From contig CAINOI010000017.1 of NCBI GenBank assembly GCA_903851465.1, positions 1 to 64,000 on the forward strand: a stretch of DNA of 64,000 nt, given 5' to 3'. The notes below the pieces were generated by a model. It saw only the letters and a program-made list of their open reading frames with translations, was not told the origin of the DNA and did no database searches. This document shows, piece after piece, positions 1 to 64,000 of this stretch; the stretch's first letter is position 1, and every line of letters starts with the position of its first letter. The stretch is from an uncultured Bacteroidota bacterium. Its GTDB lineage: Bacteria; Bacteroidota; Bacteroidia; Chitinophagales; Chitinophagaceae. Position numbers and translations under genes: made by a program.

Positions 1-39
1 AATTCTAAGCAAATTGTAGCTTAACCATTTTTCTTTTTT

Positions 40-432
40 ATGCAATTGATGAAGAAACTTGCCAATTTATTGGTCTCTAAATTTGGTCCCAAAGAGCAAC
101 GTGTAAAATTACTTTTTGATCACCATTTTTTCTCAAATAAGTATTATTTGCACAAGTCTGCCAATAAGCAAAATCTTGCACGTATATTAAATATTTCTAA
201 TATAGAACTTGACGAACTTACAACCAAGAATTTTGAAATTGGCTTTGATGCCTTAATTGAAATGTATCGTTTTCAGCATTTTTGGGATGAATTCACCAAT
301 CCTGTGAATGCGCAACTGCCTATTCAATCCATTATATCTATTTGTGGATTTTCATCTAATGAAGAATTTAATAACATGATATCAGGTAACAAAGAGCAAA
401 GTAAAATGATCCTCAAAAAAGCTTTTGTATAA
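40..432 (+). CDS. Small protein with degenerate AraC-type HTH
   Basis: A 130-residue protein with no signal peptide. Residues about 41-118 follow the layout of an AraC/XylS DNA-binding domain. A first helix-turn-helix (NLARILNISNIELDEL) leads to a central helix (FDALIEMYRFQHFWDEF), then a second helix-turn-helix with the signature-like IISICGFSSNEEFNNM, which resembles the family pattern 'I..I...CGFSS...F'. The usual effector-binding domain is missing, so this is either a stand-alone DNA-binding protein or a decayed regulator. The AraC assignment comes from pattern recognition only. It lies 51 nt before the first giant gene on the same strand, so it could regulate that operon, which is inference. 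An alternative start is the ATG at 49. Confidence 0.7.
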   Translation: MQLMKKLANLLVSKFGPKEQRVKLLFDHHFFSNKYYLHKSANKQNLARILNISNIELDELTTKNFEIGFDALIEMYRFQHFWDEFTNPVNAQLPIQSIISICGFSSNEEFNNMISGNKEQSKMILKKAFV

Positions 433-438
433 AGCTTT
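418..438 (+). terminator. Possible hairpin after the AraC-like gene
   Basis: AAAGCTTT, a 5-nt loop TGTAT, then AAAGCTTT forms a perfect 8-bp stem spanning the stop codon of the preceding gene. No T tract follows, so it is at best a weak or processing-type terminator. Confidence 0.3.
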
Positions 439-483
439 ACAAGTATAAAATAAACTTAAAATATCCATTCTTAATATAACGAT

Positions 484-3400
484 ATGTTCAAAAAAATTCT
501 TTCTCTAATTGTTCTAGCAACATTATTTAGTAACGCTAATTTGATAGCACAGATAACGCCTGATGGTATCTTATTTCAAGCAGTTGCAAGGGATGCCAAT
601 GGCAATGCTGCATCTGGTAGAAATATTTATGCTAAAGTTAATTTATTAAAAGGCACAAAAAATGGTAGTTCGATCTATGCTGAATCTTTTAAAGTTGTAT
701 CCACTGATGATGGCGTTTTTACCATCGTCATTGGTAAAGGTACCAGAACATCTGGTGTGACAAGTTTAAAAGCGATAGCTTGGAATGAAGCTTTGTATTT
801 TGTCAATATCCAAATTGCTATTGAACCTACCATACCAGGTATTGGTTGGACAGCAGATAATAATTATATTGATATAGGCACTGAACAATTATGGACTGTA
901 CCTTATGCACTTTTTTCTTCTAAAGCAACTGTGGCAGATTCGGCCATGTCTATCAGCACCATTGTGCCCGGGTCAAAAGGAGGAACTGGAGTTAATAATG
1001 ATGGCAAAACTATTACGCTTGGACAAAATCTAACTTTCAAGGGTACGGGTGATATCACCATCACAACCACAGGCGCAAGTAATATTTCATTTCCTACCAC
1101 TGGTTTATTGGCGAATACGCAATATGTAACTGATCGAATTGGTACAGATACGGTTTCATTATCCAATCGTATTAATGCAATCAACCTAACTGCTAATAAT
1201 GCTACTTCCTTAAAAGTCAATATTTCTGATACGGCGAGTATGTTGAATCCCTATTTGAGAAAAGTGGATACTGCAAGTTTATCTAAAAGAATTAATATTA
1301 AATTAGATTCAGCACAAATTCCAGGAATCATTGCTCCTTATTTGGCTACAGTAGCTGGTGTAAAATATACAGATACTGCTTTAATGTTAAGTAATCGTTT
1401 TGCAAGAGATACGGTATCACTTTCTAACAGAATCAATAATAATAAACAATCTATCATTGATAGTGCTAATGCGTTAAATACAAGAAAAGTAAATTATACA
1501 GATACAGCTTTAATGCTTGCCCCTTATGCATTAAGTGCAAATACCGCGGCTACTAATAATACCAAAGTCAATATTGTAGACACGACTGCGATGTTATTAC
1601 CTTATGCCATTCGTTTAAACACAGAGACTAGTATTGATGCAGAAAAGACAAGGGCATTGGCTGCTGAGGCATTGCGTGTAAAGTATTCGGATACGGCTAC
1701 TATGTTATCCCCTTATGCCATTCGATCCAATACGGTAGCTTCGATCAATGCAGAAAAGACAAGAGCAATAGCTGCAGAAAACTTAAAAGTCAATATTGCA
1801 GATACGACTGCGATGTTATCCCCTTATGCCATTCGTTCAAATACAGAAACAAGCATTAATGGGAAAGTCAATATTGTAGATACGACTGCGATGTTATCCC
1901 CTTATGCCATTCGTTCAAATACGGTAGCAATTATCAATGAAAAGGTGAATATTTTAGATACATCCTCAATGTTATTGCCATATGCGATTCGTTCAAATAC
2001 AGTTGCATCAATCAATACCAAAGTCAACATTGCAGATACAGCAAACATGTTATCTCCTTATGCGGTTCTATCTAATACAGTTGCTTCAATCAATGCAGAA
2101 AAAACAAGGGCTATAGCTGCAGAGAATGCGCGTGTAAAATATTCAGATACGACTTCTATGTTAACGCCTTATGCAAAACTTGCCAATACAGAAGCGAGCA
2201 TCAATGAAAAGGTGAATATTTTAGATACAGCTTCAATGTTATTGCCTTATGCAATTCGTTCAAATACAGTGGCATCTATCAATACCAAACTTCCCATTGC
2301 AGATACGACTATAATGTTATCTCCTTATGCCATTCGTTCGAACACAGAAACAAGCATCAACGCAGAAAAAACAAGGGCTATAGCTGCAGAGAATTTACGT
2401 GTAAAATATATTGACACGACTGCAATGTTATCCCCTTATGCGATTCGTTCCAATACCGAATCAAGCATTAATGAAAAAGTAAATATCGTAGATACAGCTG
2501 CAATGTTATTGCCTTATGCGATTCGTTCAAACACAGTTGCATCTATTAATACCAAAGTCAACATTGCAGATACAACTGCGATGTTATCCCCTTATGCCAT
2601 TCGATCAAACACAGAAATAAGCATCAATGCAGAAAAAACAAGGGCTATAGCTGCAGAGAATTTACGTGTAAAATATATTGATACGACTGCTATGTTATCC
2701 CCTTATGCGATTCGTTCAAATACGGTAGCAAGTATCAATGAAAAAGTGAATATTTTAGATACAGCTGCAATGTTATTGCCATATGCCATTCGATCAAACA
2801 CGGTTGCGTCTATTAATGAAAAAATAAATATAGTTGACTCTGCTACAATGTTATTGCCATATGCGATTCGTTCAAACACCGAAACAAGCATTAATGCAGA
2901 AAAAACAAGGGCTATAGCTGCAGAGAATTTGCGTGTAAAAATTGCAGATACATCAAGCATGTTATTGCCTTATGCAATTCGTTCAAATACAGTTGCATCT
3001 ATTAATGAAAAAGTAAATATTGCCGATACTGCTTCAATGTTATTGCCTTATGCCATTCGTTCAAATACTGAAACAAGTATCAATGCTGAAAAAACAAGGG
3101 CATTGACTGCAGAAGCATTACGTGTAAAATATAGTGACACAGCTTCTATGTTATCTCCTTATGCGCTTAGATCTAGTACGACAAACTTTATCAATGAAAA
3201 ATTAAATATCTCAGATACGTCCACGATGCTATCTCCTTATGCAATTAGAAGCAATACCGTAAATAGTATCAACGCCGAAAAAACAAGGGCGTTAACTGCA
3301 GAAGCATTAAAAGTGAATATTGCGGACACTGCTAGCATGTTGTCAAGCTATTATAATAAAACTGCTGCAGATGACAGATTAATTCTTAAAGTAAACAATG

Positions 3401-6400
3401 CAGATACTGCTGCTATGTTATTGCCTTATGCAATTCGTTCGAATACCGTCGCCTCTTTAAATTTAAAAGCACCTTTGGTTTCACCAGAATTTACAGGCAC
3501 CCCAAAAGCACCAACAGCAACTACTGGAACTAGCAACACTCAGATTGCTACAACCGCATTTGTTGCTGCAAGTATTTCAAACGGTGCTACACCAGATGCC
3601 ACTACGACTTCAAAAGGTAAATTACAATTAGCCAATGATTTAGGCGGCACTGCAGATTTACCAACTGTAATTAGTGTAGGCGGATCTACAGCAGCTAATA
3701 TTAATGCAGCAGAAATTTTAGCCAATGCTGCAACGGCTGCTAATACGAATAATAAAATTGTGAAAAGAAATGCATCTGGAGATTTTAGTGCTGGAACGAT
3801 TACTGCAAATTTATTAGGAACATCCACCAATGTGACTGGAATTGTATTAGGTGCAAATGGGGGAACTGGAGTAGATAATACTGGTAAATCTATCACACTA
3901 GGCGGCAACTTTAATACAGGGGCGGCATTCACAACAACTGGAACAACTGGTGCTGGAAATGCAGCAGACATTACTTTAAAAACAACTGGTGCTTCAGAAT
4001 TAACCTTACCTGTTACAGGAACACTAGCAACCTTAACTGGATTAGAAGCTTTAACAAATAAAACCATCAATGGTATTACCCCAACTGCAGCAGCAAATGG
4101 GTTTATTTTAGCTGGAGGTACTACATCCAAAACATTAACGGTAAATAATAATGCAACTGTTAGTGGCACCAACACAGGCGATCAAACGATTAATTTAACT
4201 GGTGATTTAACTGGTTCAGGTGTTGGTACTTTCTCTACAACACTTGCTAGTAGTGGTGTGACTGCAGGATCTTATGGATCTGCAACTGTCGTACCAACCA
4301 TTACTGTGGATGCAAAAGGACGTGTTACCAATGTGACCAATACTACAATTTCTGGTGTTTCTCCAGTAGGATCTGCAATGGGAAGTGGAAAAATTATAGT
4401 AGGTAATGCATTGGGTGTAGCTTCTATCGTTGATATGAGTGGAGATGTAACCATTGACAATTTAGGTGTCACAACAATAGGCAATAATAAAATAACAACT
4501 GATAAAGTATTAAATTCAAATATTACTTATAGCAAAATACAAAATGTTACTACAGGAAAAATATTAGGTAGAACATCTGCTGGAAATGGTATTGTAGAAG
4601 AAATTGCTACAACAGGAACAGGTGATGTTGTAAGAGCAATTAGTCCAACATTCACTGGAGCACCTCTAGTGCCTACTGCAATAGTAAGTTCTAATGATGG
4701 AACAATTGCCAATACAGAATTTGTAAAAAGAGCTATTTCAAATATAGATGCAAATGCTGTAGATGGTATCATATCTGGTGAGAAGGGTGGAACAGGGATA
4801 GCCAATACGGGTAAGACAATTACACTAGGGGGCAATTTTGCTACAAGTGGTGCGAATAGTTTAATGTTTACAACAACAGGCGCAACAAATGTGACCGTTC
4901 CTACGAGCGGAACTTTAGCAACTGTAGCACAATTAAACGCTATTCAAGGTGGCACTTTTTCTGGAGGACAAATTACAGGTATCGTTGCTCCTGCAAATGG
5001 AGGAACTGGTATTGACAACACTGGAAAAACAATTACACTTGGCGGTAGTTTATTGACAGGTGCTGCATTTACAACAACAGGTACAACAGGTTCAGGTAAC
5101 GCAGCTGCTATTACTTTAAAAACTACTGCAGCAACCGATTTAACTTTACCAACATCTGGAACAGTAGCTACACTTAATGGAAGTGAAACCTTGACCAATA
5201 AAACAATTACTGCTTCGGCCAATTCAATCTCAGGCTTAACCAATGCTAATTTATCTGGTACAGCAGGTATTACGGATGCTAACTTAGCAACAATTTCAAC
5301 AGCTGGTAAAATTGCGAACACTGCTACGACTGCGACCAATGCCAATACAATCAATACGATTGTTGCAAGAGATGCCTCTGGTAATTTTATTGCAGGTACT
5401 ATTAGTGCTGCATTAGCTGGCAATGCTGCAACAGCAACAAAACTTGCTACAGCAGTAAGTATTTATGGAAATAGTTTTGATGGATCTACTGATTTAGGTC
5501 AAGTGATTGCTCCTTTATATGGAGGAACAGGAAATAAATTCACAAAATTCACGGGGGCTACTAGTTCAGAAAAAATTTATAATCTACCAGATGCCAATAC
5601 AACAATCTTAACAACCAATGCTTTAATTACGCCTGCACAAGGTGGTACAGGTGTTGCAACTGCTGCAATGAATACTTTCTTTGCAGGACCAACTTCTGGT
5701 TCTGATGCTGCACCATCATTTAGACCTTTAGCCGCATCTGATTTACCTGCTGGTAACGGTTCTTATATTGCAAATAGCACAACACAACAAGCTAATTCAA
5801 ATTTTAATATTAGTAGTGCTGGAGTGATAGGAGGAAGTTTAACCGCAGGATCAATTATCAAACAAGGTGGAACAGCTGCCCAATTCTTAAAAGCAGATGG
5901 AACAGTTGATAGCAGAAGTTTTGCTACGCTTACAGGTTCAGAAGCATTAACAAATAAATCAATCAACGGTGTAACGCCTACTGCAGTGACAACAGGATTT
6001 ACGATTGCAGGTGGGTTGACCAATAATAAAATATTAACAGTAGCGGCTGATGCAAATGTATCAGGTACCAATACAGGTGATGTTGCTTTATCAGGACAAA
6101 ATTATCTTTCAATTTCAAATCAAACCATTACTGCTGCTGCAGTTAATTTATCTGGAACGAATGTTACGGGTACATTAGCGGCTGCAAGATTCCCTGCTTT
6201 AACAGGCGATATAACCAATACAGCAGGTACAGTGGCAACAACAATTTCTAATGATGCCATCACGTCTACAAAAATTGCAGACAATGCTGTAACATCTACA
6301 AAGATTGCAGATAACGCAGTTACTTCTGATAAAATTGTAACTGGTGCGGTCGCACTAAATAAAATTGCACCCATATCGGTTCAAACATTATTAGGAAATA

Positions 6401-9400
6401 AATCCAATTCAGCAGCATCGGCTCCTGGTGAAATTACCATTGGTGCTGGTCTTGCATTAAATCCAACTTCAGGTGTTTTATCTGCAAGCGGAAGTGGAGG
6501 TACAGTGTCAAATGTAAGTGCATTAACCGTTACTGCAAGTGGAAGTACATTATCATCCACCGTTGCAAATGCTTCATCCACACCTGTCATCTCATTAAAT
6601 ATTCCATTAGCATCCGTTGCAGGAACTACTGCAGGTTTAATTAGTAAAACAGATTATGATGCATTCACTGGGAAAGTGACCGCTAATGCAGCAATAACAG
6701 GTGCAACAAAAACAAAAATCACTTTTGATACCAAAGGATTGATAACAGCAGGGGCGGATGCAACCACCGCAGACATTGCTCCAAGTACAAACAGGAATTA
6801 TGTAACAGACGCACAAGCAGGTGTTATTTCAAATACTTCGGGCACCAATACAGGGGATCAAACAATCACTTTAACAGGTGATGTAACTGGAAGTGGTAAA
6901 GGTAGTTTTGCAACAACATTATCCAATGCAGCCGTGTCTTATGCGAAGATCCAAAATATGTCTGCAAAATCTTTGATTGGAAATAAATCCCTAACTGCTG
7001 GTACTCCTGGTGAAATTACTTTAGGAACTGGTTTAGCATTAGATGCATCTACTGGTGTTTTATCTGCTAGTGGATCTGGTGGAACGATTGGTGGATCTGG
7101 AACAGCAAGTTATATTCCTAGGTTCAATGGATCTACAACAACATTGGGGAATAGTATGATTTTTGACAATGGAACTAGTATTGGAATAAATACAGCAAGT
7201 CCTTCAAGTAGTTTTAAATTAGATGTAAATGGTGCTGCAAATTTTACTAATGATATTGTTGTGAATGGACTTAAAATTGGTAAAGGAAATAGTAATACAG
7301 GCGAAAATACTGCATTGGGTGTTAATGCGCTTTCATCTAATTCTGGAAATTTTAATACAGCAATTGGTTTTGATGCATTGAAATTAAGTTCATCATCAAG
7401 TTATAATTCAGGCTTCGGTTCAAGGTCACTTAGTAATAATACAACTGGTTTTGAAAATACTGGATTAGGATTTCAATCACTTTATGCTAACACAACAGGT
7501 AATTACAATACTGCACTTGGTGTTAATACAATGGCAACAAACACTACTGGCTCTTTAAATATTGCATTAGGTAATGCTAGTTTATACAATAATACAACAG
7601 GAGATAATAATACTGCATTAGGTAGAGCTGCATTATTTACAAATACAACTGGATCTTCAAATACAGCAATAGGTATTAACGCTGATGTATCAACGGGTAA
7701 TTTAAGTAATGCAACTGCTTTAGGTAATGGCGCAATTGTATCTGCAAGTAATACGATTCAGTTGGGTAATTCAGCAGTTACAAATGTTAAAACAAATGGA
7801 ACTATCACAGCGGGAGCAATCACTTATCCGAATGTGGCGGGCACCAATGGTTATGTATTAACAACTAACGGTTCAAATACAGCAACCTGGACCGCTGCAG
7901 CAACAGGTATTGGTGGATCTGGAACAGCAAGTTATATTCCAAAATTTAATGGGTCTACAACAATATTAGGGAATAGTAAATTATTTGATGATGGCACTAG
8001 TATATTAATTAATTCTGCTACCTCTGCTTTAACAGGCGGTAGTGCCTTATTAGTGAATAATGGTAACAATGCAGCTCCTGTAATAACTGGTACTACTCAA
8101 ACAGGTGGTGCTTTGAGAATTAGAGGTGGGGATAATACTGTTATTGATTTTGGTACTGTGAGTACAAAACCTTGGATACAAGCAGGCGACGCTGGTAATT
8201 TAGCAACAAAATATCCATTGTATCTTAATCCAAATGGCGGAAACGTAGCCATAGGATTAGGAACTGCTTCTGCTTTTACAAGTGTATTACAAGTGAATGG
8301 AGACGTGGGCGCAACTACATTTAATAATTTAGCTTTAAAAAGAATTAGTTCTAGTATGGCAATAGGTTCAGGCGCACCTTCTGTTACAGGTAATGATAAT
8401 ATAGCCATTGGACAAGAGACTTTAAATTCATTAACAACAGCAGGACAAAATATTGCGATTGGATATCGATCCATGTATAAAACTAATACTGAGGAAAATA
8501 CTGCAGTTGGATACATGAGTATGTTTGAAAATACAGGTGGTAGGTATAATACTGCTATTGGTTTTAAATCAGGTTATGACAATACAAATGATTACAATAC
8601 TTTCTTAGGATATTATGCTAACTCAAGTGGATCAATTACGAACGCAACAGCAATTGGTAATGGGGCAATTGTTACTGCAAGTAATACGATGCAATTAGGA
8701 AACACAAATGTTACCAGTGTTAAAACAAGTGGTGCATTCAATGCCCCAGTTTATTCAAGTTCACCTGTTGCCTTAACTGCTGGTACAACAATCACTTGGG
8801 CTCCTATGTTGGGATTGAATGCAAGTGTTACTTTGAATGCAAACAGTAACCTATCATTTGGCGCAACGGCTCCACCTGCAGGTTCTAGTGGTACATTAAT
8901 TGTTACACAACCAGCTTCTGGTAGCACTTATACTTTAGCACTTCCATCAGGCGGTACACACAGAGTATTGGGATCTGCATCTGGTATTACTTTATCAACT
9001 ACTAATGGTGCAAAAGACATTGTAAGTTTTTATTATGATGGAAGTATTTATTATTGGAATGTTGGTTTAGGATATGGCTCTGCACAAAGTTTATCAGCAA
9101 ACTCATTGACTGGTGGCGTTGCTGGTGCAATTCCTTATCAAACTGCTACCAATACTACAGGATTTACTGATGCTGGCACTACTGGACAGGTATTAACTTC
9201 TCAAGGAGTAGGTAAGCCAACATGGACAACTCCTACTACAGGTATTGGTGGATCTGGAACAGCATCTTATATTCCTAGGTTTAATGGATCTACAACAACA
9301 TTGGGCAATAGTATGATTTTTGACAATGGAACTAGTATTGGAATAAATACAGCAAGTCCTTCAAGTAGTTTTAAATTAGATGTAAATGGCGCTGCAAATT

Positions 9401-11658
9401 TTACTAATGATATTGTTGTGAATGGACTTGAAATTGGTTTAGGAAATGGTGCAATAAGTTCAAACATAATGTTAGGTAATTTTGAAGTTGGATATGCTAA
9501 CTCTACTGGAAGTAATTTAACAGCAATAGGGACAGGTAGTTTCAGGTATAATTCAACTGGTAGTAATAACGTTGGTGTAGGTTATTGGGCTTTAAGAAAT
9601 AACAGTACTGGAAGTAGAAACGTTGCTATAGGTGATAATTCTTTAACATCTAATATTACAGGAACTAATATCACTGCAATAGGTTATGGCGCCAATTCTG
9701 CAGATGGTTTGACAAATGCTACAGCAATAGGTAATGGCGCAAATGTATCAACTAGTAATACTATACAATTAGGGAATGGGTCAGTTACTGATGTAAAAAC
9801 TAGCGGTATGATTACGGCATCATCGATTACGGCACCAACTATAAATGGTGCTTCTATTAAATTAGGAGCTGGTTCCATTTCATCAAATATTGTACTAGGT
9901 GGTAATTCTAATACATTTAGTGGAAATAGTACCGGTGCTGAAAACTTTATTTTTGGTAATAATACAGCAATGGCTAACACAACGGGTAGTTATAATATTG
10001 CTATGGGTACGGAAGCGTTTAGGTATAATACTACTGGTAGCCAAAGTATTGGATTAGGATATTATGCTTTAAGACTAAATACTACGGGTAATTATAATGT
10101 TGCTATAGGGTATAATGCATTGCAAACTAATGCAACTGGGTCTTATTTAACTGCAATTGGATATGGCGCAAATTCTGCAGACGGTTTGACAAATGCTACA
10201 GCAATAGGTAATGGCGCAAATGTATCAACTAGTAATACGATTCAGTTGGGTAATTCAGCAGTTACAAATGTTAAAACAAATGGAACTATCACAGCGGGAG
10301 CAATTACGTATCCGAATGTGGCAGGCACCAATGGGTATGTTTTAACAACTAACGGTTCAAATACAGCAAGTTGGGTTGCTGCAGCAACAGGTATTGGTGG
10401 ATCAGGAACAGCAAACTATATTCCTAAGTTTAATGGATCTACAACAACATTGGGGAATAGTTTAATTACTGATGATGGTACAGGTATTCGTATCGGAAAT
10501 CCTAGTTCGTATTCTGGATTGAATTCAGATAATAATACCAGATTATTTGTAAATGGAGGAAGAGAATCTGAAAGTATAAAAATGTCTTTCCCTGGAGATC
10601 CATATAACAATGAACTTTCTTTTAACTGGTATTCTTCTGCATGGAGAATGAGAACTGAGAGAAGTAGTGCTGAAATCACAGATTTATCTTTTTGGAGAAC
10701 ATCTGCAGGAACAACAACAGAACAAATGAGATTAACATCTTCAGGTAATATGAATTTAACGGGCTCTATTAAAACAGGGGCTATTACTTATCCAAATACA
10801 GCAGGCACCAATGGGTATATATTAACAACTAACGGTTCAAATACAGCTTCATGGACTGCACCTAGTTTTGTTGATTTATCTTCTGCACAAACTGTAGGCG
10901 GTATAAAAACATTTTCTGCGGCATCAACAGTTATCAATAATAATTTAACAGTCAATTCAGCTGGAACTACTGGACAAGGATTAACCTTATCGGATGATGG
11001 TGATTTTGTAGACAATAATGATGGCTTTGGTACATTCCGTTTGACTGGCGGTATTAAGATCAATAGTAATAAAGGTGCATTAGGCACAGCGACAAATATT
11101 ACACTAGCAAGTGGTGGTAATATAACTGCAGCAGGTTCGATCACAGCTTCGAGTATAAAATTAACATCAGGCGCAGCAAATGGGTATATCTTAACTTCAT
11201 CAGCAGATGGTACAGCAAGTTGGGCTGCATCAAGTTCTTCTATTTCTGGAGGTACTACCAACGCACTTCCTAAATATTCTTCTGCAACTGCTATTACGCC
11301 AAGTGCAATTACCGATGATGGTACAACTGTTTCATTAGCTAGTACAAGAACTTTAACTGGTGCGAATGCTGCAGTGAACGCACAAACAGGAACAGCATAT
11401 ACTTTAGTTCAAGGGGATAATGGAAGAGTGATTACAATGAACAATGCATCTGCAATTACTTTAACGATTCCATCTGGCTTGACTGCAGGGTTCAACTGTA
11501 TGATTGTTCAGTATGGTGCAGGTACAGTAACTATTGCAGGTTCTGGTGTGACTGTAGTTAATAGATCAAATTATACTAAAACAGGTGGACAATACGCAAT
11601 AGTCACTATTGTAAGTCCTGTTACAAATACGTTTATCACTGGAGGCGATATGCAATAA
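484..11658 (+). CDS. Giant secreted tail-fibre-like / adhesin protein (3,724 aa)
   Basis: Signal peptide at residues 1-22 (cut near LIA-Q). Residues 24-155 match an N-terminal domain that I know from many Bacteroidota surface proteins (LFQAVARDANGN ... QLWTVPYALF). Residues about 245-996 hold about twenty copies of a 25-residue repeat of the form KVNIADTxxMLxPYAIRSNTxxSIN, some followed by AEKTRAIAAENLR. This region is probably a trimeric coiled shaft. From about residue 1000 there are phage-tail-fibre-like motifs (APTATTGTSNTQIATTAFV, GGTGVDNTGKTITLGG, PTITVDAKGRV). Four YadA-head-like blocks (NTALG/NTAIG every 13-15 residues) lie at about 2268-2430, 2620-2750, 2985-3110 and 3130-3270. The last 90 residues form a compact domain ending in ITGGDMQ. 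There is no T9SS tail and no recognisable S74 chaperone. It heads a compact operon, and its paralogue is at 21424. A surface fibre is inferred. Confidence 0.9.
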   Translation: MFKKILSLIVLATLFSNANLIAQITPDGILFQAVARDANGNAASGRNIYAKVNLLKGTKNGSSIYAESFKVVSTDDGVFTIVIGKGTRTSGVTSLKAIAWNEALYFVNIQIAIEPTIPGIGWTADNNYIDIGTEQLWTVPYALFSSKATVADSAMSISTIVPGSKGGTGVNNDGKTITLGQNLTFKGTGDITITTTGASNISFPTTGLLANTQYVTDRIGTDTVSLSNRINAINLTANNATSLKVNISDTASMLNPYLRKVDTASLSKRINIKLDSAQIPGIIAPYLATVAGVKYTDTALMLSNRFARDTVSLSNRINNNKQSIIDSANALNTRKVNYTDTALMLAPYALSANTAATNNTKVNIVDTTAMLLPYAIRLNTETSIDAEKTRALAAEALRVKYSDTATMLSPYAIRSNTVASINAEKTRAIAAENLKVNIADTTAMLSPYAIRSNTETSINGKVNIVDTTAMLSPYAIRSNTVAIINEKVNILDTSSMLLPYAIRSNTVASINTKVNIADTANMLSPYAVLSNTVASINAEKTRAIAAENARVKYSDTTSMLTPYAKLANTEASINEKVNILDTASMLLPYAIRSNTVASINTKLPIADTTIMLSPYAIRSNTETSINAEKTRAIAAENLRVKYIDTTAMLSPYAIRSNTESSINEKVNIVDTAAMLLPYAIRSNTVASINTKVNIADTTAMLSPYAIRSNTEISINAEKTRAIAAENLRVKYIDTTAMLSPYAIRSNTVASINEKVNILDTAAMLLPYAIRSNTVASINEKINIVDSATMLLPYAIRSNTETSINAEKTRAIAAENLRVKIADTSSMLLPYAIRSNTVASINEKVNIADTASMLLPYAIRSNTETSINAEKTRALTAEALRVKYSDTASMLSPYALRSSTTNFINEKLNISDTSTMLSPYAIRSNTVNSINAEKTRALTAEALKVNIADTASMLSSYYNKTAADDRLILKVNNADTAAMLLPYAIRSNTVASLNLKAPLVSPEFTGTPKAPTATTGTSNTQIATTAFVAASISNGATPDATTTSKGKLQLANDLGGTADLPTVISVGGSTAANINAAEILANAATAANTNNKIVKRNASGDFSAGTITANLLGTSTNVTGIVLGANGGTGVDNTGKSITLGGNFNTGAAFTTTGTTGAGNAADITLKTTGASELTLPVTGTLATLTGLEALTNKTINGITPTAAANGFILAGGTTSKTLTVNNNATVSGTNTGDQTINLTGDLTGSGVGTFSTTLASSGVTAGSYGSATVVPTITVDAKGRVTNVTNTTISGVSPVGSAMGSGKIIVGNALGVASIVDMSGDVTIDNLGVTTIGNNKITTDKVLNSNITYSKIQNVTTGKILGRTSAGNGIVEEIATTGTGDVVRAISPTFTGAPLVPTAIVSSNDGTIANTEFVKRAISNIDANAVDGIISGEKGGTGIANTGKTITLGGNFATSGANSLMFTTTGATNVTVPTSGTLATVAQLNAIQGGTFSGGQITGIVAPANGGTGIDNTGKTITLGGSLLTGAAFTTTGTTGSGNAAAITLKTTAATDLTLPTSGTVATLNGSETLTNKTITASANSISGLTNANLSGTAGITDANLATISTAGKIANTATTATNANTINTIVARDASGNFIAGTISAALAGNAATATKLATAVSIYGNSFDGSTDLGQVIAPLYGGTGNKFTKFTGATSSEKIYNLPDANTTILTTNALITPAQGGTGVATAAMNTFFAGPTSGSDAAPSFRPLAASDLPAGNGSYIANSTTQQANSNFNISSAGVIGGSLTAGSIIKQGGTAAQFLKADGTVDSRSFATLTGSEALTNKSINGVTPTAVTTGFTIAGGLTNNKILTVAADANVSGTNTGDVALSGQNYLSISNQTITAAAVNLSGTNVTGTLAAARFPALTGDITNTAGTVATTISNDAITSTKIADNAVTSTKIADNAVTSDKIVTGAVALNKIAPISVQTLLGNKSNSAASAPGEITIGAGLALNPTSGVLSASGSGGTVSNVSALTVTASGSTLSSTVANASSTPVISLNIPLASVAGTTAGLISKTDYDAFTGKVTANAAITGATKTKITFDTKGLITAGADATTADIAPSTNRNYVTDAQAGVISNTSGTNTGDQTITLTGDVTGSGKGSFATTLSNAAVSYAKIQNMSAKSLIGNKSLTAGTPGEITLGTGLALDASTGVLSASGSGGTIGGSGTASYIPRFNGSTTTLGNSMIFDNGTSIGINTASPSSSFKLDVNGAANFTNDIVVNGLKIGKGNSNTGENTALGVNALSSNSGNFNTAIGFDALKLSSSSSYNSGFGSRSLSNNTTGFENTGLGFQSLYANTTGNYNTALGVNTMATNTTGSLNIALGNASLYNNTTGDNNTALGRAALFTNTTGSSNTAIGINADVSTGNLSNATALGNGAIVSASNTIQLGNSAVTNVKTNGTITAGAITYPNVAGTNGYVLTTNGSNTATWTAAATGIGGSGTASYIPKFNGSTTILGNSKLFDDGTSILINSATSALTGGSALLVNNGNNAAPVITGTTQTGGALRIRGGDNTVIDFGTVSTKPWIQAGDAGNLATKYPLYLNPNGGNVAIGLGTASAFTSVLQVNGDVGATTFNNLALKRISSSMAIGSGAPSVTGNDNIAIGQETLNSLTTAGQNIAIGYRSMYKTNTEENTAVGYMSMFENTGGRYNTAIGFKSGYDNTNDYNTFLGYYANSSGSITNATAIGNGAIVTASNTMQLGNTNVTSVKTSGAFNAPVYSSSPVALTAGTTITWAPMLGLNASVTLNANSNLSFGATAPPAGSSGTLIVTQPASGSTYTLALPSGGTHRVLGSASGITLSTTNGAKDIVSFYYDGSIYYWNVGLGYGSAQSLSANSLTGGVAGAIPYQTATNTTGFTDAGTTGQVLTSQGVGKPTWTTPTTGIGGSGTASYIPRFNGSTTTLGNSMIFDNGTSIGINTASPSSSFKLDVNGAANFTNDIVVNGLEIGLGNGAISSNIMLGNFEVGYANSTGSNLTAIGTGSFRYNSTGSNNVGVGYWALRNNSTGSRNVAIGDNSLTSNITGTNITAIGYGANSADGLTNATAIGNGANVSTSNTIQLGNGSVTDVKTSGMITASSITAPTINGASIKLGAGSISSNIVLGGNSNTFSGNSTGAENFIFGNNTAMANTTGSYNIAMGTEAFRYNTTGSQSIGLGYYALRLNTTGNYNVAIGYNALQTNATGSYLTAIGYGANSADGLTNATAIGNGANVSTSNTIQLGNSAVTNVKTNGTITAGAITYPNVAGTNGYVLTTNGSNTASWVAAATGIGGSGTANYIPKFNGSTTTLGNSLITDDGTGIRIGNPSSYSGLNSDNNTRLFVNGGRESESIKMSFPGDPYNNELSFNWYSSAWRMRTERSSAEITDLSFWRTSAGTTTEQMRLTSSGNMNLTGSIKTGAITYPNTAGTNGYILTTNGSNTASWTAPSFVDLSSAQTVGGIKTFSAASTVINNNLTVNSAGTTGQGLTLSDDGDFVDNNDGFGTFRLTGGIKINSNKGALGTATNITLASGGNITAAGSITASSIKLTSGAANGYILTSSADGTASWAASSSSISGGTTNALPKYSSATAITPSAITDDGTTVSLASTRTLTGANAAVNAQTGTAYTLVQGDNGRVITMNNASAITLTIPSGLTAGFNCMIVQYGAGTVTIAGSGVTVVNRSNYTKTGGQYAIVTIVSPVTNTFITGGDMQ
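1216..3470 (+). repeat. 25-residue shaft repeats of giant protein 1
   Basis: About twenty degenerate coding repeats, each about 75 nt, encode KVN-x-x-DT-xx-ML-x-PYAIRSNT-xx-SIN. About nine copies carry an extra 13-residue insert AEKTRAIAAENLR. Wording is conserved at protein level while third bases vary, so this is an old array under selection rather than a fresh expansion. The register suggests a fibrous trimeric shaft. Confidence 0.85.
7087..7281 (+). repeat. Intragenic direct duplication, copy A
   Basis: This 195-nt stretch (IGGSGTASYIPRFNGSTTT to NGLKIG) recurs at 9244-9438 with a constant offset of 2,157 nt and only a handful of base differences by eye. Diverged versions of its first part occur again near 7909 and 10393. 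It is the linker module placed before each beta-roll block. Confidence 0.85.
7267..7770 (+). repeat. YadA-head-like beta-roll block, shared with giant protein 2
   Basis: Encodes tandem repeats such as GNFNTAIGFDAL and NNTTGDNNTALGRAAL, with [ST]-G-x-x-NTA-[IL]-G recurring, as in the left-handed beta-roll heads of trimeric autotransporters. The DNA is collinear without indels to 30049-30552 in the paralogue (constant offset 22,782) and nearly identical, which points to a recent conversion or duplication event. Confidence 0.75.
7753..7884 (+). repeat. Second intragenic duplication, copy A
   Basis: This 132-nt stretch encodes TIQLGNSAVTNVKTNGTITA through NGYVLTTNGSNTA. It recurs at 10237-10368 with a constant offset of 2,484 nt and very few differences. 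Confidence 0.8.
8341..8740 (+). repeat. Second beta-roll block of giant protein 1
   Basis: Encodes a further set of head-type repeats (NDNIAIGQETL, GQNIAIGYRSM, EENTAVGYMSM, RYNTAIGFKSG, DYNTFLGYYA) and closes with the standard cap ATAIGNGAIVTASNTMQLG. The same cap ends each of the other beta-roll blocks. Confidence 0.7.
9244..9438 (+). repeat. Intragenic direct duplication, copy B
   Basis: Second copy of the 195-nt linker module at 7087-7281. The near-identity at silent positions shows a recent duplication or gene conversion inside the giant gene. Confidence 0.85.
9430..9810 (+). repeat. Third beta-roll block of giant protein 1
   Basis: Head-type repeats of the form NSTGSNNVGVGYWALR and NSTGSRNVAIGDNSL, capped by ATAIGNGANVSTSNTIQLG. 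The cap DNA is almost identical to that of the fourth block, about 480 nt downstream. Confidence 0.7.
9850..10275 (+). repeat. Fourth beta-roll block of giant protein 1
   Basis: Head-type repeats of the form NTTGSYNIAMGTEAF, NTTGSQSIGLGYYAL and NTTGNYNVAIGYNAL, with the same ATAIGNGANVST cap. Blocks three and four look like an internal duplication of one head module. Confidence 0.7.
10237..10368 (+). repeat. Second intragenic duplication, copy B
   Basis: Partner of 7753-7884. The offset differs from that of the 7087/9244 pair (2,484 against 2,157 nt), so the two duplications were separate events. Confidence 0.8.
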
Positions 11659-11666
11659 GAACTAAG

Positions 11667-13985
11667 ATGAAAAAAACTTTTCTTTTTTGCTTGATGCTAT
11701 GTTGCATGTTTCAAATTCATGCACAAATTGTTATGCCAAGCTTTCAACCTACGAACTATGCTAGTAGTTTCAATAAAACATTAAGTTCTATTGAGGTTTT
11801 AGCAGTGGGCGCTGGAGGAGGACCTGGAGGTACGGATGGTAATTATGGAAGTGGTGGTGGAAGTGGCGGAGCAGTGTTTACAAAAATTAATAATGCAAGT
11901 GGAGGCGTTTTAAATATCGCAATTGGTGGCGGTGGAATAAGTGGTAGAGGCTGTCTTACTAATGATGGAGCCGGAGCTGGAGGTACCAATGGTGGCGGCT
12001 CAGGTGGCAATGCCGGCGGTGGTGGATGTTCAGGCGGTGGTGGCGGAGGTGGTGGATGGTCAGGGGTTTACAATAGTACAACGAATGTTTATTTTGTGGT
12101 TGCAGGAGGTGGTGCTGGTGGAGGTGGATCCAATGAAGGCATTGCAAATGATGTGGTCGCACCAGGTGGTGGTACCACACAATCAGGTGGTGTTAATGGA
12201 ACAAGTATGAACGGAGGAACAGGGACTGCCTATTCTGGTGACGGCGGCGGCGGTGGTGGAGGAGGAGGTGGTTATTATGGTGGCTTAGGTCAAAATCCAA
12301 ATTCAAATACATATAATTATTTAGCAAGTGGCGGCGCAAATTATGCCAATCCTAGTTATACTTCTGGCACAGTAACTTATAGTGGTAATGGTAGTTCTGG
12401 TAATTCTGGAAACGGAACCCCTGGAGCTGCAGTTACAGTTTCCAATTCAGCCGCTTTTGGTTATACAAATAATAAAGGCGCAGGTGGTCAAGGAACATTG
12501 AGTGCAGGGGCTGGTAATTCAGGTTCAGATGGCATTGTCATTATAAGATACCTTGGACCACAGATTGCAACTGGTGGAGTCGTTTCAACAGTGAATGGTT
12601 ACACAGTACATACTTTTACAATAGCAGGTACTTTAACATTTAAAGTGTTGCCAGTTAAAGGAGCGATGGCACATTATATGGCGAGTGAATTTGCAAGCGG
12701 CGCCACTCCAACCACATGGACCGATCAAACTGGTAATGGTTATAACGCAACTATGAGCGGCGTTTCAACAGTAGTCAATACAACGCTAAAAAACAATGTG
12801 GTTTTACAAGGAACAACTGCTTCAAGTATTACTTTTCCAGTATTTTCAAATCATAATTGGTCCAATTCTAGTAAGTACACTTTATTTATTGTAACTAGGT
12901 ATACAAATAATACCAACCAAAGAATACTCACAGATTTATCAACTAACTGGTTAACGAGTCATTGGGGTGGCCAAGTTGGTATTGCACATCATAATGCTTG
13001 GATTACTGACGTTCCCAATGGACTTACCACTTTAGCATTGACTGATTGGGTTTTATTCACAGATCAAAATAGTTTAGCTCGATGTAATACAACAGAGGTA
13101 TCAAAATATCCACCAAATGCTGTAAGCGGATTCAGTCAGCTTGTAATAAATAATACTTCAGGAGTTTGGTATCCAGAAAGATCCGGATTTGAAATTGCAG
13201 AGCTCATTGTTTATCCTAGAACATTAAATAGTCAGGAAATTAATTTTGTTGAAACCTATCTATCTAATAAATATGGTGTTGCAGGAAGCAATGATGGACT
13301 TATGTTAAATTTAGATGCAAGTAATAAACAGTCCTATGATGGTAATGGAAATATTTGGACAGATGTCGTTTCAGGAAATCAAGTTCAATGGCCAAGTTCC
13401 CTTGCACCCGTTTTCAAAATTGACAATGGGGTTTCTGTCTTTTCAACTACGCCAACTCTTGCAACAACAGGGAACTTTCAATCCACTGGATATATAAATT
13501 TAAGAGAGGGTAATGGAGCTTATTCAGTAATGGCTATTTTTAAACCAAATAGTGTAACTGCAAGTAAGATATTAGTGAGCCTGGGTCCTTATTCAACAAA
13601 TTGTGATGCAACAAACATAGCAGCAATTTCAATTGGGGCTAGTGGTAGATTTTCAAATGAGGCTTGTGGAACTTCATCTACTTGGAATACGATATCAGGA
13701 GCAACACCAACAACTTCAAGATTTTGGACTGTGACCAGCACTTTTACAGGGGGTACTAATGGCACATCTACAGTTTATGTAGATGGTGTCTTTGATAAGT
13801 CGGGAACAATGACTACAAATACCCCTGTAAGTGCTAATAACAAAATTACCATAGGCTGGGTAAGTGATGGTTCACTAAGTATGGATGCTAATGTAGCAGT
13901 GATATTGTATTACAACCGAGCCTTACCTGCAAACGAAGTATTGGCATTGTATAATAAATATAAAAAAAGATTAAACCTACCTTAA
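11667..13985 (+). CDS. Secreted glycine-rich protein with two LamG-like domains
   Basis: 772 residues. Signal peptide at 1-19 (ends QIHA-Q). Residues about 20-33 (VMPSFQPTNYASS) form a short post-signal motif shared with three other LamG proteins of the cluster. Residues about 50-290 are extremely glycine-rich (runs of GGGGGGGG), resembling the polyglycine-sandwich adhesins of phage tail fibres and Gly-rich outer-surface proteins. Two concanavalin/LamG-like domains follow, at about 330-550 (typical ending IAELIVYPRTLNSQEINFVETY) and 555-770 (ending VAVILYYNRALPANEVLALY). It begins 8 nt after the giant gene and shares a TAATG stop-start overlap with the next gene, so all three are probably co-transcribed. 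A binding role at the cell surface is inferred. No T9SS tail is seen. Confidence 0.85.
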   Translation: MKKTFLFCLMLCCMFQIHAQIVMPSFQPTNYASSFNKTLSSIEVLAVGAGGGPGGTDGNYGSGGGSGGAVFTKINNASGGVLNIAIGGGGISGRGCLTNDGAGAGGTNGGGSGGNAGGGGCSGGGGGGGGWSGVYNSTTNVYFVVAGGGAGGGGSNEGIANDVVAPGGGTTQSGGVNGTSMNGGTGTAYSGDGGGGGGGGGGYYGGLGQNPNSNTYNYLASGGANYANPSYTSGTVTYSGNGSSGNSGNGTPGAAVTVSNSAAFGYTNNKGAGGQGTLSAGAGNSGSDGIVIIRYLGPQIATGGVVSTVNGYTVHTFTIAGTLTFKVLPVKGAMAHYMASEFASGATPTTWTDQTGNGYNATMSGVSTVVNTTLKNNVVLQGTTASSITFPVFSNHNWSNSSKYTLFIVTRYTNNTNQRILTDLSTNWLTSHWGGQVGIAHHNAWITDVPNGLTTLALTDWVLFTDQNSLARCNTTEVSKYPPNAVSGFSQLVINNTSGVWYPERSGFEIAELIVYPRTLNSQEINFVETYLSNKYGVAGSNDGLMLNLDASNKQSYDGNGNIWTDVVSGNQVQWPSSLAPVFKIDNGVSVFSTTPTLATTGNFQSTGYINLREGNGAYSVMAIFKPNSVTASKILVSLGPYSTNCDATNIAAISIGASGRFSNEACGTSSTWNTISGATPTTSRFWTVTSTFTGGTNGTSTVYVDGVFDKSGTMTTNTPVSANNKITIGWVSDGSLSMDANVAVILYYNRALPANEVLALYNKYKKRLNLP
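11800..12545 (+). repeat. Glycine-codon-rich low-complexity tract
   Basis: Dense GGN codons encode the polyglycine region of the preceding CDS. It is locally much more G-rich than the AT-rich surroundings, and the codons are mixed (GGT, GGA, GGC), so the tract is kept by protein-level selection. Confidence 0.8.
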
Positions 13986-14734
13986 TGTATTTTAAAAATA
14001 AATATATCATCTTATTTTTTGTGAGTTGTATTTTTAGAATACATGCACCTGCTCAAGGAAATATTTTTAGAACTCAAAATAGCACCCCAATTAACTCAGT
14101 TTTAATGGATGGATTAACTTCATTAAAAGCTTCAACAAGTGCCTATAAAATAAAACAAGACTTTCCAAATGCTGTGGACGGTCTTTATTGGATTAAAAAT
14201 TCAAATATTAATTCAGGAACGCCTTTTCAAATCTATGCCGATATGACAACGGACGGTGGAGGTTGGACATTGCTTATGACTAATATTGGCAATGCAGGAT
14301 GGACCTATGCAAATGCAATTTTAAGAAATGAAACAACACCGTCCCTGTCTGCAAATTATTCGATTGTACAATATGGGGACTATATAAAAAAGAGTGCAAC
14401 TTCTTTTCAATATATGATGGAAGCCAATGCAAGAAATAGGTGGGGTGGTATTTGGACTGCGAATGATGCCTATACCTTTGTTTCAACAACAAATGTTCAG
14501 ACAAATGTTACAAGAAATATAGCATGGGACACCTATGACTATGATCTTAATAACTCCAATTCGATTCAGCCTAGAATGCCATGGCGTACCACTGCAAGTA
14601 ATGGTTTTTTAACGACCGATGATGGTAGTGGAAACTGGTGGGGTACACTAATAACTAATAGTGGTTATACAACTGCACCCTGGATTTCTGGATATATGGA
14701 AACTCCATCTAAAATATATTATTGGGTGAGGTAA
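13985..14734 (+). CDS. Secreted fibrinogen-like domain protein
   Basis: 249 residues. Signal peptide at about 1-24 (MYFKNKYIILFFVSCIFRIHA). The mature protein is one fibrinogen-C-terminal-like domain. The family start is clear at residues about 58-100 (NAVDGLYWI ... IYADMTTDGGGWTLLM), matching the classical DGxYxI...YCDM.TDGGGWT pattern, with Ala in place of the usual Cys. The C-terminal half (NWWGTLITNSG ... YYWVR) is diverged. The start overlaps the previous stop by one base (TAATG), showing translational coupling. It is a paralogue of the next gene, with almost the same N-terminal 45 mature residues. Such domains usually bind sugars or acetylated groups. The ligand here is unknown. Confidence 0.85.
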   Translation: MYFKNKYIILFFVSCIFRIHAPAQGNIFRTQNSTPINSVLMDGLTSLKASTSAYKIKQDFPNAVDGLYWIKNSNINSGTPFQIYADMTTDGGGWTLLMTNIGNAGWTYANAILRNETTPSLSANYSIVQYGDYIKKSATSFQYMMEANARNRWGGIWTANDAYTFVSTTNVQTNVTRNIAWDTYDYDLNNSNSIQPRMPWRTTASNGFLTTDDGSGNWWGTLITNSGYTTAPWISGYMETPSKIYYWVR

Positions 14735-14802
14735 TAACGTATAATGTATTTCGCAATTAAATTATGAAACATAAAATTCAAGATAGAAAAGCACTTGCCC
14801 TA

Positions 14803-15612
14803 ATGAAGATTTATAATAAATATATCGTCTTGTTATTTATTAGTATTGTTTTTACAATGCAAATTACTGCGCAAGGTCATATTTTTAGAACTCAAAATAG
14901 TACGCCTATCAATTCAGTTTTGATGGATGGGTTGTCTGTATTAAAAGCTTCAACAAGTGCTTATAAAATAAAACAAGACTTCCCTAATGCAGTGGATGGC
15001 ATTTATTGGATTAAAAATCCAAATATCAATTCAGGAACGCCCTTTCAAATTTATGCAGACATGACAACGGACGGTGGAGGTTGGACATTAATATTAAAAA
15101 ACTCCACTAATGCAGGATGGACATACTTAAACACGATTGGATTAAATAATGGTACTGCTCCTAATTATTTTCCCTACACAAGTAATGCTAATATAATAAG
15201 TACTTCATCGGTCAATTATTCAATTGTGGGCTGGGCCGATTTCATTAAAAAAAGTACTACTGGTTTTCAATATATGTTAGATGCGGAAACTAGAGGCAGT
15301 TATGGAGGTATATGGACAGTGAATAATAATATTAGTTTTACTTCTTCTTCTAATGCAAGTACCATTGCATCTGGAGCCATTACTAGAAACATAAAATTTG
15401 GCACCTGGCCAGAAGCGGATGATGGGACTAATTTAGCGCCTCGTATGCCTTATTATACCAATTCTGGAAATGCATATTTAACGACTGATGCTGATAATGG
15501 TGGTAATTGGTGGGGGGCCTTGGTCACACAGTATTCTGGATGGACTTCTGCTCCTTGGATGGCGAGCGGAGGTGTAACAAGCCCTACTAATATTTGGTAT
15601 TGGGTAAGATAA
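14803..15612 (+). CDS. Secreted fibrinogen-like domain protein, paralogue
   Basis: 269 residues from the chosen ATG at 14803. An upstream in-frame ATG at 14764 would add 13 charged residues before the signal peptide. I chose 14803 because MKIYNKYIVLLFISIVF then aligns with the signal peptide of the preceding paralogue. The mature start (QGHIFRTQNSTPINSVLMDG) is nearly identical to that of the neighbour. The fibrinogen-like signature DGIYWI ... YADMTTDGGGWTL follows, then a diverged C-terminal half ending IWYWVR. The two genes are a tandem duplication whose framework is conserved and whose middle and C-terminal surface has diverged, which suggests different ligands (inference). Confidence 0.85.
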   Translation: MKIYNKYIVLLFISIVFTMQITAQGHIFRTQNSTPINSVLMDGLSVLKASTSAYKIKQDFPNAVDGIYWIKNPNINSGTPFQIYADMTTDGGGWTLILKNSTNAGWTYLNTIGLNNGTAPNYFPYTSNANIISTSSVNYSIVGWADFIKKSTTGFQYMLDAETRGSYGGIWTVNNNISFTSSSNASTIASGAITRNIKFGTWPEADDGTNLAPRMPYYTNSGNAYLTTDADNGGNWWGALVTQYSGWTSAPWMASGGVTSPTNIWYWVR

Positions 15613-15634
15613 TTTAAACGACTTAACAACAACA

Positions 15635-17764
15635 ATGAAATTTTATATATCTTTTCTTTTCTTTATAATTATTTGTGGAACCAGTTCTGCTCAGCAATTT
15701 ACGTCCTCTTATCAGGGTTCTAATTTCTTAACAAAGAATTTAAACAATGCTTTAGATTTTGATGGCTTGAATGATTGCGTGATTACTACACTAGATGTGA
15801 ATTATTCCGCATTGCCAATTACTACATGGGAGGCATGGGTATTCCCAACTACAACTGATGGAGGATGGAGAACTGTTTTTGGCATTGAAGATGGCGGTTG
15901 GGATAGAAATGTATTTACGAATGGGGGTTCTTTTTTTGCAGGATTTGGTAATGGTGGATGGCAGATTACGACTGTTAACATGAATGAATGGCAACATATT
16001 GCTGTTGTTTATAACGAAGCAAGTGCTACTATGAAGTTTTATAAAAATGGGGTGGCTTTTACTTATTCAAATAGTATTGGTATTCCTGTATCTGCACAAA
16101 AATTTGCGATTGGGTCATCACAACAAGCAGGACCCAATCAATTTTTTCAAGGAAAAATTTCCGATGTACGCGTTTGGAACTATGAAAGGACGCAGGCTCA
16201 AATACAAGGAAGTATGAATACTGAATTAACTGGAGAGGAAACAGGGCTTGTTGCTTATTATCCTTTTAAACAAGGGAATCCCAATCAATCTAATTCCACT
16301 GTAACAACTTTGTTTGATGAAGTTGGAACCAATAATGGCACCATTACCAATTTTGCGTTATCAGGCACCACTAGCAATTTTACATTTGGGAAAATTCAAT
16401 CACGTATTCCAAGAAATAATTTAGTGATGCACGTGAATCCAGCATGGAGAAGATCTTATGCTGGCTCAGGCACTGCACTCAATGACCTTACGGAAAATGG
16501 AAACAATATGACCTTGCTTAGTAGTCCTACTTATTTGAATACACTTGGTGGAGTCATAAGTTTAAATGGTTCTAATCAATCAATTCAATCTATTAATAAT
16601 GCACCTATTAGTGGAACAAATAAACGAACTGTAGGACTATGGATTAATCCAACCTCATTTAATGGTTATGGTATAACAAGCATTCTATCTACAGGAGGCA
16701 CTTCTAATAATTCAGGAATGTATGGTGTTTATGCAACAGGCACAAATAAACTTGGGTTTTGGGGACACAATAGTGATTATGCTTCTGGTTTAACAATGAA
16801 TTTAAATACTTGGAATTTTATTGCTACATCTTATGATGGCAACGGAGTATTAAAATTACATGTGAATGGGTCAACCGAATCAGTTGGAAGAACCTTGAAT
16901 ACAGTCAGTAATAAAATAGATTTATTTTTAACTACCACGGGAAGTTTAGGAGAAATGATGATCTATGATCGCGACCTTTCTGCAAGTGATTTAGAATATA
17001 TTTATAATCGTACTAGATCAAAATATATTCCAGATGGTTTAACAGTGGCTACTGCTGCAACAAGTGCAAAAGCTATTAAAACTGCATATCCAAATTCACC
17101 AGACGGCGTTTATTATATTAATTTACCAACAGTAGGTGTTCAAGCGGTTTATTGTTTAATGGATAGTAAATATGATGGAGGTGGATGGATGATGGCGATG
17201 AAGGCAACAAGAGGAACTACTTTTAATTTCGACGCCAATTATTGGTATACAGCAAACACATTGAATCCTGCACAAACCAATCAAAATGATGGGGATGCAA
17301 AATTTGATGTAATGAACTATTTTGTCCCAACCGAAATGATGGCATTGTGGCCCGACATTCCTAATGTTGGCTCAGAAAGTGGCAGCATTGATAATTTAAA
17401 TACCTGGAGTTGGTTGCAAAAAAATTTAACTGACGGACGTACATTAATTTCCAGATTTTCTTCAGCACCCACCCAACAAGCTATTTACACATCCACCAAT
17501 GGAACGATGACATTTAATGGAAATGGAACACCTTTTAGTAATCAAGCAGGCTTTACATTTTACGGATTTAATTATACGACTTATGCACCTACAAAAGTAA
17601 GGTGGGGTTTTTCTTGGAATAACGAAACGAATCAAGATTCCAATGATGTGAGTGGAGGTATTGGAATGGCATCTGGTAGTTATTCCGCTGGTGATAGGGT
17701 TACTTGTTGCCCATATTATCAAGGGATTAATCAATCAGCAAGAGTTGAAATGTATGTTAGGTAA
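15635..17764 (+). CDS. Secreted protein with two LamG-like domains and one fibrinogen-like domain
   Basis: 709 residues. Signal peptide at about 1-19 (CGTSSA-Q). The post-signal motif FTSSYQGSNFLTK is shared with other cluster members. LamG-like domain 1 is at about 35-235 (NALDFDGLNDCVI ... ISDVRVWNYERTQAQIQ ... GLVAYYPF). LamG-like domain 2 is at about 260-465 (LGEMMIYDRDLSASDLEYIY). A fibrinogen-like domain is at about 470-709 (SPDGVYYINLPTVGVQAVYC ... DGGGWMMAMKAT), ending in a Cys-pair loop (RVTCCPYYQG) and ARVEMYVR. The last domain is very close to the last domain of the next protein, evidence of module sharing inside the cluster. A surface lectin-like role is inferred. Confidence 0.85.
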   Translation: MKFYISFLFFIIICGTSSAQQFTSSYQGSNFLTKNLNNALDFDGLNDCVITTLDVNYSALPITTWEAWVFPTTTDGGWRTVFGIEDGGWDRNVFTNGGSFFAGFGNGGWQITTVNMNEWQHIAVVYNEASATMKFYKNGVAFTYSNSIGIPVSAQKFAIGSSQQAGPNQFFQGKISDVRVWNYERTQAQIQGSMNTELTGEETGLVAYYPFKQGNPNQSNSTVTTLFDEVGTNNGTITNFALSGTTSNFTFGKIQSRIPRNNLVMHVNPAWRRSYAGSGTALNDLTENGNNMTLLSSPTYLNTLGGVISLNGSNQSIQSINNAPISGTNKRTVGLWINPTSFNGYGITSILSTGGTSNNSGMYGVYATGTNKLGFWGHNSDYASGLTMNLNTWNFIATSYDGNGVLKLHVNGSTESVGRTLNTVSNKIDLFLTTTGSLGEMMIYDRDLSASDLEYIYNRTRSKYIPDGLTVATAATSAKAIKTAYPNSPDGVYYINLPTVGVQAVYCLMDSKYDGGGWMMAMKATRGTTFNFDANYWYTANTLNPAQTNQNDGDAKFDVMNYFVPTEMMALWPDIPNVGSESGSIDNLNTWSWLQKNLTDGRTLISRFSSAPTQQAIYTSTNGTMTFNGNGTPFSNQAGFTFYGFNYTTYAPTKVRWGFSWNNETNQDSNDVSGGIGMASGSYSAGDRVTCCPYYQGINQSARVEMYVR

Positions 17765-17792
17765 AAGATTAATATAAAATATTTTTACAATA

Positions 17793-20675
17793 ATGAGAAG
17801 GTTTAAATTTACTTATTTATTGATTTGTGTTTTGTTAACACAGCATTTGCATGCCCAAATGTTTACTGCTCCTTATCAAGCCGTAAATTATCAAAAGATT
17901 GTAAGTAATGGTCTTGCATTAGATGGAGTAGATGATTATGTTCAATTACCTGCTGGTGTTTATTTTAATGGAGATTTTACTTTTGAATGTTGGGTAAAAT
18001 TAAATGTATTTTCTAACTGGGCCAGGATTATAGATTTTGGTGCTGGTTCTGGTGTAGCAACTAATCAAGTTTTATTTGGATTTATATCAGGTAACACACC
18101 AAATGGCTATATTGATGGAAGTAACTTCGCTTTTCCAAGTGGGATTGAATTAAATAAATGGACACATTTAGCAATAACGCAATCAGGTACTACATTGACG
18201 GGATATATAAATGGAGTTAGTGTTTTAACAACTACTATTACAGCACCCGCAAACGTAACTAGAAACTCCTGTTTAATTGGGAAGAGTAATTATACAGGGG
18301 ATGCCAATTCAAATATGTCATTGGATGAATTTAGAATTTGGAATTATGCACGATCAACGACACAAATTTTGGGAAGTATGAATACTGAAATGTTAGGAAG
18401 TGAACCAGGTTTAGTTGCTTATTATAATTTTAACCAAGGCAATCCAAATACCTCTAATGCAGGTGTATCAACCCTTCTTAACGAAACAAGTTCTTTAAGT
18501 ACTTATAATGGTACGCTTACTAATTTTGCCTTATCAGGTTCAACAAGTAATTGGGTAGTAGGAAAAATAGAACCACTTATTCCAACGAATAGTTTAAAAT
18601 TATATGTGGATGCTGGCAAACCAAGGTCCTATGCTGGTTCAGGATCAGTAATGAGAGATCTGAGTGCAAGTGGTAATAATATGACTTTATATAATAGTCC
18701 AGCTTTTTATTCCGATTATGGAGGCAACTTAAATTTTAATGGAACGAATACTTATTTACAATCTATAAGTAATTCACCTATTACTGGTGCAAGTCCAAGA
18801 ACAGTATGTATCTGGTATAATCCAACAACTATAACCGATGGATATGGGACTTTATTTTGGACAGGCAATGATGCTATTCCTTATTCAACATATGGCATTG
18901 GTTTTAATTCTAGTAAATATTTATTTTGGGGACAGAATTCCGATGTTACTGATCTTACATTATTGCCAACAACAAATTCTTGGAATTTTATAGCTGCTGC
19001 TTATGGCGGAGGGGCTTCTGTTTATCAATATTTAAATGGTGTAGGTAATTTGAATTCAATTTCAAGTGCACTTAATACTCCTGCTGCTGCATTTATTTTT
19101 TCAAAAAGTGCCGGAACTGGTTTTACTGGTAAGCTAGGTAATATTATGGTTTTTGACAGAATGCTTACCAAAACAGATTTAGATAAATTATATTTTAATG
19201 TAAAGTCAAGAATACCAGATGGACTAACATCCCAAACTGCAGCTATTTCTGGATTACAATTACATTATGATTATCCCGCTTATCCTTCTGGTTGGTATTG
19301 GATAAAATCATCAATGATGCCCAATGCATTACAAATGTATGTGGACATGACTGAGGATGGGGGAGGTTATGATTTTTATCCAATTACTGCAGGCCCATCG
19401 GTTAATAATGTGCTTAGTAATAATGGAGGAACTTCGCTTGGTTTAGATTTGGTTTATCCAAGAAGTAAATACCATTGGAGGGCGATGTCTAATGCTGTTA
19501 AAGCTGCTATAACAGCTAATAAAAACGGTGCAGGCACTTATGATGATTTTTTTAGAACCACCTATGGGGTTTATAGAACTACAAATAATGGTAATGGGGG
19601 TAGTGGTAATTATTCTTATAAAGCAATGAGAAGTAGTGATTATGGTGGCAATGCAAATGCCCCCGATTGGATGGTAAAAGACAATGGTGGTTGGTGGTTA
19701 AGAGACGATGTAACTTATACCGAACCTAATGGGGATTATTCAGTAAATACTTTATTGGGGGGATCAACTTTACCTTATGCCTATAATTTAGAAAATATAA
19801 ATTTTAATGACGGTCCAAATGGATATTATGCAACAGGCAGTTATTACTTGGTTTCCACCAATGCGAAAAAAATTGCTCCTGATGGAAGAACAGTTGCAAC
19901 CGCTGCGACAAGTGCTAAAGCCATTAAAACTGCTTATCCAAACTCACCAGACGGCGTGTATTATATTAATTTGCCAACCGTAGGTGTGACACCTATCTAT
20001 TGTATCATGAATTCTGCAGTGGATGGTGGTGGCTGGATGCTTGCTATGAAGGCGAATTCAAATGGAAGCACTTCAAATCCACTACAAACATTTAAATATA
20101 CTGCATCCTATTGGACAACAACGGATATCTTGAATGCTAACGATAATACACTATCACCTGGGGATGCAAAATACCAAACGATGAATTATTTTCCAGCGAA
20201 AGACATTCTTGCACTTTGGCCAGATATTGCTTCTAATTATGGGTCATCGGTAACAGGAGGAAGTATTAATTTAGTATCTAGTTATAATAAATGGAGTTGG
20301 CTTGAAAATAATTTTAATGGTGGGAATACAACTACTTTAATTAATTTCTTTGCATCCGCCGCTAATGAGAATAAATTTATTTCAGATGCCAATAATTTCG
20401 CTGGTAAAGGCACCGCCTTCTCTACACAACCAGATGTACGCTTTTACGGATTTAATTATACCGCTTATTCTATTGCAAAAGTGAGATGGGGTTTTGCCTG
20501 GAATGAAAACGGTGGTGGACTTTATCCTAATGGTAATCAAGCATCCAATGATGTATCGGGTGGTATTGGCATGGGAACTTATTATGGTGAATATTCTGCC
20601 GGGGATAGGATAAGTTGTTGTGTTACCTATACGGGTATTAATCGTCCGGCAAGGGTAGAGGTTTATATTAGGTAA
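17793..20675 (+). CDS. Secreted protein with two LamG-like and two fibrinogen-like domains
   Basis: 960 residues. Signal peptide at about 1-21 (TQHLHA-Q). The post-signal motif is FTAPYQAVNYQ. LamG-like domains lie at about 40-245 (GLALDGVDDYVQLP ... LDEFRIWNYARSTTQI) and 258-470 (LGNIMVFDRMLTKTDLDKLY). Fibrinogen-like domain A, at about 475-690 (YPSGWYWIKSSMMPN ... MYVDMTEDGGGYDFY), is the same subtype as the C-terminus of the 1,302-residue protein at 37855. Domain B, at about 693-960 (SPDGVYYINLPTVGV ... YCIMNSAVDGGGWML), matches the preceding gene. It is the last gene of the first giant operon; a 231-nt gap follows. Domain exchange between the two operons is evident. Confidence 0.85.
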   Translation: MRRFKFTYLLICVLLTQHLHAQMFTAPYQAVNYQKIVSNGLALDGVDDYVQLPAGVYFNGDFTFECWVKLNVFSNWARIIDFGAGSGVATNQVLFGFISGNTPNGYIDGSNFAFPSGIELNKWTHLAITQSGTTLTGYINGVSVLTTTITAPANVTRNSCLIGKSNYTGDANSNMSLDEFRIWNYARSTTQILGSMNTEMLGSEPGLVAYYNFNQGNPNTSNAGVSTLLNETSSLSTYNGTLTNFALSGSTSNWVVGKIEPLIPTNSLKLYVDAGKPRSYAGSGSVMRDLSASGNNMTLYNSPAFYSDYGGNLNFNGTNTYLQSISNSPITGASPRTVCIWYNPTTITDGYGTLFWTGNDAIPYSTYGIGFNSSKYLFWGQNSDVTDLTLLPTTNSWNFIAAAYGGGASVYQYLNGVGNLNSISSALNTPAAAFIFSKSAGTGFTGKLGNIMVFDRMLTKTDLDKLYFNVKSRIPDGLTSQTAAISGLQLHYDYPAYPSGWYWIKSSMMPNALQMYVDMTEDGGGYDFYPITAGPSVNNVLSNNGGTSLGLDLVYPRSKYHWRAMSNAVKAAITANKNGAGTYDDFFRTTYGVYRTTNNGNGGSGNYSYKAMRSSDYGGNANAPDWMVKDNGGWWLRDDVTYTEPNGDYSVNTLLGGSTLPYAYNLENINFNDGPNGYYATGSYYLVSTNAKKIAPDGRTVATAATSAKAIKTAYPNSPDGVYYINLPTVGVTPIYCIMNSAVDGGGWMLAMKANSNGSTSNPLQTFKYTASYWTTTDILNANDNTLSPGDAKYQTMNYFPAKDILALWPDIASNYGSSVTGGSINLVSSYNKWSWLENNFNGGNTTTLINFFASAANENKFISDANNFAGKGTAFSTQPDVRFYGFNYTAYSIAKVRWGFAWNENGGGLYPNGNQASNDVSGGIGMGTYYGEYSAGDRISCCVTYTGINRPARVEVYIR

Positions 20676-20686
20676 AATAGCCCCCT

Positions 20687-20712
20687 TAAATGATTCATTT
20701 ACCATTTTTTCT
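20687..20712 (+). terminator. Weak hairpin with T tract after the first operon
   Basis: TAAATG, loop ATT, CATTTA, then ACCATTTTTT. The stem is AT-rich and short, but its place 12 nt after the last stop of a 20-kb gene string makes a terminator plausible. Confidence 0.3.
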
Positions 20713-20906
20713 ACCCCTTTATTTCTTATTTTTTGCCCTATAATTGATTATTAGTTTATTTATAAAATATTGATAATCAATGTTTCATATTTGATTTCAT
20801 CAATTTTTCTTAGGTTTCTATCTCAATTTGTTTTTCGAATCAGTTTTTTCAATCTTACATACTCATTATAATATAGTCTCATTCGCTCTATTATAATATT
20901 AAAAAA
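20713..20906 (+). promoter_or_regulatory. Intergenic region between the two giant operons
   Basis: Very AT-rich, with no open frame of note. It holds two exact copies of ATTATAATAT (20865-20874 and 20890-20899), 25 nt apart, just before the start of the next gene. The copies contain the palindrome ATTATAAT and could be a regulator site or part of the promoter of operon 2. No TAnnTTTG element is seen directly upstream of the start. Confidence 0.4.
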
Positions 20907-21407
20907 ATGTATAATTTGAAAAATACGCTGATCATATTATTTCTCTTTTTTTGCTTGGGCGCCTCAGCTCAAATCAAGATCAGCTATTCTATTGGTGGTA
21001 TTGGCGGTAATATGAAAACAACGACCTACAGCAACCCATTGTTGATTTCTGGGGAAAACTGCTTCAATGTCTCCAATGCCTTAAACAAATTCTGGGGAAG
21101 CAACACAGGTGATTTTTTCATCAACTGTGTGGTGGATGTTGATTTTATCAAATTCAGCATTAAAATTAACCCTAATCCGGTGATCAACTATGCCACTGTC
21201 AAGTTTATCAATAAGCTTCAGAATGAAAGTAAGATGAGATTGACTGTTTTTAACAATACTGGACAACCGATGAAGGCATTGGATGTCACGCAAGAACAAT
21301 TTTTGACAGGCTACAGACTCGATATGACAAGCCTCCCAAGTGGGTATTATTTTATTCAAATTTCTTCTACAAGTCTTTTACAGACATTCAAAATATTGAA
21401 AAACTAG
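20907..21407 (+). CDS. Small secreted protein with T9SS C-terminal sorting domain
   Basis: 166 residues. Signal peptide at 1-21 (LGASA-Q). Residues about 22-88 form a short unrecognised segment with two cysteines. Residues about 89-166 are a typical type A T9SS sorting domain: INPNPVINYATVKF at its start, then LTVFNNTGQPMKAL, LDMTSLPSGYYFIQI and the closing LLQTFKILKN. T9SS carries such proteins over the outer membrane, usually to the surface or medium. It sits 16 nt before the second giant gene and is the only cluster member with this tail. It may be a surface anchor or accessory for the giant protein (inference). The region between signal and tail is too short for a common enzyme. Confidence 0.85.
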   Translation: MYNLKNTLIILFLFFCLGASAQIKISYSIGGIGGNMKTTTYSNPLLISGENCFNVSNALNKFWGSNTGDFFINCVVDVDFIKFSIKINPNPVINYATVKFINKLQNESKMRLTVFNNTGQPMKALDVTQEQFLTGYRLDMTSLPSGYYFIQISSTSLLQTFKILKN

Positions 21408-21423
21408 TTTTACAGATTAACCT

Positions 21424-24400
21424 ATGCTTAATAAATTTTTTTTCCCTCTTTTAGTGATACTTTGTTGCATAGGCAATATGGCATCCGCGCAGATCACACC
21501 TGATGGTATCTTATTTCAAGCAGTCGCAAGAGATGCCAATGGTAATGCAGCTGCAGGTAGAAATATTTATGCCAAAGTCAATATATTAAAAGGCACTAAA
21601 GATGGAATTTCAGTCTATGCTGAATCTTTTAAAGTAGTGTCTACTGATGATGGCGTTTTTACCATCGTCATTGGAAAAGGAACTAGAACTTCTGGCGTTG
21701 CTGGATTAACCTCAATTGCATGGAATGAGGCTTTGTATTTTGTAAATATTCAAATTGCAATTGAACCTTCTTTGCCTACACCTGGTTGGTCTGCGGATAA
21801 CAATTATTTAGACATGGGGACTTCGCAATTGTGGACGGTTCCTTATGCATTATTTTCTTCTAAAGCAACTGTAGCTGATTCAGCTATGTCTATTAGCACT
21901 ATTGTACCTGGTTCAAAAGGAGGAACAGGGGTGAACAATACAGGCAGAACCATCACACTTGGGCAAAATCTAACTTTTAATGGGATAGGAGATATCACAA
22001 TTACTTCTACTGGTGTTAGTAATATTTCACTTCCTACCACTGGCTTATTAGCGAACACACAATATGTTTCTGATCGAATTGGGACAGATACGGTTTCATT
22101 ATCCAATCGTATTAATGCTTTGGGTGTTTCTTCTGGTAACACGACGGCATTAAAAGTTAATATTTCTGATACGGCGAGTATGTTGAATCCCTATTTAAGA
22201 AAAGTAGATACTGCAAGTTTATCAAAAAGAATTAATGTCAAATTAGATTCAGCACAAATTCCTGGCATCATTGCTCCCTATTTGGCTTCTGTGGCTGGTT
22301 TAAAATATGCAGATTCTGCAGCCATGTTACTACCATATGCAATCAGGTCCAATACCATTGCGTCTATTAATACCAAGACAAATATTGCGGACACAGCTGC
22401 GATGTTGTTGCCTTATGCCATAAGATCAAACACCATTGCATCAATAGATGCAGAAAAAACAAGAGCATTGGCTGCTGAAGCCCTTAAAGTAAATATTGCC
22501 GATACTGCATCGATGTTGAATAGAAGGTTTGCAAGAGATACAGTAGCACTTTCTAACAGAATTAATTTAAAGACAAATATTGCAGATACAGCTGCCATGT
22601 TACTACCATACGCCATTAGATCAAATACAGAAACATCCATCAATACAAAGGTCAATATTATTGATACTGCTGCGATGTTATCTCCCTATGCAATAAATTC
22701 TAACACCGTTGCTTCTATAGATGCAGAAAAAACAAGAGCATTAACAGCTGAAGCACTTAAAGTAAATATTGCAGACACGGCTTCTATGTTGACCAGAAGA
22801 TTTGGCAGAGATACGGTAGCGCTTTCTAACAGGATTAATTTAAAAGTGAATATATCTGACACCGCTTTAATGTTGAGCAGAAGATTTGCTAGAGATACTG
22901 TAGCGCTTTCCAACAGAATTAATTTAAAAACAAATATTGCAGACACTGCTGCAATGCTTTTGCCATATGCGATTCGTTCAAATACGGTTGCTTCCATCAA
23001 TGCAGAAAAAACTAGAGCAATTGCCGAAGAGGCATTAAAAGTCAATATTGCTGATACCTCAGACATGTTATTGCCTTATGCGATAAGATCTAATACAGTA
23101 GCATCCATCAATGCAAAAGTGAATATTACGGATACCGCTTTAATGTTGAGCAGAAGATTTGCCAGAGATACTGCAGCACTTTCAAACAGAATTAATTTAA
23201 AAGCCAATATTGCAGATACTGCTGTAATGCTTTTACCATATGCAATTCGATCAAATACGATTGCATCCATCAATGCGGAAAAGACAAGAGCAATTACCGA
23301 AGAGGCATTAAAAGTAAATATTGCAGATACAGCTGGAATGTTATTACCTTATGCAATTAGATCTAATACAATTGCATCCATCAATGCAAAAGTGAATATT
23401 ACGGATACCGCTTTAATGTTGAGCCGAAGATTTGCCAGAGATACTGTTGCATTATCAAACAGGATTAATTTAAAAGTGAATATTGCAGATACTGCTGCAA
23501 TGCTTTTGCCATATGCTATTCGTTCCAATACGGTTGCTTCAATTAATGCAGAAAAAACTAGAGCAATTGCTGAAGAGGCATTAAAAGTCAATATTGCTGA
23601 TACCTCAGATATGTTATTGCCTTATGCGATAAGATCTAATACAGTAGCGTCCATCAATTTAAAAACAAATATTGCAGACACGGCGTTAATGTTAAGCAGA
23701 AGATTTGCAAGAGATACTGTGGCACTTTCAAATAGAATTAATTTAAAAGTGAATATTGCTGATACCGCTTTAATGTTAAATAGAAGAATTGCACGAGATA
23801 CTGTTTCACTATCTAATAGAATTAATGCATTAAGCACTTCTGTAACAAATGCAATTTCTGATGCAGCCGCAAGCAGTGGTGCAGATTTAGCTGCTGAAAT
23901 TGCCAGAGCCACTTCAGCAGAAAATTTAAAAGTAAACATTGCTGATACCTCTTTGATGCTTACTAAAAGAATTGGACGAGATACGGTTTCATTATCAAAT
24001 AGAATTAATGCATTAAGCACTTCTGTAACAAATGCAATTTCCGATGCAGCCGCAAGCAGTGGCGCAGATTTAGCTGCTGAGATTGCTAGAGCAACAGCAG
24101 CAGAAGCGTTAAAAGTGAATATTGCTGATACTTCTTTGATGCTAACCAGAAGATTTGCTAGAGATACTGCATCACTTTCAAGAAGAATTAATTTAAAAGC
24201 AAATATTGCTGATACTGCAGATATGTTATTGCCTTATGCGATAAGATCAAATACGGAAACCTCTATAAATACAGAAAAAACTAGGGCTATCACTGCAGAA
24301 AATTTAAAAGTGAATATTGCTGATACGGCTTTGATGCTAACCAGAAGATTTGCTAGAGATACGGTTTCATTATCCAATAGAATTAATGCATTGAGCACTT

Positions 24401-27400
24401 CTGTTACGAATGCAATTTCCGATGCAACCGCTAGTAATGGGGCAGACTTAGCCGCAGAGATTGCTAGAGCGACTGCTGCAGAAAATTTAAAAGTGAATAT
24501 TGCTGATACTGCTGCGATGTTGACAAGGAGATTTGGTAGAGATACGGTAGCACTTTCTAACAGAATTAATTTAAAAACGAATATTGCAGATACTGCTAAT
24601 ATGTTGTTGCCTTATGCAATAAGGTCCAATACGGAGACCTCCATAAATACAGAAAAAACTAGGGCTATCACTGCAGAAAATTTAAAAGTGAATATTGCAG
24701 ACACTGCTAATATGTTGAGCAGAAGATTTGCAAGAGACACGGTTTCATTATCCAATAGAATTAACGCCTTGGGGTCCTCCGTTTCAACTGAAATTTCAAA
24801 TGCAATTTCAAATAGTGGTTCAGATCTTGCATCAGAGATTGCTAGAGCTACAGCAGCAGAAGCGTTGAAAGTGAATATTGCAGATACTGCTGCGATGTTG
24901 ACAAGGAGATTTGGTAGAGATACGGTAGCACTTTCAAACAGGATTAATTTAAAAACGAATATTTCAGATACTGCTGCAATGTTATTGCCTTATGCAATTA
25001 GATCAAATACCATTGCATCTATCACTGCAGAAACAACAAGGGCAACAGCTGCAGAGATAGCTTTAGATAATAGGGTGACATCTAACACTACATCCATCAC
25101 CGCAGAAACAACCAGAGCAACAGCTGCAGAGACAGTATTAGATACAAGGATAGCTTCAAATACTGCTAGTATCACTGCAGAAAGAACCAGAGCGATCGCT
25201 GCAGAAACAGCACTAGATACAAGGGTGACCTCTAACACTGCATCCATCACCGCTGAAACTACTAGAGCGATCGCTGCAGAAACAGCACTAGATACAAGGG
25301 TGACCTCTAACACTGCATCCATCACCGCTGAAACTACTAGAGCAATTGCTGCAGAAACAGCACTCGATACTAGGGTGACCTCTAACACTGCATCTATCAC
25401 CGCAGAAAGGACTAGAGCAATCGCTGCAGAAACAGCACTCGATACAAGGGTAACATCGAATACTGCGAGTATTACAGCAGAAACAACTAGAGCCGTCGCT
25501 GCAGAAACAGCACTCGATACAAGAGTGACTTCAAATACAGCAAGCATCACTGCAGAAAGGACTAGAGCAATCGCTGCTGAAACAGCACTCGATACTAGGG
25601 TAACATCAAACACAGCAAGTATCACTGCAGAAACAACACGAGCAATCGCTGCAGAAACAGCACTCGATACTAGGGTAACATCAAACACAGCAAGCATCAC
25701 TGCAGAAACAACAAGAGCAATTGCTGCAGAAACAGCACTCGATACAAGAGTGACTTCAAATACAGCAAGCATCACTGCAGAAACAACAAGAGCAATTGCT
25801 GCAGAAACAGCACTCGACACAAGAGTTACAACTAACGCATCTAATATTGCAACCAATACTGCTAATATTAATAGCAATACAATTAATATAAGTGCCAATG
25901 CCACTAATATTGCTGCAAATACCATTGCAATTAACAATAGGGTGAGTTTTACGGATATGCCTACATTTTTGCTTCCTTATTTAAAAATTGAGGATACTAC
26001 AAATATGTTGGCTAATTATAAAGCAGCTATGATTAATAACAATGCAAGAATTGATGCATTGGTGGCTGATACGGCTACATTAATCACGCGATTTAGCTAT
26101 AAAGAAAACTTATCTAATAAAAGTATTGATGTAAGTGGTGACGCAACTTCTGATACTAAATATCCATCTGTTAAAGCAGTAAAAGATTTTGTAGACAATG
26201 CAATTACAGTAGCTACACCGGATGCTTCTACCACAGCGAAAGGTAAAGTTCAATTGTCTGGTGATTTAGCAGGTATTGCTGCCTCTCCTACTGTAGCTAA
26301 AGTGGGTGGTTCAACTGCAGTTGCAATTAATGCAGCAACTATTTTAGCGAATACCGCAACCGATGCAAATACAGTTAGTACGATTGTTAAAAGAGATGCA
26401 AGTGGCAACTTTATTGCTGGAACAATCACTGCTGGTTTGATAGGTAATGTAACAGGAAATGTCACTGGTAACCTAACAGGAAATGCAAGTACGGCTACTA
26501 AATTAGCTGCGACAAAAAATATATACGGTAATGCATTTGATGGCAGTGCTGATTTAACGCAAGCAATTGCTGGAACTTTTGGTGGAACAGGTATTGACAA
26601 TGGAAGTAAAACAATCACACTTGGCGGTAACTTATTAACTGCAAATAGTTTCACAACAGCAGGTAATTATAGTACAACATTAACAAGCACAGGAGAAACA
26701 AATATTACTTTACCTACAACTGGAACAATCGCAACATTGGCTGGTACAGAGACCATGACCAATAAAACGATTGTTGATCTTATATTAACTGGTGTTCCAA
26801 CTGCACCAACTGCAGCTGCAGGAACAAGCAACAATCAATTAGCGACCACTCAATTTGTGAATGCAACAACAGCTGCTGCCACACCTGATGCTTCTCCTAC
26901 AGTTAAAGGTAAAATTCAATTAGCTGGTGATTTAGGTGGCATTGCAACTTCTCCTACAGTTAATAGTGTGGGAGGATCAAGCTCATCTACAATCAATACG
27001 GCAACTATATTAGCCAATGCAGCAACCGATGTCAATAGTAGTAGTACAATAGTTAAAAGAGATATCGTTGGAAATTTTAGCGCTGGCAGTATTACAGCTA
27101 GTTTAATTGGTAATGCAAGTACAGCAACAAAATTAGCTGCAACAAAAAATATTTATGGCAATGCATTTGATGGTAGTGTAGATTTGACACAAGCAATTGC
27201 AGGAACTTATGGTGGAACGGGAGTTAACAATGGTAATAAAACAATTACGCTAGGTGGAAATTTATTAACTGCAAATAGCTTTACAACAGTAGGTAATTAT
27301 AGTACCACTTTAACAAGTACAGGGGAAACAAATATTATATTACCTACAACAGGAACATTAGTAACTTTAGCAGGTACAGAAACATTATCGAATAAAACTT

Positions 27401-30400
27401 TAGCTAGTGTCAATTTAACAGGTATACCAACTGCACCAACTGCAGCTGCAAATACCAATACAGATCAAGTAGCTACTACTGCCTTTGTTTTGTCTACAAC
27501 TGCTGCTGCAACACCAGATGCAACCTCAATTTTAAAAGGAAAGGTGCAATTAACAAATGATTTTGGTGGTACAGCAGCCTTACCAACAGTAGTGAAAGTG
27601 GGTGGTTCAACTGCTACAGCCATTAATGCCGCAACCATTTTAGCCAATTCAGCCACTGAAGCGAGTACGGCAAGTGCTATCGTGAAAAGAGATGCAAATG
27701 GTGATTTTAGTGCGGGTATTATTACTGCAAACTTATTAGGTACATCTACCAATATTACTGGTATTGCTTTAGGCGCAAACGGTGGTACAGGTGTGAATAA
27801 TACTGGAAAAACAATTACACTAGGAGGCGATATCAATACAGGAAGAAATTTCACAACTACTGGTGTAACAGGATCAGGCGCTGATATCACTTTAAAAACA
27901 ACCAATACAACAAATCTTATTTTACCTACAGCTGGTACTTTAGCAACAATTGCAGGTACAGAAGCATTTACAAATAAAACAATCAATGGTTTATCTCTGA
28001 TACCAGCATCAATAGGATTTAGCATTTCAGGTGGAACGACATCAAAATCACTTACAATAAATAATGATGCAACAGTTTCTGGAACCAATACTGGAGATCA
28101 AACGATTACTTTAACTGGAGATGTAACAGGAACTGGAACTGGTTCATTTGCAACTACATTGGCAAGTTCGGGTGTTTCGGCTGGGGTGTATGGTGGTGCA
28201 ACTTCGGTACCAACTATTACAATTGATGAAAAAGGTAGAATCACCAACGCAGCATCAACTACTATTACGGGTGTATCCTCAATAGGTTCATTATTAGAGA
28301 GCGGAAAAATTATTGTGGGAGACCAAAATAATCAAGCAGCAAAAGTGGATATGACTGGTGATATCAGTATTAATAATGCTGGAGCCACAACCATTGGAGC
28401 AAATAAAATTACCACTGCAAAATTGGTGAATTCAGCAGTGACCTATGATAAAATTCAAAATGTTTCTGCTACAAATAAAATATTAGGTAGAGTAACTGCA
28501 GGCGCTGGACTTGTAGAAGAAATTTCAACAATAGGTACAGGTAATGTGGTAAGAGCAATTAGCCCAGAGTTTACAGGCACCCCAATTGTACCTACTGCAA
28601 CTTATCCATCTAATGATGGAACCATTGCAAGTACCCAATATGTGACCACTGCAATTAATAATATTTCTGCTTCTTCGGTTTCTGGTATTTTAGGTGGAGC
28701 GAATGGAGGTACTGGTGTAGATAATACAGGAAGAACAATCACCCTAGGAGGTAATGTAAATATTGCTAAGAATTTCACAACGACTGGCATGACTGGCGCA
28801 AATGCTTCAGACATTACTTTCAAAACAACAGGTCCAACAGTATTAGAACTCCCATTATCTGGAAAACTTGCAACCATGAGCGATGTATCATCAAGTTCAA
28901 TCGGAGGGCAACAGATTACAGGTATCATAAATCCAATTAATGGAGGAACAGGGGTTGCTAATGCTAATACAAAAACAATTACACTAGGTGGAAGTATTAA
29001 TACAGGAGCGAATTTGACTACAACAGGTGTGACCGGATCTGGTGATAATATTATTTTTAAAACGACAGCTGCGACTGATATAATATTACCTTCTACGGGT
29101 ACAATTGCAACTTTAGCAGGAACAGAAACATTGACTGCAAAAACAATTAATGCTTTAGACAATACGATTTTAAATATTTCAAATGCAAGTATTGCCGCCG
29201 GTGCAAATATAGATGATACTAAATTGGCAACAATTAGTACAGCAGGCAAAGTATTGAATGCAGCAACCACTGCAACCAATGCCAATACTCCAGACGCCAT
29301 TGTGGCTAGAGATGCCAACGGCGCATTTACAGCTGGCATCATTACTGCTTCTTTAAATGGCAATGCTAGTAGCGCTACTAAATTAGCTGCGACAAAAACA
29401 ATTTATGGTAATGCTTTTGATGGTACTGCTAACCTAACAAATATTATTGCAAGTGGATTTGGTGGTACAGGAAATGGATTTACTAAATTCATTGGACCAG
29501 CAGGTTCTGAAAGATTGTTCACTTTACCAAATGTCGATGCGACTATCTTAACAACGAACGCACTTGTAACGGTAGCACAAGGTGGAACAGGCGCTGCAAC
29601 TGCCACACAAAATTTTGTATTTGCTGGACCAGCTTTAGGATCATCTGCTGGAGCGCCAAGCTTTAGAGCATTAACTGCTGCCGATTTACCAGCAGGTAGT
29701 GGATCTTATATTGCGAACTCAACAACACAACAAGCGAGTTCTAATTTTAATATAAGTGGTGCCGGAATTGTTGGAGGTAATCTTACAGCAAATTCCTTTA
29801 TAGTACCTAGTGCTTCTAGTACACAGTTTTTAAAAGGAGACGGTACATTGGATGGAACCACTTACGCAACAGCAGGTGCGAATGCAAATATCACATCCTT
29901 AAATGGATTGACAACTGCTCTGTCTTTAGCACAAGGCGGTACAGGATCTACATCAAAAAACTTTGTGGATTTAACAACGGCTCAAACTATTGCAGGGGCA
30001 AAAACTTTTAGTGGAATAGCAACTTTTAATACTGATATTAATATTAATGGACTTAAAATTGGTAAAGGAAATAGTAATACAGGTGAAAATACTGCATTGG
30101 GTGTTAATGCGCTTTCAACTAATACAGGGAATTTTAATACAGCAATTGGTTTTGAAGCATTAAAATTAAATTCATCATCAGGTTATAATTCAGGCTTCGG
30201 TTCAAGGTCACTTAGTAGTAATACAACTGGTTCTGAAAATACTGGATTGGGATTTCAATCACTTTATGCTAACACAACAGGTAGTTACAATACTGCACTT
30301 GGTGTTAATTCACTGGCATCGAACACTACTGGTTCTTATAATATTGCATTAGGTAATGCTAGTTTATACAATAATACAACAGGTGAAAATAATGCTGCAA

Positions 30401-32400
30401 TAGGTAGAACTGCATTATATACAAATACAACTGGATCTTCAAATACAGCAATAGGTATTAACGCTGATGTATCAACGGGTAATTTAACCAATGCAACTGC
30501 TTTAGGTAATGGCGCAATCGTTGCTGCAAGTAATACCATTCAATTGGGTAATACAAATGTTACGAATGTAAAAACAAGTGGAACCATTACAGCTGGTGCA
30601 GTGACTTATCCTAAAGTAGATGGCTTAGCAGGGCAAGTTTTAATTACAGACGGTTCAGGTGTTGCTACTTTTAGAACACTTGATGGTGCAGGAGCAAATT
30701 TAACCAATGGTAAAATTTTAGTTGGTAATGCAAGTAATGTGGCAACAGCTGTTACTATTAGTGGTGATGTTTCAATTTCAAATACTGGAGCAGCAACAAT
30801 AGCAGACGCAAGTATTACAACAACTAAACTTGCTACGGGTGCGGTTGAAACTAGTGATCTTGCAAATGCTGCAGTGACTTTTGCAAAAATGCAAAATATT
30901 GCTACCAATAAATTATTAGGAAGAACAAGCGCAAGTACTGGAGCAATAGAAGAAATTTCAATGTCTGGTTCAGGTAATGTGAGTAGAGTGATCGTGCCCA
31001 CATATGCTAGTATGTTTGCTTTAGATGATACTCATTCTGGGTCATTAGTGTATACACAACATAATAATTCTCCTAGTTTTCCAGAAAGCTTAGCAGATGG
31101 ATTTTACTGTACCATTGTTAATTATGGCGGTGCACCATGTACTTCCAATACTTTAACAACAGCTAAATTTTATACGAACAATACAGGTAATACAGGATCA
31201 AGTACCTTCACTATCCCACTTGGTGGAACAGTAAGTGTCTACGCAATAAAAATTGGTGGCGCTCAACGTTACTATATTAATTATGGTGATGCACCTGCTA
31301 TTGCGGGAACAGGTCTTACTAATAATGCAGGAACATTTAATGTAAACACTTCTCAAAATATAAGTACCCTTTCTAATTTAACCACAAATGGTTTAGTGAC
31401 TACAACTGGTGGTACAGGTGCACTTTCAGTTGTTGCAAGTTTACCAGTCACACAAGGTGGTACTGGATTAACATCATTAGCAACAGGAGATTTACTTTAT
31501 GCAAATGGAGCAAATTCGTTGGCTAAGCTAGGTATTGGTACTAATGGACAAATTTTAACCACTAACGGAACAACGATCTCTTGGGCACCAAATAGTTCTG
31601 CATCCTTATCTGGTGGTGTGGCAGGTGCAATTCCTTATCAATCTGGCGTGGGAGTAACAGGATATACTGCAGCTGGAACATCTGGACAATTTTTAACCTC
31701 AGCCGGAACGGGTGCGCCAACATGGACTTCAATTATTCCTGTAACCTCAGGCGGAACTGGCGCTGCAACTTTAACTAGCAATGCGGTATTATTGGGCAAT
31801 GGAACTGGTGCAGTTCAAACAGTTGCTCCAGGCACTACGGGCAATGTGTTGGTATCTAATGGAACTACATGGGTGTCTCAAGCAGCAGGTGCTTCAGGCG
31901 TATCTTTAGTTGGAACTATTGCAGCAACATCTAATATAAAGGGAGCAACTATAAGCGGAAGCACAATTACTTTAACTCCAGCTGATGCAACCAATGGTGG
32001 TATTGTCACTGCAGCTGCTCAAACATTTGCAGGAACAAAAACATTTGCTGATGTAACTGTTGCAGGCGCGTTAAATGGAGGATCTACAACAAGTTCTAGC
32101 ATCGCAGGATTTAATGCAGCTATATCTTCTGTCACAGCTAACATAACAATAAGTTCAGCCAATGCTGCCACTTACAATGGTAAAGTATTAGTTTGTTCTG
32201 GTAGTGCATTTACAGTCACATTTGATAGCACGGTACCTGTTGGATTCTCTTGTATGATTTTACAATCAGATAATAATACAATCAGTTTTGCTGGAACAAA
32301 TAATAGATACAATTACACTTCAACATCTGGAATTTATGCCATAGCAACTGCTATGTGTTATGCAAGTGGTTCAGTTTTATTAACCGGCGATTTACAATAA
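21424..32400 (+). CDS. Giant secreted tail-fibre-like / adhesin protein, paralogue (3,658 aa)
   Basis: Signal peptide at 1-22 (NMASA-Q). N-terminal domain 24-155 is nearly the same as in the protein at 484. Shaft repeats at about 240-1198 mix the 25-residue MLLPYAIRSNT type with a second type (MLSRRFARDTVALSNRIN) and an SVTNAISDAAASSGADLAAEIARAT-like insert. Residues 1199-1473 are eleven near-perfect 25-residue repeats. From about 1570 to 2870 come phage-fibre-like motifs (KGKIQLAGDLGG, APTAAAGTSNNQLATTQFV, PTITIDEKGRI). A YadA-head-like block lies at about 2876-3043. The last 90 residues form the same kind of C-terminal domain as the paralogue, ending LLTGDLQ. No T9SS tail or S74 chaperone is seen. 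The next gene starts 3 nt after its stop. Confidence 0.9.
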   Translation: MLNKFFFPLLVILCCIGNMASAQITPDGILFQAVARDANGNAAAGRNIYAKVNILKGTKDGISVYAESFKVVSTDDGVFTIVIGKGTRTSGVAGLTSIAWNEALYFVNIQIAIEPSLPTPGWSADNNYLDMGTSQLWTVPYALFSSKATVADSAMSISTIVPGSKGGTGVNNTGRTITLGQNLTFNGIGDITITSTGVSNISLPTTGLLANTQYVSDRIGTDTVSLSNRINALGVSSGNTTALKVNISDTASMLNPYLRKVDTASLSKRINVKLDSAQIPGIIAPYLASVAGLKYADSAAMLLPYAIRSNTIASINTKTNIADTAAMLLPYAIRSNTIASIDAEKTRALAAEALKVNIADTASMLNRRFARDTVALSNRINLKTNIADTAAMLLPYAIRSNTETSINTKVNIIDTAAMLSPYAINSNTVASIDAEKTRALTAEALKVNIADTASMLTRRFGRDTVALSNRINLKVNISDTALMLSRRFARDTVALSNRINLKTNIADTAAMLLPYAIRSNTVASINAEKTRAIAEEALKVNIADTSDMLLPYAIRSNTVASINAKVNITDTALMLSRRFARDTAALSNRINLKANIADTAVMLLPYAIRSNTIASINAEKTRAITEEALKVNIADTAGMLLPYAIRSNTIASINAKVNITDTALMLSRRFARDTVALSNRINLKVNIADTAAMLLPYAIRSNTVASINAEKTRAIAEEALKVNIADTSDMLLPYAIRSNTVASINLKTNIADTALMLSRRFARDTVALSNRINLKVNIADTALMLNRRIARDTVSLSNRINALSTSVTNAISDAAASSGADLAAEIARATSAENLKVNIADTSLMLTKRIGRDTVSLSNRINALSTSVTNAISDAAASSGADLAAEIARATAAEALKVNIADTSLMLTRRFARDTASLSRRINLKANIADTADMLLPYAIRSNTETSINTEKTRAITAENLKVNIADTALMLTRRFARDTVSLSNRINALSTSVTNAISDATASNGADLAAEIARATAAENLKVNIADTAAMLTRRFGRDTVALSNRINLKTNIADTANMLLPYAIRSNTETSINTEKTRAITAENLKVNIADTANMLSRRFARDTVSLSNRINALGSSVSTEISNAISNSGSDLASEIARATAAEALKVNIADTAAMLTRRFGRDTVALSNRINLKTNISDTAAMLLPYAIRSNTIASITAETTRATAAEIALDNRVTSNTTSITAETTRATAAETVLDTRIASNTASITAERTRAIAAETALDTRVTSNTASITAETTRAIAAETALDTRVTSNTASITAETTRAIAAETALDTRVTSNTASITAERTRAIAAETALDTRVTSNTASITAETTRAVAAETALDTRVTSNTASITAERTRAIAAETALDTRVTSNTASITAETTRAIAAETALDTRVTSNTASITAETTRAIAAETALDTRVTSNTASITAETTRAIAAETALDTRVTTNASNIATNTANINSNTINISANATNIAANTIAINNRVSFTDMPTFLLPYLKIEDTTNMLANYKAAMINNNARIDALVADTATLITRFSYKENLSNKSIDVSGDATSDTKYPSVKAVKDFVDNAITVATPDASTTAKGKVQLSGDLAGIAASPTVAKVGGSTAVAINAATILANTATDANTVSTIVKRDASGNFIAGTITAGLIGNVTGNVTGNLTGNASTATKLAATKNIYGNAFDGSADLTQAIAGTFGGTGIDNGSKTITLGGNLLTANSFTTAGNYSTTLTSTGETNITLPTTGTIATLAGTETMTNKTIVDLILTGVPTAPTAAAGTSNNQLATTQFVNATTAAATPDASPTVKGKIQLAGDLGGIATSPTVNSVGGSSSSTINTATILANAATDVNSSSTIVKRDIVGNFSAGSITASLIGNASTATKLAATKNIYGNAFDGSVDLTQAIAGTYGGTGVNNGNKTITLGGNLLTANSFTTVGNYSTTLTSTGETNIILPTTGTLVTLAGTETLSNKTLASVNLTGIPTAPTAAANTNTDQVATTAFVLSTTAAATPDATSILKGKVQLTNDFGGTAALPTVVKVGGSTATAINAATILANSATEASTASAIVKRDANGDFSAGIITANLLGTSTNITGIALGANGGTGVNNTGKTITLGGDINTGRNFTTTGVTGSGADITLKTTNTTNLILPTAGTLATIAGTEAFTNKTINGLSLIPASIGFSISGGTTSKSLTINNDATVSGTNTGDQTITLTGDVTGTGTGSFATTLASSGVSAGVYGGATSVPTITIDEKGRITNAASTTITGVSSIGSLLESGKIIVGDQNNQAAKVDMTGDISINNAGATTIGANKITTAKLVNSAVTYDKIQNVSATNKILGRVTAGAGLVEEISTIGTGNVVRAISPEFTGTPIVPTATYPSNDGTIASTQYVTTAINNISASSVSGILGGANGGTGVDNTGRTITLGGNVNIAKNFTTTGMTGANASDITFKTTGPTVLELPLSGKLATMSDVSSSSIGGQQITGIINPINGGTGVANANTKTITLGGSINTGANLTTTGVTGSGDNIIFKTTAATDIILPSTGTIATLAGTETLTAKTINALDNTILNISNASIAAGANIDDTKLATISTAGKVLNAATTATNANTPDAIVARDANGAFTAGIITASLNGNASSATKLAATKTIYGNAFDGTANLTNIIASGFGGTGNGFTKFIGPAGSERLFTLPNVDATILTTNALVTVAQGGTGAATATQNFVFAGPALGSSAGAPSFRALTAADLPAGSGSYIANSTTQQASSNFNISGAGIVGGNLTANSFIVPSASSTQFLKGDGTLDGTTYATAGANANITSLNGLTTALSLAQGGTGSTSKNFVDLTTAQTIAGAKTFSGIATFNTDININGLKIGKGNSNTGENTALGVNALSTNTGNFNTAIGFEALKLNSSSGYNSGFGSRSLSSNTTGSENTGLGFQSLYANTTGSYNTALGVNSLASNTTGSYNIALGNASLYNNTTGENNAAIGRTALYTNTTGSSNTAIGINADVSTGNLTNATALGNGAIVAASNTIQLGNTNVTNVKTSGTITAGAVTYPKVDGLAGQVLITDGSGVATFRTLDGAGANLTNGKILVGNASNVATAVTISGDVSISNTGAATIADASITTTKLATGAVETSDLANAAVTFAKMQNIATNKLLGRTSASTGAIEEISMSGSGNVSRVIVPTYASMFALDDTHSGSLVYTQHNNSPSFPESLADGFYCTIVNYGGAPCTSNTLTTAKFYTNNTGNTGSSTFTIPLGGTVSVYAIKIGGAQRYYINYGDAPAIAGTGLTNNAGTFNVNTSQNISTLSNLTTNGLVTTTGGTGALSVVASLPVTQGGTGLTSLATGDLLYANGANSLAKLGIGTNGQILTTNGTTISWAPNSSASLSGGVAGAIPYQSGVGVTGYTAAGTSGQFLTSAGTGAPTWTSIIPVTSGGTGAATLTSNAVLLGNGTGAVQTVAPGTTGNVLVSNGTTWVSQAAGASGVSLVGTIAATSNIKGATISGSTITLTPADATNGGIVTAAAQTFAGTKTFADVTVAGALNGGSTTSSSIAGFNAAISSVTANITISSANAATYNGKVLVCSGSAFTVTFDSTVPVGFSCMILQSDNNTISFAGTNNRYNYTSTSGIYAIATAMCYASGSVLLTGDLQ
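22140..25017 (+). repeat. Shaft repeats of giant protein 2
   Basis: A mosaic of two coding repeat types: KVNIADTAAMLLPYAIRSNTVASIN (25 residues) and KVNIADTALMLSRRFARDTVALSNRINL (28 residues). Some copies carry AEKTRAIAEEAL inserts, and three longer inserts start at LSTSVTNAISDA. The order of types differs from that of the paralogue, so the shafts have been rearranged since duplication. Confidence 0.85.
25018..25842 (+). repeat. 75-bp tandem repeat (11 copies), coding
   Basis: Eleven head-to-tail 75-bp units in frame, each encoding SITAETTRAIAAETALDTRV plus TSNTA or a close variant. Identity between neighbouring copies is high, including silent sites, and copies alternate between ETT and ERT forms. 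In-frame unit gain or loss would change shaft length by 25 residues without breaking the gene. The protein pattern (alternating Ala/Ile/Val with charged residues) suits a trimeric coiled coil. Confidence 0.95.
30049..30552 (+). repeat. YadA-head-like beta-roll block of giant protein 2
   Basis: Encodes NTALG/NTAIG repeats and the cap ATALGNGAIVAASNTIQLG. It is collinear and nearly identical in DNA to 7267-7770 of the first giant gene, while sequences on both sides of the block are much less alike. Confidence 0.8.
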
Positions 32401-32403
32401 AGC

Positions 32404-33135
32404 ATGAAAAAAATTGTCATCATCATATTAATAGTTGTTTTCCATCTTAAAACAGATGCTCAAGTTACGATGCCTGACTTTCAAGCCATGCAATATGTGA
32501 ATAGCAATTTAGGTAATGCTTTAAATTTTGATGGCACAAATGCTTATGGATTAGGCAAAGCTTATGTGACAGATTCTTTGTTGGATTTCACAATGGAATT
32601 TTGGATTAAAAATACAGGAACAGATGGTGCTAATGATCGTATTTATGCTTCTTATCTCAACAATGCATTACAAATTGGTAAAAGTGCAACGCATTTAAAA
32701 TTAATGGCAACGGATTTAACCGGACCTTCTACATGGCAAACAGTTTGTCCATTAGAATTAAATGTATGGGTGCATATTGCTATAATAAGAAATGGGACTT
32801 CATTAAAAGTATATAAGAATGCAGCCTTGGTTCAAACTTATATAGTAGATGGAACATCGTATTTACCTAGTTTTTTTAGACTTGGATCCAATATAGATGG
32901 TGCTGGTGAAAATGGTAATTTTTCAATTGATGAATTAAGAATTTGGAAAATTGCATTAGCTACAAGCCCTACTAATTTCATTCAAAAATATATGTACTCA
33001 TCAATCAATCCGAATTCAACTGCCGACGCAAATCCAAGTACAAAATTAGTATTGTATTATAGATTTGATCAAGGTACTATTGGTGTCAGTAATACCAACG
33101 AGCTAGGATTATACAATTCAGCAATTAGTAATTAA
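32404..33135 (+). CDS. Secreted single LamG-like domain protein
   Basis: 243 residues. Signal peptide at about 1-19 (VVFHLKTDA-Q). The post-signal motif TMPDFQAMQYVNS is shared with the three LamG proteins of operon 1. One LamG/concanavalin-like domain is at about 32-235: NALNFDGTNAYGLG start, FTMEFWIKN, WVHIAIIRNGTSLKVYKN, FSIDELRIWKIALA, and the closing LVLYYRFDQG. It lies 3 nt after the giant gene and 5 nt before the next, so it is clearly in the same operon. It takes the place that the glycine-rich LamG protein has in operon 1. A surface binding role is inferred. Confidence 0.85.
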   Translation: MKKIVIIILIVVFHLKTDAQVTMPDFQAMQYVNSNLGNALNFDGTNAYGLGKAYVTDSLLDFTMEFWIKNTGTDGANDRIYASYLNNALQIGKSATHLKLMATDLTGPSTWQTVCPLELNVWVHIAIIRNGTSLKVYKNAALVQTYIVDGTSYLPSFFRLGSNIDGAGENGNFSIDELRIWKIALATSPTNFIQKYMYSSINPNSTADANPSTKLVLYYRFDQGTIGVSNTNELGLYNSAISN

Positions 33136-33140
33136 AGGAT

Positions 33141-34661
33141 ATGAAAAAAACAATTTATTTAGTATTAGGGTTATTCTTCTCATGTCAATTAAATGCAAAT
33201 AATTTATTGATTGGCACACCTACATATGATGGTAATGCAAATACACTCACATTTACCATTAAGTGGGATAATAGTTGGCGTATTAATTCTGGCCCATCTA
33301 ATTATGATGCAGTATGGCTTTTTGTAAAAAGACAACCTTGTGGTGCAAATGGCATATGGTCTCATGCACTATTAAGTAGTACAGCGGGAGCGCATGTAGT
33401 ATCTGGAACAAATGCCAATAGTTTAGTGATTGATCCAGTAACAGATAATATGGGCGTACTAGTTCATCTAGGTTCAAGCGGGGATAATCAAATCACTTCT
33501 ATTTCTACCACAACTATTGTTTTAAAATTAACTGAAAATTATAATCCAGCATTAACTGGACCTTCTAGTGCAACAGCAGATAACTGGAAAATTTTTGGTA
33601 TTGAGATGGTATTTGTTCCAACAGGTGAATTTTACATTGGAGATGGAAGATCATCGAATACCAATAATTTTTCAGATGGAAATTTAAGCCAAGCTTTAAA
33701 AATTACAAATAGTTTACAAAATACTACAGGTCTAGGTTCCTATAATAATTATACAAAATCACCGCTATATGGTTGTCCAGTTCCACTTCCTAAAGAATTT
33801 CCAATTGGATACAATGGTTTTTATACCATGAAATATGAAATCTCTCAAGGTCAAATGGTTGATTTTTATAACACATTGACATACACTCAACAAGCCGCTA
33901 AAATGAAAGCGGTTGCTAACAGAGTCTTAACCAGCGCTAACCAGTATATAGGAAACAATAATACATATATGAGCTTGTATAATTCTTCAACTGGAACTGC
34001 AAGTAGTGTTCCTGCAACTTTTACAAGTGCCTATCCTCATCTCCCTATGGGTTATATGAATTGGCAAGACCTTACCTCTTATTTAGACTGGTCGGGCTTA
34101 AGACCAATGACCGAATTTGAATATGAAAAAGCATGTAGAGGTAATAATAGTGGTACCGCGAATACCCCAATTCCCTATGAATATCCATGGGGCAATACAA
34201 ATATTACCAATCCTCCTGGTTATAATTCTGCTAACAATTCAACTTGGAGTGCATACGAAGGGCTTTGTAATTATCAACACAATAATCCAATAAGAGGAGG
34301 TGCATTTGCAACAGCACTTTCGAATCGTTCACAGTCTGGTGCAACATATTATGGTATCATGGAAATGGGAGGTAATGTTTGGGAACAGTGTGTTGGTGGG
34401 GGAAGTGGGTATGATTATTCTGCTTTTAGAGTCACCAATGGCAATGGGGTATTAACAAATGACGGGTTAGCTGACGTAACTGGCTGGCCAATCAATGGCG
34501 GCTCAAATAGTGGCACCATCATTAGAGGAGGGTATTATTATAGTAATGGTAATACCTATCAAATACAAGTGTCAGATAGGAGCTATTTTGCTGGGGATAA
34601 TTATAATGCATCTACTAATAGAGATGCTGCTGTTGGTGGTAGAGGAGTAAGAAGTCTATAA
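33141..34661 (+). CDS. Secreted FGE-sulfatase-fold protein (first of three)
   Basis: 506 residues. Signal peptide at about 1-19 (QLNA-N). Residues about 20-145 are a beta-rich unrecognised N-terminal domain (LTFTIKWDNSWRINSGPSNYDAVW). Residues about 155-506 show the formylglycine-generating-enzyme (SUMF1) fold: EMVFVPTGEFYIGDG, FYTMKYEISQGQMVDFYN, MNWQDLTSYLDWSGLRPMTEFEYEKACRG in parts, YPWGN, and YYGIMEMGGNVWEQC. The active-site pattern GGSYxCHxSYC of true enzymes is replaced by RGGYYYSNGNTYQ, so the cysteine pair is missing. The protein is probably not a sulfatase activator but uses the C-type-lectin-like fold for binding. The C-terminus ends GGRGVRSL. Confidence 0.85.
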   Translation: MKKTIYLVLGLFFSCQLNANNLLIGTPTYDGNANTLTFTIKWDNSWRINSGPSNYDAVWLFVKRQPCGANGIWSHALLSSTAGAHVVSGTNANSLVIDPVTDNMGVLVHLGSSGDNQITSISTTTIVLKLTENYNPALTGPSSATADNWKIFGIEMVFVPTGEFYIGDGRSSNTNNFSDGNLSQALKITNSLQNTTGLGSYNNYTKSPLYGCPVPLPKEFPIGYNGFYTMKYEISQGQMVDFYNTLTYTQQAAKMKAVANRVLTSANQYIGNNNTYMSLYNSSTGTASSVPATFTSAYPHLPMGYMNWQDLTSYLDWSGLRPMTEFEYEKACRGNNSGTANTPIPYEYPWGNTNITNPPGYNSANNSTWSAYEGLCNYQHNNPIRGGAFATALSNRSQSGATYYGIMEMGGNVWEQCVGGGSGYDYSAFRVTNGNGVLTNDGLADVTGWPINGGSNSGTIIRGGYYYSNGNTYQIQVSDRSYFAGDNYNASTNRDAAVGGRGVRSL

Positions 34662-34682
34662 CTAAAATTTAAATCAATTATT

Positions 34683-36236
34683 ATGAAAAAAATACAGCTT
34701 ATCTTAACATTACTTTTGTTTTCCAATTTAGTACAAGCTAATAATTTAAATATTTCAGCTCCAACCTACAGTAATGAAACCTTAAGTTTTACTATTACAT
34801 GGGACAATAGCTGGAATATAAATTCTGGTCCAAGCAATCATGATGCGGTATGGATTTTTGTAAAAAGACAAAAGTGTGGAAATATAAATAATAGATGGGT
34901 ACATCAGTTATTGAGTACAAGCACAAATGACCATTCTGCAAAAGTTAGTGGTGTTACATCAACAATAGTTTCAGTGATTCCGGTGGAGGATGGGATGGGT
35001 GTTTTTATTAAAAGATTACCTGATGCTAGTAGTAGTAATCCTCCAAACGCAGTAGGAAATGTAACTACACAGACCATCACACTAAAATTAGGTGCTACAA
35101 ATCCTAATATACTTCCAACAGGTAATGATACTCAAGATAATTTCAAAGTGATAGGTATTGAAATGGTATATATACCTCAAGGTGAGTTTTTCATAGGTGA
35201 TGGCAGAGCAACTAATTCAAATAATTTTTCTGCTGGTACTACAAATCAACCTTTGAAAATTACCAATAATATTCAGAATGTAACTGGTTTAGGGTCATTA
35301 ACCAATTATACCAGTGCACCTGCTTATGGTTGTCCGGTTCCGCTTCCTAAAGATTTTCCACTTGGGTATAATGGTTACTATATGATGAAGTATGAACTCT
35401 TACAAGGGCAATTTGTTGAATATTTAAATACATTAAATTATGACCAACAAGCATTAAGATTAAAGCCAACGGATAATACAAAAAATCCTAATTCGGCACC
35501 AACAGTATATTTTGCTAATGGACAAGGTACAAATGTATATATACCTACTACTACCCCAAGTTCTTCTGGAATATACAATACAAAAGCTGCAACCTTTGCT
35601 ACTGGTTATGCTTGGCTGCCAATGGGCTATATGAATTGGCAGGACCTAGCTGCATATTTAGATTGGTCTGGTCTAAGACCTATGACCGAATTTGAATTTG
35701 AAAAAGCATGTAGAGGAAATAATGGAGGCACTGCGAATACGCCTATAGCCAATGAATATCCTTGGGGTAATACAAGCATCTCTAATCCTAGTCATTCTTT
35801 TAACAACAACCATACCTGGACTGCTAATGAAGGTACTTGTAATTATCAAACTAATAATATTATCAGAGCAGGTGCATGGGCAACTTCAACTTCAAATCGT
35901 TCACAGTCTGGCGCTACATATTATGGCATCATGGAAATGGGTGGAAATGTATGGGAACAGTGCGTTGGTGGCGGAAGTGGTTATGATTATTCTGGTTTTA
36001 GAACTACCAATGGAAATGGCGTATTATCAGACCTTGGTTTGGCGGACGTGACTGGCTGGCCAATCAATGGTGGTCCCAATAGTGGAACAATTATGAGAGG
36101 AGGTTTTTTTTATAATAATGGAAGTACTTATCAAATACAAGTTTCAGATAGAACTTTTTTTGCTGGGGATAACTGGAATAATAATAGCGATCGAGATGCA
36201 GGAGCTGGAGGCAGAGGAGTAAGAAGTTTTAATTAA
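34683..36236 (+). CDS. Secreted FGE-sulfatase-fold protein (second of three)
   Basis: 517 residues. Signal peptide at about 1-19 (LVQA-N). Same architecture as its neighbours: beta-rich N-terminal domain at about 20-150 (ITWDNSWNINSGPSNHDAVWIFVKRQ) and FGE-like domain at about 160-517 (GIEMVYIPQGEFFIGDG, MMKYELLQGQFVEYLN, GLRPMTEFEFEKACRG, YYGIMEMGGNVWEQC). The region of the catalytic cysteines reads RGGFFYNNGSTYQIQVSDR, without cysteine. It is very similar to the first copy through the core, with differences concentrated in the middle segment and the last 45 residues. Tandem duplication followed by diversification of the putative binding face is the simplest reading. Confidence 0.85.
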   Translation: MKKIQLILTLLLFSNLVQANNLNISAPTYSNETLSFTITWDNSWNINSGPSNHDAVWIFVKRQKCGNINNRWVHQLLSTSTNDHSAKVSGVTSTIVSVIPVEDGMGVFIKRLPDASSSNPPNAVGNVTTQTITLKLGATNPNILPTGNDTQDNFKVIGIEMVYIPQGEFFIGDGRATNSNNFSAGTTNQPLKITNNIQNVTGLGSLTNYTSAPAYGCPVPLPKDFPLGYNGYYMMKYELLQGQFVEYLNTLNYDQQALRLKPTDNTKNPNSAPTVYFANGQGTNVYIPTTTPSSSGIYNTKAATFATGYAWLPMGYMNWQDLAAYLDWSGLRPMTEFEFEKACRGNNGGTANTPIANEYPWGNTSISNPSHSFNNNHTWTANEGTCNYQTNNIIRAGAWATSTSNRSQSGATYYGIMEMGGNVWEQCVGGGSGYDYSGFRTTNGNGVLSDLGLADVTGWPINGGPNSGTIMRGGFFYNNGSTYQIQVSDRTFFAGDNWNNNSDRDAGAGGRGVRSFN

Positions 36237-36251
36237 TTAAAAAATTATTTT

Positions 36252-37841
36252 ATGAAAAATATATCATTTGTTTTATTATTTATTGGTTTCTCATTTTTTG
36301 CAAATGCAAGTAATTTGAATGTAGGTACTTCAACATACAATGACACAGATAAAACTATAAGTTTTACAATCTCATGGGACTACAGTTGGAGATTAGCTAC
36401 AGGGCCAAGTAATTGGGATGCAGTATGGATTTTTATTAAAAGACAAAACTGTAATGTAGGTAGTACAAATCAAGTTTGGGCACATCAGTTATTAAGTACC
36501 AATTCAGTCGATCACACAACCAGTATTGCATCTGGTACAAATCTATTAACAGTGGATGCAACTAGTGATGGTGTTGGGGTATTTATAAGAAGATCAGATT
36601 TGACTACAGCTACAGGAAATATTGGTACGCATACCATTGTTTTAAAATTAAACACCACTGCTAATAATACAAATCCAGTTATTAGTTCTAGTGCTACTGA
36701 TAATTTTAAGGTGATGGGCTTTGAAATGGTATATGTTCCCCAAGGAAGCTATTATTTAGGAGATGGAAGAGGGACGAATACGACTAATTTTTCTGCGAAT
36801 GGGCAATCAAGTAGTGCGTTATTAATTGATGCGTCGATTCAAGCAACCGGTCTTGGAGCCTCTCCAAATTATACTAGTAATGTAGCTTATGGTTGTCCAA
36901 ATTCATTGCCTAATACTTATCCAATCGGTTTCAATGGATTTTATACAATGAAATATGAATTAACTACAGCAGCCTATGTAGATTTCTTAAATACATTGAA
37001 CTATGATCAGCAGGATGCTAAGTTCAATAAAATGAATAACTCATCTTATCATCCAAATAATTCAGGCTCTTATTTATCAGGGGGAGAAAAAGGAAGTATA
37101 AATATTCCAGCTGGAGGAGTTGGAATTTATAATACGAAACCAGCCACATTTACATTCAATACTACCTATGCTAGATATTCGGCATGTAATTATTTGGTTT
37201 GGCAGGATTTAGCTGCCTATTTAGATTGGGCTGGACTTAGACCCATGAGTGAGTTTGAATTTGAGAAAGCTTGTAGAGGTAACAATGCGGGTACTCCAAA
37301 TGCTCCCATTGCCAATGAATACCCATGGGGGAATATTTTAATAACCAATGCAGGCAATCCTAATAATAGAGGTGGAATTAATGAGTCTGCTCAAAATTTA
37401 GGTTCACAAGGGTTATGCTTTTTGGATTATAATAGCGATTCCTGGCTTCCAGCAAGAGGCGGTGCAACAACAACAGCAACATCAAATCGTTCTCAAGCAG
37501 GTGCAACTTATTATGGTATTCTGGAAATGGGAGGTAATGTATGGGAGCAATGTGTAGGTGGAGGAAGTGCATATGATTACTCAAGTTTCAGAGAAGACAT
37601 CCATGGAGATGGTTCAATCAGTAATCTTGGTTTAGCAAATGTAACTGGATGGCCTCCTATTGGTGGTTCTGGAAGTGGTACAATTATTAGAGGAGGATCT
37701 GGTTTAGGAGGTTCTTGTTGTAACACTAATTACATACAAGTTTCAAATAGAAATTTTGTTGCAGGAAACACTGAAAATGGTGGTGGTACTAATCAAGGAA
37801 ATGGTTATGGAGGCAGGGGTGTTAGAACTATGAGCTATTAA
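36252..37841 (+). CDS. Secreted FGE-sulfatase-fold protein (third of three)
   Basis: 529 residues. Signal peptide at about 1-19 (FFANA-S). Same two-part design: N-terminal beta domain (ISWDYSWRLATGPSNWDAVW) and FGE-like domain (GFEMVYVPQGSYYLGDG, GLRPMSEFEFEKACRG, YYGILEMGGNVWEQC). This copy is the most diverged. The former active-site region reads RGGSGLGGSCCNTNYIQVSNR: two cysteines are present but adjacent, not spaced as in the catalytic CHxSYC motif, so classical FGE activity is not expected. The end is GGRGVRTMSY. It is followed after 13 nt by the 1,302-residue gene. Confidence 0.85.
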   Translation: MKNISFVLLFIGFSFFANASNLNVGTSTYNDTDKTISFTISWDYSWRLATGPSNWDAVWIFIKRQNCNVGSTNQVWAHQLLSTNSVDHTTSIASGTNLLTVDATSDGVGVFIRRSDLTTATGNIGTHTIVLKLNTTANNTNPVISSSATDNFKVMGFEMVYVPQGSYYLGDGRGTNTTNFSANGQSSSALLIDASIQATGLGASPNYTSNVAYGCPNSLPNTYPIGFNGFYTMKYELTTAAYVDFLNTLNYDQQDAKFNKMNNSSYHPNNSGSYLSGGEKGSINIPAGGVGIYNTKPATFTFNTTYARYSACNYLVWQDLAAYLDWAGLRPMSEFEFEKACRGNNAGTPNAPIANEYPWGNILITNAGNPNNRGGINESAQNLGSQGLCFLDYNSDSWLPARGGATTTATSNRSQAGATYYGILEMGGNVWEQCVGGGSAYDYSSFREDIHGDGSISNLGLANVTGWPPIGGSGSGTIIRGGSGLGGSCCNTNYIQVSNRNFVAGNTENGGGTNQGNGYGGRGVRTMSY

Positions 37842-37854
37842 ACCAATTAACTAG

Positions 37855-40800
37855 GTGTTTAAAAAAATATTAATACTATTTACCTGTATTGCATTTTTTG
37901 GCATTGGTCAATCTATTGCACAAAGTAATTTCCCCTATTCTGGGGGGAGTGGCGCTAGCTATGATACTGCTCAAATTTCAAAACTAACTTGTGAGACACT
38001 ATTAAACTATAATTTACTATTTTATTCAGGTGGCAGTGGGGGGAATTATGACACAGCGCAAATTGCAACAAATAATTGTGTATTTACTCCATTGGTTGAG
38101 TTAATACTTTATAGTGGTGGCAGTGGGGGGAATTATGACACAACACAAGTTTCAAAAAATAATTGTGTGTTTATACCATTGTCAGAATTCATATTGTATA
38201 GTGGAGGTAATGGAGGAACATATGATACTGCTCAAATTTCTAAAAACACTTGTGTTTTTTCTCCAATTTATGAACTTATTATTTATAGTGGGGGTAATGG
38301 AGGGGCATATGATACAGCTCAAATAGAAAGTAAAGTTTGTGTCTTCCCTTCAGGAAATAATATATACAAGGGTAGTAATGTTACTGTAGGTTCAACTATG
38401 AATTTTAATAGTTTAACCACAACTAATAATCTTTCTGGACCTTATATAACCACGATTAGAGATACCTCGATTATAAAAGGAGAATGTGTTACCTTAACAA
38501 CAACAGGCGTTGGAGCAACAAGTTACTTATGGACCCAATCCATTGGATCAGCCCTAAGCAGTACTACCGTTCAAAATCCTATAGCAACACCAACTGAAAC
38601 AACAACTTATACAATTACAGCATCTGGAACAACGCCTGGTTGTAATAATATAAGTACTGTAAAGGTGAGTGTTATTGACAATGGTGATACACGACTAAAT
38701 TACCCAAGTTCTGTTTGTAATACTGCTATTGCTAATCAATTTCAGTATCCCTTATTAACTGGGATAACAAATGGAACATTTACTATATCTCCTTCAACGG
38801 GAATGACAATTGATGCAAAAACAGGTGCTATTAAAACGTACAATGCAACTGTTCAGACGTATACAATTACTTATACATATGGTAAGAATTGTACAAATAC
38901 GATTACTGCTAACGTTGATATTACCAGTAACTGTGCAAATAATGTTGGCGTAATAAATTATATTAATACATACATTGGAGGCACTTCTACAAATGTTGCC
39001 TCATTAGGAACAGTTTCATCTACCACCTGCACCGTAAATATTGATTATAATAATTTAATTTTTACTGGAGGTACTTCTACAAGTGTTGTTTCAGTTGGAA
39101 CTGTGTCAACTACAACCTGTCCTGTAACTATTGATATACCTAATTTAATTTTCGCTGGAGGAACTAGTACAAATGTTTTATCAGTTGGTTCATTATCACT
39201 TTTAAATTGTCCTATAAATATTGATTTTAGTACTTTGCTTTATGCAGGAGGATTGAGTAACAATGTTGTTTCAAGCAATGCGCTTCAATTAAAAGCTTGT
39301 ACTTATCCGGTTGGAGATAATTTTTATTTAGGTGGAACTGGAGGAGGGTACGGTTTTAATCTTGTAACACCTACAACTGGATCGGTTACTGGAACTTCAG
39401 TTGCAGTATCAGCAGATCAAACAATTTGTCCAGGAAGCCCAATTACATTGACTGCATCAGGTGCAACCAATTTTACATGGACACCAGCAACAAATTTATC
39501 AAATACCATTATTTCTAATCCAATAGCATCACCAATGACGACAACTACTTATACAGTTGTTGGTACAGGGGGTGTGGGATGTATTAATACGGCTAAAGTC
39601 AAAGTGACAGTTTTAGAAGATAATTACACTAGGGTTTCTTATGGTGCTTATAATTTTGATGAAACTGATATGGGACTTAAGAAAGTAAATTATATTATAG
39701 GTCCATTGACAGGGAGTTTTTCGGCAAGCCCAGCAGGTTTATTCTATGATCAAAGTTCAGGTTCCTTTACTCCGGGTTTGAGTACAAGTGGAGTTTATGC
39801 AATTAGGTATAATTACACTAAGGGAAACTGTAATTATACCTATGTGTCCAATGTAAATATTACTACCCTCCCTCCTTCCATTACGTATCCAGCACCTTCT
39901 GTATTTTACATTAACTATGATGCCATTACAGCAACACCAACAAATTCTGGGGGCAGAGCGATTGCTTATGAAGCAATGGATGCATTACCAACTGGCTTAA
40001 CCATTAATACAACAACAGGTGTGATTTCTGGAACACCTACTTCACTTGTTGAAAATGCAAGCGTAAGGATTCGTGCTTACAATTATAATAAATCAGGAGG
40101 TATCAATTATAGTGATGTGTACACAATGAGTTTATCTGTTCGTAAACCAATTATAAGTTCAACTAGTACTTCAATTGCATCTATGAATACTATTTACGGT
40201 GTGGCATCAACTGAAAATACTGTCAATGTATCAGGTCAATATATTATTCAAAATATTATAGTAACACCTCCAACAGGCTTTGAGGTTTCGAGAACAACAG
40301 GAACAGGTTTTGCTAATTCAATTACCATTAATCAATCTGGTGGAAATATTACTTCTACCACTATTTATCTCAGAATTAAAAATAATGCAGCTGTAGGAAA
40401 TTTAACGGGCTCAATTTCACTTAGAAGTCAAGCAGCAGATGATTTTAATATTACATTAGCTACAAGCTATGTTGCACCTGCGCCATTAACTATTGCGACT
40501 AAGTATTTTCAGAAATTTTATGGTTCTAAAATTACATTAGGTGCAGGTAACACTAATTTTATTGCAACTGGTTTAATGAATAGTGAAACAATTGGTTCTG
40601 TTACAATCACTCCTGCAGGCGGTACCGCTGCGAATGATGTGCCTGGATTATACGCAATCACACCATCGGCTGCCATTGGCGGAACTTTCTCCACTGCGAA
40701 TTATAATATCACTTATACGGCAGGACAATTTGAAGTATTATATAGCTTGTATGGTTTTACAATGTCTGGAAATACAGCCAACTGGGTGCAGGGCAAAGTG

Positions 40801-41763
40801 CCGATTCCTAAAATTAGTGGAGGTGTTATTTCTTTGGTGACTAATAGTTCTGCTAGATATACTGCTACCATCCCAACAAGTTTTTCTAATATCATTCAAA
40901 GAGGGGTTTGTTGGAATACAACTATGAATCCAACCATTGGGAATACTAAAATTGTTGATGGCGCAACGACGACAGTAAATCTAATAGCTAATCTAACTGG
41001 TTTAACAGATGCTACGGTATATTATGTTAGAACCTTTATCACCATTGGAACCTATACTTATTATGGGCCTAATGTGAAATTTGTGACTACAATTGGAAAT
41101 GATGGATCAACCATTGCTAAAGCAGCGGTGTCTGGTGTGCAATTACATGCCGATTTTCCAAGCTTGCCTTCTGGTTGGTATTATATCAAATCGGCAACTA
41201 TGCCAAATGCAAAAGAAATGTATGTGGATATGACGGAAGATGGAGGAGGATATGATTTTTACTTTATTACGGCTGGTCCGTCCGTATCAACTGTGACTGA
41301 AACCAATGGAGGTACCGATTTAGGTTTAGACTTAGTGATGCCAAGAAGCAAGGGTCATTGGAAAGCCATGTCTAATGCAGTAATAGCTGGTATTGCTAGA
41401 GGTTCCAGTAAAGTGGGATCAGGCACCTATGCAAGTTTCTTTCAAACCACCTATGGGGTATACAGAAATACGAATGCAGGAAATGGAGGGAATAGTTATA
41501 CAAATAAAGTAATGAGAAGTGCATCTTATGGCGGAACAACCAATGCGGCCGACTGGAGAGTAAAGGATGGAGGTAGATGGTGGTTAAGAGATGGTACTCA
41601 TTCCGAACCAAATGGAGACTACACGAGTAATGGTTTATTGGGATTGCAAGCAGGTGGCTATGTCTTTCCTAATCCTTATGATAATTCAAATATTGGATTT
41701 AATGACGGAGGCGCATATTCCACAGGGGCTTACTATTTAGTTTCTACTAATACGAAACAATAA
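37855..41763 (+). CDS. Large secreted multidomain protein with Cys repeats, Ig-like, MBG-like and fibrinogen-like domains
   Basis: 1,302 residues from a GTG start (signal peptide FKKILILFTCIAFFG to SIA-Q at about 22). Residues about 25-175 hold five repeats of about 33 residues (YSGGSGGNYDTAQISKNNC). An Ig/PKD-like domain follows at about 200-280. Residues about 368-515 hold four repeats of about 30 residues (IFTGGTSTSVVSVGTVSTTTC), each with one Cys. A second Ig-like domain is at about 515-585 (ICPGSPITLTASGATNFTWTP), then a putative-Ig segment (ALPTGLTINTTTGVISGTP), an MBG-like domain (~875-965), an FN3-like segment, and a fibrinogen-like domain at about 1083-1302 (YVDMTEDGGGYDFYF). The last domain matches fibrinogen-like domain A of the protein at 17793. 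It is the last gene of operon 2; feoB follows, convergent. Confidence 0.85.
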   Translation: MFKKILILFTCIAFFGIGQSIAQSNFPYSGGSGASYDTAQISKLTCETLLNYNLLFYSGGSGGNYDTAQIATNNCVFTPLVELILYSGGSGGNYDTTQVSKNNCVFIPLSEFILYSGGNGGTYDTAQISKNTCVFSPIYELIIYSGGNGGAYDTAQIESKVCVFPSGNNIYKGSNVTVGSTMNFNSLTTTNNLSGPYITTIRDTSIIKGECVTLTTTGVGATSYLWTQSIGSALSSTTVQNPIATPTETTTYTITASGTTPGCNNISTVKVSVIDNGDTRLNYPSSVCNTAIANQFQYPLLTGITNGTFTISPSTGMTIDAKTGAIKTYNATVQTYTITYTYGKNCTNTITANVDITSNCANNVGVINYINTYIGGTSTNVASLGTVSSTTCTVNIDYNNLIFTGGTSTSVVSVGTVSTTTCPVTIDIPNLIFAGGTSTNVLSVGSLSLLNCPINIDFSTLLYAGGLSNNVVSSNALQLKACTYPVGDNFYLGGTGGGYGFNLVTPTTGSVTGTSVAVSADQTICPGSPITLTASGATNFTWTPATNLSNTIISNPIASPMTTTTYTVVGTGGVGCINTAKVKVTVLEDNYTRVSYGAYNFDETDMGLKKVNYIIGPLTGSFSASPAGLFYDQSSGSFTPGLSTSGVYAIRYNYTKGNCNYTYVSNVNITTLPPSITYPAPSVFYINYDAITATPTNSGGRAIAYEAMDALPTGLTINTTTGVISGTPTSLVENASVRIRAYNYNKSGGINYSDVYTMSLSVRKPIISSTSTSIASMNTIYGVASTENTVNVSGQYIIQNIIVTPPTGFEVSRTTGTGFANSITINQSGGNITSTTIYLRIKNNAAVGNLTGSISLRSQAADDFNITLATSYVAPAPLTIATKYFQKFYGSKITLGAGNTNFIATGLMNSETIGSVTITPAGGTAANDVPGLYAITPSAAIGGTFSTANYNITYTAGQFEVLYSLYGFTMSGNTANWVQGKVPIPKISGGVISLVTNSSARYTATIPTSFSNIIQRGVCWNTTMNPTIGNTKIVDGATTTVNLIANLTGLTDATVYYVRTFITIGTYTYYGPNVKFVTTIGNDGSTIAKAAVSGVQLHADFPSLPSGWYYIKSATMPNAKEMYVDMTEDGGGYDFYFITAGPSVSTVTETNGGTDLGLDLVMPRSKGHWKAMSNAVIAGIARGSSKVGSGTYASFFQTTYGVYRNTNAGNGGNSYTNKVMRSASYGGTTNAADWRVKDGGRWWLRDGTHSEPNGDYTSNGLLGLQAGGYVFPNPYDNSNIGFNDGGAYSTGAYYLVSTNTKQ
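37930..38390 (+). repeat. Five Cys-containing coding repeats
   Basis: Each unit of about 100 nt encodes YSGG-[SN]-GG-x-YDTAQ-x-x-x-x-x-C-x-F plus a hydrophobic tail. DNA between units two and three is locally identical (GGTGGCAGTGGGGGGAATTA), showing recent unit copying. Confidence 0.8.
38956..39350 (+). repeat. Four Cys-containing coding repeats, second family
   Basis: Units of about 90 nt encode [IL]-[IFY]-x-GGTST-x-V-x-S-[VL]-G-x-[VL]-S-x-x-x-C followed by x-x-ID. One Cys per unit, like the first repeat family of the same protein but with a different core. Confidence 0.75.
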
Positions 41764-41795
41764 GATCGATTCAATTATTGCTGGATCGGTTTGAG

Positions 41796-43904
41796 CTACT
41801 TTGCAATCACATAAGTTAGCCAGCTTAATACATAAGCCAGGCCTGTCATCATAAAGAATTGAATGGTTGGCCATTTCCAAGTGCCTGTTTCTCTTTTCAC
41901 AATAGCAAGCGTGCTCATACATTGCATGGCAAGTACATAAAATACCATCAAGGAAAGTGCAGTGGCTAAACTATAAACGGGTTTGCCATCTGGCCAAACT
42001 GATGCACGTAATTTTTCTCTTAAGCTACTATTGTTGTCTTCCTCTACACTATATAAAGTAGCCATCGTGCCTACAAATACTTCTCTTGCAGCAAAAGATG
42101 TAATCAGTGCAATTCCAATTTTCCAATCATATCCTAAAGGCTTAATCACTGGTTCTATTTTTTTACCTAATATACCAGCATAAGAATTGGCTAGCTTATC
42201 GGTATGGTATTGTTTTTCTAATTGTACTTGTTGTGCTGGATTGCTTTTTACCGCCATGGCATATTGTGTATTGAGCTGATCCATTTTTTCACTTGGCCCA
42301 TAAGAACTCAAGAACCACAATAACAAGCTAATCATGATGATCACTTTACCTGCGTCCACCACAAATATTTTTGCTTTTTGAATCATGGTCATCCCTACAT
42401 TACCCCAACGTGGAGCGCGGTATACAGGTAGTTCTAAAATAAAATAACTTTTCTCTTTGATCTTGATAAAAAACTTTAGTATAAAGCTTGCTAATAACGC
42501 CATCATAATACCTAATAAATAAAGCGCCATCATCACCAATCCTTGTAAACTTAAAAAACTAAAATACATTTTATTGTCAATGACCAAAGAAATTAAAATA
42601 GTGTATACAGGTAGCCTTGCACTACAACTCATAAATGGAGTAACCAATATAGTAAGCAAGCGTTCTTTTTTATTTTCAATATTTCTAGCACTCATGATGG
42701 CTGGCACAGCACAAGCAAAACCACTAATCATAGGCATCACACTCTTGCCATTTAAGCCCACTTTACGCATGAGTTTATCACTCAAGAAACTGATCCTAGC
42801 CATATAGCCTGTGTCTTCTAGCAAAGTGATGAGTCCAAATAAGATCATGATCTGCGGCACAAAAATCACAATTCCACCAATCCCTGCAACGAATCCATTC
42901 ACTAATAAGTCCTGCCACCAAGCTTCTGGTAATACTTGATTTAAATAAGTGGTGATATTGGTGAAAATCCATTCAATGCCATCCATTGGAAAGGAGGCCA
43001 TCCAGAATACAGACTGAAACAATAAAAATAAAACAGACATTAGAATAAAGTAGCCTCCAATTCGGTGTAAAAATATATTGTCTAAACGGTCTGTTCTTTT
43101 TTTCTTGGCAGTTGGATCTGGTTCGGTCACCCACTTTTTCATCAGCTCTTGAATGCGCTGATAACGTTGTAAAATTTCTTGAGCCTGTGTTTTGGTGTGG
43201 TTAAAATCATTTTCAAGTTCAATCTGCTCTATCTTTTCCTGCATTTCTTGATCCAAAGGAAAAGTTTCATGATGCATTAGATAATGCAAAGCAGCATAGT
43301 CACTATGTGTAGGGTAGGTCTTTTTAAATGCTTCAATCGCAGCAGGGGCAAGGTTCTTATTGTCAATGAAACTTTCCTGATTTCTTGAACGAGGTGTTTC
43401 AATAATTTGTCCTAATACTTTTTTTAATTCCCCTAAGCCTTTATTTTTTCTTGCGTCTACTGCCACTACTGGAATACCTAAATCCGATTGCAGTCCAGCG
43501 ATATCAATCTTAATGCCTTTTTTTTGTGCAAGGTCATTCATGGTGAGTGCCAAGACCACCGGAATTTTTAAATCAATAATTTGACTACAGAAAAGTAAAT
43601 TTCTTTTTAAATTACTGGCATCTGCAATTAATAAGATCACATCTGTTTTGACATCTTCATCCACTCCCATCAACACTCGGTAAGCCACCCATTCGTCTTC
43701 TCTTTTTGGATAAAAACTGTAAGTGCCTGGCAAGTCAATTAATGTACTTTCATGCACGCCAATTTTTAGGTCTCCCGTTTTCTTGTCAACGGTAACTCCA
43801 GGGAAGTTGCCTACTTTTTGTTGCAAACCAGTCAAGGCATTAAAAAGCGAACTTTTTCCACTGTTGGGATTCCCCACTAAGGCGATATGTATACCTGCTT
43901 TCAC
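41796..43904 (-). CDS. feoB: Ferrous iron transport protein B
   Basis: 702 residues from GTG at 43904. A TTG at 43916 would add four residues but overlaps the promoter element, so GTG (VKAGIHIALVGN) is preferred. Cytoplasmic GTPase domain: G1 GNPNSGKSS, G3 DLPGTYSF. The G4 position reads TMND rather than the usual NxxD. A helical regulatory domain is followed by about ten membrane segments with the gate repeats and conserved stretches (GLNGKSVMPMISGFACAVPA, ITSFAAREVFVGTMATLYS). It imports Fe(II) across the inner membrane. No feoA lies beside it; the gene is alone, convergent with operon 2 and divergent from the M28 peptidase gene. Confidence 0.95.
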   Translation of the reverse strand: MKAGIHIALVGNPNSGKSSLFNALTGLQQKVGNFPGVTVDKKTGDLKIGVHESTLIDLPGTYSFYPKREDEWVAYRVLMGVDEDVKTDVILLIADASNLKRNLLFCSQIIDLKIPVVLALTMNDLAQKKGIKIDIAGLQSDLGIPVVAVDARKNKGLGELKKVLGQIIETPRSRNQESFIDNKNLAPAAIEAFKKTYPTHSDYAALHYLMHHETFPLDQEMQEKIEQIELENDFNHTKTQAQEILQRYQRIQELMKKWVTEPDPTAKKKRTDRLDNIFLHRIGGYFILMSVLFLLFQSVFWMASFPMDGIEWIFTNITTYLNQVLPEAWWQDLLVNGFVAGIGGIVIFVPQIMILFGLITLLEDTGYMARISFLSDKLMRKVGLNGKSVMPMISGFACAVPAIMSARNIENKKERLLTILVTPFMSCSARLPVYTILISLVIDNKMYFSFLSLQGLVMMALYLLGIMMALLASFILKFFIKIKEKSYFILELPVYRAPRWGNVGMTMIQKAKIFVVDAGKVIIMISLLLWFLSSYGPSEKMDQLNTQYAMAVKSNPAQQVQLEKQYHTDKLANSYAGILGKKIEPVIKPLGYDWKIGIALITSFAAREVFVGTMATLYSVEEDNNSSLREKLRASVWPDGKPVYSLATALSLMVFYVLAMQCMSTLAIVKRETGTWKWPTIQFFMMTGLAYVLSWLTYVIAK

Positions 43905-43913
43905 GACTGGTCG

Positions 43914-43921
43914 CAAAGCTA
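43914..43921 (-). promoter_or_regulatory. -7 promoter element of feoB
   Basis: TAGCTTTG on the minus strand fits the Bacteroidota consensus TAnnTTTG and ends 9 nt before the GTG at 43904. No clear -33 TTTG was found. Confidence 0.5.
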
Positions 43922-44029
43922 GCCATTAAGCATAGGGACTACTTACGAAATTAGAAATTGAAACATAATGTAGGAGATGACTTTTAACAGTTTTTAGAGG
44001 AAATGCCCCATAAACTAAGTCCCTTTGCT

Positions 44030-44037
44030 TAATTTTG
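44030..44037 (+). promoter_or_regulatory. -7 promoter element of the M28 peptidase gene
   Basis: TAATTTTG matches TAnnTTTG and lies 17 nt before the ATG at 44055. It also argues against the upstream TTG start at 44025, which precedes it. Confidence 0.5.
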
Positions 44038-44054
44038 AGCTTCAAACAAGATTT

Positions 44055-45695
44055 ATGCGCCCAATTAGCACCTTCTTTTTCCTTTTTATATCCATTTTAG
44101 GTTTAGCCCAACAACAAAATAAGGCAGATCGTCAAGTGATGAAAAACCTAAAATTACACGTTCAATATTTAGCGAGTGATGTATTAGAAGGGCGTCGTGC
44201 AGGTAGCGAAGGCGAGCAAAAGGCGGTCGATTATATTATAGCACAATATGAAAGTGCGGGCATTCAACCTATGGGAGTTCAAGGTTATCTGCAAGCTTTT
44301 CCAATCAATGAAGGGAAAAAATGGGGTTCGAATGCATTTTTGAAAGTCAATCAACAACCTATGGAGTTTGGTGCTGATTTTTTTACGGTGTCGACTGGAC
44401 AGAATGGCCAATTGACTGCTAAGTCAACCCTTGCGTTAGAAGAGGCAGGGCAGGTTTGGTTTAAAGATTTGCAAGAAGTATTAGAAGAGCAACAAAGCAA
44501 TCCACATTTTGATGTACAAGATTGGATCAAAACGACCAGTGCTGCGATACATCAAAAAAAGGCCAAAGCATTGTTCTTATACAATAGTGGAAGCTTGATA
44601 GATAATATACAATTTAACAAATTTGATACTGCTGCTGCTTTAGCGATTCCTGTAGTGTATATCACCAAAGAGGGATTTAAAAAATACTTTAATGATGCGT
44701 TAGGCACATTTGAGATTGAAGCAAACTTGCTAGTTGAGGCGCAAATTAGAACAGGAAAAAATGTAGTGGCTTATATCAATAACAATGCGGCACATACTGT
44801 TGTATTAGGCGCGCATGTAGACCATTTAGGATACAATCAAGACAAAAATGCATTGGATATTAACAATGATATCCGCAATGGTGCAGACGATAACGCCAGT
44901 GGTACTGCGGCTTTGATTGAATTGGCTAAATTATTACAAAAGGAATCTAAGCAAGGAAACGAGTTCAATAAAAATAATTATTTGATCATTCATTTTTCTG
45001 CAGAAGAACTTGGCTTGATTGGAAGCAAGTATTGGTTAGACCATCCAACCATTCAAACCAATTTTAACTATATGGTGAATATGGATATGGTGGGCAGGTA
45101 TGATGCGACTAAAAAAATGAGCTTAGGTGGCTATGGCACTTCTAGTAAGTGGTCCGAAATAATTTCTAAAACACCTACTACGATATTGTATACCATCGAC
45201 AGCGCAGGAACGGGCCCGAGTGATCATGCAAGTTTTTACCGAAAAGATATGCCTGTGTTATTTATGTTCACCGGCAGCCATGCAGATTACCATAAAGCAA
45301 CAGACGATTGGGATAAGATCAATTATATGGGTCAAAAAGATATCCTGCGTTTTGTGCAGCAAATAATTAAAACGACCAACAGCTACGGTAAGTTAGATTT
45401 CTTAAAAACGCGTGAAGCCGCAATGGGCCGTAGCACCAAGTTTACAGTGAGTTTAGGGGTGATGCCCGACTACGCATATACGGGCACTGGGCTTAGAATT
45501 GAGGGCGCTTCTGCTGGTAAATTAGGAGAAAAATTAGGATTAAAAGCAGGGGATATTTTATTACAAATGGGCGACTATAAATTCATTGATGTAATGAGCT
45601 ACATGACCACTTTGTCTAAGTTTAAAAAAGGAGATAGCACTTTTTTAATTTATAAGCGAGGGGCGGAAGAAGTTAAAGTAGCTATTGTATTTTAA
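44055..45695 (+). CDS. Secreted M28-family metallopeptidase with PDZ domain
   Basis: 546 residues from the ATG at 44055. This gives a clean signal peptide MRPISTFFFLFISILGLA-Q; an upstream TTG at 44025 adds ten unsuitable residues. The M28 zinc ligands are visible in order: His and Asp in GAHVDHLGY and GADDNASGTAAL, the Glu pair in FSAEELGLIGS, Asp in NMDMVGRYD, and a late His in GSHADYH. A C-terminal PDZ domain is at about 450-546 (LRIEGASAGKLGEKLGLKAGD). It probably acts as a periplasmic or exported aminopeptidase. Monocistronic, with its own promoter, divergent from feoB. Confidence 0.9.
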   Translation: MRPISTFFFLFISILGLAQQQNKADRQVMKNLKLHVQYLASDVLEGRRAGSEGEQKAVDYIIAQYESAGIQPMGVQGYLQAFPINEGKKWGSNAFLKVNQQPMEFGADFFTVSTGQNGQLTAKSTLALEEAGQVWFKDLQEVLEEQQSNPHFDVQDWIKTTSAAIHQKKAKALFLYNSGSLIDNIQFNKFDTAAALAIPVVYITKEGFKKYFNDALGTFEIEANLLVEAQIRTGKNVVAYINNNAAHTVVLGAHVDHLGYNQDKNALDINNDIRNGADDNASGTAALIELAKLLQKESKQGNEFNKNNYLIIHFSAEELGLIGSKYWLDHPTIQTNFNYMVNMDMVGRYDATKKMSLGGYGTSSKWSEIISKTPTTILYTIDSAGTGPSDHASFYRKDMPVLFMFTGSHADYHKATDDWDKINYMGQKDILRFVQQIIKTTNSYGKLDFLKTREAAMGRSTKFTVSLGVMPDYAYTGTGLRIEGASAGKLGEKLGLKAGDILLQMGDYKFIDVMSYMTTLSKFKKGDSTFLIYKRGAEEVKVAIVF

Positions 45696-45737
45696 ATTTA
45701 TAAAACCTACATTTATTAAACCGATATATTTATTAAT

Positions 45738-46181
45738 GTGAGTGCAAAAATTATTTTAAACCAAGAAGAAATCAATGAACAGGATTTTGAGGGCTCTCGA
45801 ATCTTGGGGATTACTGCGCCCATTAAAAATTATCAGTTTTGTATTTTACTTAATCAGTATATGGGTTTTGAATTTAGGTTCAATCCAAATCATGAAATTG
45901 CACTGAAGCGAAAAAATAGAACCTATTATTTTTCAATGTATGAGGGCTATGAACCCAATACCACCATTGGTCATTTTGTATACCACAATCAATTTGATGG
46001 GGAGTATTTATTGCCTGAATTAAAACACATGGATTTCATTTGGTGGATCCGTGGGGAATGGATTGAAGATGAAAAAGTAAAAGATATTTTATATACCATA
46101 AGAAATATCAAAGGGGTTCAATTGGTTGCAGAACTCACACCAGATCAAATCAAAAACAAAGGGCACTTGATTTTTGAATAA
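45738..46181 (+). CDS. IPExxxVDY family protein
   Basis: 147 residues from a GTG start (SAKIILNQEE); the ATG two bases upstream is out of frame and stops at once. The family-naming motif appears as LPELKHMDF, in the position of IPExxxVDY. A small soluble protein of unknown function found in Bacteroidota. It stands alone, convergent with selD. A possible -7 element TATATTTA (45725-45732, one mismatch to TAnnTTTG) lies just upstream. Confidence 0.8.
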   Translation: MSAKIILNQEEINEQDFEGSRILGITAPIKNYQFCILLNQYMGFEFRFNPNHEIALKRKNRTYYFSMYEGYEPNTTIGHFVYHNQFDGEYLLPELKHMDFIWWIRGEWIEDEKVKDILYTIRNIKGVQLVAELTPDQIKNKGHLIFE

Positions 46182-46191
46182 AGATTTCGAA

Positions 46192-46227
46192 TAAGTATAG
46201 GCGTATTCAATTACTTAGGTTTTTTTT
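46192..46227. terminator. Possible terminator between convergent IPExxxVDY gene and selD
   Basis: TAAGTA (46192-46197) pairs with TACTTA (46212-46217) around a 14-nt loop, followed by GG and a run of eight T. The stem is short and AT-rich, but it sits 10 nt past the stop codon with a good T tract on the plus strand. Confidence 0.4.
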
Positions 46228-46259
46228 AATACTTTTTTTACCTATTTTTCTACAAAGGA

Positions 46260-47309
46260 TTAATCGATGTAAATTCTTTTTTCTTTTGCAGCTGTACACT
46301 CCCCAATAGGATTATTGTATTCAATGCCCATTTCTCGTAAAATCGTTTGCACTTCTTTTAAAGCACTAGGTGCAACTGCAATTAACAAGCCTCCATTGGT
46401 CTGCGGATCGGGTAATAATAATTTAGCTTCTGCTTCATCTACTCCTGGTCCCAAAACCACACCAGCACTGCATGAGCTCCAATTGCGTGCAGTCGCACCT
46501 GGGATTGTTTTTTGAGCAATATAATTTCTAACAGCTGGTATAATAGGTAATTTATTATAATGAATTGCTGCTGATAAATCACTGCCCTCCATCATTTCTG
46601 TTAAATGTCCAAGTAATCCAAAGCCTGTTACATCGGTCATCGCGTGTACTTCTTTTATTTTTCCTAATGCTTCACCTGCTTTATTAATGGTGGTTAATTG
46701 CTTTACTAAAAAATTTAAATCTTCATCTGTTAACACTGCTCTTTTTTGTGCAGTGGCCATGATGCCCACCCCTAGAGGTTTTGTTAAGATCAATACATCA
46801 CCTTCCTGAGCGGTATCATTTCTTTTTAAATTTTCGATAGCAACTAATCCGTTCACGACTAATCCAAAAATTGGGTCTTGACTATCAATGCTATGTCCGC
46901 CTGCAATCACAATACCAGCATCAGAACAAGTTTTGCGCGCACCTTCCATTACCTTTGCAGCTTCACTTGCAGGAAGTGTGGCCAAAGGCCAGCCCAATAC
47001 AGCCAATGCAAAAATAGGTTTACCGCCCATGGCATAGACATCACTAATGGCATTGGCTGCGGCAATTTGTCCAAATGCAAAAGCATCATCCACGATAGGC
47101 ATAAAAAAATCGGTGGTACTAATCATCGCCGTTGTTTCATCTAATTGATACACTGCTGCATCATCTCTACTATCATTGCCTACTAATAAATTTTTGACAT
47201 TGGTTTTAGCACCCACGTTGTGTGCAGCTAATATTTCAGAAAGAATGGCTGGAGAAATTTTACAACCACATCCACCACCTTTAGAATGTTCTGTTAATTT
47301 TATATTCAT
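46260..47309 (-). CDS. selD: Selenide, water dikinase (selenophosphate synthetase)
   Basis: 349 residues from ATG at 47309 (MNIKLTEHSKGGGCGCK). Another ATG at 47330 directly abuts the birA stop and adds seven residues, so the start is not certain. It makes selenophosphate from selenide and ATP, for selenouridine in tRNA or for selenocysteine. The catalytic loop GGGCGCKISP has Cys in place of selenocysteine; the glycine-rich and GHSIDSQDPIFGLVVNG motifs of the AIRS-fold family follow. It lies directly downstream of birA. No selA, selB or selU is in the window, so the final use of selenium is unknown. Confidence 0.95.
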   Translation of the reverse strand: MNIKLTEHSKGGGCGCKISPAILSEILAAHNVGAKTNVKNLLVGNDSRDDAAVYQLDETTAMISTTDFFMPIVDDAFAFGQIAAANAISDVYAMGGKPIFALAVLGWPLATLPASEAAKVMEGARKTCSDAGIVIAGGHSIDSQDPIFGLVVNGLVAIENLKRNDTAQEGDVLILTKPLGVGIMATAQKRAVLTDEDLNFLVKQLTTINKAGEALGKIKEVHAMTDVTGFGLLGHLTEMMEGSDLSAAIHYNKLPIIPAVRNYIAQKTIPGATARNWSSCSAGVVLGPGVDEAEAKLLLPDPQTNGGLLIAVAPSALKEVQTILREMGIEYNNPIGECTAAKEKRIYID

Positions 47310-47330
47310 GTGTTCCTGTTTTATTATCAT

Positions 47331-47975
47331 TTATTTTATTTCAATACAAAAAGCATTCAATGTTTCAAGCATTTTTTCTTCGCCCTCCATCAACCAAGTT
47401 TGAATTGATGTATTAAGTGCTTTAGATAATGCTTCCTGCAAAGAAAAGATTTCCCAATCTTGCCCAGTGATTTGTTTTAAGGAAACAGGGTTGGGTGCTT
47501 CTGGCGAAAATACGGTTTGATTGATATTGATCCCTATGCCGACCACCGCCCAGGTCCATTCCTTACCCTTGAGTAGGTTTTCAATCAATATCCCTCCTGC
47601 CTTTCTGTCACGCCAATAAAGATCATTTGGTCTTTTTATTTTGGCATCTCCATTGGTATAGCTATCAAAAAAGGCACGAATCCCTAATGCAATGGCTGCC
47701 GAAAACCCAATTTGGTCCGTTGGGGCCCATTTTTTAAGTGCATCCAGCTTTTTTAACTCCAATGTATAGCTACAAATGATGTTTTGCCCCTTTGAACTCT
47801 CCCAAACCCGTCCATGTTGTCCTTTTCCATGTGTTTGAAAATTGGCACGAAAACAACTGCCAGACTTGGCCAATCCCTCCTTGACTTGGGCCATGGCATA
47901 GATATTGGTACTATCTATTGTAGACAGTTCTATAAGCGGCTCGCCTAATATGATATTTGGTGTGGCAGGTGACAA
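47331..47975 (-). CDS. birA: Biotin--[acetyl-CoA-carboxylase] ligase
   Basis: 214 residues from a TTG start (SPATPNIILGEP). Catalytic BPL/LplA fold: IDSTNIYAM, the adenylate-binding loop THGKGQHGRVWESSKGQN, KRPNDLYWRDRKAGGILIE and VGIGININ. The N-terminal DNA-binding domain of E. coli BirA is absent, so this is a ligase only. It attaches biotin to the carrier protein of acetyl-CoA carboxylase. It is divergent from rsfS across a short shared region and leads straight into selD (no gap to the upstream selD ATG). No better start than TTG is seen. Confidence 0.9.
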   Translation of the reverse strand: MSPATPNIILGEPLIELSTIDSTNIYAMAQVKEGLAKSGSCFRANFQTHGKGQHGRVWESSKGQNIICSYTLELKKLDALKKWAPTDQIGFSAAIALGIRAFFDSYTNGDAKIKRPNDLYWRDRKAGGILIENLLKGKEWTWAVVGIGININQTVFSPEAPNPVSLKQITGQDWEIFSLQEALSKALNTSIQTWLMEGEEKMLETLNAFCIEIK

Positions 47976-47983
47976 AGAATTGC

Positions 47984-47991
47984 TATTTTTG
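47984..47991 (+). promoter_or_regulatory. -7 promoter element of rsfS
   Basis: TATTTTTG fits TAnnTTTG exactly. A TTTG lies at 47956-47959, 24 nt upstream, somewhat longer than the usual spacing. Its position excludes translation starts before about 47998. Confidence 0.5.
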
Positions 47992-48037
47992 TAAAGTTAC
48001 TTTAGAATCAGGATTTAATACATTAAAAATAAGCGCA

Positions 48038-48442
48038 TTGGAACAACTCTCTTCTTTAAATGACCGTAAAAAAAGTACGGTAACTAGGCTCACTCGTAGC
48101 TCTAAAATCTTCAAAACCATTATACAGGCTATCTTGGATAAAAAAGGTGAAAATGTAATTAGCCTTGACCTTAAAAAAGTACATGAGGCAGCAGCAGATT
48201 TTTTCATTATTTGTGAAGCAAATAACACCACACAGTTAAAAGCCATTGCCGATTATATCGACTATGAGGTAAAGCACAAGTGTGACGATCTTCCATATAA
48301 AACAGAGGGTAAGCAAGGCGGACAGTGGTTGCTCATTGACTACATCAATGTAGTGGTGCATGTGATGCACCCAGAGGCCCGTGGTTTTTATAAATTGGAA
48401 GAGTTATGGAGTGATGCAGATATGAAAACACATGAAGATTAA
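48038..48442 (+). CDS. rsfS: Ribosome silencing factor (Iojap/RsfS family)
   Basis: 134 residues from a TTG at 48038 (then EQLSSLNDRKKS). Longer in-frame starts reach back to 47957 but would overlap birA and run through the promoter element, so I reject them. Core family pattern: SSKIFKTIIQAILDKKGEN in part, VHEAAADFFIICEANNTTQ, GQWLLIDYINVVVHVMHPEARGFY in part, and the closing LEELWSDA. RsfS binds ribosomal protein L14 and stops subunit joining in starvation. It lies 67 nt before ftsH, an order common in Bacteroidota. Confidence 0.9.
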   Translation: MEQLSSLNDRKKSTVTRLTRSSKIFKTIIQAILDKKGENVISLDLKKVHEAAADFFIICEANNTTQLKAIADYIDYEVKHKCDDLPYKTEGKQGGQWLLIDYINVVVHVMHPEARGFYKLEELWSDADMKTHED

Positions 48443-48509
48443 TTGAACCTAGGTCAACAAAAATCATTTCTACTTGTTTATATAAAAAAGCAGTAATAGC
48501 AATCATACT

Positions 48510-50612
48510 ATGTCAGAGTCAAAAAATAATAAAAAGAAAAATTCGCCTTTAGGAGATGGACCAAAAATGCCCAAGTTCAATATCTATTGGATATATGGAC
48601 TAATTGCATTGTCCCTTTTCTCGGCTAGATTTTTTCAAATGACACCCGAATTAACCACAACGACTGAACAAGAGTTCAAGCAAGTGATGTTGATGCGTGG
48701 TGATGTGGAGCGAATTGACCTTGTTCAAAACAAAGAAATCGTTCGTGTATACATTAAAGCGGATAGTGTTCAAAAGGATTACTATGTTCAAAAGTTTAAG
48801 AAGAAATTAGAGAAGGCAAAAGTAAAAGGCGTGCCTTTATTTGAGTTTAGTGTAACGGATTGGAATAGTTTCAACGAGCGTTTACAAAAGTTCTATGAGC
48901 AAAAAGGCATTCAGGAAGTACCACAAAATACAATTAAAGAAGGAGAGTGGTTTGGTCCAATTGCCAATACGATATTCACCATGTTAATCATTGTGGTGAT
49001 TTGGATGGTGATGATGCGTAAGATGGGCGGAGGTGGAGGCGGAAGCGGCGGCCCAGGTGGTATCTTTAACGTGGGTAAATCAAAAGCAACCTTATTTGAA
49101 AAAGGCGGCACAAAAGTGAATATTACTTTTGCAGATGTGGCTGGATTAGAAGAAGCAAAAGAAGAAGTGATGGAGATTGTGGACTTCTTAAAGCAACCAA
49201 AAAAATACACAGCCCTTGAAGGTAAAATTCCAAAAGGTGCATTGTTAATAGGCCCTCCAGGTACAGGTAAAACTTTATTAGCGAAAGCCATGGCTGGAGA
49301 AGCACAAGTGCCATTCTTTAGCTTAAGTGGTTCCGACTTTGTGGAGATGTTTGTAGGTGTGGGTGCAAGTAGAGTACGTGATTTATTCAAACAAGCAAGA
49401 GAGAAAGCACCTTGTATTATTTTCATTGATGAGATTGATGCGATAGGTCGTGCACGTGGTAAGAATGCCATGATGAGCAATGACGAACGCGAAAACACCT
49501 TGAACCAATTGTTAGTAGAGATGGATGGTTTTGGTGGAGACACTGGTATCATTATCCTAGCTGCTACAAATCGCCCAGATGTATTAGACTCGGCCTTATT
49601 AAGACCAGGTCGTTTTGATCGTCAAATTTCCATTGATCGTCCGGACGTAAAAGGTCGTGAAGAAATATTCAAAGTACACTTAGGTCCCATCAAAGTTTCT
49701 GAAAGTTTAGACGTTCATAAATTAGCAGAACAAACGCCAGGATTTGCTGGCGCAGATATTGCGAATGTGTGTAACGAAGCTGCATTAATTGCTGCACGTA
49801 AAGGAAAGACAGGTGTAGAGATGAAAGATTTTCAAGACGCTATTGATAGAGTCATTGGTGGATTAGAGAAAAAGAATAAAATTATATCTAAGGAAGAAAA
49901 AGAAGTGATTGCCTACCACGAAGCAGGTCATGCAATTTGTGGTTGGTTCTTAGAACACGCTTATCCTTTATTAAAAGTGACGATTGTGCCAAGAGGTACT
50001 GCCGCATTGGGATATGCGCAATACACGCCTAAGGAGCAATACTTATATACGATTGAGCAATTGACCGATCAAATGTGTATGACATTAGGTGGACGTGCTG
50101 CAGAACAAATTTTCTTTGGTCGTATTTCAACAGGCGCTTCTAATGATTTACAACAGATTACTAAGATGGCATACTCGATGGTCACGACTTATGGTATGAA
50201 CGATAAAATTGGGAATGTAAGTTTTTATGATCCTTCACAAGAAAACACTTTCCAAAAACCATTTAGCGAAGAGACTGGAAAAATTATAGACGAAGAAGTG
50301 CGCAAGATGATTGATGCCGCTTACCATAGAACTTTAGATTTATTACAATCTAAAAAAGAAGAAGTAGAGAAAGTGGCTCAAGCATTATTAACAAGAGAAG
50401 TCTTGCATAAGTCTGATGTAGAGGAATTGATTGGAGATCGTCCATTTGAGGAAAAGAAAATACTTGAGGAAACAACTGCTACTGCAGACGCTGATAATCA
50501 ATTTGCACCAACTGAAACAACTGTTGTAACACCTGCGGATCAATCTGATGATGCGATTGAAAATGCAAATGCAACCATTCAAGCTGCAGACGCAACTGAT
50601 AATAACGAATAA
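48510..50612 (+). CDS. ftsH: ATP-dependent zinc metalloprotease FtsH
   Basis: 700 residues. Membrane segments at about 25-43 and 150-172 flank a periplasmic FtsH_ext domain, followed by a glycine-rich linker. AAA+ module: Walker A GPPGTGKT at about 248, Walker B IIFIDEID at about 304, second region of homology [20 protein letters not shown]. Peptidase module: zinc site HEAGH at about 470 with the later Asp in [12 protein letters not shown]. The C-terminus is an acidic, Asn/Ala-rich tail. It degrades misfolded membrane proteins and short-lived regulators at the inner membrane. The LUD gene starts 7 nt downstream. Confidence 0.97.
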
Positions 50613-50619
50613 GTCTTAA

Positions 50620-51264
50620 ATGGAATCGCAAGGCGCAAGACAAAAAATATTACAAAAGATAAAACAGGCATTGAAAGATCCAGTGCCTGTTCCTTTTCCA
50701 GATCAAGTAGCTGATACGCCCTTTTTTATCCCAACAGAAAAAGAAATGGCCATTGAATTTGCTCAAAAGTTCACCGAACTCTTGGGCAAATTTGTGTATT
50801 GTGCAGATGAGCAAGAATTAATCAAACAATTGAATGCTTTAATTATCACCAAGGGTTGGAATAAAATATATTCAAAAGAAACAACTTGGTTGTCTACATT
50901 ACATGCTCTTCAATTTGATCCAGTGACTACAAATGATTTAGCTGATTGCGATGCAGCGATTACGCTGTGTTCACATTTAGTGGCTCGAACTGGCACCATT
51001 GTATTAAGTAGTAAAGATTTAAGTGGAAGAACTGCTAGTGTGTATGCGCCAATACATATTTGCATTGCCTATGCCGACCAATTGGTGTATGACATTGCAG
51101 ATAGCTTGGTTAAATTTAAAGATAATCTAGATGGGTTCCCATCCATGATTAGTTATGCAACTGGTCCAAGTCGTACTGCTGATATCGAGAAGACACTAGT
51201 GGTTGGAGTGCATGGACCTAAGGAAGTATATTGTTTTCTAATTGATAACCCATTAGAGTTGTAA
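50620..51264 (+). CDS. LUD domain protein (LutC/YkgG-like)
   Basis: 214 residues, soluble. The C-terminal half shows the LUD pattern: LADCDAAITLCSHLVARTGTIVL in part, then ISYATGPSRTADIEKTLVVGVHGPKE in part, as in LutC-type proteins. LutC works with LutA and LutB in lactate oxidation, but neither is in this window, so a lactate role is not supported by context. It follows ftsH by 7 nt, which suggests co-transcription. Confidence 0.85.
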   Translation: MESQGARQKILQKIKQALKDPVPVPFPDQVADTPFFIPTEKEMAIEFAQKFTELLGKFVYCADEQELIKQLNALIITKGWNKIYSKETTWLSTLHALQFDPVTTNDLADCDAAITLCSHLVARTGTIVLSSKDLSGRTASVYAPIHICIAYADQLVYDIADSLVKFKDNLDGFPSMISYATGPSRTADIEKTLVVGVHGPKEVYCFLIDNPLEL

Positions 51265-51284
51265 TTTTAATTTAAACAACCTCC

Positions 51285-52049
51285 ATGGAAATAGTAACGG
51301 ATAAAAAAATTTATTTTCTTTCTGACTTTCATCTAGGCGCACCTAATGCCGTAGAAAGTAGAAAAAGAGAGGATCGTTTAGTTCGCTTTTTACAACAGGC
51401 TCGTAAGGATGCAGGCGTTATTTTTATTGTAGGGGATATATTTGATTTTTGGTTCGAATACAAAACAGTGGTGCCAAAAGGATTTGTTAGAATTTTAGGA
51501 ACCCTTGCACAAATGGCTGATGAGGGTATTGAGTTGCACATTTTTACTGGGAACCATGATTTATGGATGCATGATTATTTGTCAAAAGAATTGAATGCAA
51601 AACTATATTTTGAGCCACATGAATTTACCATACAAAATAAACAATTTTTGATTGGTCACGGGGACGGATTAGGTCCTGGAGATAAAGGATATAAGCGTTT
51701 AAAAAAAGTATTTACCAATCCAATTTGTCAATGGCTTTTTAGGTGGCTACATCCAGATGCAGGTATACAATTAGCCAATTATTTTAGTAGAAAGAGCCGC
51801 GCAAAAACGGGTAATGCAGACGAATTGTTTTTAGGAGAAGATAAAGAATGGCTTATTCTATATACAAAAGAGAAAGCAAAAACGATGCCAGTCGATTTTT
51901 TCATTTTCGGTCATCGTCACTTTGCAATTGATTTTAAAATCAATGATAAAAGCCGCTATATTAATTTAGGCGATTGGATTCGCTTGAATACCTATGCTGT
52001 TTTTGACGGTAAGGAATTACAATTGTTAACCTGGGAAGCAACAACATAA
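51285..52049 (+). CDS. LpxH-like UDP-2,3-diacylglucosamine diphosphatase
   Basis: 254 residues. Calcineurin-like metallophosphoesterase with the motifs in order: SDFHLGAP (D-x-H), GDIFDFWFE, GNHDLW, a GHGDGLGPGD segment, and FGHRH near 212-216. This order and the length match LpxH, which removes UMP from UDP-2,3-diacylglucosamine in lipid A synthesis at the membrane surface. A different phosphoesterase of the same fold cannot be excluded. A one-mismatch -7 element TAATTTTA lies at 51262-51269. Confidence 0.85.
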   Translation: MEIVTDKKIYFLSDFHLGAPNAVESRKREDRLVRFLQQARKDAGVIFIVGDIFDFWFEYKTVVPKGFVRILGTLAQMADEGIELHIFTGNHDLWMHDYLSKELNAKLYFEPHEFTIQNKQFLIGHGDGLGPGDKGYKRLKKVFTNPICQWLFRWLHPDAGIQLANYFSRKSRAKTGNADELFLGEDKEWLILYTKEKAKTMPVDFFIFGHRHFAIDFKINDKSRYINLGDWIRLNTYAVFDGKELQLLTWEATT

Positions 52050-52053
52050 ACTG

Positions 52054-53115
52054 ATGAATATAGATCAAACCATCTTGAGCAATTCTATTAGAAGCTATTT
52101 GTTTGTAGCTGCCATCTTATTAGGGACACTACTTATAAAGCGGTTGATTTCACGTTTTTTCGCAAGTTTGATATACACTTGGGTCGACAAGAAGAACCAT
52201 TCAGATTTAAGAAAAAATCACGTACACCGTTTACTCATTCCTATCGAACAATTCTTATTGTTTCTGGTGGCAATCATTGCTTTGTATGAATTAAAGTTCC
52301 CAGCAGTATGGGATATCAAATTATTCAAGTTGAGTTTGCAGCAGTTTTTAGATTCAGGGGTTAAATTCATGTTTATCATTCTTATGATTAGGGTGAGCCT
52401 AAGAACGCTAGAATTTATCTCTATTATTTTAGAGAACAAGGCAAGGTTAACTAAAGATTTATCCGACGACCAACTCGTTTTATTTTTCAGGGACTTCTTT
52501 AAAGTGATTATCTATATCATTGGTATTTTATTGGTCTTGAGATATGTATTTAACGAAAGCATTGGTAATCTAGTTACAAGCTTAAGTATTGTGGGTGCGG
52601 CAATTGCTTTATCTACCAGAGAAAGTTTAGAAAATATCATTGCCTCATTTATTATCTTTTTTGATAAACCCTTTAGCATTGGGGATTTAGTTAAAGTGAG
52701 TGGATTCACTGGCACGATCGAAAAGATAGGATTGAGAAGTACGCGTATTCGTACTCAAGATAAAACCTACATTTCTGTTCCTAATAAGCAAATGGTTGAT
52801 TCTATTGTAGACAATATTTCGTTAAGGTCTGAACGTAAAATTGAAATGGATTTGCAGTTAAGTGTTACCACTTCTGCGCAAGCATTGGCTAATTTTGCTA
52901 ACCATCTGCGTGCCATTTTAAAGTCTGAAAATGACCTGAACAGTTTTCAAGTTTTCCTAGCTGAATCCGGTAAACAACACCATGCTTTGCATATAGAATG
53001 CCTTGTAAACATGGAGATGGACATCGATGCATTTCAAATGTTGAGAGAGCGCTTAAACCTAGCTGCCATTGAGTATGCGAATGCGAATCAGATTCAATTT
53101 TCGGAAAAAGGCTAA
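52054..53115 (+). CDS. MscS-family mechanosensitive ion channel
   Basis: 353 residues. Membrane segments at about 12-30, 70-88, 103-122 and 145-165, followed by the pore-lining helix region (VTSLSIVGAAIALSTRESLENIIAS in part) and the MscS beta domain (FSIGDLVKVSGFTGTIEKIGLRSTRIRT in part, VPNKQMVDSIVDN). It opens under membrane tension to release solutes. It begins 4 nt after the LpxH-like gene stop and is likely in the same transcript. Confidence 0.9.
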   Translation: MNIDQTILSNSIRSYLFVAAILLGTLLIKRLISRFFASLIYTWVDKKNHSDLRKNHVHRLLIPIEQFLLFLVAIIALYELKFPAVWDIKLFKLSLQQFLDSGVKFMFIILMIRVSLRTLEFISIILENKARLTKDLSDDQLVLFFRDFFKVIIYIIGILLVLRYVFNESIGNLVTSLSIVGAAIALSTRESLENIIASFIIFFDKPFSIGDLVKVSGFTGTIEKIGLRSTRIRTQDKTYISVPNKQMVDSIVDNISLRSERKIEMDLQLSVTTSAQALANFANHLRAILKSENDLNSFQVFLAESGKQHHALHIECLVNMEMDIDAFQMLRERLNLAAIEYANANQIQFSEKG

Positions 53116-53120
53116 GGTAA

Positions 53121-53155
53121 AAAATTTAGTTTGTAGTGTCTTATGCTTATAAACT
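53121..53155 (-). terminator. Probable terminator of the merR-type gene
   Basis: Read on the minus strand: AGTTTATA, a 12-nt loop, TACAAACT, then AAATTTTTT. The 8-bp stem (one G-U pair) starts at the merR stop codon and is followed by a T run, as expected for an intrinsic terminator. Confidence 0.45.
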
Positions 53156-53809
53156 CGCCTTCAAAGACAACAAGAAATTTTTAATTTCTTTTAGATTGTT
53201 TAATAAAGAAAGGTCTTTGTTGGCTTTTTCTTTATTGTTTTTCAAATAAGTTTTCGCTCCGTCAATAGAATACTTTTTCTCTCTAAGTAAATAATAGATC
53301 TGCTTAAGAAATTCGATATCCTGCGCACGAAACAAACGATCCCCTTTTCTTGTTTTTCGTGGTTGTAGTTGTTTGAATTCTTTTTCCCAATAACGAATTA
53401 AGGAAGTATTTACATTAAACCAACCTGCTACTTCTCCAATTGGGTAATATAATTTTTTAGCTAATGTAGTTGCATCTGGCACATTGATTTTATCAATTGC
53501 TTGATCCATATCTGCAAATGCCATTCTGCCTCTTTTGTGTAATACATTTCTGTTAACATAAGTCATTGGTGTTCTTGAAACAGAAGGTAAATCTGCATCT
53601 TCTGGCTCAACAATATGATTTGTTTCAGGCGCATTCAAATCAGAAATGGTTGCATCTAAAGCAACCGATTCCGTTTGGTAAACAGGCTTACGGTATTGAG
53701 GTAATGATTTTTTTTGCTTGGTGCTTTTGGCTTGTTTCGGCGCAGCAATATGCACTGGAGCGGATGCCTCCATGCCGAATAGATCCAATTGCTTAAGCGG
53801 TTCTGCCAT
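53147..53809 (-). CDS. MerR-family transcriptional regulator
   Basis: 220 residues from ATG at 53809 (MAEPLKQLDLFGME). A TTG start 30 nt upstream lies beyond the promoter element and is rejected. Residues about 1-115 are a low-complexity, Lys/Ala/Pro-rich N-terminal arm. The winged helix-turn-helix is at about 125-200: YYPIGEVAGWFNVNTSLIRY, then WEKEFKQLQPRKTRKGDRLF, then DIEFLKQIYYLLREKKYSID. There is no effector domain or Cys cluster. This short-wing type with an N-terminal extension is frequent in Bacteroidota. Convergent with mscS and divergent from the next gene. Confidence 0.85.
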   Translation of the reverse strand: MAEPLKQLDLFGMEASAPVHIAAPKQAKSTKQKKSLPQYRKPVYQTESVALDATISDLNAPETNHIVEPEDADLPSVSRTPMTYVNRNVLHKRGRMAFADMDQAIDKINVPDATTLAKKLYYPIGEVAGWFNVNTSLIRYWEKEFKQLQPRKTRKGDRLFRAQDIEFLKQIYYLLREKKYSIDGAKTYLKNNKEKANKDLSLLNNLKEIKNFLLSLKASL

Positions 53810-53813
53810 AGAC

Positions 53814-53821
53814 CAAAGGTA
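53814..53821 (-). promoter_or_regulatory. -7 promoter element of the merR-type gene
   Basis: TACCTTTG on the minus strand fits TAnnTTTG and ends 4 nt before the ATG at 53809, implying a leaderless or nearly leaderless mRNA. Confidence 0.5.
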
Positions 53822-53883
53822 GGGTACTATTAAGCTCAACTAACCACTGCAAATGATTGGTGGATAAATTGTTAAGTATGCAT

Positions 53884-53891
53884 TAATTTTG
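53884..53891 (+). promoter_or_regulatory. -7 promoter element of the gene at 53895
   Basis: TAATTTTG fits TAnnTTTG and ends 3 nt before the ATG at 53895. TTG at 53857-53859 could be the -33 element (24-nt gap). It implies a leaderless or nearly leaderless transcript. Confidence 0.45.
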
Positions 53892-53894
53892 CCT

Positions 53895-54941
53895 ATGCGC
53901 ATTTTTATACAGCTCGATGCTATTCATGTCCCCAATCTTACAATTTTGGAGCCTTTATTACTGGATCTAATTGGACTGTTTCACAATGAACCAGCCCATA
54001 CCATCGACAACCAGCATACTATTTATCTAGTTTCTGATTTACCAAAACCAACTCAAGATTTAGCTGTTGAATGGGTGCATCCTAAGGCTGTAGCTGCATT
54101 CATAACTGATAGTAGCGAAAATGTGTTGATTCATTTTGGCCCAGTTGCTTTATGGGCAAAACAACTTCCTTCCTATTTTATTCCATTGTCTTTACCACAC
54201 CTTAATGGGCAATTAAGTTGGATGAAGTCCTGGCTTGAAAAAAAACGATTTAATACAACTATGCAAGGGGCAAAAAAAGTATTGGCATTGGACGAATGGC
54301 ATGCACAAAATAGACCCGGAGTAGAAAGACTGCACCTAGAAAAAGCACCCTTGCCTAGTTTTGAATGGTCCCAATTGGCTCCTGTAAGAAGTTCGTTGAC
54401 GGACGGAAATCAATACCTGCTTGCATTTGTAGATGCTCAAGATATACGACCTATCGCGAAAGCATTTTCTGTATTTAAAAAATGGCAACTCAGCACCATG
54501 TCACTGGTTTTTGTAATGGATTCCGAATTGGAGAAAGACAAAGCGGCCAATATATTGTTGGGGTATAAATATAGAGATGCTGTGGAATTGGTCAATTTAT
54601 CCAATTTTAAATTAGAATGGATTGCCGCAGCTTACCTCACTATTTTTAGTGCAATGAATAGCCATCGCTTTCAATTTTTGACTTATACTATGCGGTATCA
54701 GATTCCATTTTTAATGCATCAAGATGTTACAGATAAAAATGTTGCGATCACAGCAATGGCGGAGGCTGGGGACTATTTTGACTTTACACAACCTGATGTT
54801 TTAGCGAATCATTTTAAATTGTATTACAAGGACGAAATGTATCGTGCAGCGAAGGGTATCGAAATTCAAAAGGCCATTCAAACGGAAATAAGCCGATTTC
54901 AACAAAAAGCAACCATAGTGTGGCCAAGGGACTTGGTCTAG
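53895..54941 (+). CDS. Protein of unknown function, possibly glycosyltransferase-like
   Basis: 348 residues from ATG at 53895 (MRIFIQLDAIHVPNL). A TTG at 53889 sits inside the promoter element. Soluble, no signal peptide or membrane segment. The layout (N-terminal Rossmann-like half with SSENVLIHFGPVALWAKQ, a linker with KKVLALDEWHAQN, then a second half with LLAFVDAQDIRPIAKAFSVF and AAAYLTIFSAMNSHRF) loosely recalls a GT-B glycosyltransferase of the GT4 type, but the nucleotide-sugar motif E-x7-E is not evident. I cannot assign a function. It lies 51 nt before gldC, which has its own promoter. Confidence 0.75.
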   Translation: MRIFIQLDAIHVPNLTILEPLLLDLIGLFHNEPAHTIDNQHTIYLVSDLPKPTQDLAVEWVHPKAVAAFITDSSENVLIHFGPVALWAKQLPSYFIPLSLPHLNGQLSWMKSWLEKKRFNTTMQGAKKVLALDEWHAQNRPGVERLHLEKAPLPSFEWSQLAPVRSSLTDGNQYLLAFVDAQDIRPIAKAFSVFKKWQLSTMSLVFVMDSELEKDKAANILLGYKYRDAVELVNLSNFKLEWIAAAYLTIFSAMNSHRFQFLTYTMRYQIPFLMHQDVTDKNVAITAMAEAGDYFDFTQPDVLANHFKLYYKDEMYRAAKGIEIQKAIQTEISRFQQKATIVWPRDLV

Positions 54942-54967
54942 GCTGGTCTTATTCGCCAATATTATTG

Positions 54968-54975
54968 TATTTTTG
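54968..54975 (+). promoter_or_regulatory. -7 promoter element of gldC
   Basis: TATTTTTG fits TAnnTTTG and ends 17 nt before the gldC ATG. No clear -33 element. Confidence 0.45.
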
Positions 54976-54992
54976 TGGCATAATTTTAAGCT

Positions 54993-55340
54993 ATGCACGA
55001 ATCATCCATTCAGGTAAAAATTCAATTAGACGAACAAAAAATACCCCAATCCATAGACTGGTCTGCTACCGATAGTACTGCTCAAGAAGCGCAGGCCGCA
55101 AGGGCAATGATGTTGACTTTCTGGGATCCAACCGATAAAACAGCATTGCGTATTGATTTATGGACAAAGGATATGATGGTGGATGAGATGGCAGACTTCT
55201 TTTACCAAAATTTAATGGGGATGGGCGATACCTTTCTAAGAGCTACCCAAGACAAGGAACTTGCAGCATCTTTCAAAACTTTTGCACAAACATTTTATAA
55301 TCAATTTAGAGCAAGTCAAATAGAACAAGGTGCAAAATAA
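54993..55340 (+). CDS. gldC: Gliding motility protein GldC
   Basis: 115 residues, soluble. The whole length fits the GldC family: IQVKIQLDEQKIPQSIDWSA start, ARAMMLTFWDPTDKTALRID core, and LWTKDMMVDEMADFFYQNL. In gliding Bacteroidota, GldC supports the lipoprotein GldB in gliding and type IX secretion, though it is not essential. No gldB, gldA or gldF lies beside it here. Many non-gliding members also keep gldC, so motility is not proven by this gene. Confidence 0.88.
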   Translation: MHESSIQVKIQLDEQKIPQSIDWSATDSTAQEAQAARAMMLTFWDPTDKTALRIDLWTKDMMVDEMADFFYQNLMGMGDTFLRATQDKELAASFKTFAQTFYNQFRASQIEQGAK

Positions 55341-55369
55341 TTTTGCACCAAAACATAAATATTAATCTT

Positions 55370-55822
55370 ATGAGTTTAGAAGTAGAAGTGATGTCTTTAA
55401 TGAAAGACGCAATGAAAAATAAAGATGAAGCATTGCTAAGAGGGCTTCGTGCAATTAAAGCAGAAATCATTAAAGCAAAAACTGAACCAGGTGCCAATGG
55501 CGCAATTTCAGAAGATGGAGAAATGAAATTATTACAAAAATTAGTGAAGCAACGAAGAGACTCGCTTACTATTTTCCAAGAACAAAATCGTGCCGATCTA
55601 GCCGCGAAAGAAGCAGAAGAAATTGCAGTAATCGAAAAGTTTCTTCCAGTTCAAATGACTGAGGAAGCCGTGAAAGCTGCCGTAGAAGCTATTATTAAGG
55701 AATTAGGTGCTGCTGGGCCACAAGATTTAGGAAAGGTAATGGGCGTAGCATCTAAACAGTTAGCCGGTAAAGCGGATGGTAAAATCATTGCAGCGGCTGC
55801 TAAAAATGCATTGACAAACTAA
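55370..55822 (+). CDS. GatB/YqeY domain protein
   Basis: 150 residues from ATG at 55370 (MSLEVEVMSLMKDAMKNKDE), which fits the family length; a TTG at 55343 adds nine residues without support. Helical YqeY fold: LLRGLRAIKAEIIKAKTE, LVKQRRDSLTIFQEQNRADL, EEIAVIEKFLPVQMTEE, and the C-terminal GKVMGVASKQLAGKADGKII. Related to the tail domain of the tRNA amidotransferase GatB and thought to act on tRNA, with no defined role. The stop overlaps the next start by one base (TAATG). Confidence 0.9.
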   Translation: MSLEVEVMSLMKDAMKNKDEALLRGLRAIKAEIIKAKTEPGANGAISEDGEMKLLQKLVKQRRDSLTIFQEQNRADLAAKEAEEIAVIEKFLPVQMTEEAVKAAVEAIIKELGAAGPQDLGKVMGVASKQLAGKADGKIIAAAAKNALTN

Positions 55823-56349
55823 TGAACTGGGTAGATTTATTAGCAGGCACAATTTTAATTTTAGCCTTATTACAAGGGTATCGAAATGGGTTGATAAAAG
55901 CCCTTATTTCGTTTTTCTCTTTAATGATTGGCGTGGTGCTTGCTTTTCAGTTTGCAGGATTTGTAGCTAGCCAATTAAAAATATACACTAAGATCACTTC
56001 TTATTGGCTTCCATTTATTGCATTCTTGATTGTCTTAATTGGGGTCATGCTCGTTTTAAGATGGATGACGGGGCTCTTGCAACAAACAGCTGATTGGTTA
56101 ATGCTTGGCTGGTTGAATAAATTACTAGGCATGGTCCTGTATATTTTAATATACGGCACTATATTAAGTGCATTCATCTATTTTATGGCCTTATTAGGGG
56201 TTGTGGAAAAATCCACCATGGATGCAGCGATGAGTTATAGCTATTTAGCCAAATGGTGGCCCTATTTTATGGCTAAATTGAGCGAATGGCTGCCTTTTAT
56301 CAAACAAACATTGGTGCAATTTTCCAATCAAATACAACATAAGGCTTAA
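55822..56349 (+). CDS. CvpA family membrane protein
   Basis: 175 residues with four membrane segments (about 3-20, 26-47, 63-85, 103-127). It starts MNWVDLLAGTILILALLQGY, and GYRNGLIKALISFFSLMIG is the typical CvpA N-terminal turn. CvpA is an inner-membrane protein first linked to colicin V production and now to envelope stress; its mechanism is unclear. Translationally coupled to the YqeY gene through TAATG. Confidence 0.85.
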   Translation: MNWVDLLAGTILILALLQGYRNGLIKALISFFSLMIGVVLAFQFAGFVASQLKIYTKITSYWLPFIAFLIVLIGVMLVLRWMTGLLQQTADWLMLGWLNKLLGMVLYILIYGTILSAFIYFMALLGVVEKSTMDAAMSYSYLAKWWPYFMAKLSEWLPFIKQTLVQFSNQIQHKA

Positions 56350-56353
56350 TAAG

Positions 56354-56373
56354 CTTATTTAAGCTGAAATAAG
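56354..56373 (+). terminator. Possible terminator after cvpA
   Basis: CTTATTT, loop AAGCTG, AAATAAG: a 7-bp stem 5 nt after the cvpA stop, extendable by a G-U pair. It is followed by TATCTTTAT rather than a clean T run. That segment (56374-56381, TATCTTTA) may instead be a -7 element for the hydrolase gene. Confidence 0.35.
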
Positions 56374-56408
56374 TATCTTTATAGCAACGACTTAATAGTT
56401 ACAATTTT

Positions 56409-57170
56409 ATGGAATACGAAATACAAAAAGAGGGCAAATTTGAATATGTGGAAGTTGGAGCAGGTGAGCCTTTGATGCTTTTACACGGTTTATTTGGGGC
56501 ATTGAGTAATTTCTCTGACCTCATAGAGCATTTTAAACATACGCATAAAGTAATCGTACCCATTTTACCTTTATATGATCTTGATCTTTTGCATACCACA
56601 GTAAAAGGTTTGGCTAAACATGTGCAGCAATTCATTGACCATAAGGGCTATGATCAAATTCATTTGTTAGGTAATTCTTTAGGCGGGCATGTGGGATTGG
56701 TTTATATCTTAAGCCATCCAGAAAAAATCAAAACTTTGACCTTGACAGGCAGTAGCGGTTTGTTTGAAAATGCCATGGGCGATTCCTATCCAAAAAGAGG
56801 GGATTACGAGTACATTAGAGCAAAGACTGCTGAAACTTTTTATGATCCAGCAGTTGCTACAAAGGAATTGGTTGACGAAGTTTTTGAAATTACCAACAGT
56901 AGAATTAAAGTCATCAAAATTATTGCACTAGCTAAAAGTGCTATTCGTAATAATTTAGGCGAAGAATTGGGACAGATTAAAGTACCTACACTATTAATTT
57001 GGGGTAAAAATGATAAAGTGACACCTCCATTTGTAGCAGAAGATTTTCATAAATTGATTTCCAATAGCGAACTGGCTTTTATTGATCAATGCGGACACGC
57101 ACCAATGATGGAAGTGCCCGTTGCTTTCAATCAAATATTAGAAAAATTCTTACAAGCGCACGCCGAATAA
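56409..57170 (+). CDS. Alpha/beta hydrolase
   Basis: 253 residues, cytoplasmic. Oxyanion segment LLHGLFGALSNF, nucleophile elbow GNSLGGH (Ser at about 95), acid in LLIWGKNDKVTP, and catalytic His in DQCGHAPMMEVP. The fold matches the MhpC/BioH/esterase group, but the substrate cannot be read from the sequence. It is followed after 19 nt by the CBS gene, and these begin a run of same-strand envelope and cofactor genes. Confidence 0.9.
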   Translation: MEYEIQKEGKFEYVEVGAGEPLMLLHGLFGALSNFSDLIEHFKHTHKVIVPILPLYDLDLLHTTVKGLAKHVQQFIDHKGYDQIHLLGNSLGGHVGLVYILSHPEKIKTLTLTGSSGLFENAMGDSYPKRGDYEYIRAKTAETFYDPAVATKELVDEVFEITNSRIKVIKIIALAKSAIRNNLGEELGQIKVPTLLIWGKNDKVTPPFVAEDFHKLISNSELAFIDQCGHAPMMEVPVAFNQILEKFLQAHAE

Positions 57171-57189
57171 TCCATCCTAAATAAGCATT

Positions 57190-57849
57190 ATGCTAGCTGC
57201 CTCTATTACTGCAAAAGGATTTCCCCTGCTTCATTTAGAAGATAAGGTAAGTTTTGCTTTGCAGTGTATGGAAGATTTCGATGTACAAGAATTAGCACTA
57301 GTAAAAGAGGATTATTTTTTAGGCATTGTTCAAAAAGCAGATTTATTAGACACGGATGAAGCTGCCACATTAATGGTTCTATCGGACCAGCTTAAAAAAA
57401 TCATGATTGCTGATACCGCTCATTTCTTAACTGCTTTAGACTTATTTTCAAAACACCAATTGAGTATTTTGCCTGTATTAAATGAGCAACAGGAATGTAT
57501 TGGCATGATCCCGCAAAAAAGTTTAAACGATGCCTTGGCAAAGTTTTTAGGTGTTGAATCACCAGGGGCTATTATCGTACTATCGGTTGCGCCCTACCAA
57601 TATTCACTAGCCGAAATGTCAAGATTGGTAGAATCCAATAATGCACAAATCCTTCAGCTAAATAGCTATTATGACGAAACAAATGGGGCTATAATCATCA
57701 CCCTAAAGATCAATAAAGACGAGGCACAGTCTATCATTGCGACTTTCCAGCGTTACGACTATGAGCTGGTTCAATATTTCGGTAAAACACCTTTGCACAA
57801 TGACATCGAAGCGCATTATCATCATTTAATGAATTACTTAGATGTTTAA
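57190..57849 (+). CDS. CBS domain protein
   Basis: 219 residues, soluble. Two CBS motifs at about 8-60 and 68-125 (VQELALVKEDYFLGIVQKADLL in part; HQLSILPVLNEQQECIGMIPQ in part) form a likely adenine-nucleotide-binding pair. The C-terminal part at about 135-210 (GAIIVLSVAPYQYSLAEMSR) resembles an ACT-like regulatory fold. The partner is unknown. The stop overlaps the next start by eight bases, so translation is coupled to the outer-membrane barrel gene. Confidence 0.85.
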   Translation: MLAASITAKGFPLLHLEDKVSFALQCMEDFDVQELALVKEDYFLGIVQKADLLDTDEAATLMVLSDQLKKIMIADTAHFLTALDLFSKHQLSILPVLNEQQECIGMIPQKSLNDALAKFLGVESPGAIIVLSVAPYQYSLAEMSRLVESNNAQILQLNSYYDETNGAIIITLKINKDEAQSIIATFQRYDYELVQYFGKTPLHNDIEAHYHHLMNYLDV

Positions 57850-59227
57850 ATCCATTGGCTTAAAATGCCTTCTCTTTGTCTTAGTTTGCATTTGTCAAAT
57901 TAAATATGCTCAAGTTTATGCTCAAATTAAAATAAGCGCAATAGAAATCACGGGTAATAAAAAAACCAGAGAGTATATTATTAAAAGAGAATTACCTTAT
58001 CAAGTTGGAGATCTTATATCAAAAGATTCTTTAACAACGCTCAATACGATTGCGCAACAACAGTTATTCAATACGGCACTTTTTTTAGAAGCGAATGTGT
58101 CCTCTGAGTTACTTGATAGTACATCGGTAAAAATTAAGATTCAATTAAAAGAACGATGGTATTTTTTTCCACTACCTTATTTTAGATGGGTGGATCGGAA
58201 TTTCAACCAATGGTGGAATGAAAATAATAGAAGTTTAGATCGAGTAAATTATGGCATTAATCTAAGACAAGCCAATGCAACGGGCAACAATGATAAATTA
58301 ACGGTAGGCTATATTACAGGCTATACGCATCAAGCAGTTATTAAGTATCAAATTCCATTTATTGATAAACAATTAAAGTATGGAATGGGCTTGGGTTGGG
58401 CACAGTTCAACCAAAAAGAAATCAACTATACAACCTTAGGCGATAAGCAGGTTTTTTTAAGGACAGAGGAGGTTATTCGTGAAGGATATCGAGGCAATGT
58501 GAATCTAACCTATCGTCCCAATTTATTTGAAAGGCATGCATTGCAAGTTGGATTTGGCAATGAATCTATTTCTGATTCTGCATTTGCAATCGCGCCTAAT
58601 TTTTTACCAAATCATCAAAAAGCGTTTTCTTACATAGATCTTAATTGGTCTTATTCTAAAGTCCGTTTTGATTATAATGCTTATCCTACTAAAGGGGCTA
58701 GTACTGAAGTTGCTTTGTTTCAAAGACTTTCAAAAGAAAGTAATTTATCAGCTATTCAATTTAGACAAGTTGTAGCGCATCCACTTTCACCTAGTCGATT
58801 TATCCTAGCGGAATCATTCACAATTGGAAGAATGATGCAACAATCTAATTATACTGATCGAAAATTGATGGGCTATGGATTAATGCAAATGAATGGGTTA
58901 GACTACTATGTTGTGGATGGTAACGCAGCAACTTTATTTAAACTTGCATTGCATCAAAAAATAGGTAGCTATACCATTGTCAACCCACTTACAAAAAAGT
59001 TCCTCCCATCTGTTAAATACACCTTTTGGATTAAAGCTTTCACGAATCTAGGTTATGTCTATAGTCCCGAAAAAAATAAGGCGAATCCATTGGCTAATAG
59101 TTTGTTAAGAACAGCGGGCATTGGACTTGATCTTATTAGTATCTATGACTTTGTGTTAAATATGGAGTATAGTATCAATCAATTGGGGGACAAAGGTTTA
59201 TATTTGCACGGCGGTATTAATTTTTAA
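57842..59227 (+). CDS. POTRA domain / outer-membrane barrel protein (BamA/TamA-like)
   Basis: 461 residues. Signal peptide at about 1-28 (QIKYAQVYA-Q). One POTRA-like domain is at about 30-110 (ISAIEITGNKKTREYIIKRE in part). The rest, about 115-461, is beta-barrel-like with alternating aromatic residues and repeated strands (WYFFPLPYFRWVDRNFNQWW). It is shorter than true BamA, which lies downstream at 61872, so this is a single-POTRA Omp85 relative with an unknown substrate. Confidence 0.82.
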   Translation: MFKSIGLKCLLFVLVCICQIKYAQVYAQIKISAIEITGNKKTREYIIKRELPYQVGDLISKDSLTTLNTIAQQQLFNTALFLEANVSSELLDSTSVKIKIQLKERWYFFPLPYFRWVDRNFNQWWNENNRSLDRVNYGINLRQANATGNNDKLTVGYITGYTHQAVIKYQIPFIDKQLKYGMGLGWAQFNQKEINYTTLGDKQVFLRTEEVIREGYRGNVNLTYRPNLFERHALQVGFGNESISDSAFAIAPNFLPNHQKAFSYIDLNWSYSKVRFDYNAYPTKGASTEVALFQRLSKESNLSAIQFRQVVAHPLSPSRFILAESFTIGRMMQQSNYTDRKLMGYGLMQMNGLDYYVVDGNAATLFKLALHQKIGSYTIVNPLTKKFLPSVKYTFWIKAFTNLGYVYSPEKNKANPLANSLLRTAGIGLDLISIYDFVLNMEYSINQLGDKGLYLHGGINF

Positions 59228-59232
59228 CTTTG
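59203..59232 (+). promoter_or_regulatory. Promoter of nadK (-33 and -7)
   Basis: TTTG (59203-59206), 18-nt gap, TAACTTTG (59225-59232): the best match to the two-part Bacteroidota promoter in the window. The -7 element overlaps the stop codon of the preceding gene and ends 4 nt before the nadK ATG. Confidence 0.55.
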
Positions 59233-59236
59233 TTTC

Positions 59237-60118
59237 ATGAATGTAGCCATTTATAGTAGAGGTGTCGACTTAGACCAGCAACAGTCTTTAAATGACTTGA
59301 TTGCTGAATTACAAAAGCATGACATCACCATTTATATCTATATAGCGTTAATCAAGAAATTTAACTTAGTGACCGCTTCAGATAAAAAATCACTCATTGT
59401 TTTTGAGACTTCAGCTGATTTGCATAATAATATTGATTGTTTAATATCATTAGGGGGAGACGGAACTGTTTTAGATGCCATTACTTTAGTGGGCGATACT
59501 TTGATTCCAATTTTGGGCATTAATTATGGACGACTTGGTTTTTTAGCAACGATTTCTAAGGATGAACTTTCTATCATGGTGGAAGCATTGGTAAATCGTT
59601 CTTATGTTATAGATAAAAGAACTTTGTTGCATATTGATAGCAGTTTACCAATTTTTGAGGGCATGCCATTTGCATTGAATGAATTTGCCATTCATAAACG
59701 AGACACTTCTCCTATGATTAAGATTCATACTTATTTAAATGGAGAATTTTTAAATTCTTATTGGGCAGACGGTTTAATCATTGCTACACCAACTGGTTCA
59801 ACTGGCTATAACATGAGTTGCAATGGTCCTATATTATTTCCTGAATCATCTAGCTTTGTAATTACTCCAGTGGCGGCACATAACTTAAATGTGCGTTCTG
59901 TCGTAGTTCCAGACAGTTCGGTTATTTCGTTTGAAATTGAAGGACGAGCTGAAGAATTAATTTGTGGATTGGATTCAAGAAAAGAAATAGTTCCTATTGG
60001 CATCCAGATTGCGGTTAAGAAAGAAGCATTCTGTGTACAGTTTATTAGATTAAATGAAAATAGTTACTTGACTACCCTAAGGACAAAATTGACCTGGGGA
60101 TTAGATAAAAGAAATTAA
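59237..60118 (+). CDS. nadK: NAD kinase
   Basis: 293 residues. Motifs: SLGGDGTVLDAI (nucleotide loop), GINYGRLGFLATI, NEFAIHKRDTSPMI, and TGSTGYNMSCNGPILFPES, which are the conserved NAD-binding parts of the family. It phosphorylates NAD to NADP in the cytoplasm. Its own promoter overlaps the end of the previous gene, and it is followed 2 nt later by the DUF6089-like gene. Confidence 0.95.
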   Translation: MNVAIYSRGVDLDQQQSLNDLIAELQKHDITIYIYIALIKKFNLVTASDKKSLIVFETSADLHNNIDCLISLGGDGTVLDAITLVGDTLIPILGINYGRLGFLATISKDELSIMVEALVNRSYVIDKRTLLHIDSSLPIFEGMPFALNEFAIHKRDTSPMIKIHTYLNGEFLNSYWADGLIIATPTGSTGYNMSCNGPILFPESSSFVITPVAAHNLNVRSVVVPDSSVISFEIEGRAEELICGLDSRKEIVPIGIQIAVKKEAFCVQFIRLNENSYLTTLRTKLTWGLDKRN

Positions 60119-60120
60119 AC

Positions 60121-61005
60121 ATGTTAAAACGATTTTATATTTTTTGCTGCTTTATCTGCTTTGTTCAATTTGTCAATGGGCAACATTTGCAATTGATAGA
60201 AAACAGAGGGGAGATTGGCGTATTTGGAGGTCGTTCTGGTTCTATCAGTGATATTGTTCCTGATATCTTATCCAATTATTATATTGGTGGATTGTTTTAT
60301 AAAAAACAATACAATGATTATGCAGGTGTAAGGTTTAATTATGAAAAAATACAACTTGGTTCAAATGATACACTTTCAACAAATATTTACGAAAAAAGAA
60401 GGGGTATGCGTTTTTCGCGTGATTTTCATGATATAAGTTTACTTGGTGAATTTTATTTTACAAGATTTTTGCCAGGCAATAAAGGGTATCGATTTTCGCC
60501 TTATCTAGGTTTTGGAGTAGGATATATGTTGCCTACTTCGGATGGAATTAAACAAATTAATTATTCTACTGTAACGCCATTATTTGTTGACTCATCTAGT
60601 ATGCCTGAGGTTAAAAAGACAAAAGGTTTTGTCAATTTCCCAATTCAATTTGGCTTTAAATTCAATTTATCTCAAAGATGGAATTTTTTTGCTGAGGGCA
60701 TGTATCGCTTTGTCAACTCTGACGAATTAGACTTTTTAGCAGATGGGGCTTTTGTGGTTCAGACCCAAAAATTTGCTTCAGTGCCCGACGGGAACGCCCC
60801 AATCGTACATAATTTTCAAGGAAGTAGATCAGGGAAAGATCAATTTTTTACGATCAAAGCAGGCGTCTCTTATAATTTGATTAAAATTTATGGGGAAGAA
60901 AAATCGAAGCCGGGCAAAAAATCAAAGTTGTCTAGCTTAAAGGAAAAGGAGGCTAGCTCAAAAAAGCCTGGGTTCTTGAGTAGACTTAAATTTAAGCGTA
61001 AATAA
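60121..61005 (+). CDS. DUF6089-like outer-membrane beta-barrel protein
   Basis: 294 residues. Signal peptide at about 1-20 (VQFVNG-Q). An eight-strand-like barrel (EIGVFGGRSGSISDI, YAGVRFNYEKIQLG, ISLLGEFYFTRFLPG, RFSPYLGFGVGYMLPT) ends near residue 265. A basic Lys/Ser-rich tail follows (KPGKKSKLSSLKEKEASSKK), which is unusual for an outer-membrane protein and may face the periplasm. The position between nadK and uppS fits the conserved Bacteroidota gene order for DUF6089 proteins. Function unknown. Confidence 0.8.
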   Translation: MLKRFYIFCCFICFVQFVNGQHLQLIENRGEIGVFGGRSGSISDIVPDILSNYYIGGLFYKKQYNDYAGVRFNYEKIQLGSNDTLSTNIYEKRRGMRFSRDFHDISLLGEFYFTRFLPGNKGYRFSPYLGFGVGYMLPTSDGIKQINYSTVTPLFVDSSSMPEVKKTKGFVNFPIQFGFKFNLSQRWNFFAEGMYRFVNSDELDFLADGAFVVQTQKFASVPDGNAPIVHNFQGSRSGKDQFFTIKAGVSYNLIKIYGEEKSKPGKKSKLSSLKEKEASSKKPGFLSRLKFKRK

Positions 61006-61019
61006 CCTACTGATTTTCT

Positions 61020-61027
61020 TATTTTTA
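61020..61027 (+). promoter_or_regulatory. Possible -7 element of uppS
   Basis: TATTTTTA, one mismatch to TAnnTTTG, ends 4 nt before the uppS ATG, the same placement as at nadK and merR. Confidence 0.3.
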
Positions 61028-61031
61028 CAAC

Positions 61032-61772
61032 ATGGAAAATTTGGATTTAAATAAGCTTCCAAAACATATTGCCATTATTATGGACGGAAATGGCAGGTGG
61101 GCTGAGGAGCAGGGGCAGGATCGATTGTATGGCCATTATCATGGTGTAATCAGTGTTCGCAAAGTGGTGGAAGCGGCGACTGAAATAGGCATTCAATACC
61201 TTACTTTATACGCATTTAGTACAGAAAACTGGGATCGACCAGAGGCCGAAGTGCTGGGTTTAATGTCCCTTTTTGTAGATACAATCAGTAAGGAAGTACC
61301 TGATTTGCATCAAAATAATATTAGGCTACATTTTATTGGTAACTTGGAACAATTGCCAGATGAAGCACGTCAAGCTTTAGCGAGTGCAAGTGCAATTACT
61401 GCACAAAATACTGGTTTACAATTAGTTATTGCATTAAGTTATAGTAGCCGTTGGGAAATTATTCAGGCAGCAAAGTCCCTAGCCGAACAGGTTAAGACTG
61501 GTGCCCTAGACCTGACTCAAATTGACGAAGCGCATTTTGTCCAATCCTTATCTACCAAAGCGTTCCCTGACCCAGAGCTCATGATTAGAACGAGCGGAGA
61601 ATACCGAATCAGCAATTTTCTACTATTTCAATTGGCTTACGCTGAGCTTTATTTTACCGAAACCCGTTGGCCCGCGTTTGGAAAGGAGGCTTTTATCGTT
61701 GCCATCTTGGATTATCAGTCCAGAGAACGCCGATTTGGTAAAACAAGCGCTCAAATCAACTTAAATACATAA
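61032..61772 (+). CDS. uppS: Isoprenyl transferase (undecaprenyl diphosphate synthase)
   Basis: 246 residues. Signature motifs: IAIIMDGNGRWAEEQG (catalytic Asp), GHYHGVISVRKVVEAATEIG in part, LTLYAFSTENWDRP, and the C-terminal PDPELMIRTSGEYRISNFLL with ELYFTETRWPAF. It condenses isopentenyl units in cis to make the undecaprenyl carrier for peptidoglycan and surface glycans. One change is seen: the usual RTSGE-x-R-[LI]-SNF is kept intact, so the enzyme should be active. bamA follows after 99 nt. Confidence 0.96.
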   Translation: MENLDLNKLPKHIAIIMDGNGRWAEEQGQDRLYGHYHGVISVRKVVEAATEIGIQYLTLYAFSTENWDRPEAEVLGLMSLFVDTISKEVPDLHQNNIRLHFIGNLEQLPDEARQALASASAITAQNTGLQLVIALSYSSRWEIIQAAKSLAEQVKTGALDLTQIDEAHFVQSLSTKAFPDPELMIRTSGEYRISNFLLFQLAYAELYFTETRWPAFGKEAFIVAILDYQSRERRFGKTSAQINLNT

Positions 61773-61871
61773 AATTATTAATGTGTTTTTTTGGCTTTTT
61801 AACAAAGACTTTGAAATATTACGAGTAATTTGCGCCTCTTATAAATTATACATATTTAGCCCCACCAGCAG

Positions 61872-64000
61872 ATGCAGAAATTGACCCAGTTTACTATAGG
61901 AATTCTATCCTTACTTATCTTATCCACCTCTAGTTTTGCCCAAGACCAAAAAGGGCAGGATTCAGTTAGCCAGATCAATGTTAAGTTGCTGGGTATCTTA
62001 AACCAAAAAACGCCTTCTAAGTACAAAATTCGTTCTATTAAGGTTGTTGGAAATCAATTTTTTGACGAAAACCTTTTGTTGTCTTTGTCCACCCTTAACG
62101 AGGGCGATGAAGTGACCTTGCCTGGAGGAGATAATTTTGCGAAAGCCATTCGTAAATTAATGGATCAAAATTATTTTAGTGATGTTAGTGTTTATTTGAC
62201 AGATGTAAAAGGAAATGAAATTGATGTTGAAGTCAATGTAGTGGAGAGACCAAGATTATCACGATTTAATTTTACAGGGATTAAGAAATCAGAAACAGAA
62301 GAACTTTCAGGAAAAACAGGATTGACGCCTAATAGAGTGGTGACCGATAATATGCGTATTACTGCAATCGAAGGCATTAAAAAATTCTATGCAGAAAAAG
62401 GTTTTCAAGATGCGAGTGTTCGTATTAAAGAAACAAAAGATTCGGTTCGTAAAAATCAGTTGGTGTTAGATTTTATCGTATCCAAAGGACCAAAAGTTAG
62501 AATCAATAATATCAATTTTGGGGGCAACTTAATTGAGGAAACTAAATTAAAGAAAAGCTTAAAGGAGATACACGAAAAATCTCGCTTAACCTTATTCCCG
62601 GTGAATGACAAGCCTGCCATTGTAAAGACTACGCCATATACTTTTGATCAATATTTAAAAGAACGGGGCTTCTTGACTTTTTCAAAAACAAAAAAAATCT
62701 TAAACCCTTACGCAAGAATTGGATTCTCTTCCTCAAAGTATGATATCAAAAAATATGACGAGAGCAAGGATAATTTATTGAACTACTATAATTCTTTAGG
62801 TTTTAGAGATGCTATAATTGAAAAAGATACGGTGTACCACAATGCTGTGGGACATTTAAATATAGATATGCAAATCAAAGAAGGACGCAAGTATTTCTTT
62901 GGTAATATTAGTTGGAGAGGGAATACAAAATATCCGGATTCTGTTTTAACAAGTATATTGAATATTAAAAAAGGAGATATCTATAACAGAGAAATCTTTT
63001 TTAATAAATTAGGTAAGACGCCTACTGCAGAAGGTGGCGACATCAGTGGGATATATCAAGATGATGGTTATTTATTCTTTAGCATCAACCCGATTGAGAC
63101 TGCTGTGTACAACGACACGATCGATTTCGAAGTAAGAATTCAAGAAGGTCCTCAAGCAACTATCAAAACCATTCGTATTGCAGGTAATGAAAAAACGAAA
63201 GACTTTGTAGTTCGTCGAGAAATCAGAACCGTGCCAGGTGATAAATTCAGCCGTACATTATTAATTCGTTCTCAACGTGAGATTTCTCAATTAAATTATT
63301 TTGATCAAGAGAAAATTAAAATTGATCCAATCCCTAATCCAGAAGATGGAACAGTAGATATCAATTATGGTGTTGAAGAAAAATCAAGCGATCAATTAGA
63401 ATTAAGTGCTGGATGGGGTGGTTATATTGGATTGACTGGAACTTTGGGTGTGACTTTTAATAATTTTTCTTCTAAAAATATTTTCAATAAGAAGGCTTGG
63501 GATCCATTGCCAATGGGGGATGGTCAAAAATTGAGTATCCGTTTTCAAAGTAATGGTAAAGCCTTTAGATCTACCAATTTCTCATTCACCGAGCCTTGGT
63601 TTGGTGGTATCAAACGTAATAGCTTAACAGTAAGTGTTTACAATACAAAATACGGACAAACCTTTGATCAGCTAACAGGATTATTTGATCCCAATGCTGC
63701 CGATTCTAGGTATATTTCGACTACTGGTGCAACGGTTTCTTTTGGTCGTCAATTGGCTTGGCCTGATGACTTCTTCTCTTTAAGCATGGGATTAAATTAC
63801 ACGCGATATACCTTAAAGAACTATGCGATTGATCCATTTAACCTTCCAAATTTTGACAATGGTATCGTTAATAATTTAAACCTTAGAATAGCTTTACAAA
63901 GAACTTCGATAGATCAACCTTTGTTTCCAAGAACAGGTTCTACATTCTTATTAAGTGGTCAATTGACACCGCCTTATTCTTTGTTTGATCCAAATTTTGC
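61872..64000 (+). CDS. bamA: Outer-membrane assembly factor BamA (3' end outside the window)
   Basis: 709 codons from ATG at 61872, in frame to the window end with no stop, so the gene is cut. Signal peptide at about 1-24 (LILSTSSFA-Q). POTRA domains begin at about residue 55 (YKIRSIKVVGNQFFDENLLL) and repeat to about 490, with clear starts at GKKYFFGNISWRGNT-like and ATIKTIRIAGNEKTKDFVVR segments. From about 500 the barrel begins (EEKSSDQLELSAGWGGYIGL). It inserts barrel proteins into the outer membrane. The 99-nt leader is AT-rich with a TAATTTGC stretch (61826-61833) that may be its promoter. Confidence 0.93.
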   Translation, partial: MQKLTQFTIGILSLLILSTSSFAQDQKGQDSVSQINVKLLGILNQKTPSKYKIRSIKVVGNQFFDENLLLSLSTLNEGDEVTLPGGDNFAKAIRKLMDQNYFSDVSVYLTDVKGNEIDVEVNVVERPRLSRFNFTGIKKSETEELSGKTGLTPNRVVTDNMRITAIEGIKKFYAEKGFQDASVRIKETKDSVRKNQLVLDFIVSKGPKVRINNINFGGNLIEETKLKKSLKEIHEKSRLTLFPVNDKPAIVKTTPYTFDQYLKERGFLTFSKTKKILNPYARIGFSSSKYDIKKYDESKDNLLNYYNSLGFRDAIIEKDTVYHNAVGHLNIDMQIKEGRKYFFGNISWRGNTKYPDSVLTSILNIKKGDIYNREIFFNKLGKTPTAEGGDISGIYQDDGYLFFSINPIETAVYNDTIDFEVRIQEGPQATIKTIRIAGNEKTKDFVVRREIRTVPGDKFSRTLLIRSQREISQLNYFDQEKIKIDPIPNPEDGTVDINYGVEEKSSDQLELSAGWGGYIGLTGTLGVTFNNFSSKNIFNKKAWDPLPMGDGQKLSIRFQSNGKAFRSTNFSFTEPWFGGIKRNSLTVSVYNTKYGQTFDQLTGLFDPNAADSRYISTTGATVSFGRQLAWPDDFFSLSMGLNYTRYTLKNYAIDPFNLPNFDNGIVNNLNLRIALQRTSIDQPLFPRTGSTFLLSGQLTPPYSLFDPNF

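Follow-up and report, generated by a model that had tools for sequence, protein, structure and literature searches.

Two giant genes for probable fibers and the exported proteins behind them

The window analyzed here, a 64,000-nucleotide stretch of DNA from an uncultured bacterium of the Chitinophagaceae (Bacteroidota), carries two giant genes that probably encode surface fibers. Giant fiber 1 (484..11658, + strand; 3724 amino acids) consists of a MAT-like N-terminal domain, repeats, and a C-terminal domain that we refer to as the GDM domain, and giant fiber 2 (21424..32400, +; 3658 aa), whose end reads ..LLTGDLQ, follows the same plan. The MAT domain model NF053851 matched the giants directly behind their signal peptides, at residues 18-95 and 17-95, with 22.5 and 30.3 bits, under the curated cut-off of 60. 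The GDM domain of giant 1 (11386..11655, +), comprising the last 90 residues, is predicted to be a phage-type beta domain (pLDDT 85.6) and may serve as a docking platform; its counterpart (32161..32397, +) forms the C-terminal end of giant 2.

Four exported proteins in two operons share a short segment immediately behind the signal peptide, and we refer to them here by their start positions. In operon 1, 11667 (11667..13985, +; 772 aa) starts 8 bp past the stop of giant 1 and consists of a signal peptide, IVMPSFQPTNYASS, a Gly-rich domain, and a C-terminal LamG_3 domain. Further down the same operon, not adjoining giant 1, lie 15635 (15635..17764, +; 709 aa), with a signal peptide, QFTSSYQGSNFLTK, LamG_3 matched by Pfam in two stretches, and a GGGW fibrinogen-like module, and 17793 (17793..20675, +; 960 aa), with a signal peptide, MFTAPYQAVNYQK, LamG_3 again in two stretches, and two GGGW modules. 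In operon 2, 32404 (32404..33135, +; 243 aa) starts 3 bp past the stop of giant 2 and carries a signal peptide, VTMPDFQAMQYVNS, and one LamG_3 domain.

LamG_3 (PF13385) scored 38.8, 100.8, 115, and 59.7 bits in the four proteins, respectively, against a gathering score of 27.6. An earlier note on this DNA had described 11667 as Gly-rich and the other three as LamG proteins; a Gly-rich domain was matched in 11667 alone, by PF21722 at 21 bits, short of its cut-off of 24.3, and this protein has the C-terminal LamG domain as well. GGGWT_bact (NF040941; cut-off, 30) was found at 36.1 bits in 15635 and 56.4 bits in 17793, and also in 13985, 14764, and 37855; it is absent from 11667 and 32404. The secreted GGGW protein 13985 (13985..14734, +; start GNIFRTQNSTPINS) and its paralog 14764 (14764..15612, +; start GHIFRTQNSTPINS) belong to the same operon as 11667, lack the [FY]Q motif, and have a common start segment of their own, different from that of the motif proteins. 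In a Pfam search for type IX sorting domains, none of the four motif proteins matched Por_Secre_tail or CHU_C at an E value of ≤0.1; a type IX-type C-terminal domain is present in 20907. No named family in Pfam or NCBIfam covers the motif. Against PDB sequences, including the solved gp38 adhesins, 11667 had no match at an E value of ≤0.01, and 17793 matched only 4qvs, over its LamG part.

Sequence, occurrence, and constraint of the shared segment

Behind the signal peptides (assigned by visual inspection or with a simple rule), all four proteins read AQ-x5-[FY]Q-x3-[YF], with identical spacing from the A-Q end. Pattern search placed the motif at 11721..11759 (+; AQ-IVMPS-FQ-PTN-Y) in 11667, at 15689..15727 (+; AQ-QFTSS-YQ-GSN-F) in 15635, at 17853..17891 (+; AQ-MFTAP-YQ-AVN-Y) in 17793, and at 32458..32496 (+; AQ-VTMPD-FQ-AMQ-Y) in 32404, confirming both the protein starts and the motif sequences first reported for this window. 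At the nucleotide level, GCNCAR-N15-TWYCAR-N9-TWY had five matches in the window, at 11721, 15689, 17853, 32458, and 57724, the last of them inside an unrelated open reading frame (ORF); in 100 shuffles of the window the mean was 0.06 and the maximum was 1.

Two details of the motif as originally proposed had to be revised. A Leu about nine residues on, which had been counted as part of it, lies in the first LamG strand of the AlphaFold model of 32404 and, by alignment, also in the first LamG strand of the two other LamG-first proteins, outside the motif. The aromatic-Gln pair holds in the four proteins but is not strict: two orthologs of 32404 (L208 and L211) read L-Q, and an ortholog of 11667 (L158) has Y-H in its place. 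The changes of Q to H in one ortholog and of the aromatic residue to L in two are loose for a strict docking residue.

Within the genome, which is 91.5% complete, three profiles (built from the four regions, from the motif part, and from 11 sequences) gave trustworthy scores for the four proteins alone, and the weaker matches of the four-region profile, read individually, were signal peptides, other frames, or other proteins. Elsewhere in this genome W-Q-G-S-F follows an unrelated signal peptide (L009), a near miss. The motif is rare, being found in 0 of the 395 other order-level genomes sampled; the 11-row profile, run against 396 genomes of the order, produced three matches outside the genome of the window, each of them in a frame that is wrong or implausible. 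A 4-row motif profile matched 72 of 394 family genomes at an E value of ≤0.3, which is about chance; none of the 10 loci read, from a set of 30, was real, and its other weak family matches had E values of 0.02 to 0.3. When the 72 viral loci retrieved with 17793 were scanned loosely, there were five matches, none in an exported LamG or GGGW protein; one of them is a look-alike, an unrelated protein of 180 aa (L091) in which YQAVNY follows a membrane stretch.

The motif precedes three different kinds of domain, namely, Gly-rich, LamG, and a third type that was met in two distant loci. In the AlphaFold model of mature 32404, the one protein modeled in this respect, residues 1 to 18 have a pLDDT of <50 and no secondary structure, and the first LamG strand is at residues 21 to 24. 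Because the segment is unstructured in this model and also stands before other domains, the motif is, as modeled, no part of the LamG fold. LamG similarity retrieved 29 family loci, only some of which show the true start of the protein; no motif was seen behind a signal peptide in any of them, and in about 10 of them (by eye) the signal peptide runs directly into LamG. The earlier note had named what would refute a docking role: a motif that occurs at random or belongs to the LamG fold and has no connection with fiber loci. This was checked, and the docking idea was not refuted.

The segment is under constraint. Over six pairs, the pooled dN of the segment was 0.19, against 0.17 in the following domain and 0.41 in the signal peptide; the pair 13985/L158b was left out since it lacks the motif. 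In the orthologs of 32404, identity was lower in the segment (0.43 and 0.64) than in the domain (0.74 and 0.80).

Association with GDM-ended proteins and possible roles of the segment

Each of nine GDM-ended fiber proteins is followed, at -1 to 8 bp downstream, by a gene with a signal-peptide-like start (9/9), and this next gene carries the motif in seven cases. In contrast, of the MAT-N-domain proteins whose visible end is of another kind, 12 in number, none has a motif neighbor, and for three of them no following ORF was found. The association is weaker than the raw count, because the nine proteins represent about three independent lineages and four of them are small (ORFs of 201 to 355 residues) and not giants. 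The two remaining cases have secreted next proteins without the motif (L164/L186, AQLGLSGVTAPNRSTGY; the second of L160, AQLMVNNLSIRKPVIPN), and docking there would therefore need other segments. The earlier note had offered attachment either to the fiber or to the cell; judging from sequence, we favor the fiber, and specifically its C-terminal domain, because the motif follows GDM ends and not the other MAT-N ends.

In other genomes the motif was found only beside fiber genes. Two such loci, L159 (GQFLTPYQGTQIQ) and L160 (AQFIAPFQGVQNQ), were found by GGGW homology, not by the motif, which precedes another domain there; two more, L208 (AQISLPNLQALQY) and L211 (AQVTLPNLQSLQY), were found via the MAT-N profile. 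A profile built from the four starts in the window ranks L160 and L159 lower than two LamG proteins of L158 in which the motif is missing. The residue four positions after the aromatic one is N in all six motif proteins of GDMQ-ended fiber loci and Q in all those beside GDLQ-ended (3/3) and GDMTN-ended (2/2) fibers. A GDM profile run against 395 genomes of the class matched four: the genome of the window, G546 (strong), G450, and G530 (weak), the last two without the motif. In G450 the GDM-like end is distant (L165; E value, 9.9e-10) and falls outside the set of nine, and the next protein has neither signal peptide nor motif.

By analogy with gp38 on gp37, we consider it somewhat probable that the motif is an N-terminal docking segment through which separately encoded tip adhesins are held at the fiber's C terminus. 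Each giant gene would give rise to a long MAT-like fiber, its fiber nature being deduced from the family, which would be trimeric and exposed on the cell surface and whose last ~85 residues would fold into the phage-type GDM domain. The gene a few bases downstream would yield an exported protein, and removal of its signal peptide would leave the first ~14 residues as a free, unstructured peptide. This peptide may bind the GDM end of the fiber, so that the bound protein would present its Gly-rich, LamG, or GGGW domains as the tip. Sharing the segment, 11667, 15635, and 17793 of operon 1 and 32404 of operon 2 could alternate on the same fiber.

The common start could instead be plainly inherited, through tandem duplication and later domain exchange, and would then be an N-terminal arm or linker with no partner. 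Three of the four are paralogs that begin with LamG and share one locus, homology between their N-terminal parts can be detected, and the lower conservation of the segment in the 32404 orthologs points the same way. However, the segment was kept while the following domain changed, including in the two distant loci, its pooled dN amounts to half the signal-peptide value, and no such arm is seen in those family LamG proteins whose start is visible; we regard this origin as unlikely. Less likely again is a signal for cell-surface sorting or anchoring, read by the same partner as the N-terminal domain of the giants. The giants (ITPDGILFQAVARD, with FQAV) and the motif proteins ([FY]Q[AGP]) do share an aromatic-Gln-small stretch a few residues after A-Q, 4 of 13 [FY]Q matches among 100 exported proteins are MAT-N domains, and the motif proteins have no type IX C-terminal domain in Pfam that would account for their route to the surface. 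Yet when profiles of 11 motif segments and nine MAT-N starts were compared, only three columns aligned, and 13 of 100 column shuffles scored as high, so that the similarity is not above chance (a weak test with such short profiles); none of the 12 MAT-N-domain proteins that lack a GDM end has a motif neighbor; and the exported 13985 and 14764 of the same operon do without the motif. A structural role, in which the segment would form a strand that caps the fold behind it (LamG or Gly-rich), as its fairly constant spacing directly before the first LamG strand might suggest, is very improbable given its disorder in the 32404 model (one protein), its absence from family LamG proteins with a visible start, and the unrelated folds that also stand behind it.

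The proposed docking segment can be placed in a wider picture, which we put forward tentatively and with more doubt than confidence. The locus might encode a cell-surface machine resembling a phage tail fiber with interchangeable tips, made of 3,700-residue fibers with a phage-type docking domain and of several different exported adhesins with one ~14-residue plug; tips would be traded between operons by recombination behind the plug, and the residue four after the aromatic one would be part of a plug-fiber specificity code. Bacteria would then have taken over from phages, besides fiber proteins (as MAT fibers suggest), the separate, exchangeable, N-terminally held tip. If so, the common start of unrelated binding domains would be explained, a small and concrete interface would be at hand for testing, and tip proteins could be spotted by a rule, as the gene directly behind a GDM-ended fiber. 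This would also bear on the use in adhesion of giant Bacteroidota surface proteins, which are usually annotated as "tail fiber domain-containing."

Comparison with phage and bacterial fiber systems

The GDM fold most resembles the C-terminal part of the Pa223 capsid spike (Z score, 11.4); likeness to TSP4, gp9, and gp10 is lower (Z scores, 6.8 to 7.6), in a range (<8) that may, by the tool's own warning, mean a common arrangement. The best match of the GDM profile to PDB sequences was a coat protein, at an E value of 0.043. In phage proteins, the domain was matched in 196 records at an E value of ≤1e-3. Of the annotated phage regions, 17 were inspected, and the domain is C-terminal in all but that of phage PMBT3; the gene that follows these 16 proteins always has the same orientation and in 14 regions overlaps or starts within 3 bp. 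A common start of the next protein (SLLLSSVSASA or similar), with partly unrelated domains behind it, was seen in a Marinobacter phage and in four of the five phages of roseobacter type. A Leu-Pro start common to phage next proteins and the 32404 family was rejected, since it occurred in only 4 of 17 next proteins, all of Gordonia phages. The tail proteins of Gordonia and roseobacter phages are like the window in their C-terminal GDM domain, type of gene junction, and group-wise short shared start of the next protein, but they are virion parts, and their next-protein starts differ in sequence from those of the window.

The parallel in gene order and domains extends to the GGGW modules, which are 39 to 54% identical to proteins of 21 cyanophage records; the module of 15635 is related to phage proteins of phrog_1325, and 17793 matches phrog_15727, a "virion structural protein," at an E value of 2e-62. 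The cyanophage GGGW proteins stand behind fiber-like genes in the three records inspected (3/3): in S-PM2, S-CAM4, and P-TIM40, GGGW-related proteins are encoded downstream of fiber genes, and in S-PM2 a ~10-kb gene is followed by three "virion structural proteins." The cyanophage proteins differ in that no signal peptides were seen and that their starts are different and longer.

The gene for gp38 lies directly downstream of the fiber gene. In the same way 11667 and 32404 are encoded directly behind the giants; a separate tip protein is proposed here too, and one member, 11667, may have a Gly-rich domain. According to two sources (PMC6851490, PMC12892980), gp38 of T2-type/S16-type phages is a small separate adhesin that caps the C-terminal end of the gp37 trimer via its N-terminal part and has a Gly-rich tip domain. 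The N-terminal domain of the virion-borne gp38 is a three-helix domain with Trp, whereas here a ~14-residue segment stands behind a signal peptide, and several adhesins per fiber are proposed. A search of the open-access literature with narrow terms gave no description of such a Bacteroidota system, and the word "Bacteroid" occurs 0 times in the MAT paper (PMC10769870). The mosaic adhesive trimer (MAT) fibers of Bdellovibrio (PMC10769870; NF053851) are like the giants in that a related domain directly follows the signal peptide and the C-terminal domain resembles those of phages; they differ in that, as described there, the tip of a MAT fiber belongs to the fiber chain itself, whereas the tips here seem to be separate proteins.

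A segment behind the signal peptide, distinct from LamG

The window derives from contig C17 of a draft genome of 1.91 Mb (91.5% complete). Small exported proteins are encoded behind each of its two giant fibre genes, giant 1 (484-11658, 3724 aa) and giant 2 (21424-32400, 3658 aa), which we term MAT-like because their MAT domain scores of 22.5 and 30.3 bits fall under the curated cut-off of 60. After 41.8 kb come what we take to be housekeeping genes, for an FtsH-type protease, a UppS-type synthase and a BamA-type protein.

The shared segment that an earlier note had described in four exported proteins behind the giants (named 11667, 15635, 17793 and 32404 by their start positions) was indeed present in all four, as AQ-x5-[FY]Q-x3-[YF] directly behind the signal peptide. 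The corresponding fixed-spacing DNA pattern occurred at 11721, 15689, 17853 and 32458, with 0.06 matches expected in the window; a fifth match, at 57724, was internal and unrelated. A whole-genome profile search with the four regions, signal peptides included, found the motif only in these same proteins, and 13985 and 14764, which lie inside operon 1, start differently and lack it. The loci examined for this point held 100 exported proteins whose signal peptide is of the A-Q type; [FY]Q followed after 3 to 7 residues in 13 of these, comprising eight motif proteins, four N-terminal MAT-type (MAT-N) domains and one unrelated protein (L073).

The segment is not part of LamG. As the note had also claimed, it is kept though the domain behind it differs, being Gly-rich in 11667. 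No motif was found behind the signal peptide in 29 family-genome loci collected by LamG similarity, some of which show the start; in about 10 of the 29, as judged by eye, the signal peptide joins LamG directly. In a model of mature 32404 (29 sequences, mean pLDDT 70.7), residues 1-18 have a pLDDT below 50 and no secondary structure, and the LamG strands are predicted from residue 21.

A domain search of the four motif proteins in the window turned up no type IX domain. At 20907-21407, immediately upstream of giant 2, lies the gene of a small protein that does carry a type IX tail, and proteins that look similar by eye precede MAT-N giants in L208, L159 and L216. Another small protein (40-432, containing LLFDHHFFSNKYYLHK), perhaps a regulator, lies ahead of giant 1, with a similar one ahead of a giant in L213. 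Behind 32404, three exported paralogs (33141-37841) presumably resemble formylglycine-generating-enzyme-type domains; a similar gene order recurs in L208 and L211. The exported protein at 37855-41763 combines tandem YSGGSGGNYDTAQI-type repeats with a C-terminal fibrinogen-like (GGGW) module.

Relatives that carry the motif

Five loci (L158-L162) came from a scan of genome_contigs for which the query was the C-terminal modules of 17793 and the motif was not used. The syntenic locus L158, from a MAG of uncultured Bacteroidetes, encodes motif proteins that start AQSFMPSYHPANY, AQMFTAPYQGSNF and AQMFTAPYQAVNY, with AQKFFSAHNT beginning two LamG-GGGW proteins and AQVNKMFNTNNYTPI one GGGW protein. 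L159 (MAG named Bacteroidetes bacterium) has GQFLTPYQGTQIQ and L160 (MAG named Cytophagaceae bacterium) AQFIAPFQGVQNQ, ahead of another kind of domain, which we take to be PA14-like, and of a GGGW module. No motif was seen in L161 and L162, where the sequence begins inside or after the GGGW module. The GGGW proteins at 13985-15612 have no LamG, which their counterparts in L158 (3407-6363) carry behind the signal peptide, so that a domain has been either gained or lost at this position.

When the four window segments were made into a profile and run against 28 starts, L160 came tenth (E 0.005) and L159 eleventh (E 0.025), over all other controls and under three L158 motif proteins and two motif-less L158 LamG proteins. 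Since the latter two, whose shared LamG start is contained in the profile, rank higher, what identifies L160 and L159 is mainly the P-[FY]-Q-G core and where it lies, and less how they score with the profile.

Searching the genomes of these loci with the MAT-N profile of the giants gave further MAT-N proteins, whose neighbourhoods included the 32404 orthologs AQISLPNLQALQY (L208) and AQVTLPNLQSLQY (L211). In five genomes, a profile of 11 segments matched exactly the 11 places, its own training set, so that specificity alone is tested, plus one chance match at E 0.69; in 395 other genomes of the order it found no motif, three weak matches being examined and rejected. One MAT-N protein of 1045 aa has a start and end, as shown, apparently identical in G000:C64 (L216) and G546:C9 (L218), genomes of different families, reflecting either a transfer in the recent past or contamination of a MAG.

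Association with the GDM type of fibre end

The giants share a C-terminal domain of ~85 residues with L158, L159 and L160 (alignment A4), named GDM after its last residues. We compared nine GDM-ended proteins, namely four giants with MAT-N, one truncated by the contig end (L158) and four small ORFs of 201-355 residues (L159, two of L160, L186), with 12 MAT-N proteins (169-2309 residues) having another visible end. A gene with a signal-peptide-like start follows at -1 to 8 bp behind all nine, and in seven it carries the motif; the exceptions are the neighbours of L186 (AQLGLSGVTAPNRSTGYALEYF) and of the second GDM protein in L160 (AQLMVNNLSIRKPVIPN). None of the 12 with other ends has a motif neighbour, three having no following ORF in the stretch, nor has a thirteenth MAT-N protein spanning L211 and L212. 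Behind a distant GDM-like end in G450 (L165), the next protein has neither signal peptide nor motif. Treated as independent, 7/9 against 0/12 corresponds to ~3 in 10,000 and against 0/9 to 1 in 1,000, odds that overstate the link because the nine GDM proteins fall into few lineages (giant 1 with L158; giant 2 with L208 and L211; L159 with L160).

The segment is also constrained: over six pairs, dN was 0.19 for the segment, compared with 0.41 for the signal peptide, 0.17 for the domain and 0.10 for the ten residues that follow the segment, with dS at 1.2-1.9, near saturation. The residue four after the aromatic is N in 6/6 motif proteins of two loci with a GDMQ end, and Q in 3/3 beside GDLQ and 2/2 beside GDMTN ends, a pattern that would be compatible with pairing specificity and is fully confounded with descent.

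Phage counterparts and a proposed docking model

At E<=1e-3, 196 phage records match the GDM domain. Gordonia phages account for 167, and "minor tail protein" is the usual annotation among the matches listed. The domain also matches five PHROG families, being C-terminal in four. It stands at the protein end (<=36 bases from the gene end) in 16/17 annotated phage regions, PMBT3 being the exception, and a same-strand gene is next in all 17 regions examined; 14 of 16 next genes overlap by 1-4 bp or start 3 bp on, the other two after gaps of 33 and 54 bp. Next-protein starts are alike within phage groups, as in some Gordonia phages (MVLPNARYRTQRK, MALPANRFRAARR, MALPNARYRTQPK) and 4/5 roseobacter-type phages (SLLLSSVSASA or near it), which the start in Marinobacter phage PS6 resembles. 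After residue 30, V11 and PS6 match none of the set, and a weak relationship links V10, V13 and AX. Viral contig L168 encodes a Gly-rich protein behind a GDM-ended one, an order like that of giant 1 and 11667.

The best fold match of the GDM model (pLDDT 85.6) was to the Pa223 capsid spike, in its C-terminal portion, at Z 11.4 over 86 residues and 2.0 A. Next came a KP1 baseplate protein (Z 8.5), residues 87-180 of CBA120 TSP4 (Z 7.6), T4 gp9 and gp10 (Z 6.8) and a non-phage chaperone-substrate complex (Z 6.4). The TSP4 stretch is, judged by position, XD1, the function of which its authors describe as not yet fully understood, and XD2 and XD3 bind other spikes (excerpts of PMC8825819). These fold matches support kinship of GDM to phage domains, not docking by themselves.

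GGGW modules matched 21 phage-collection records, all from Synechococcus or Prochlorococcus phages (39-54% identity). In S-PM2, three "virion structural proteins" whose starts resemble each other by eye lie behind a ~10-kb gene. One such protein stands behind a "tail fiber protein" in S-CAM4, and in P-TIM40 the GGGW module comes four genes after another protein of that annotation. In IMG/VR contigs L087 and L089, a repetitive fibre-like gene precedes three small proteins, again with starts alike by eye, which match 17793 in its LamG and GGGW regions.

Most likely, the free N-terminal peptide of an exported tip protein would bind the end of a fibre trimer. Our results show the tag itself, its lack of structure in the model, the constraint on it and its association with GDM ends, and from these we infer the trimer, its binding of the motif, surface display and the exchange of tips. 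The model for such docking is the phage adhesin gp38, which binds the end of the fibre gp37 according to excerpts of PMC6851490 and PMC12892980.
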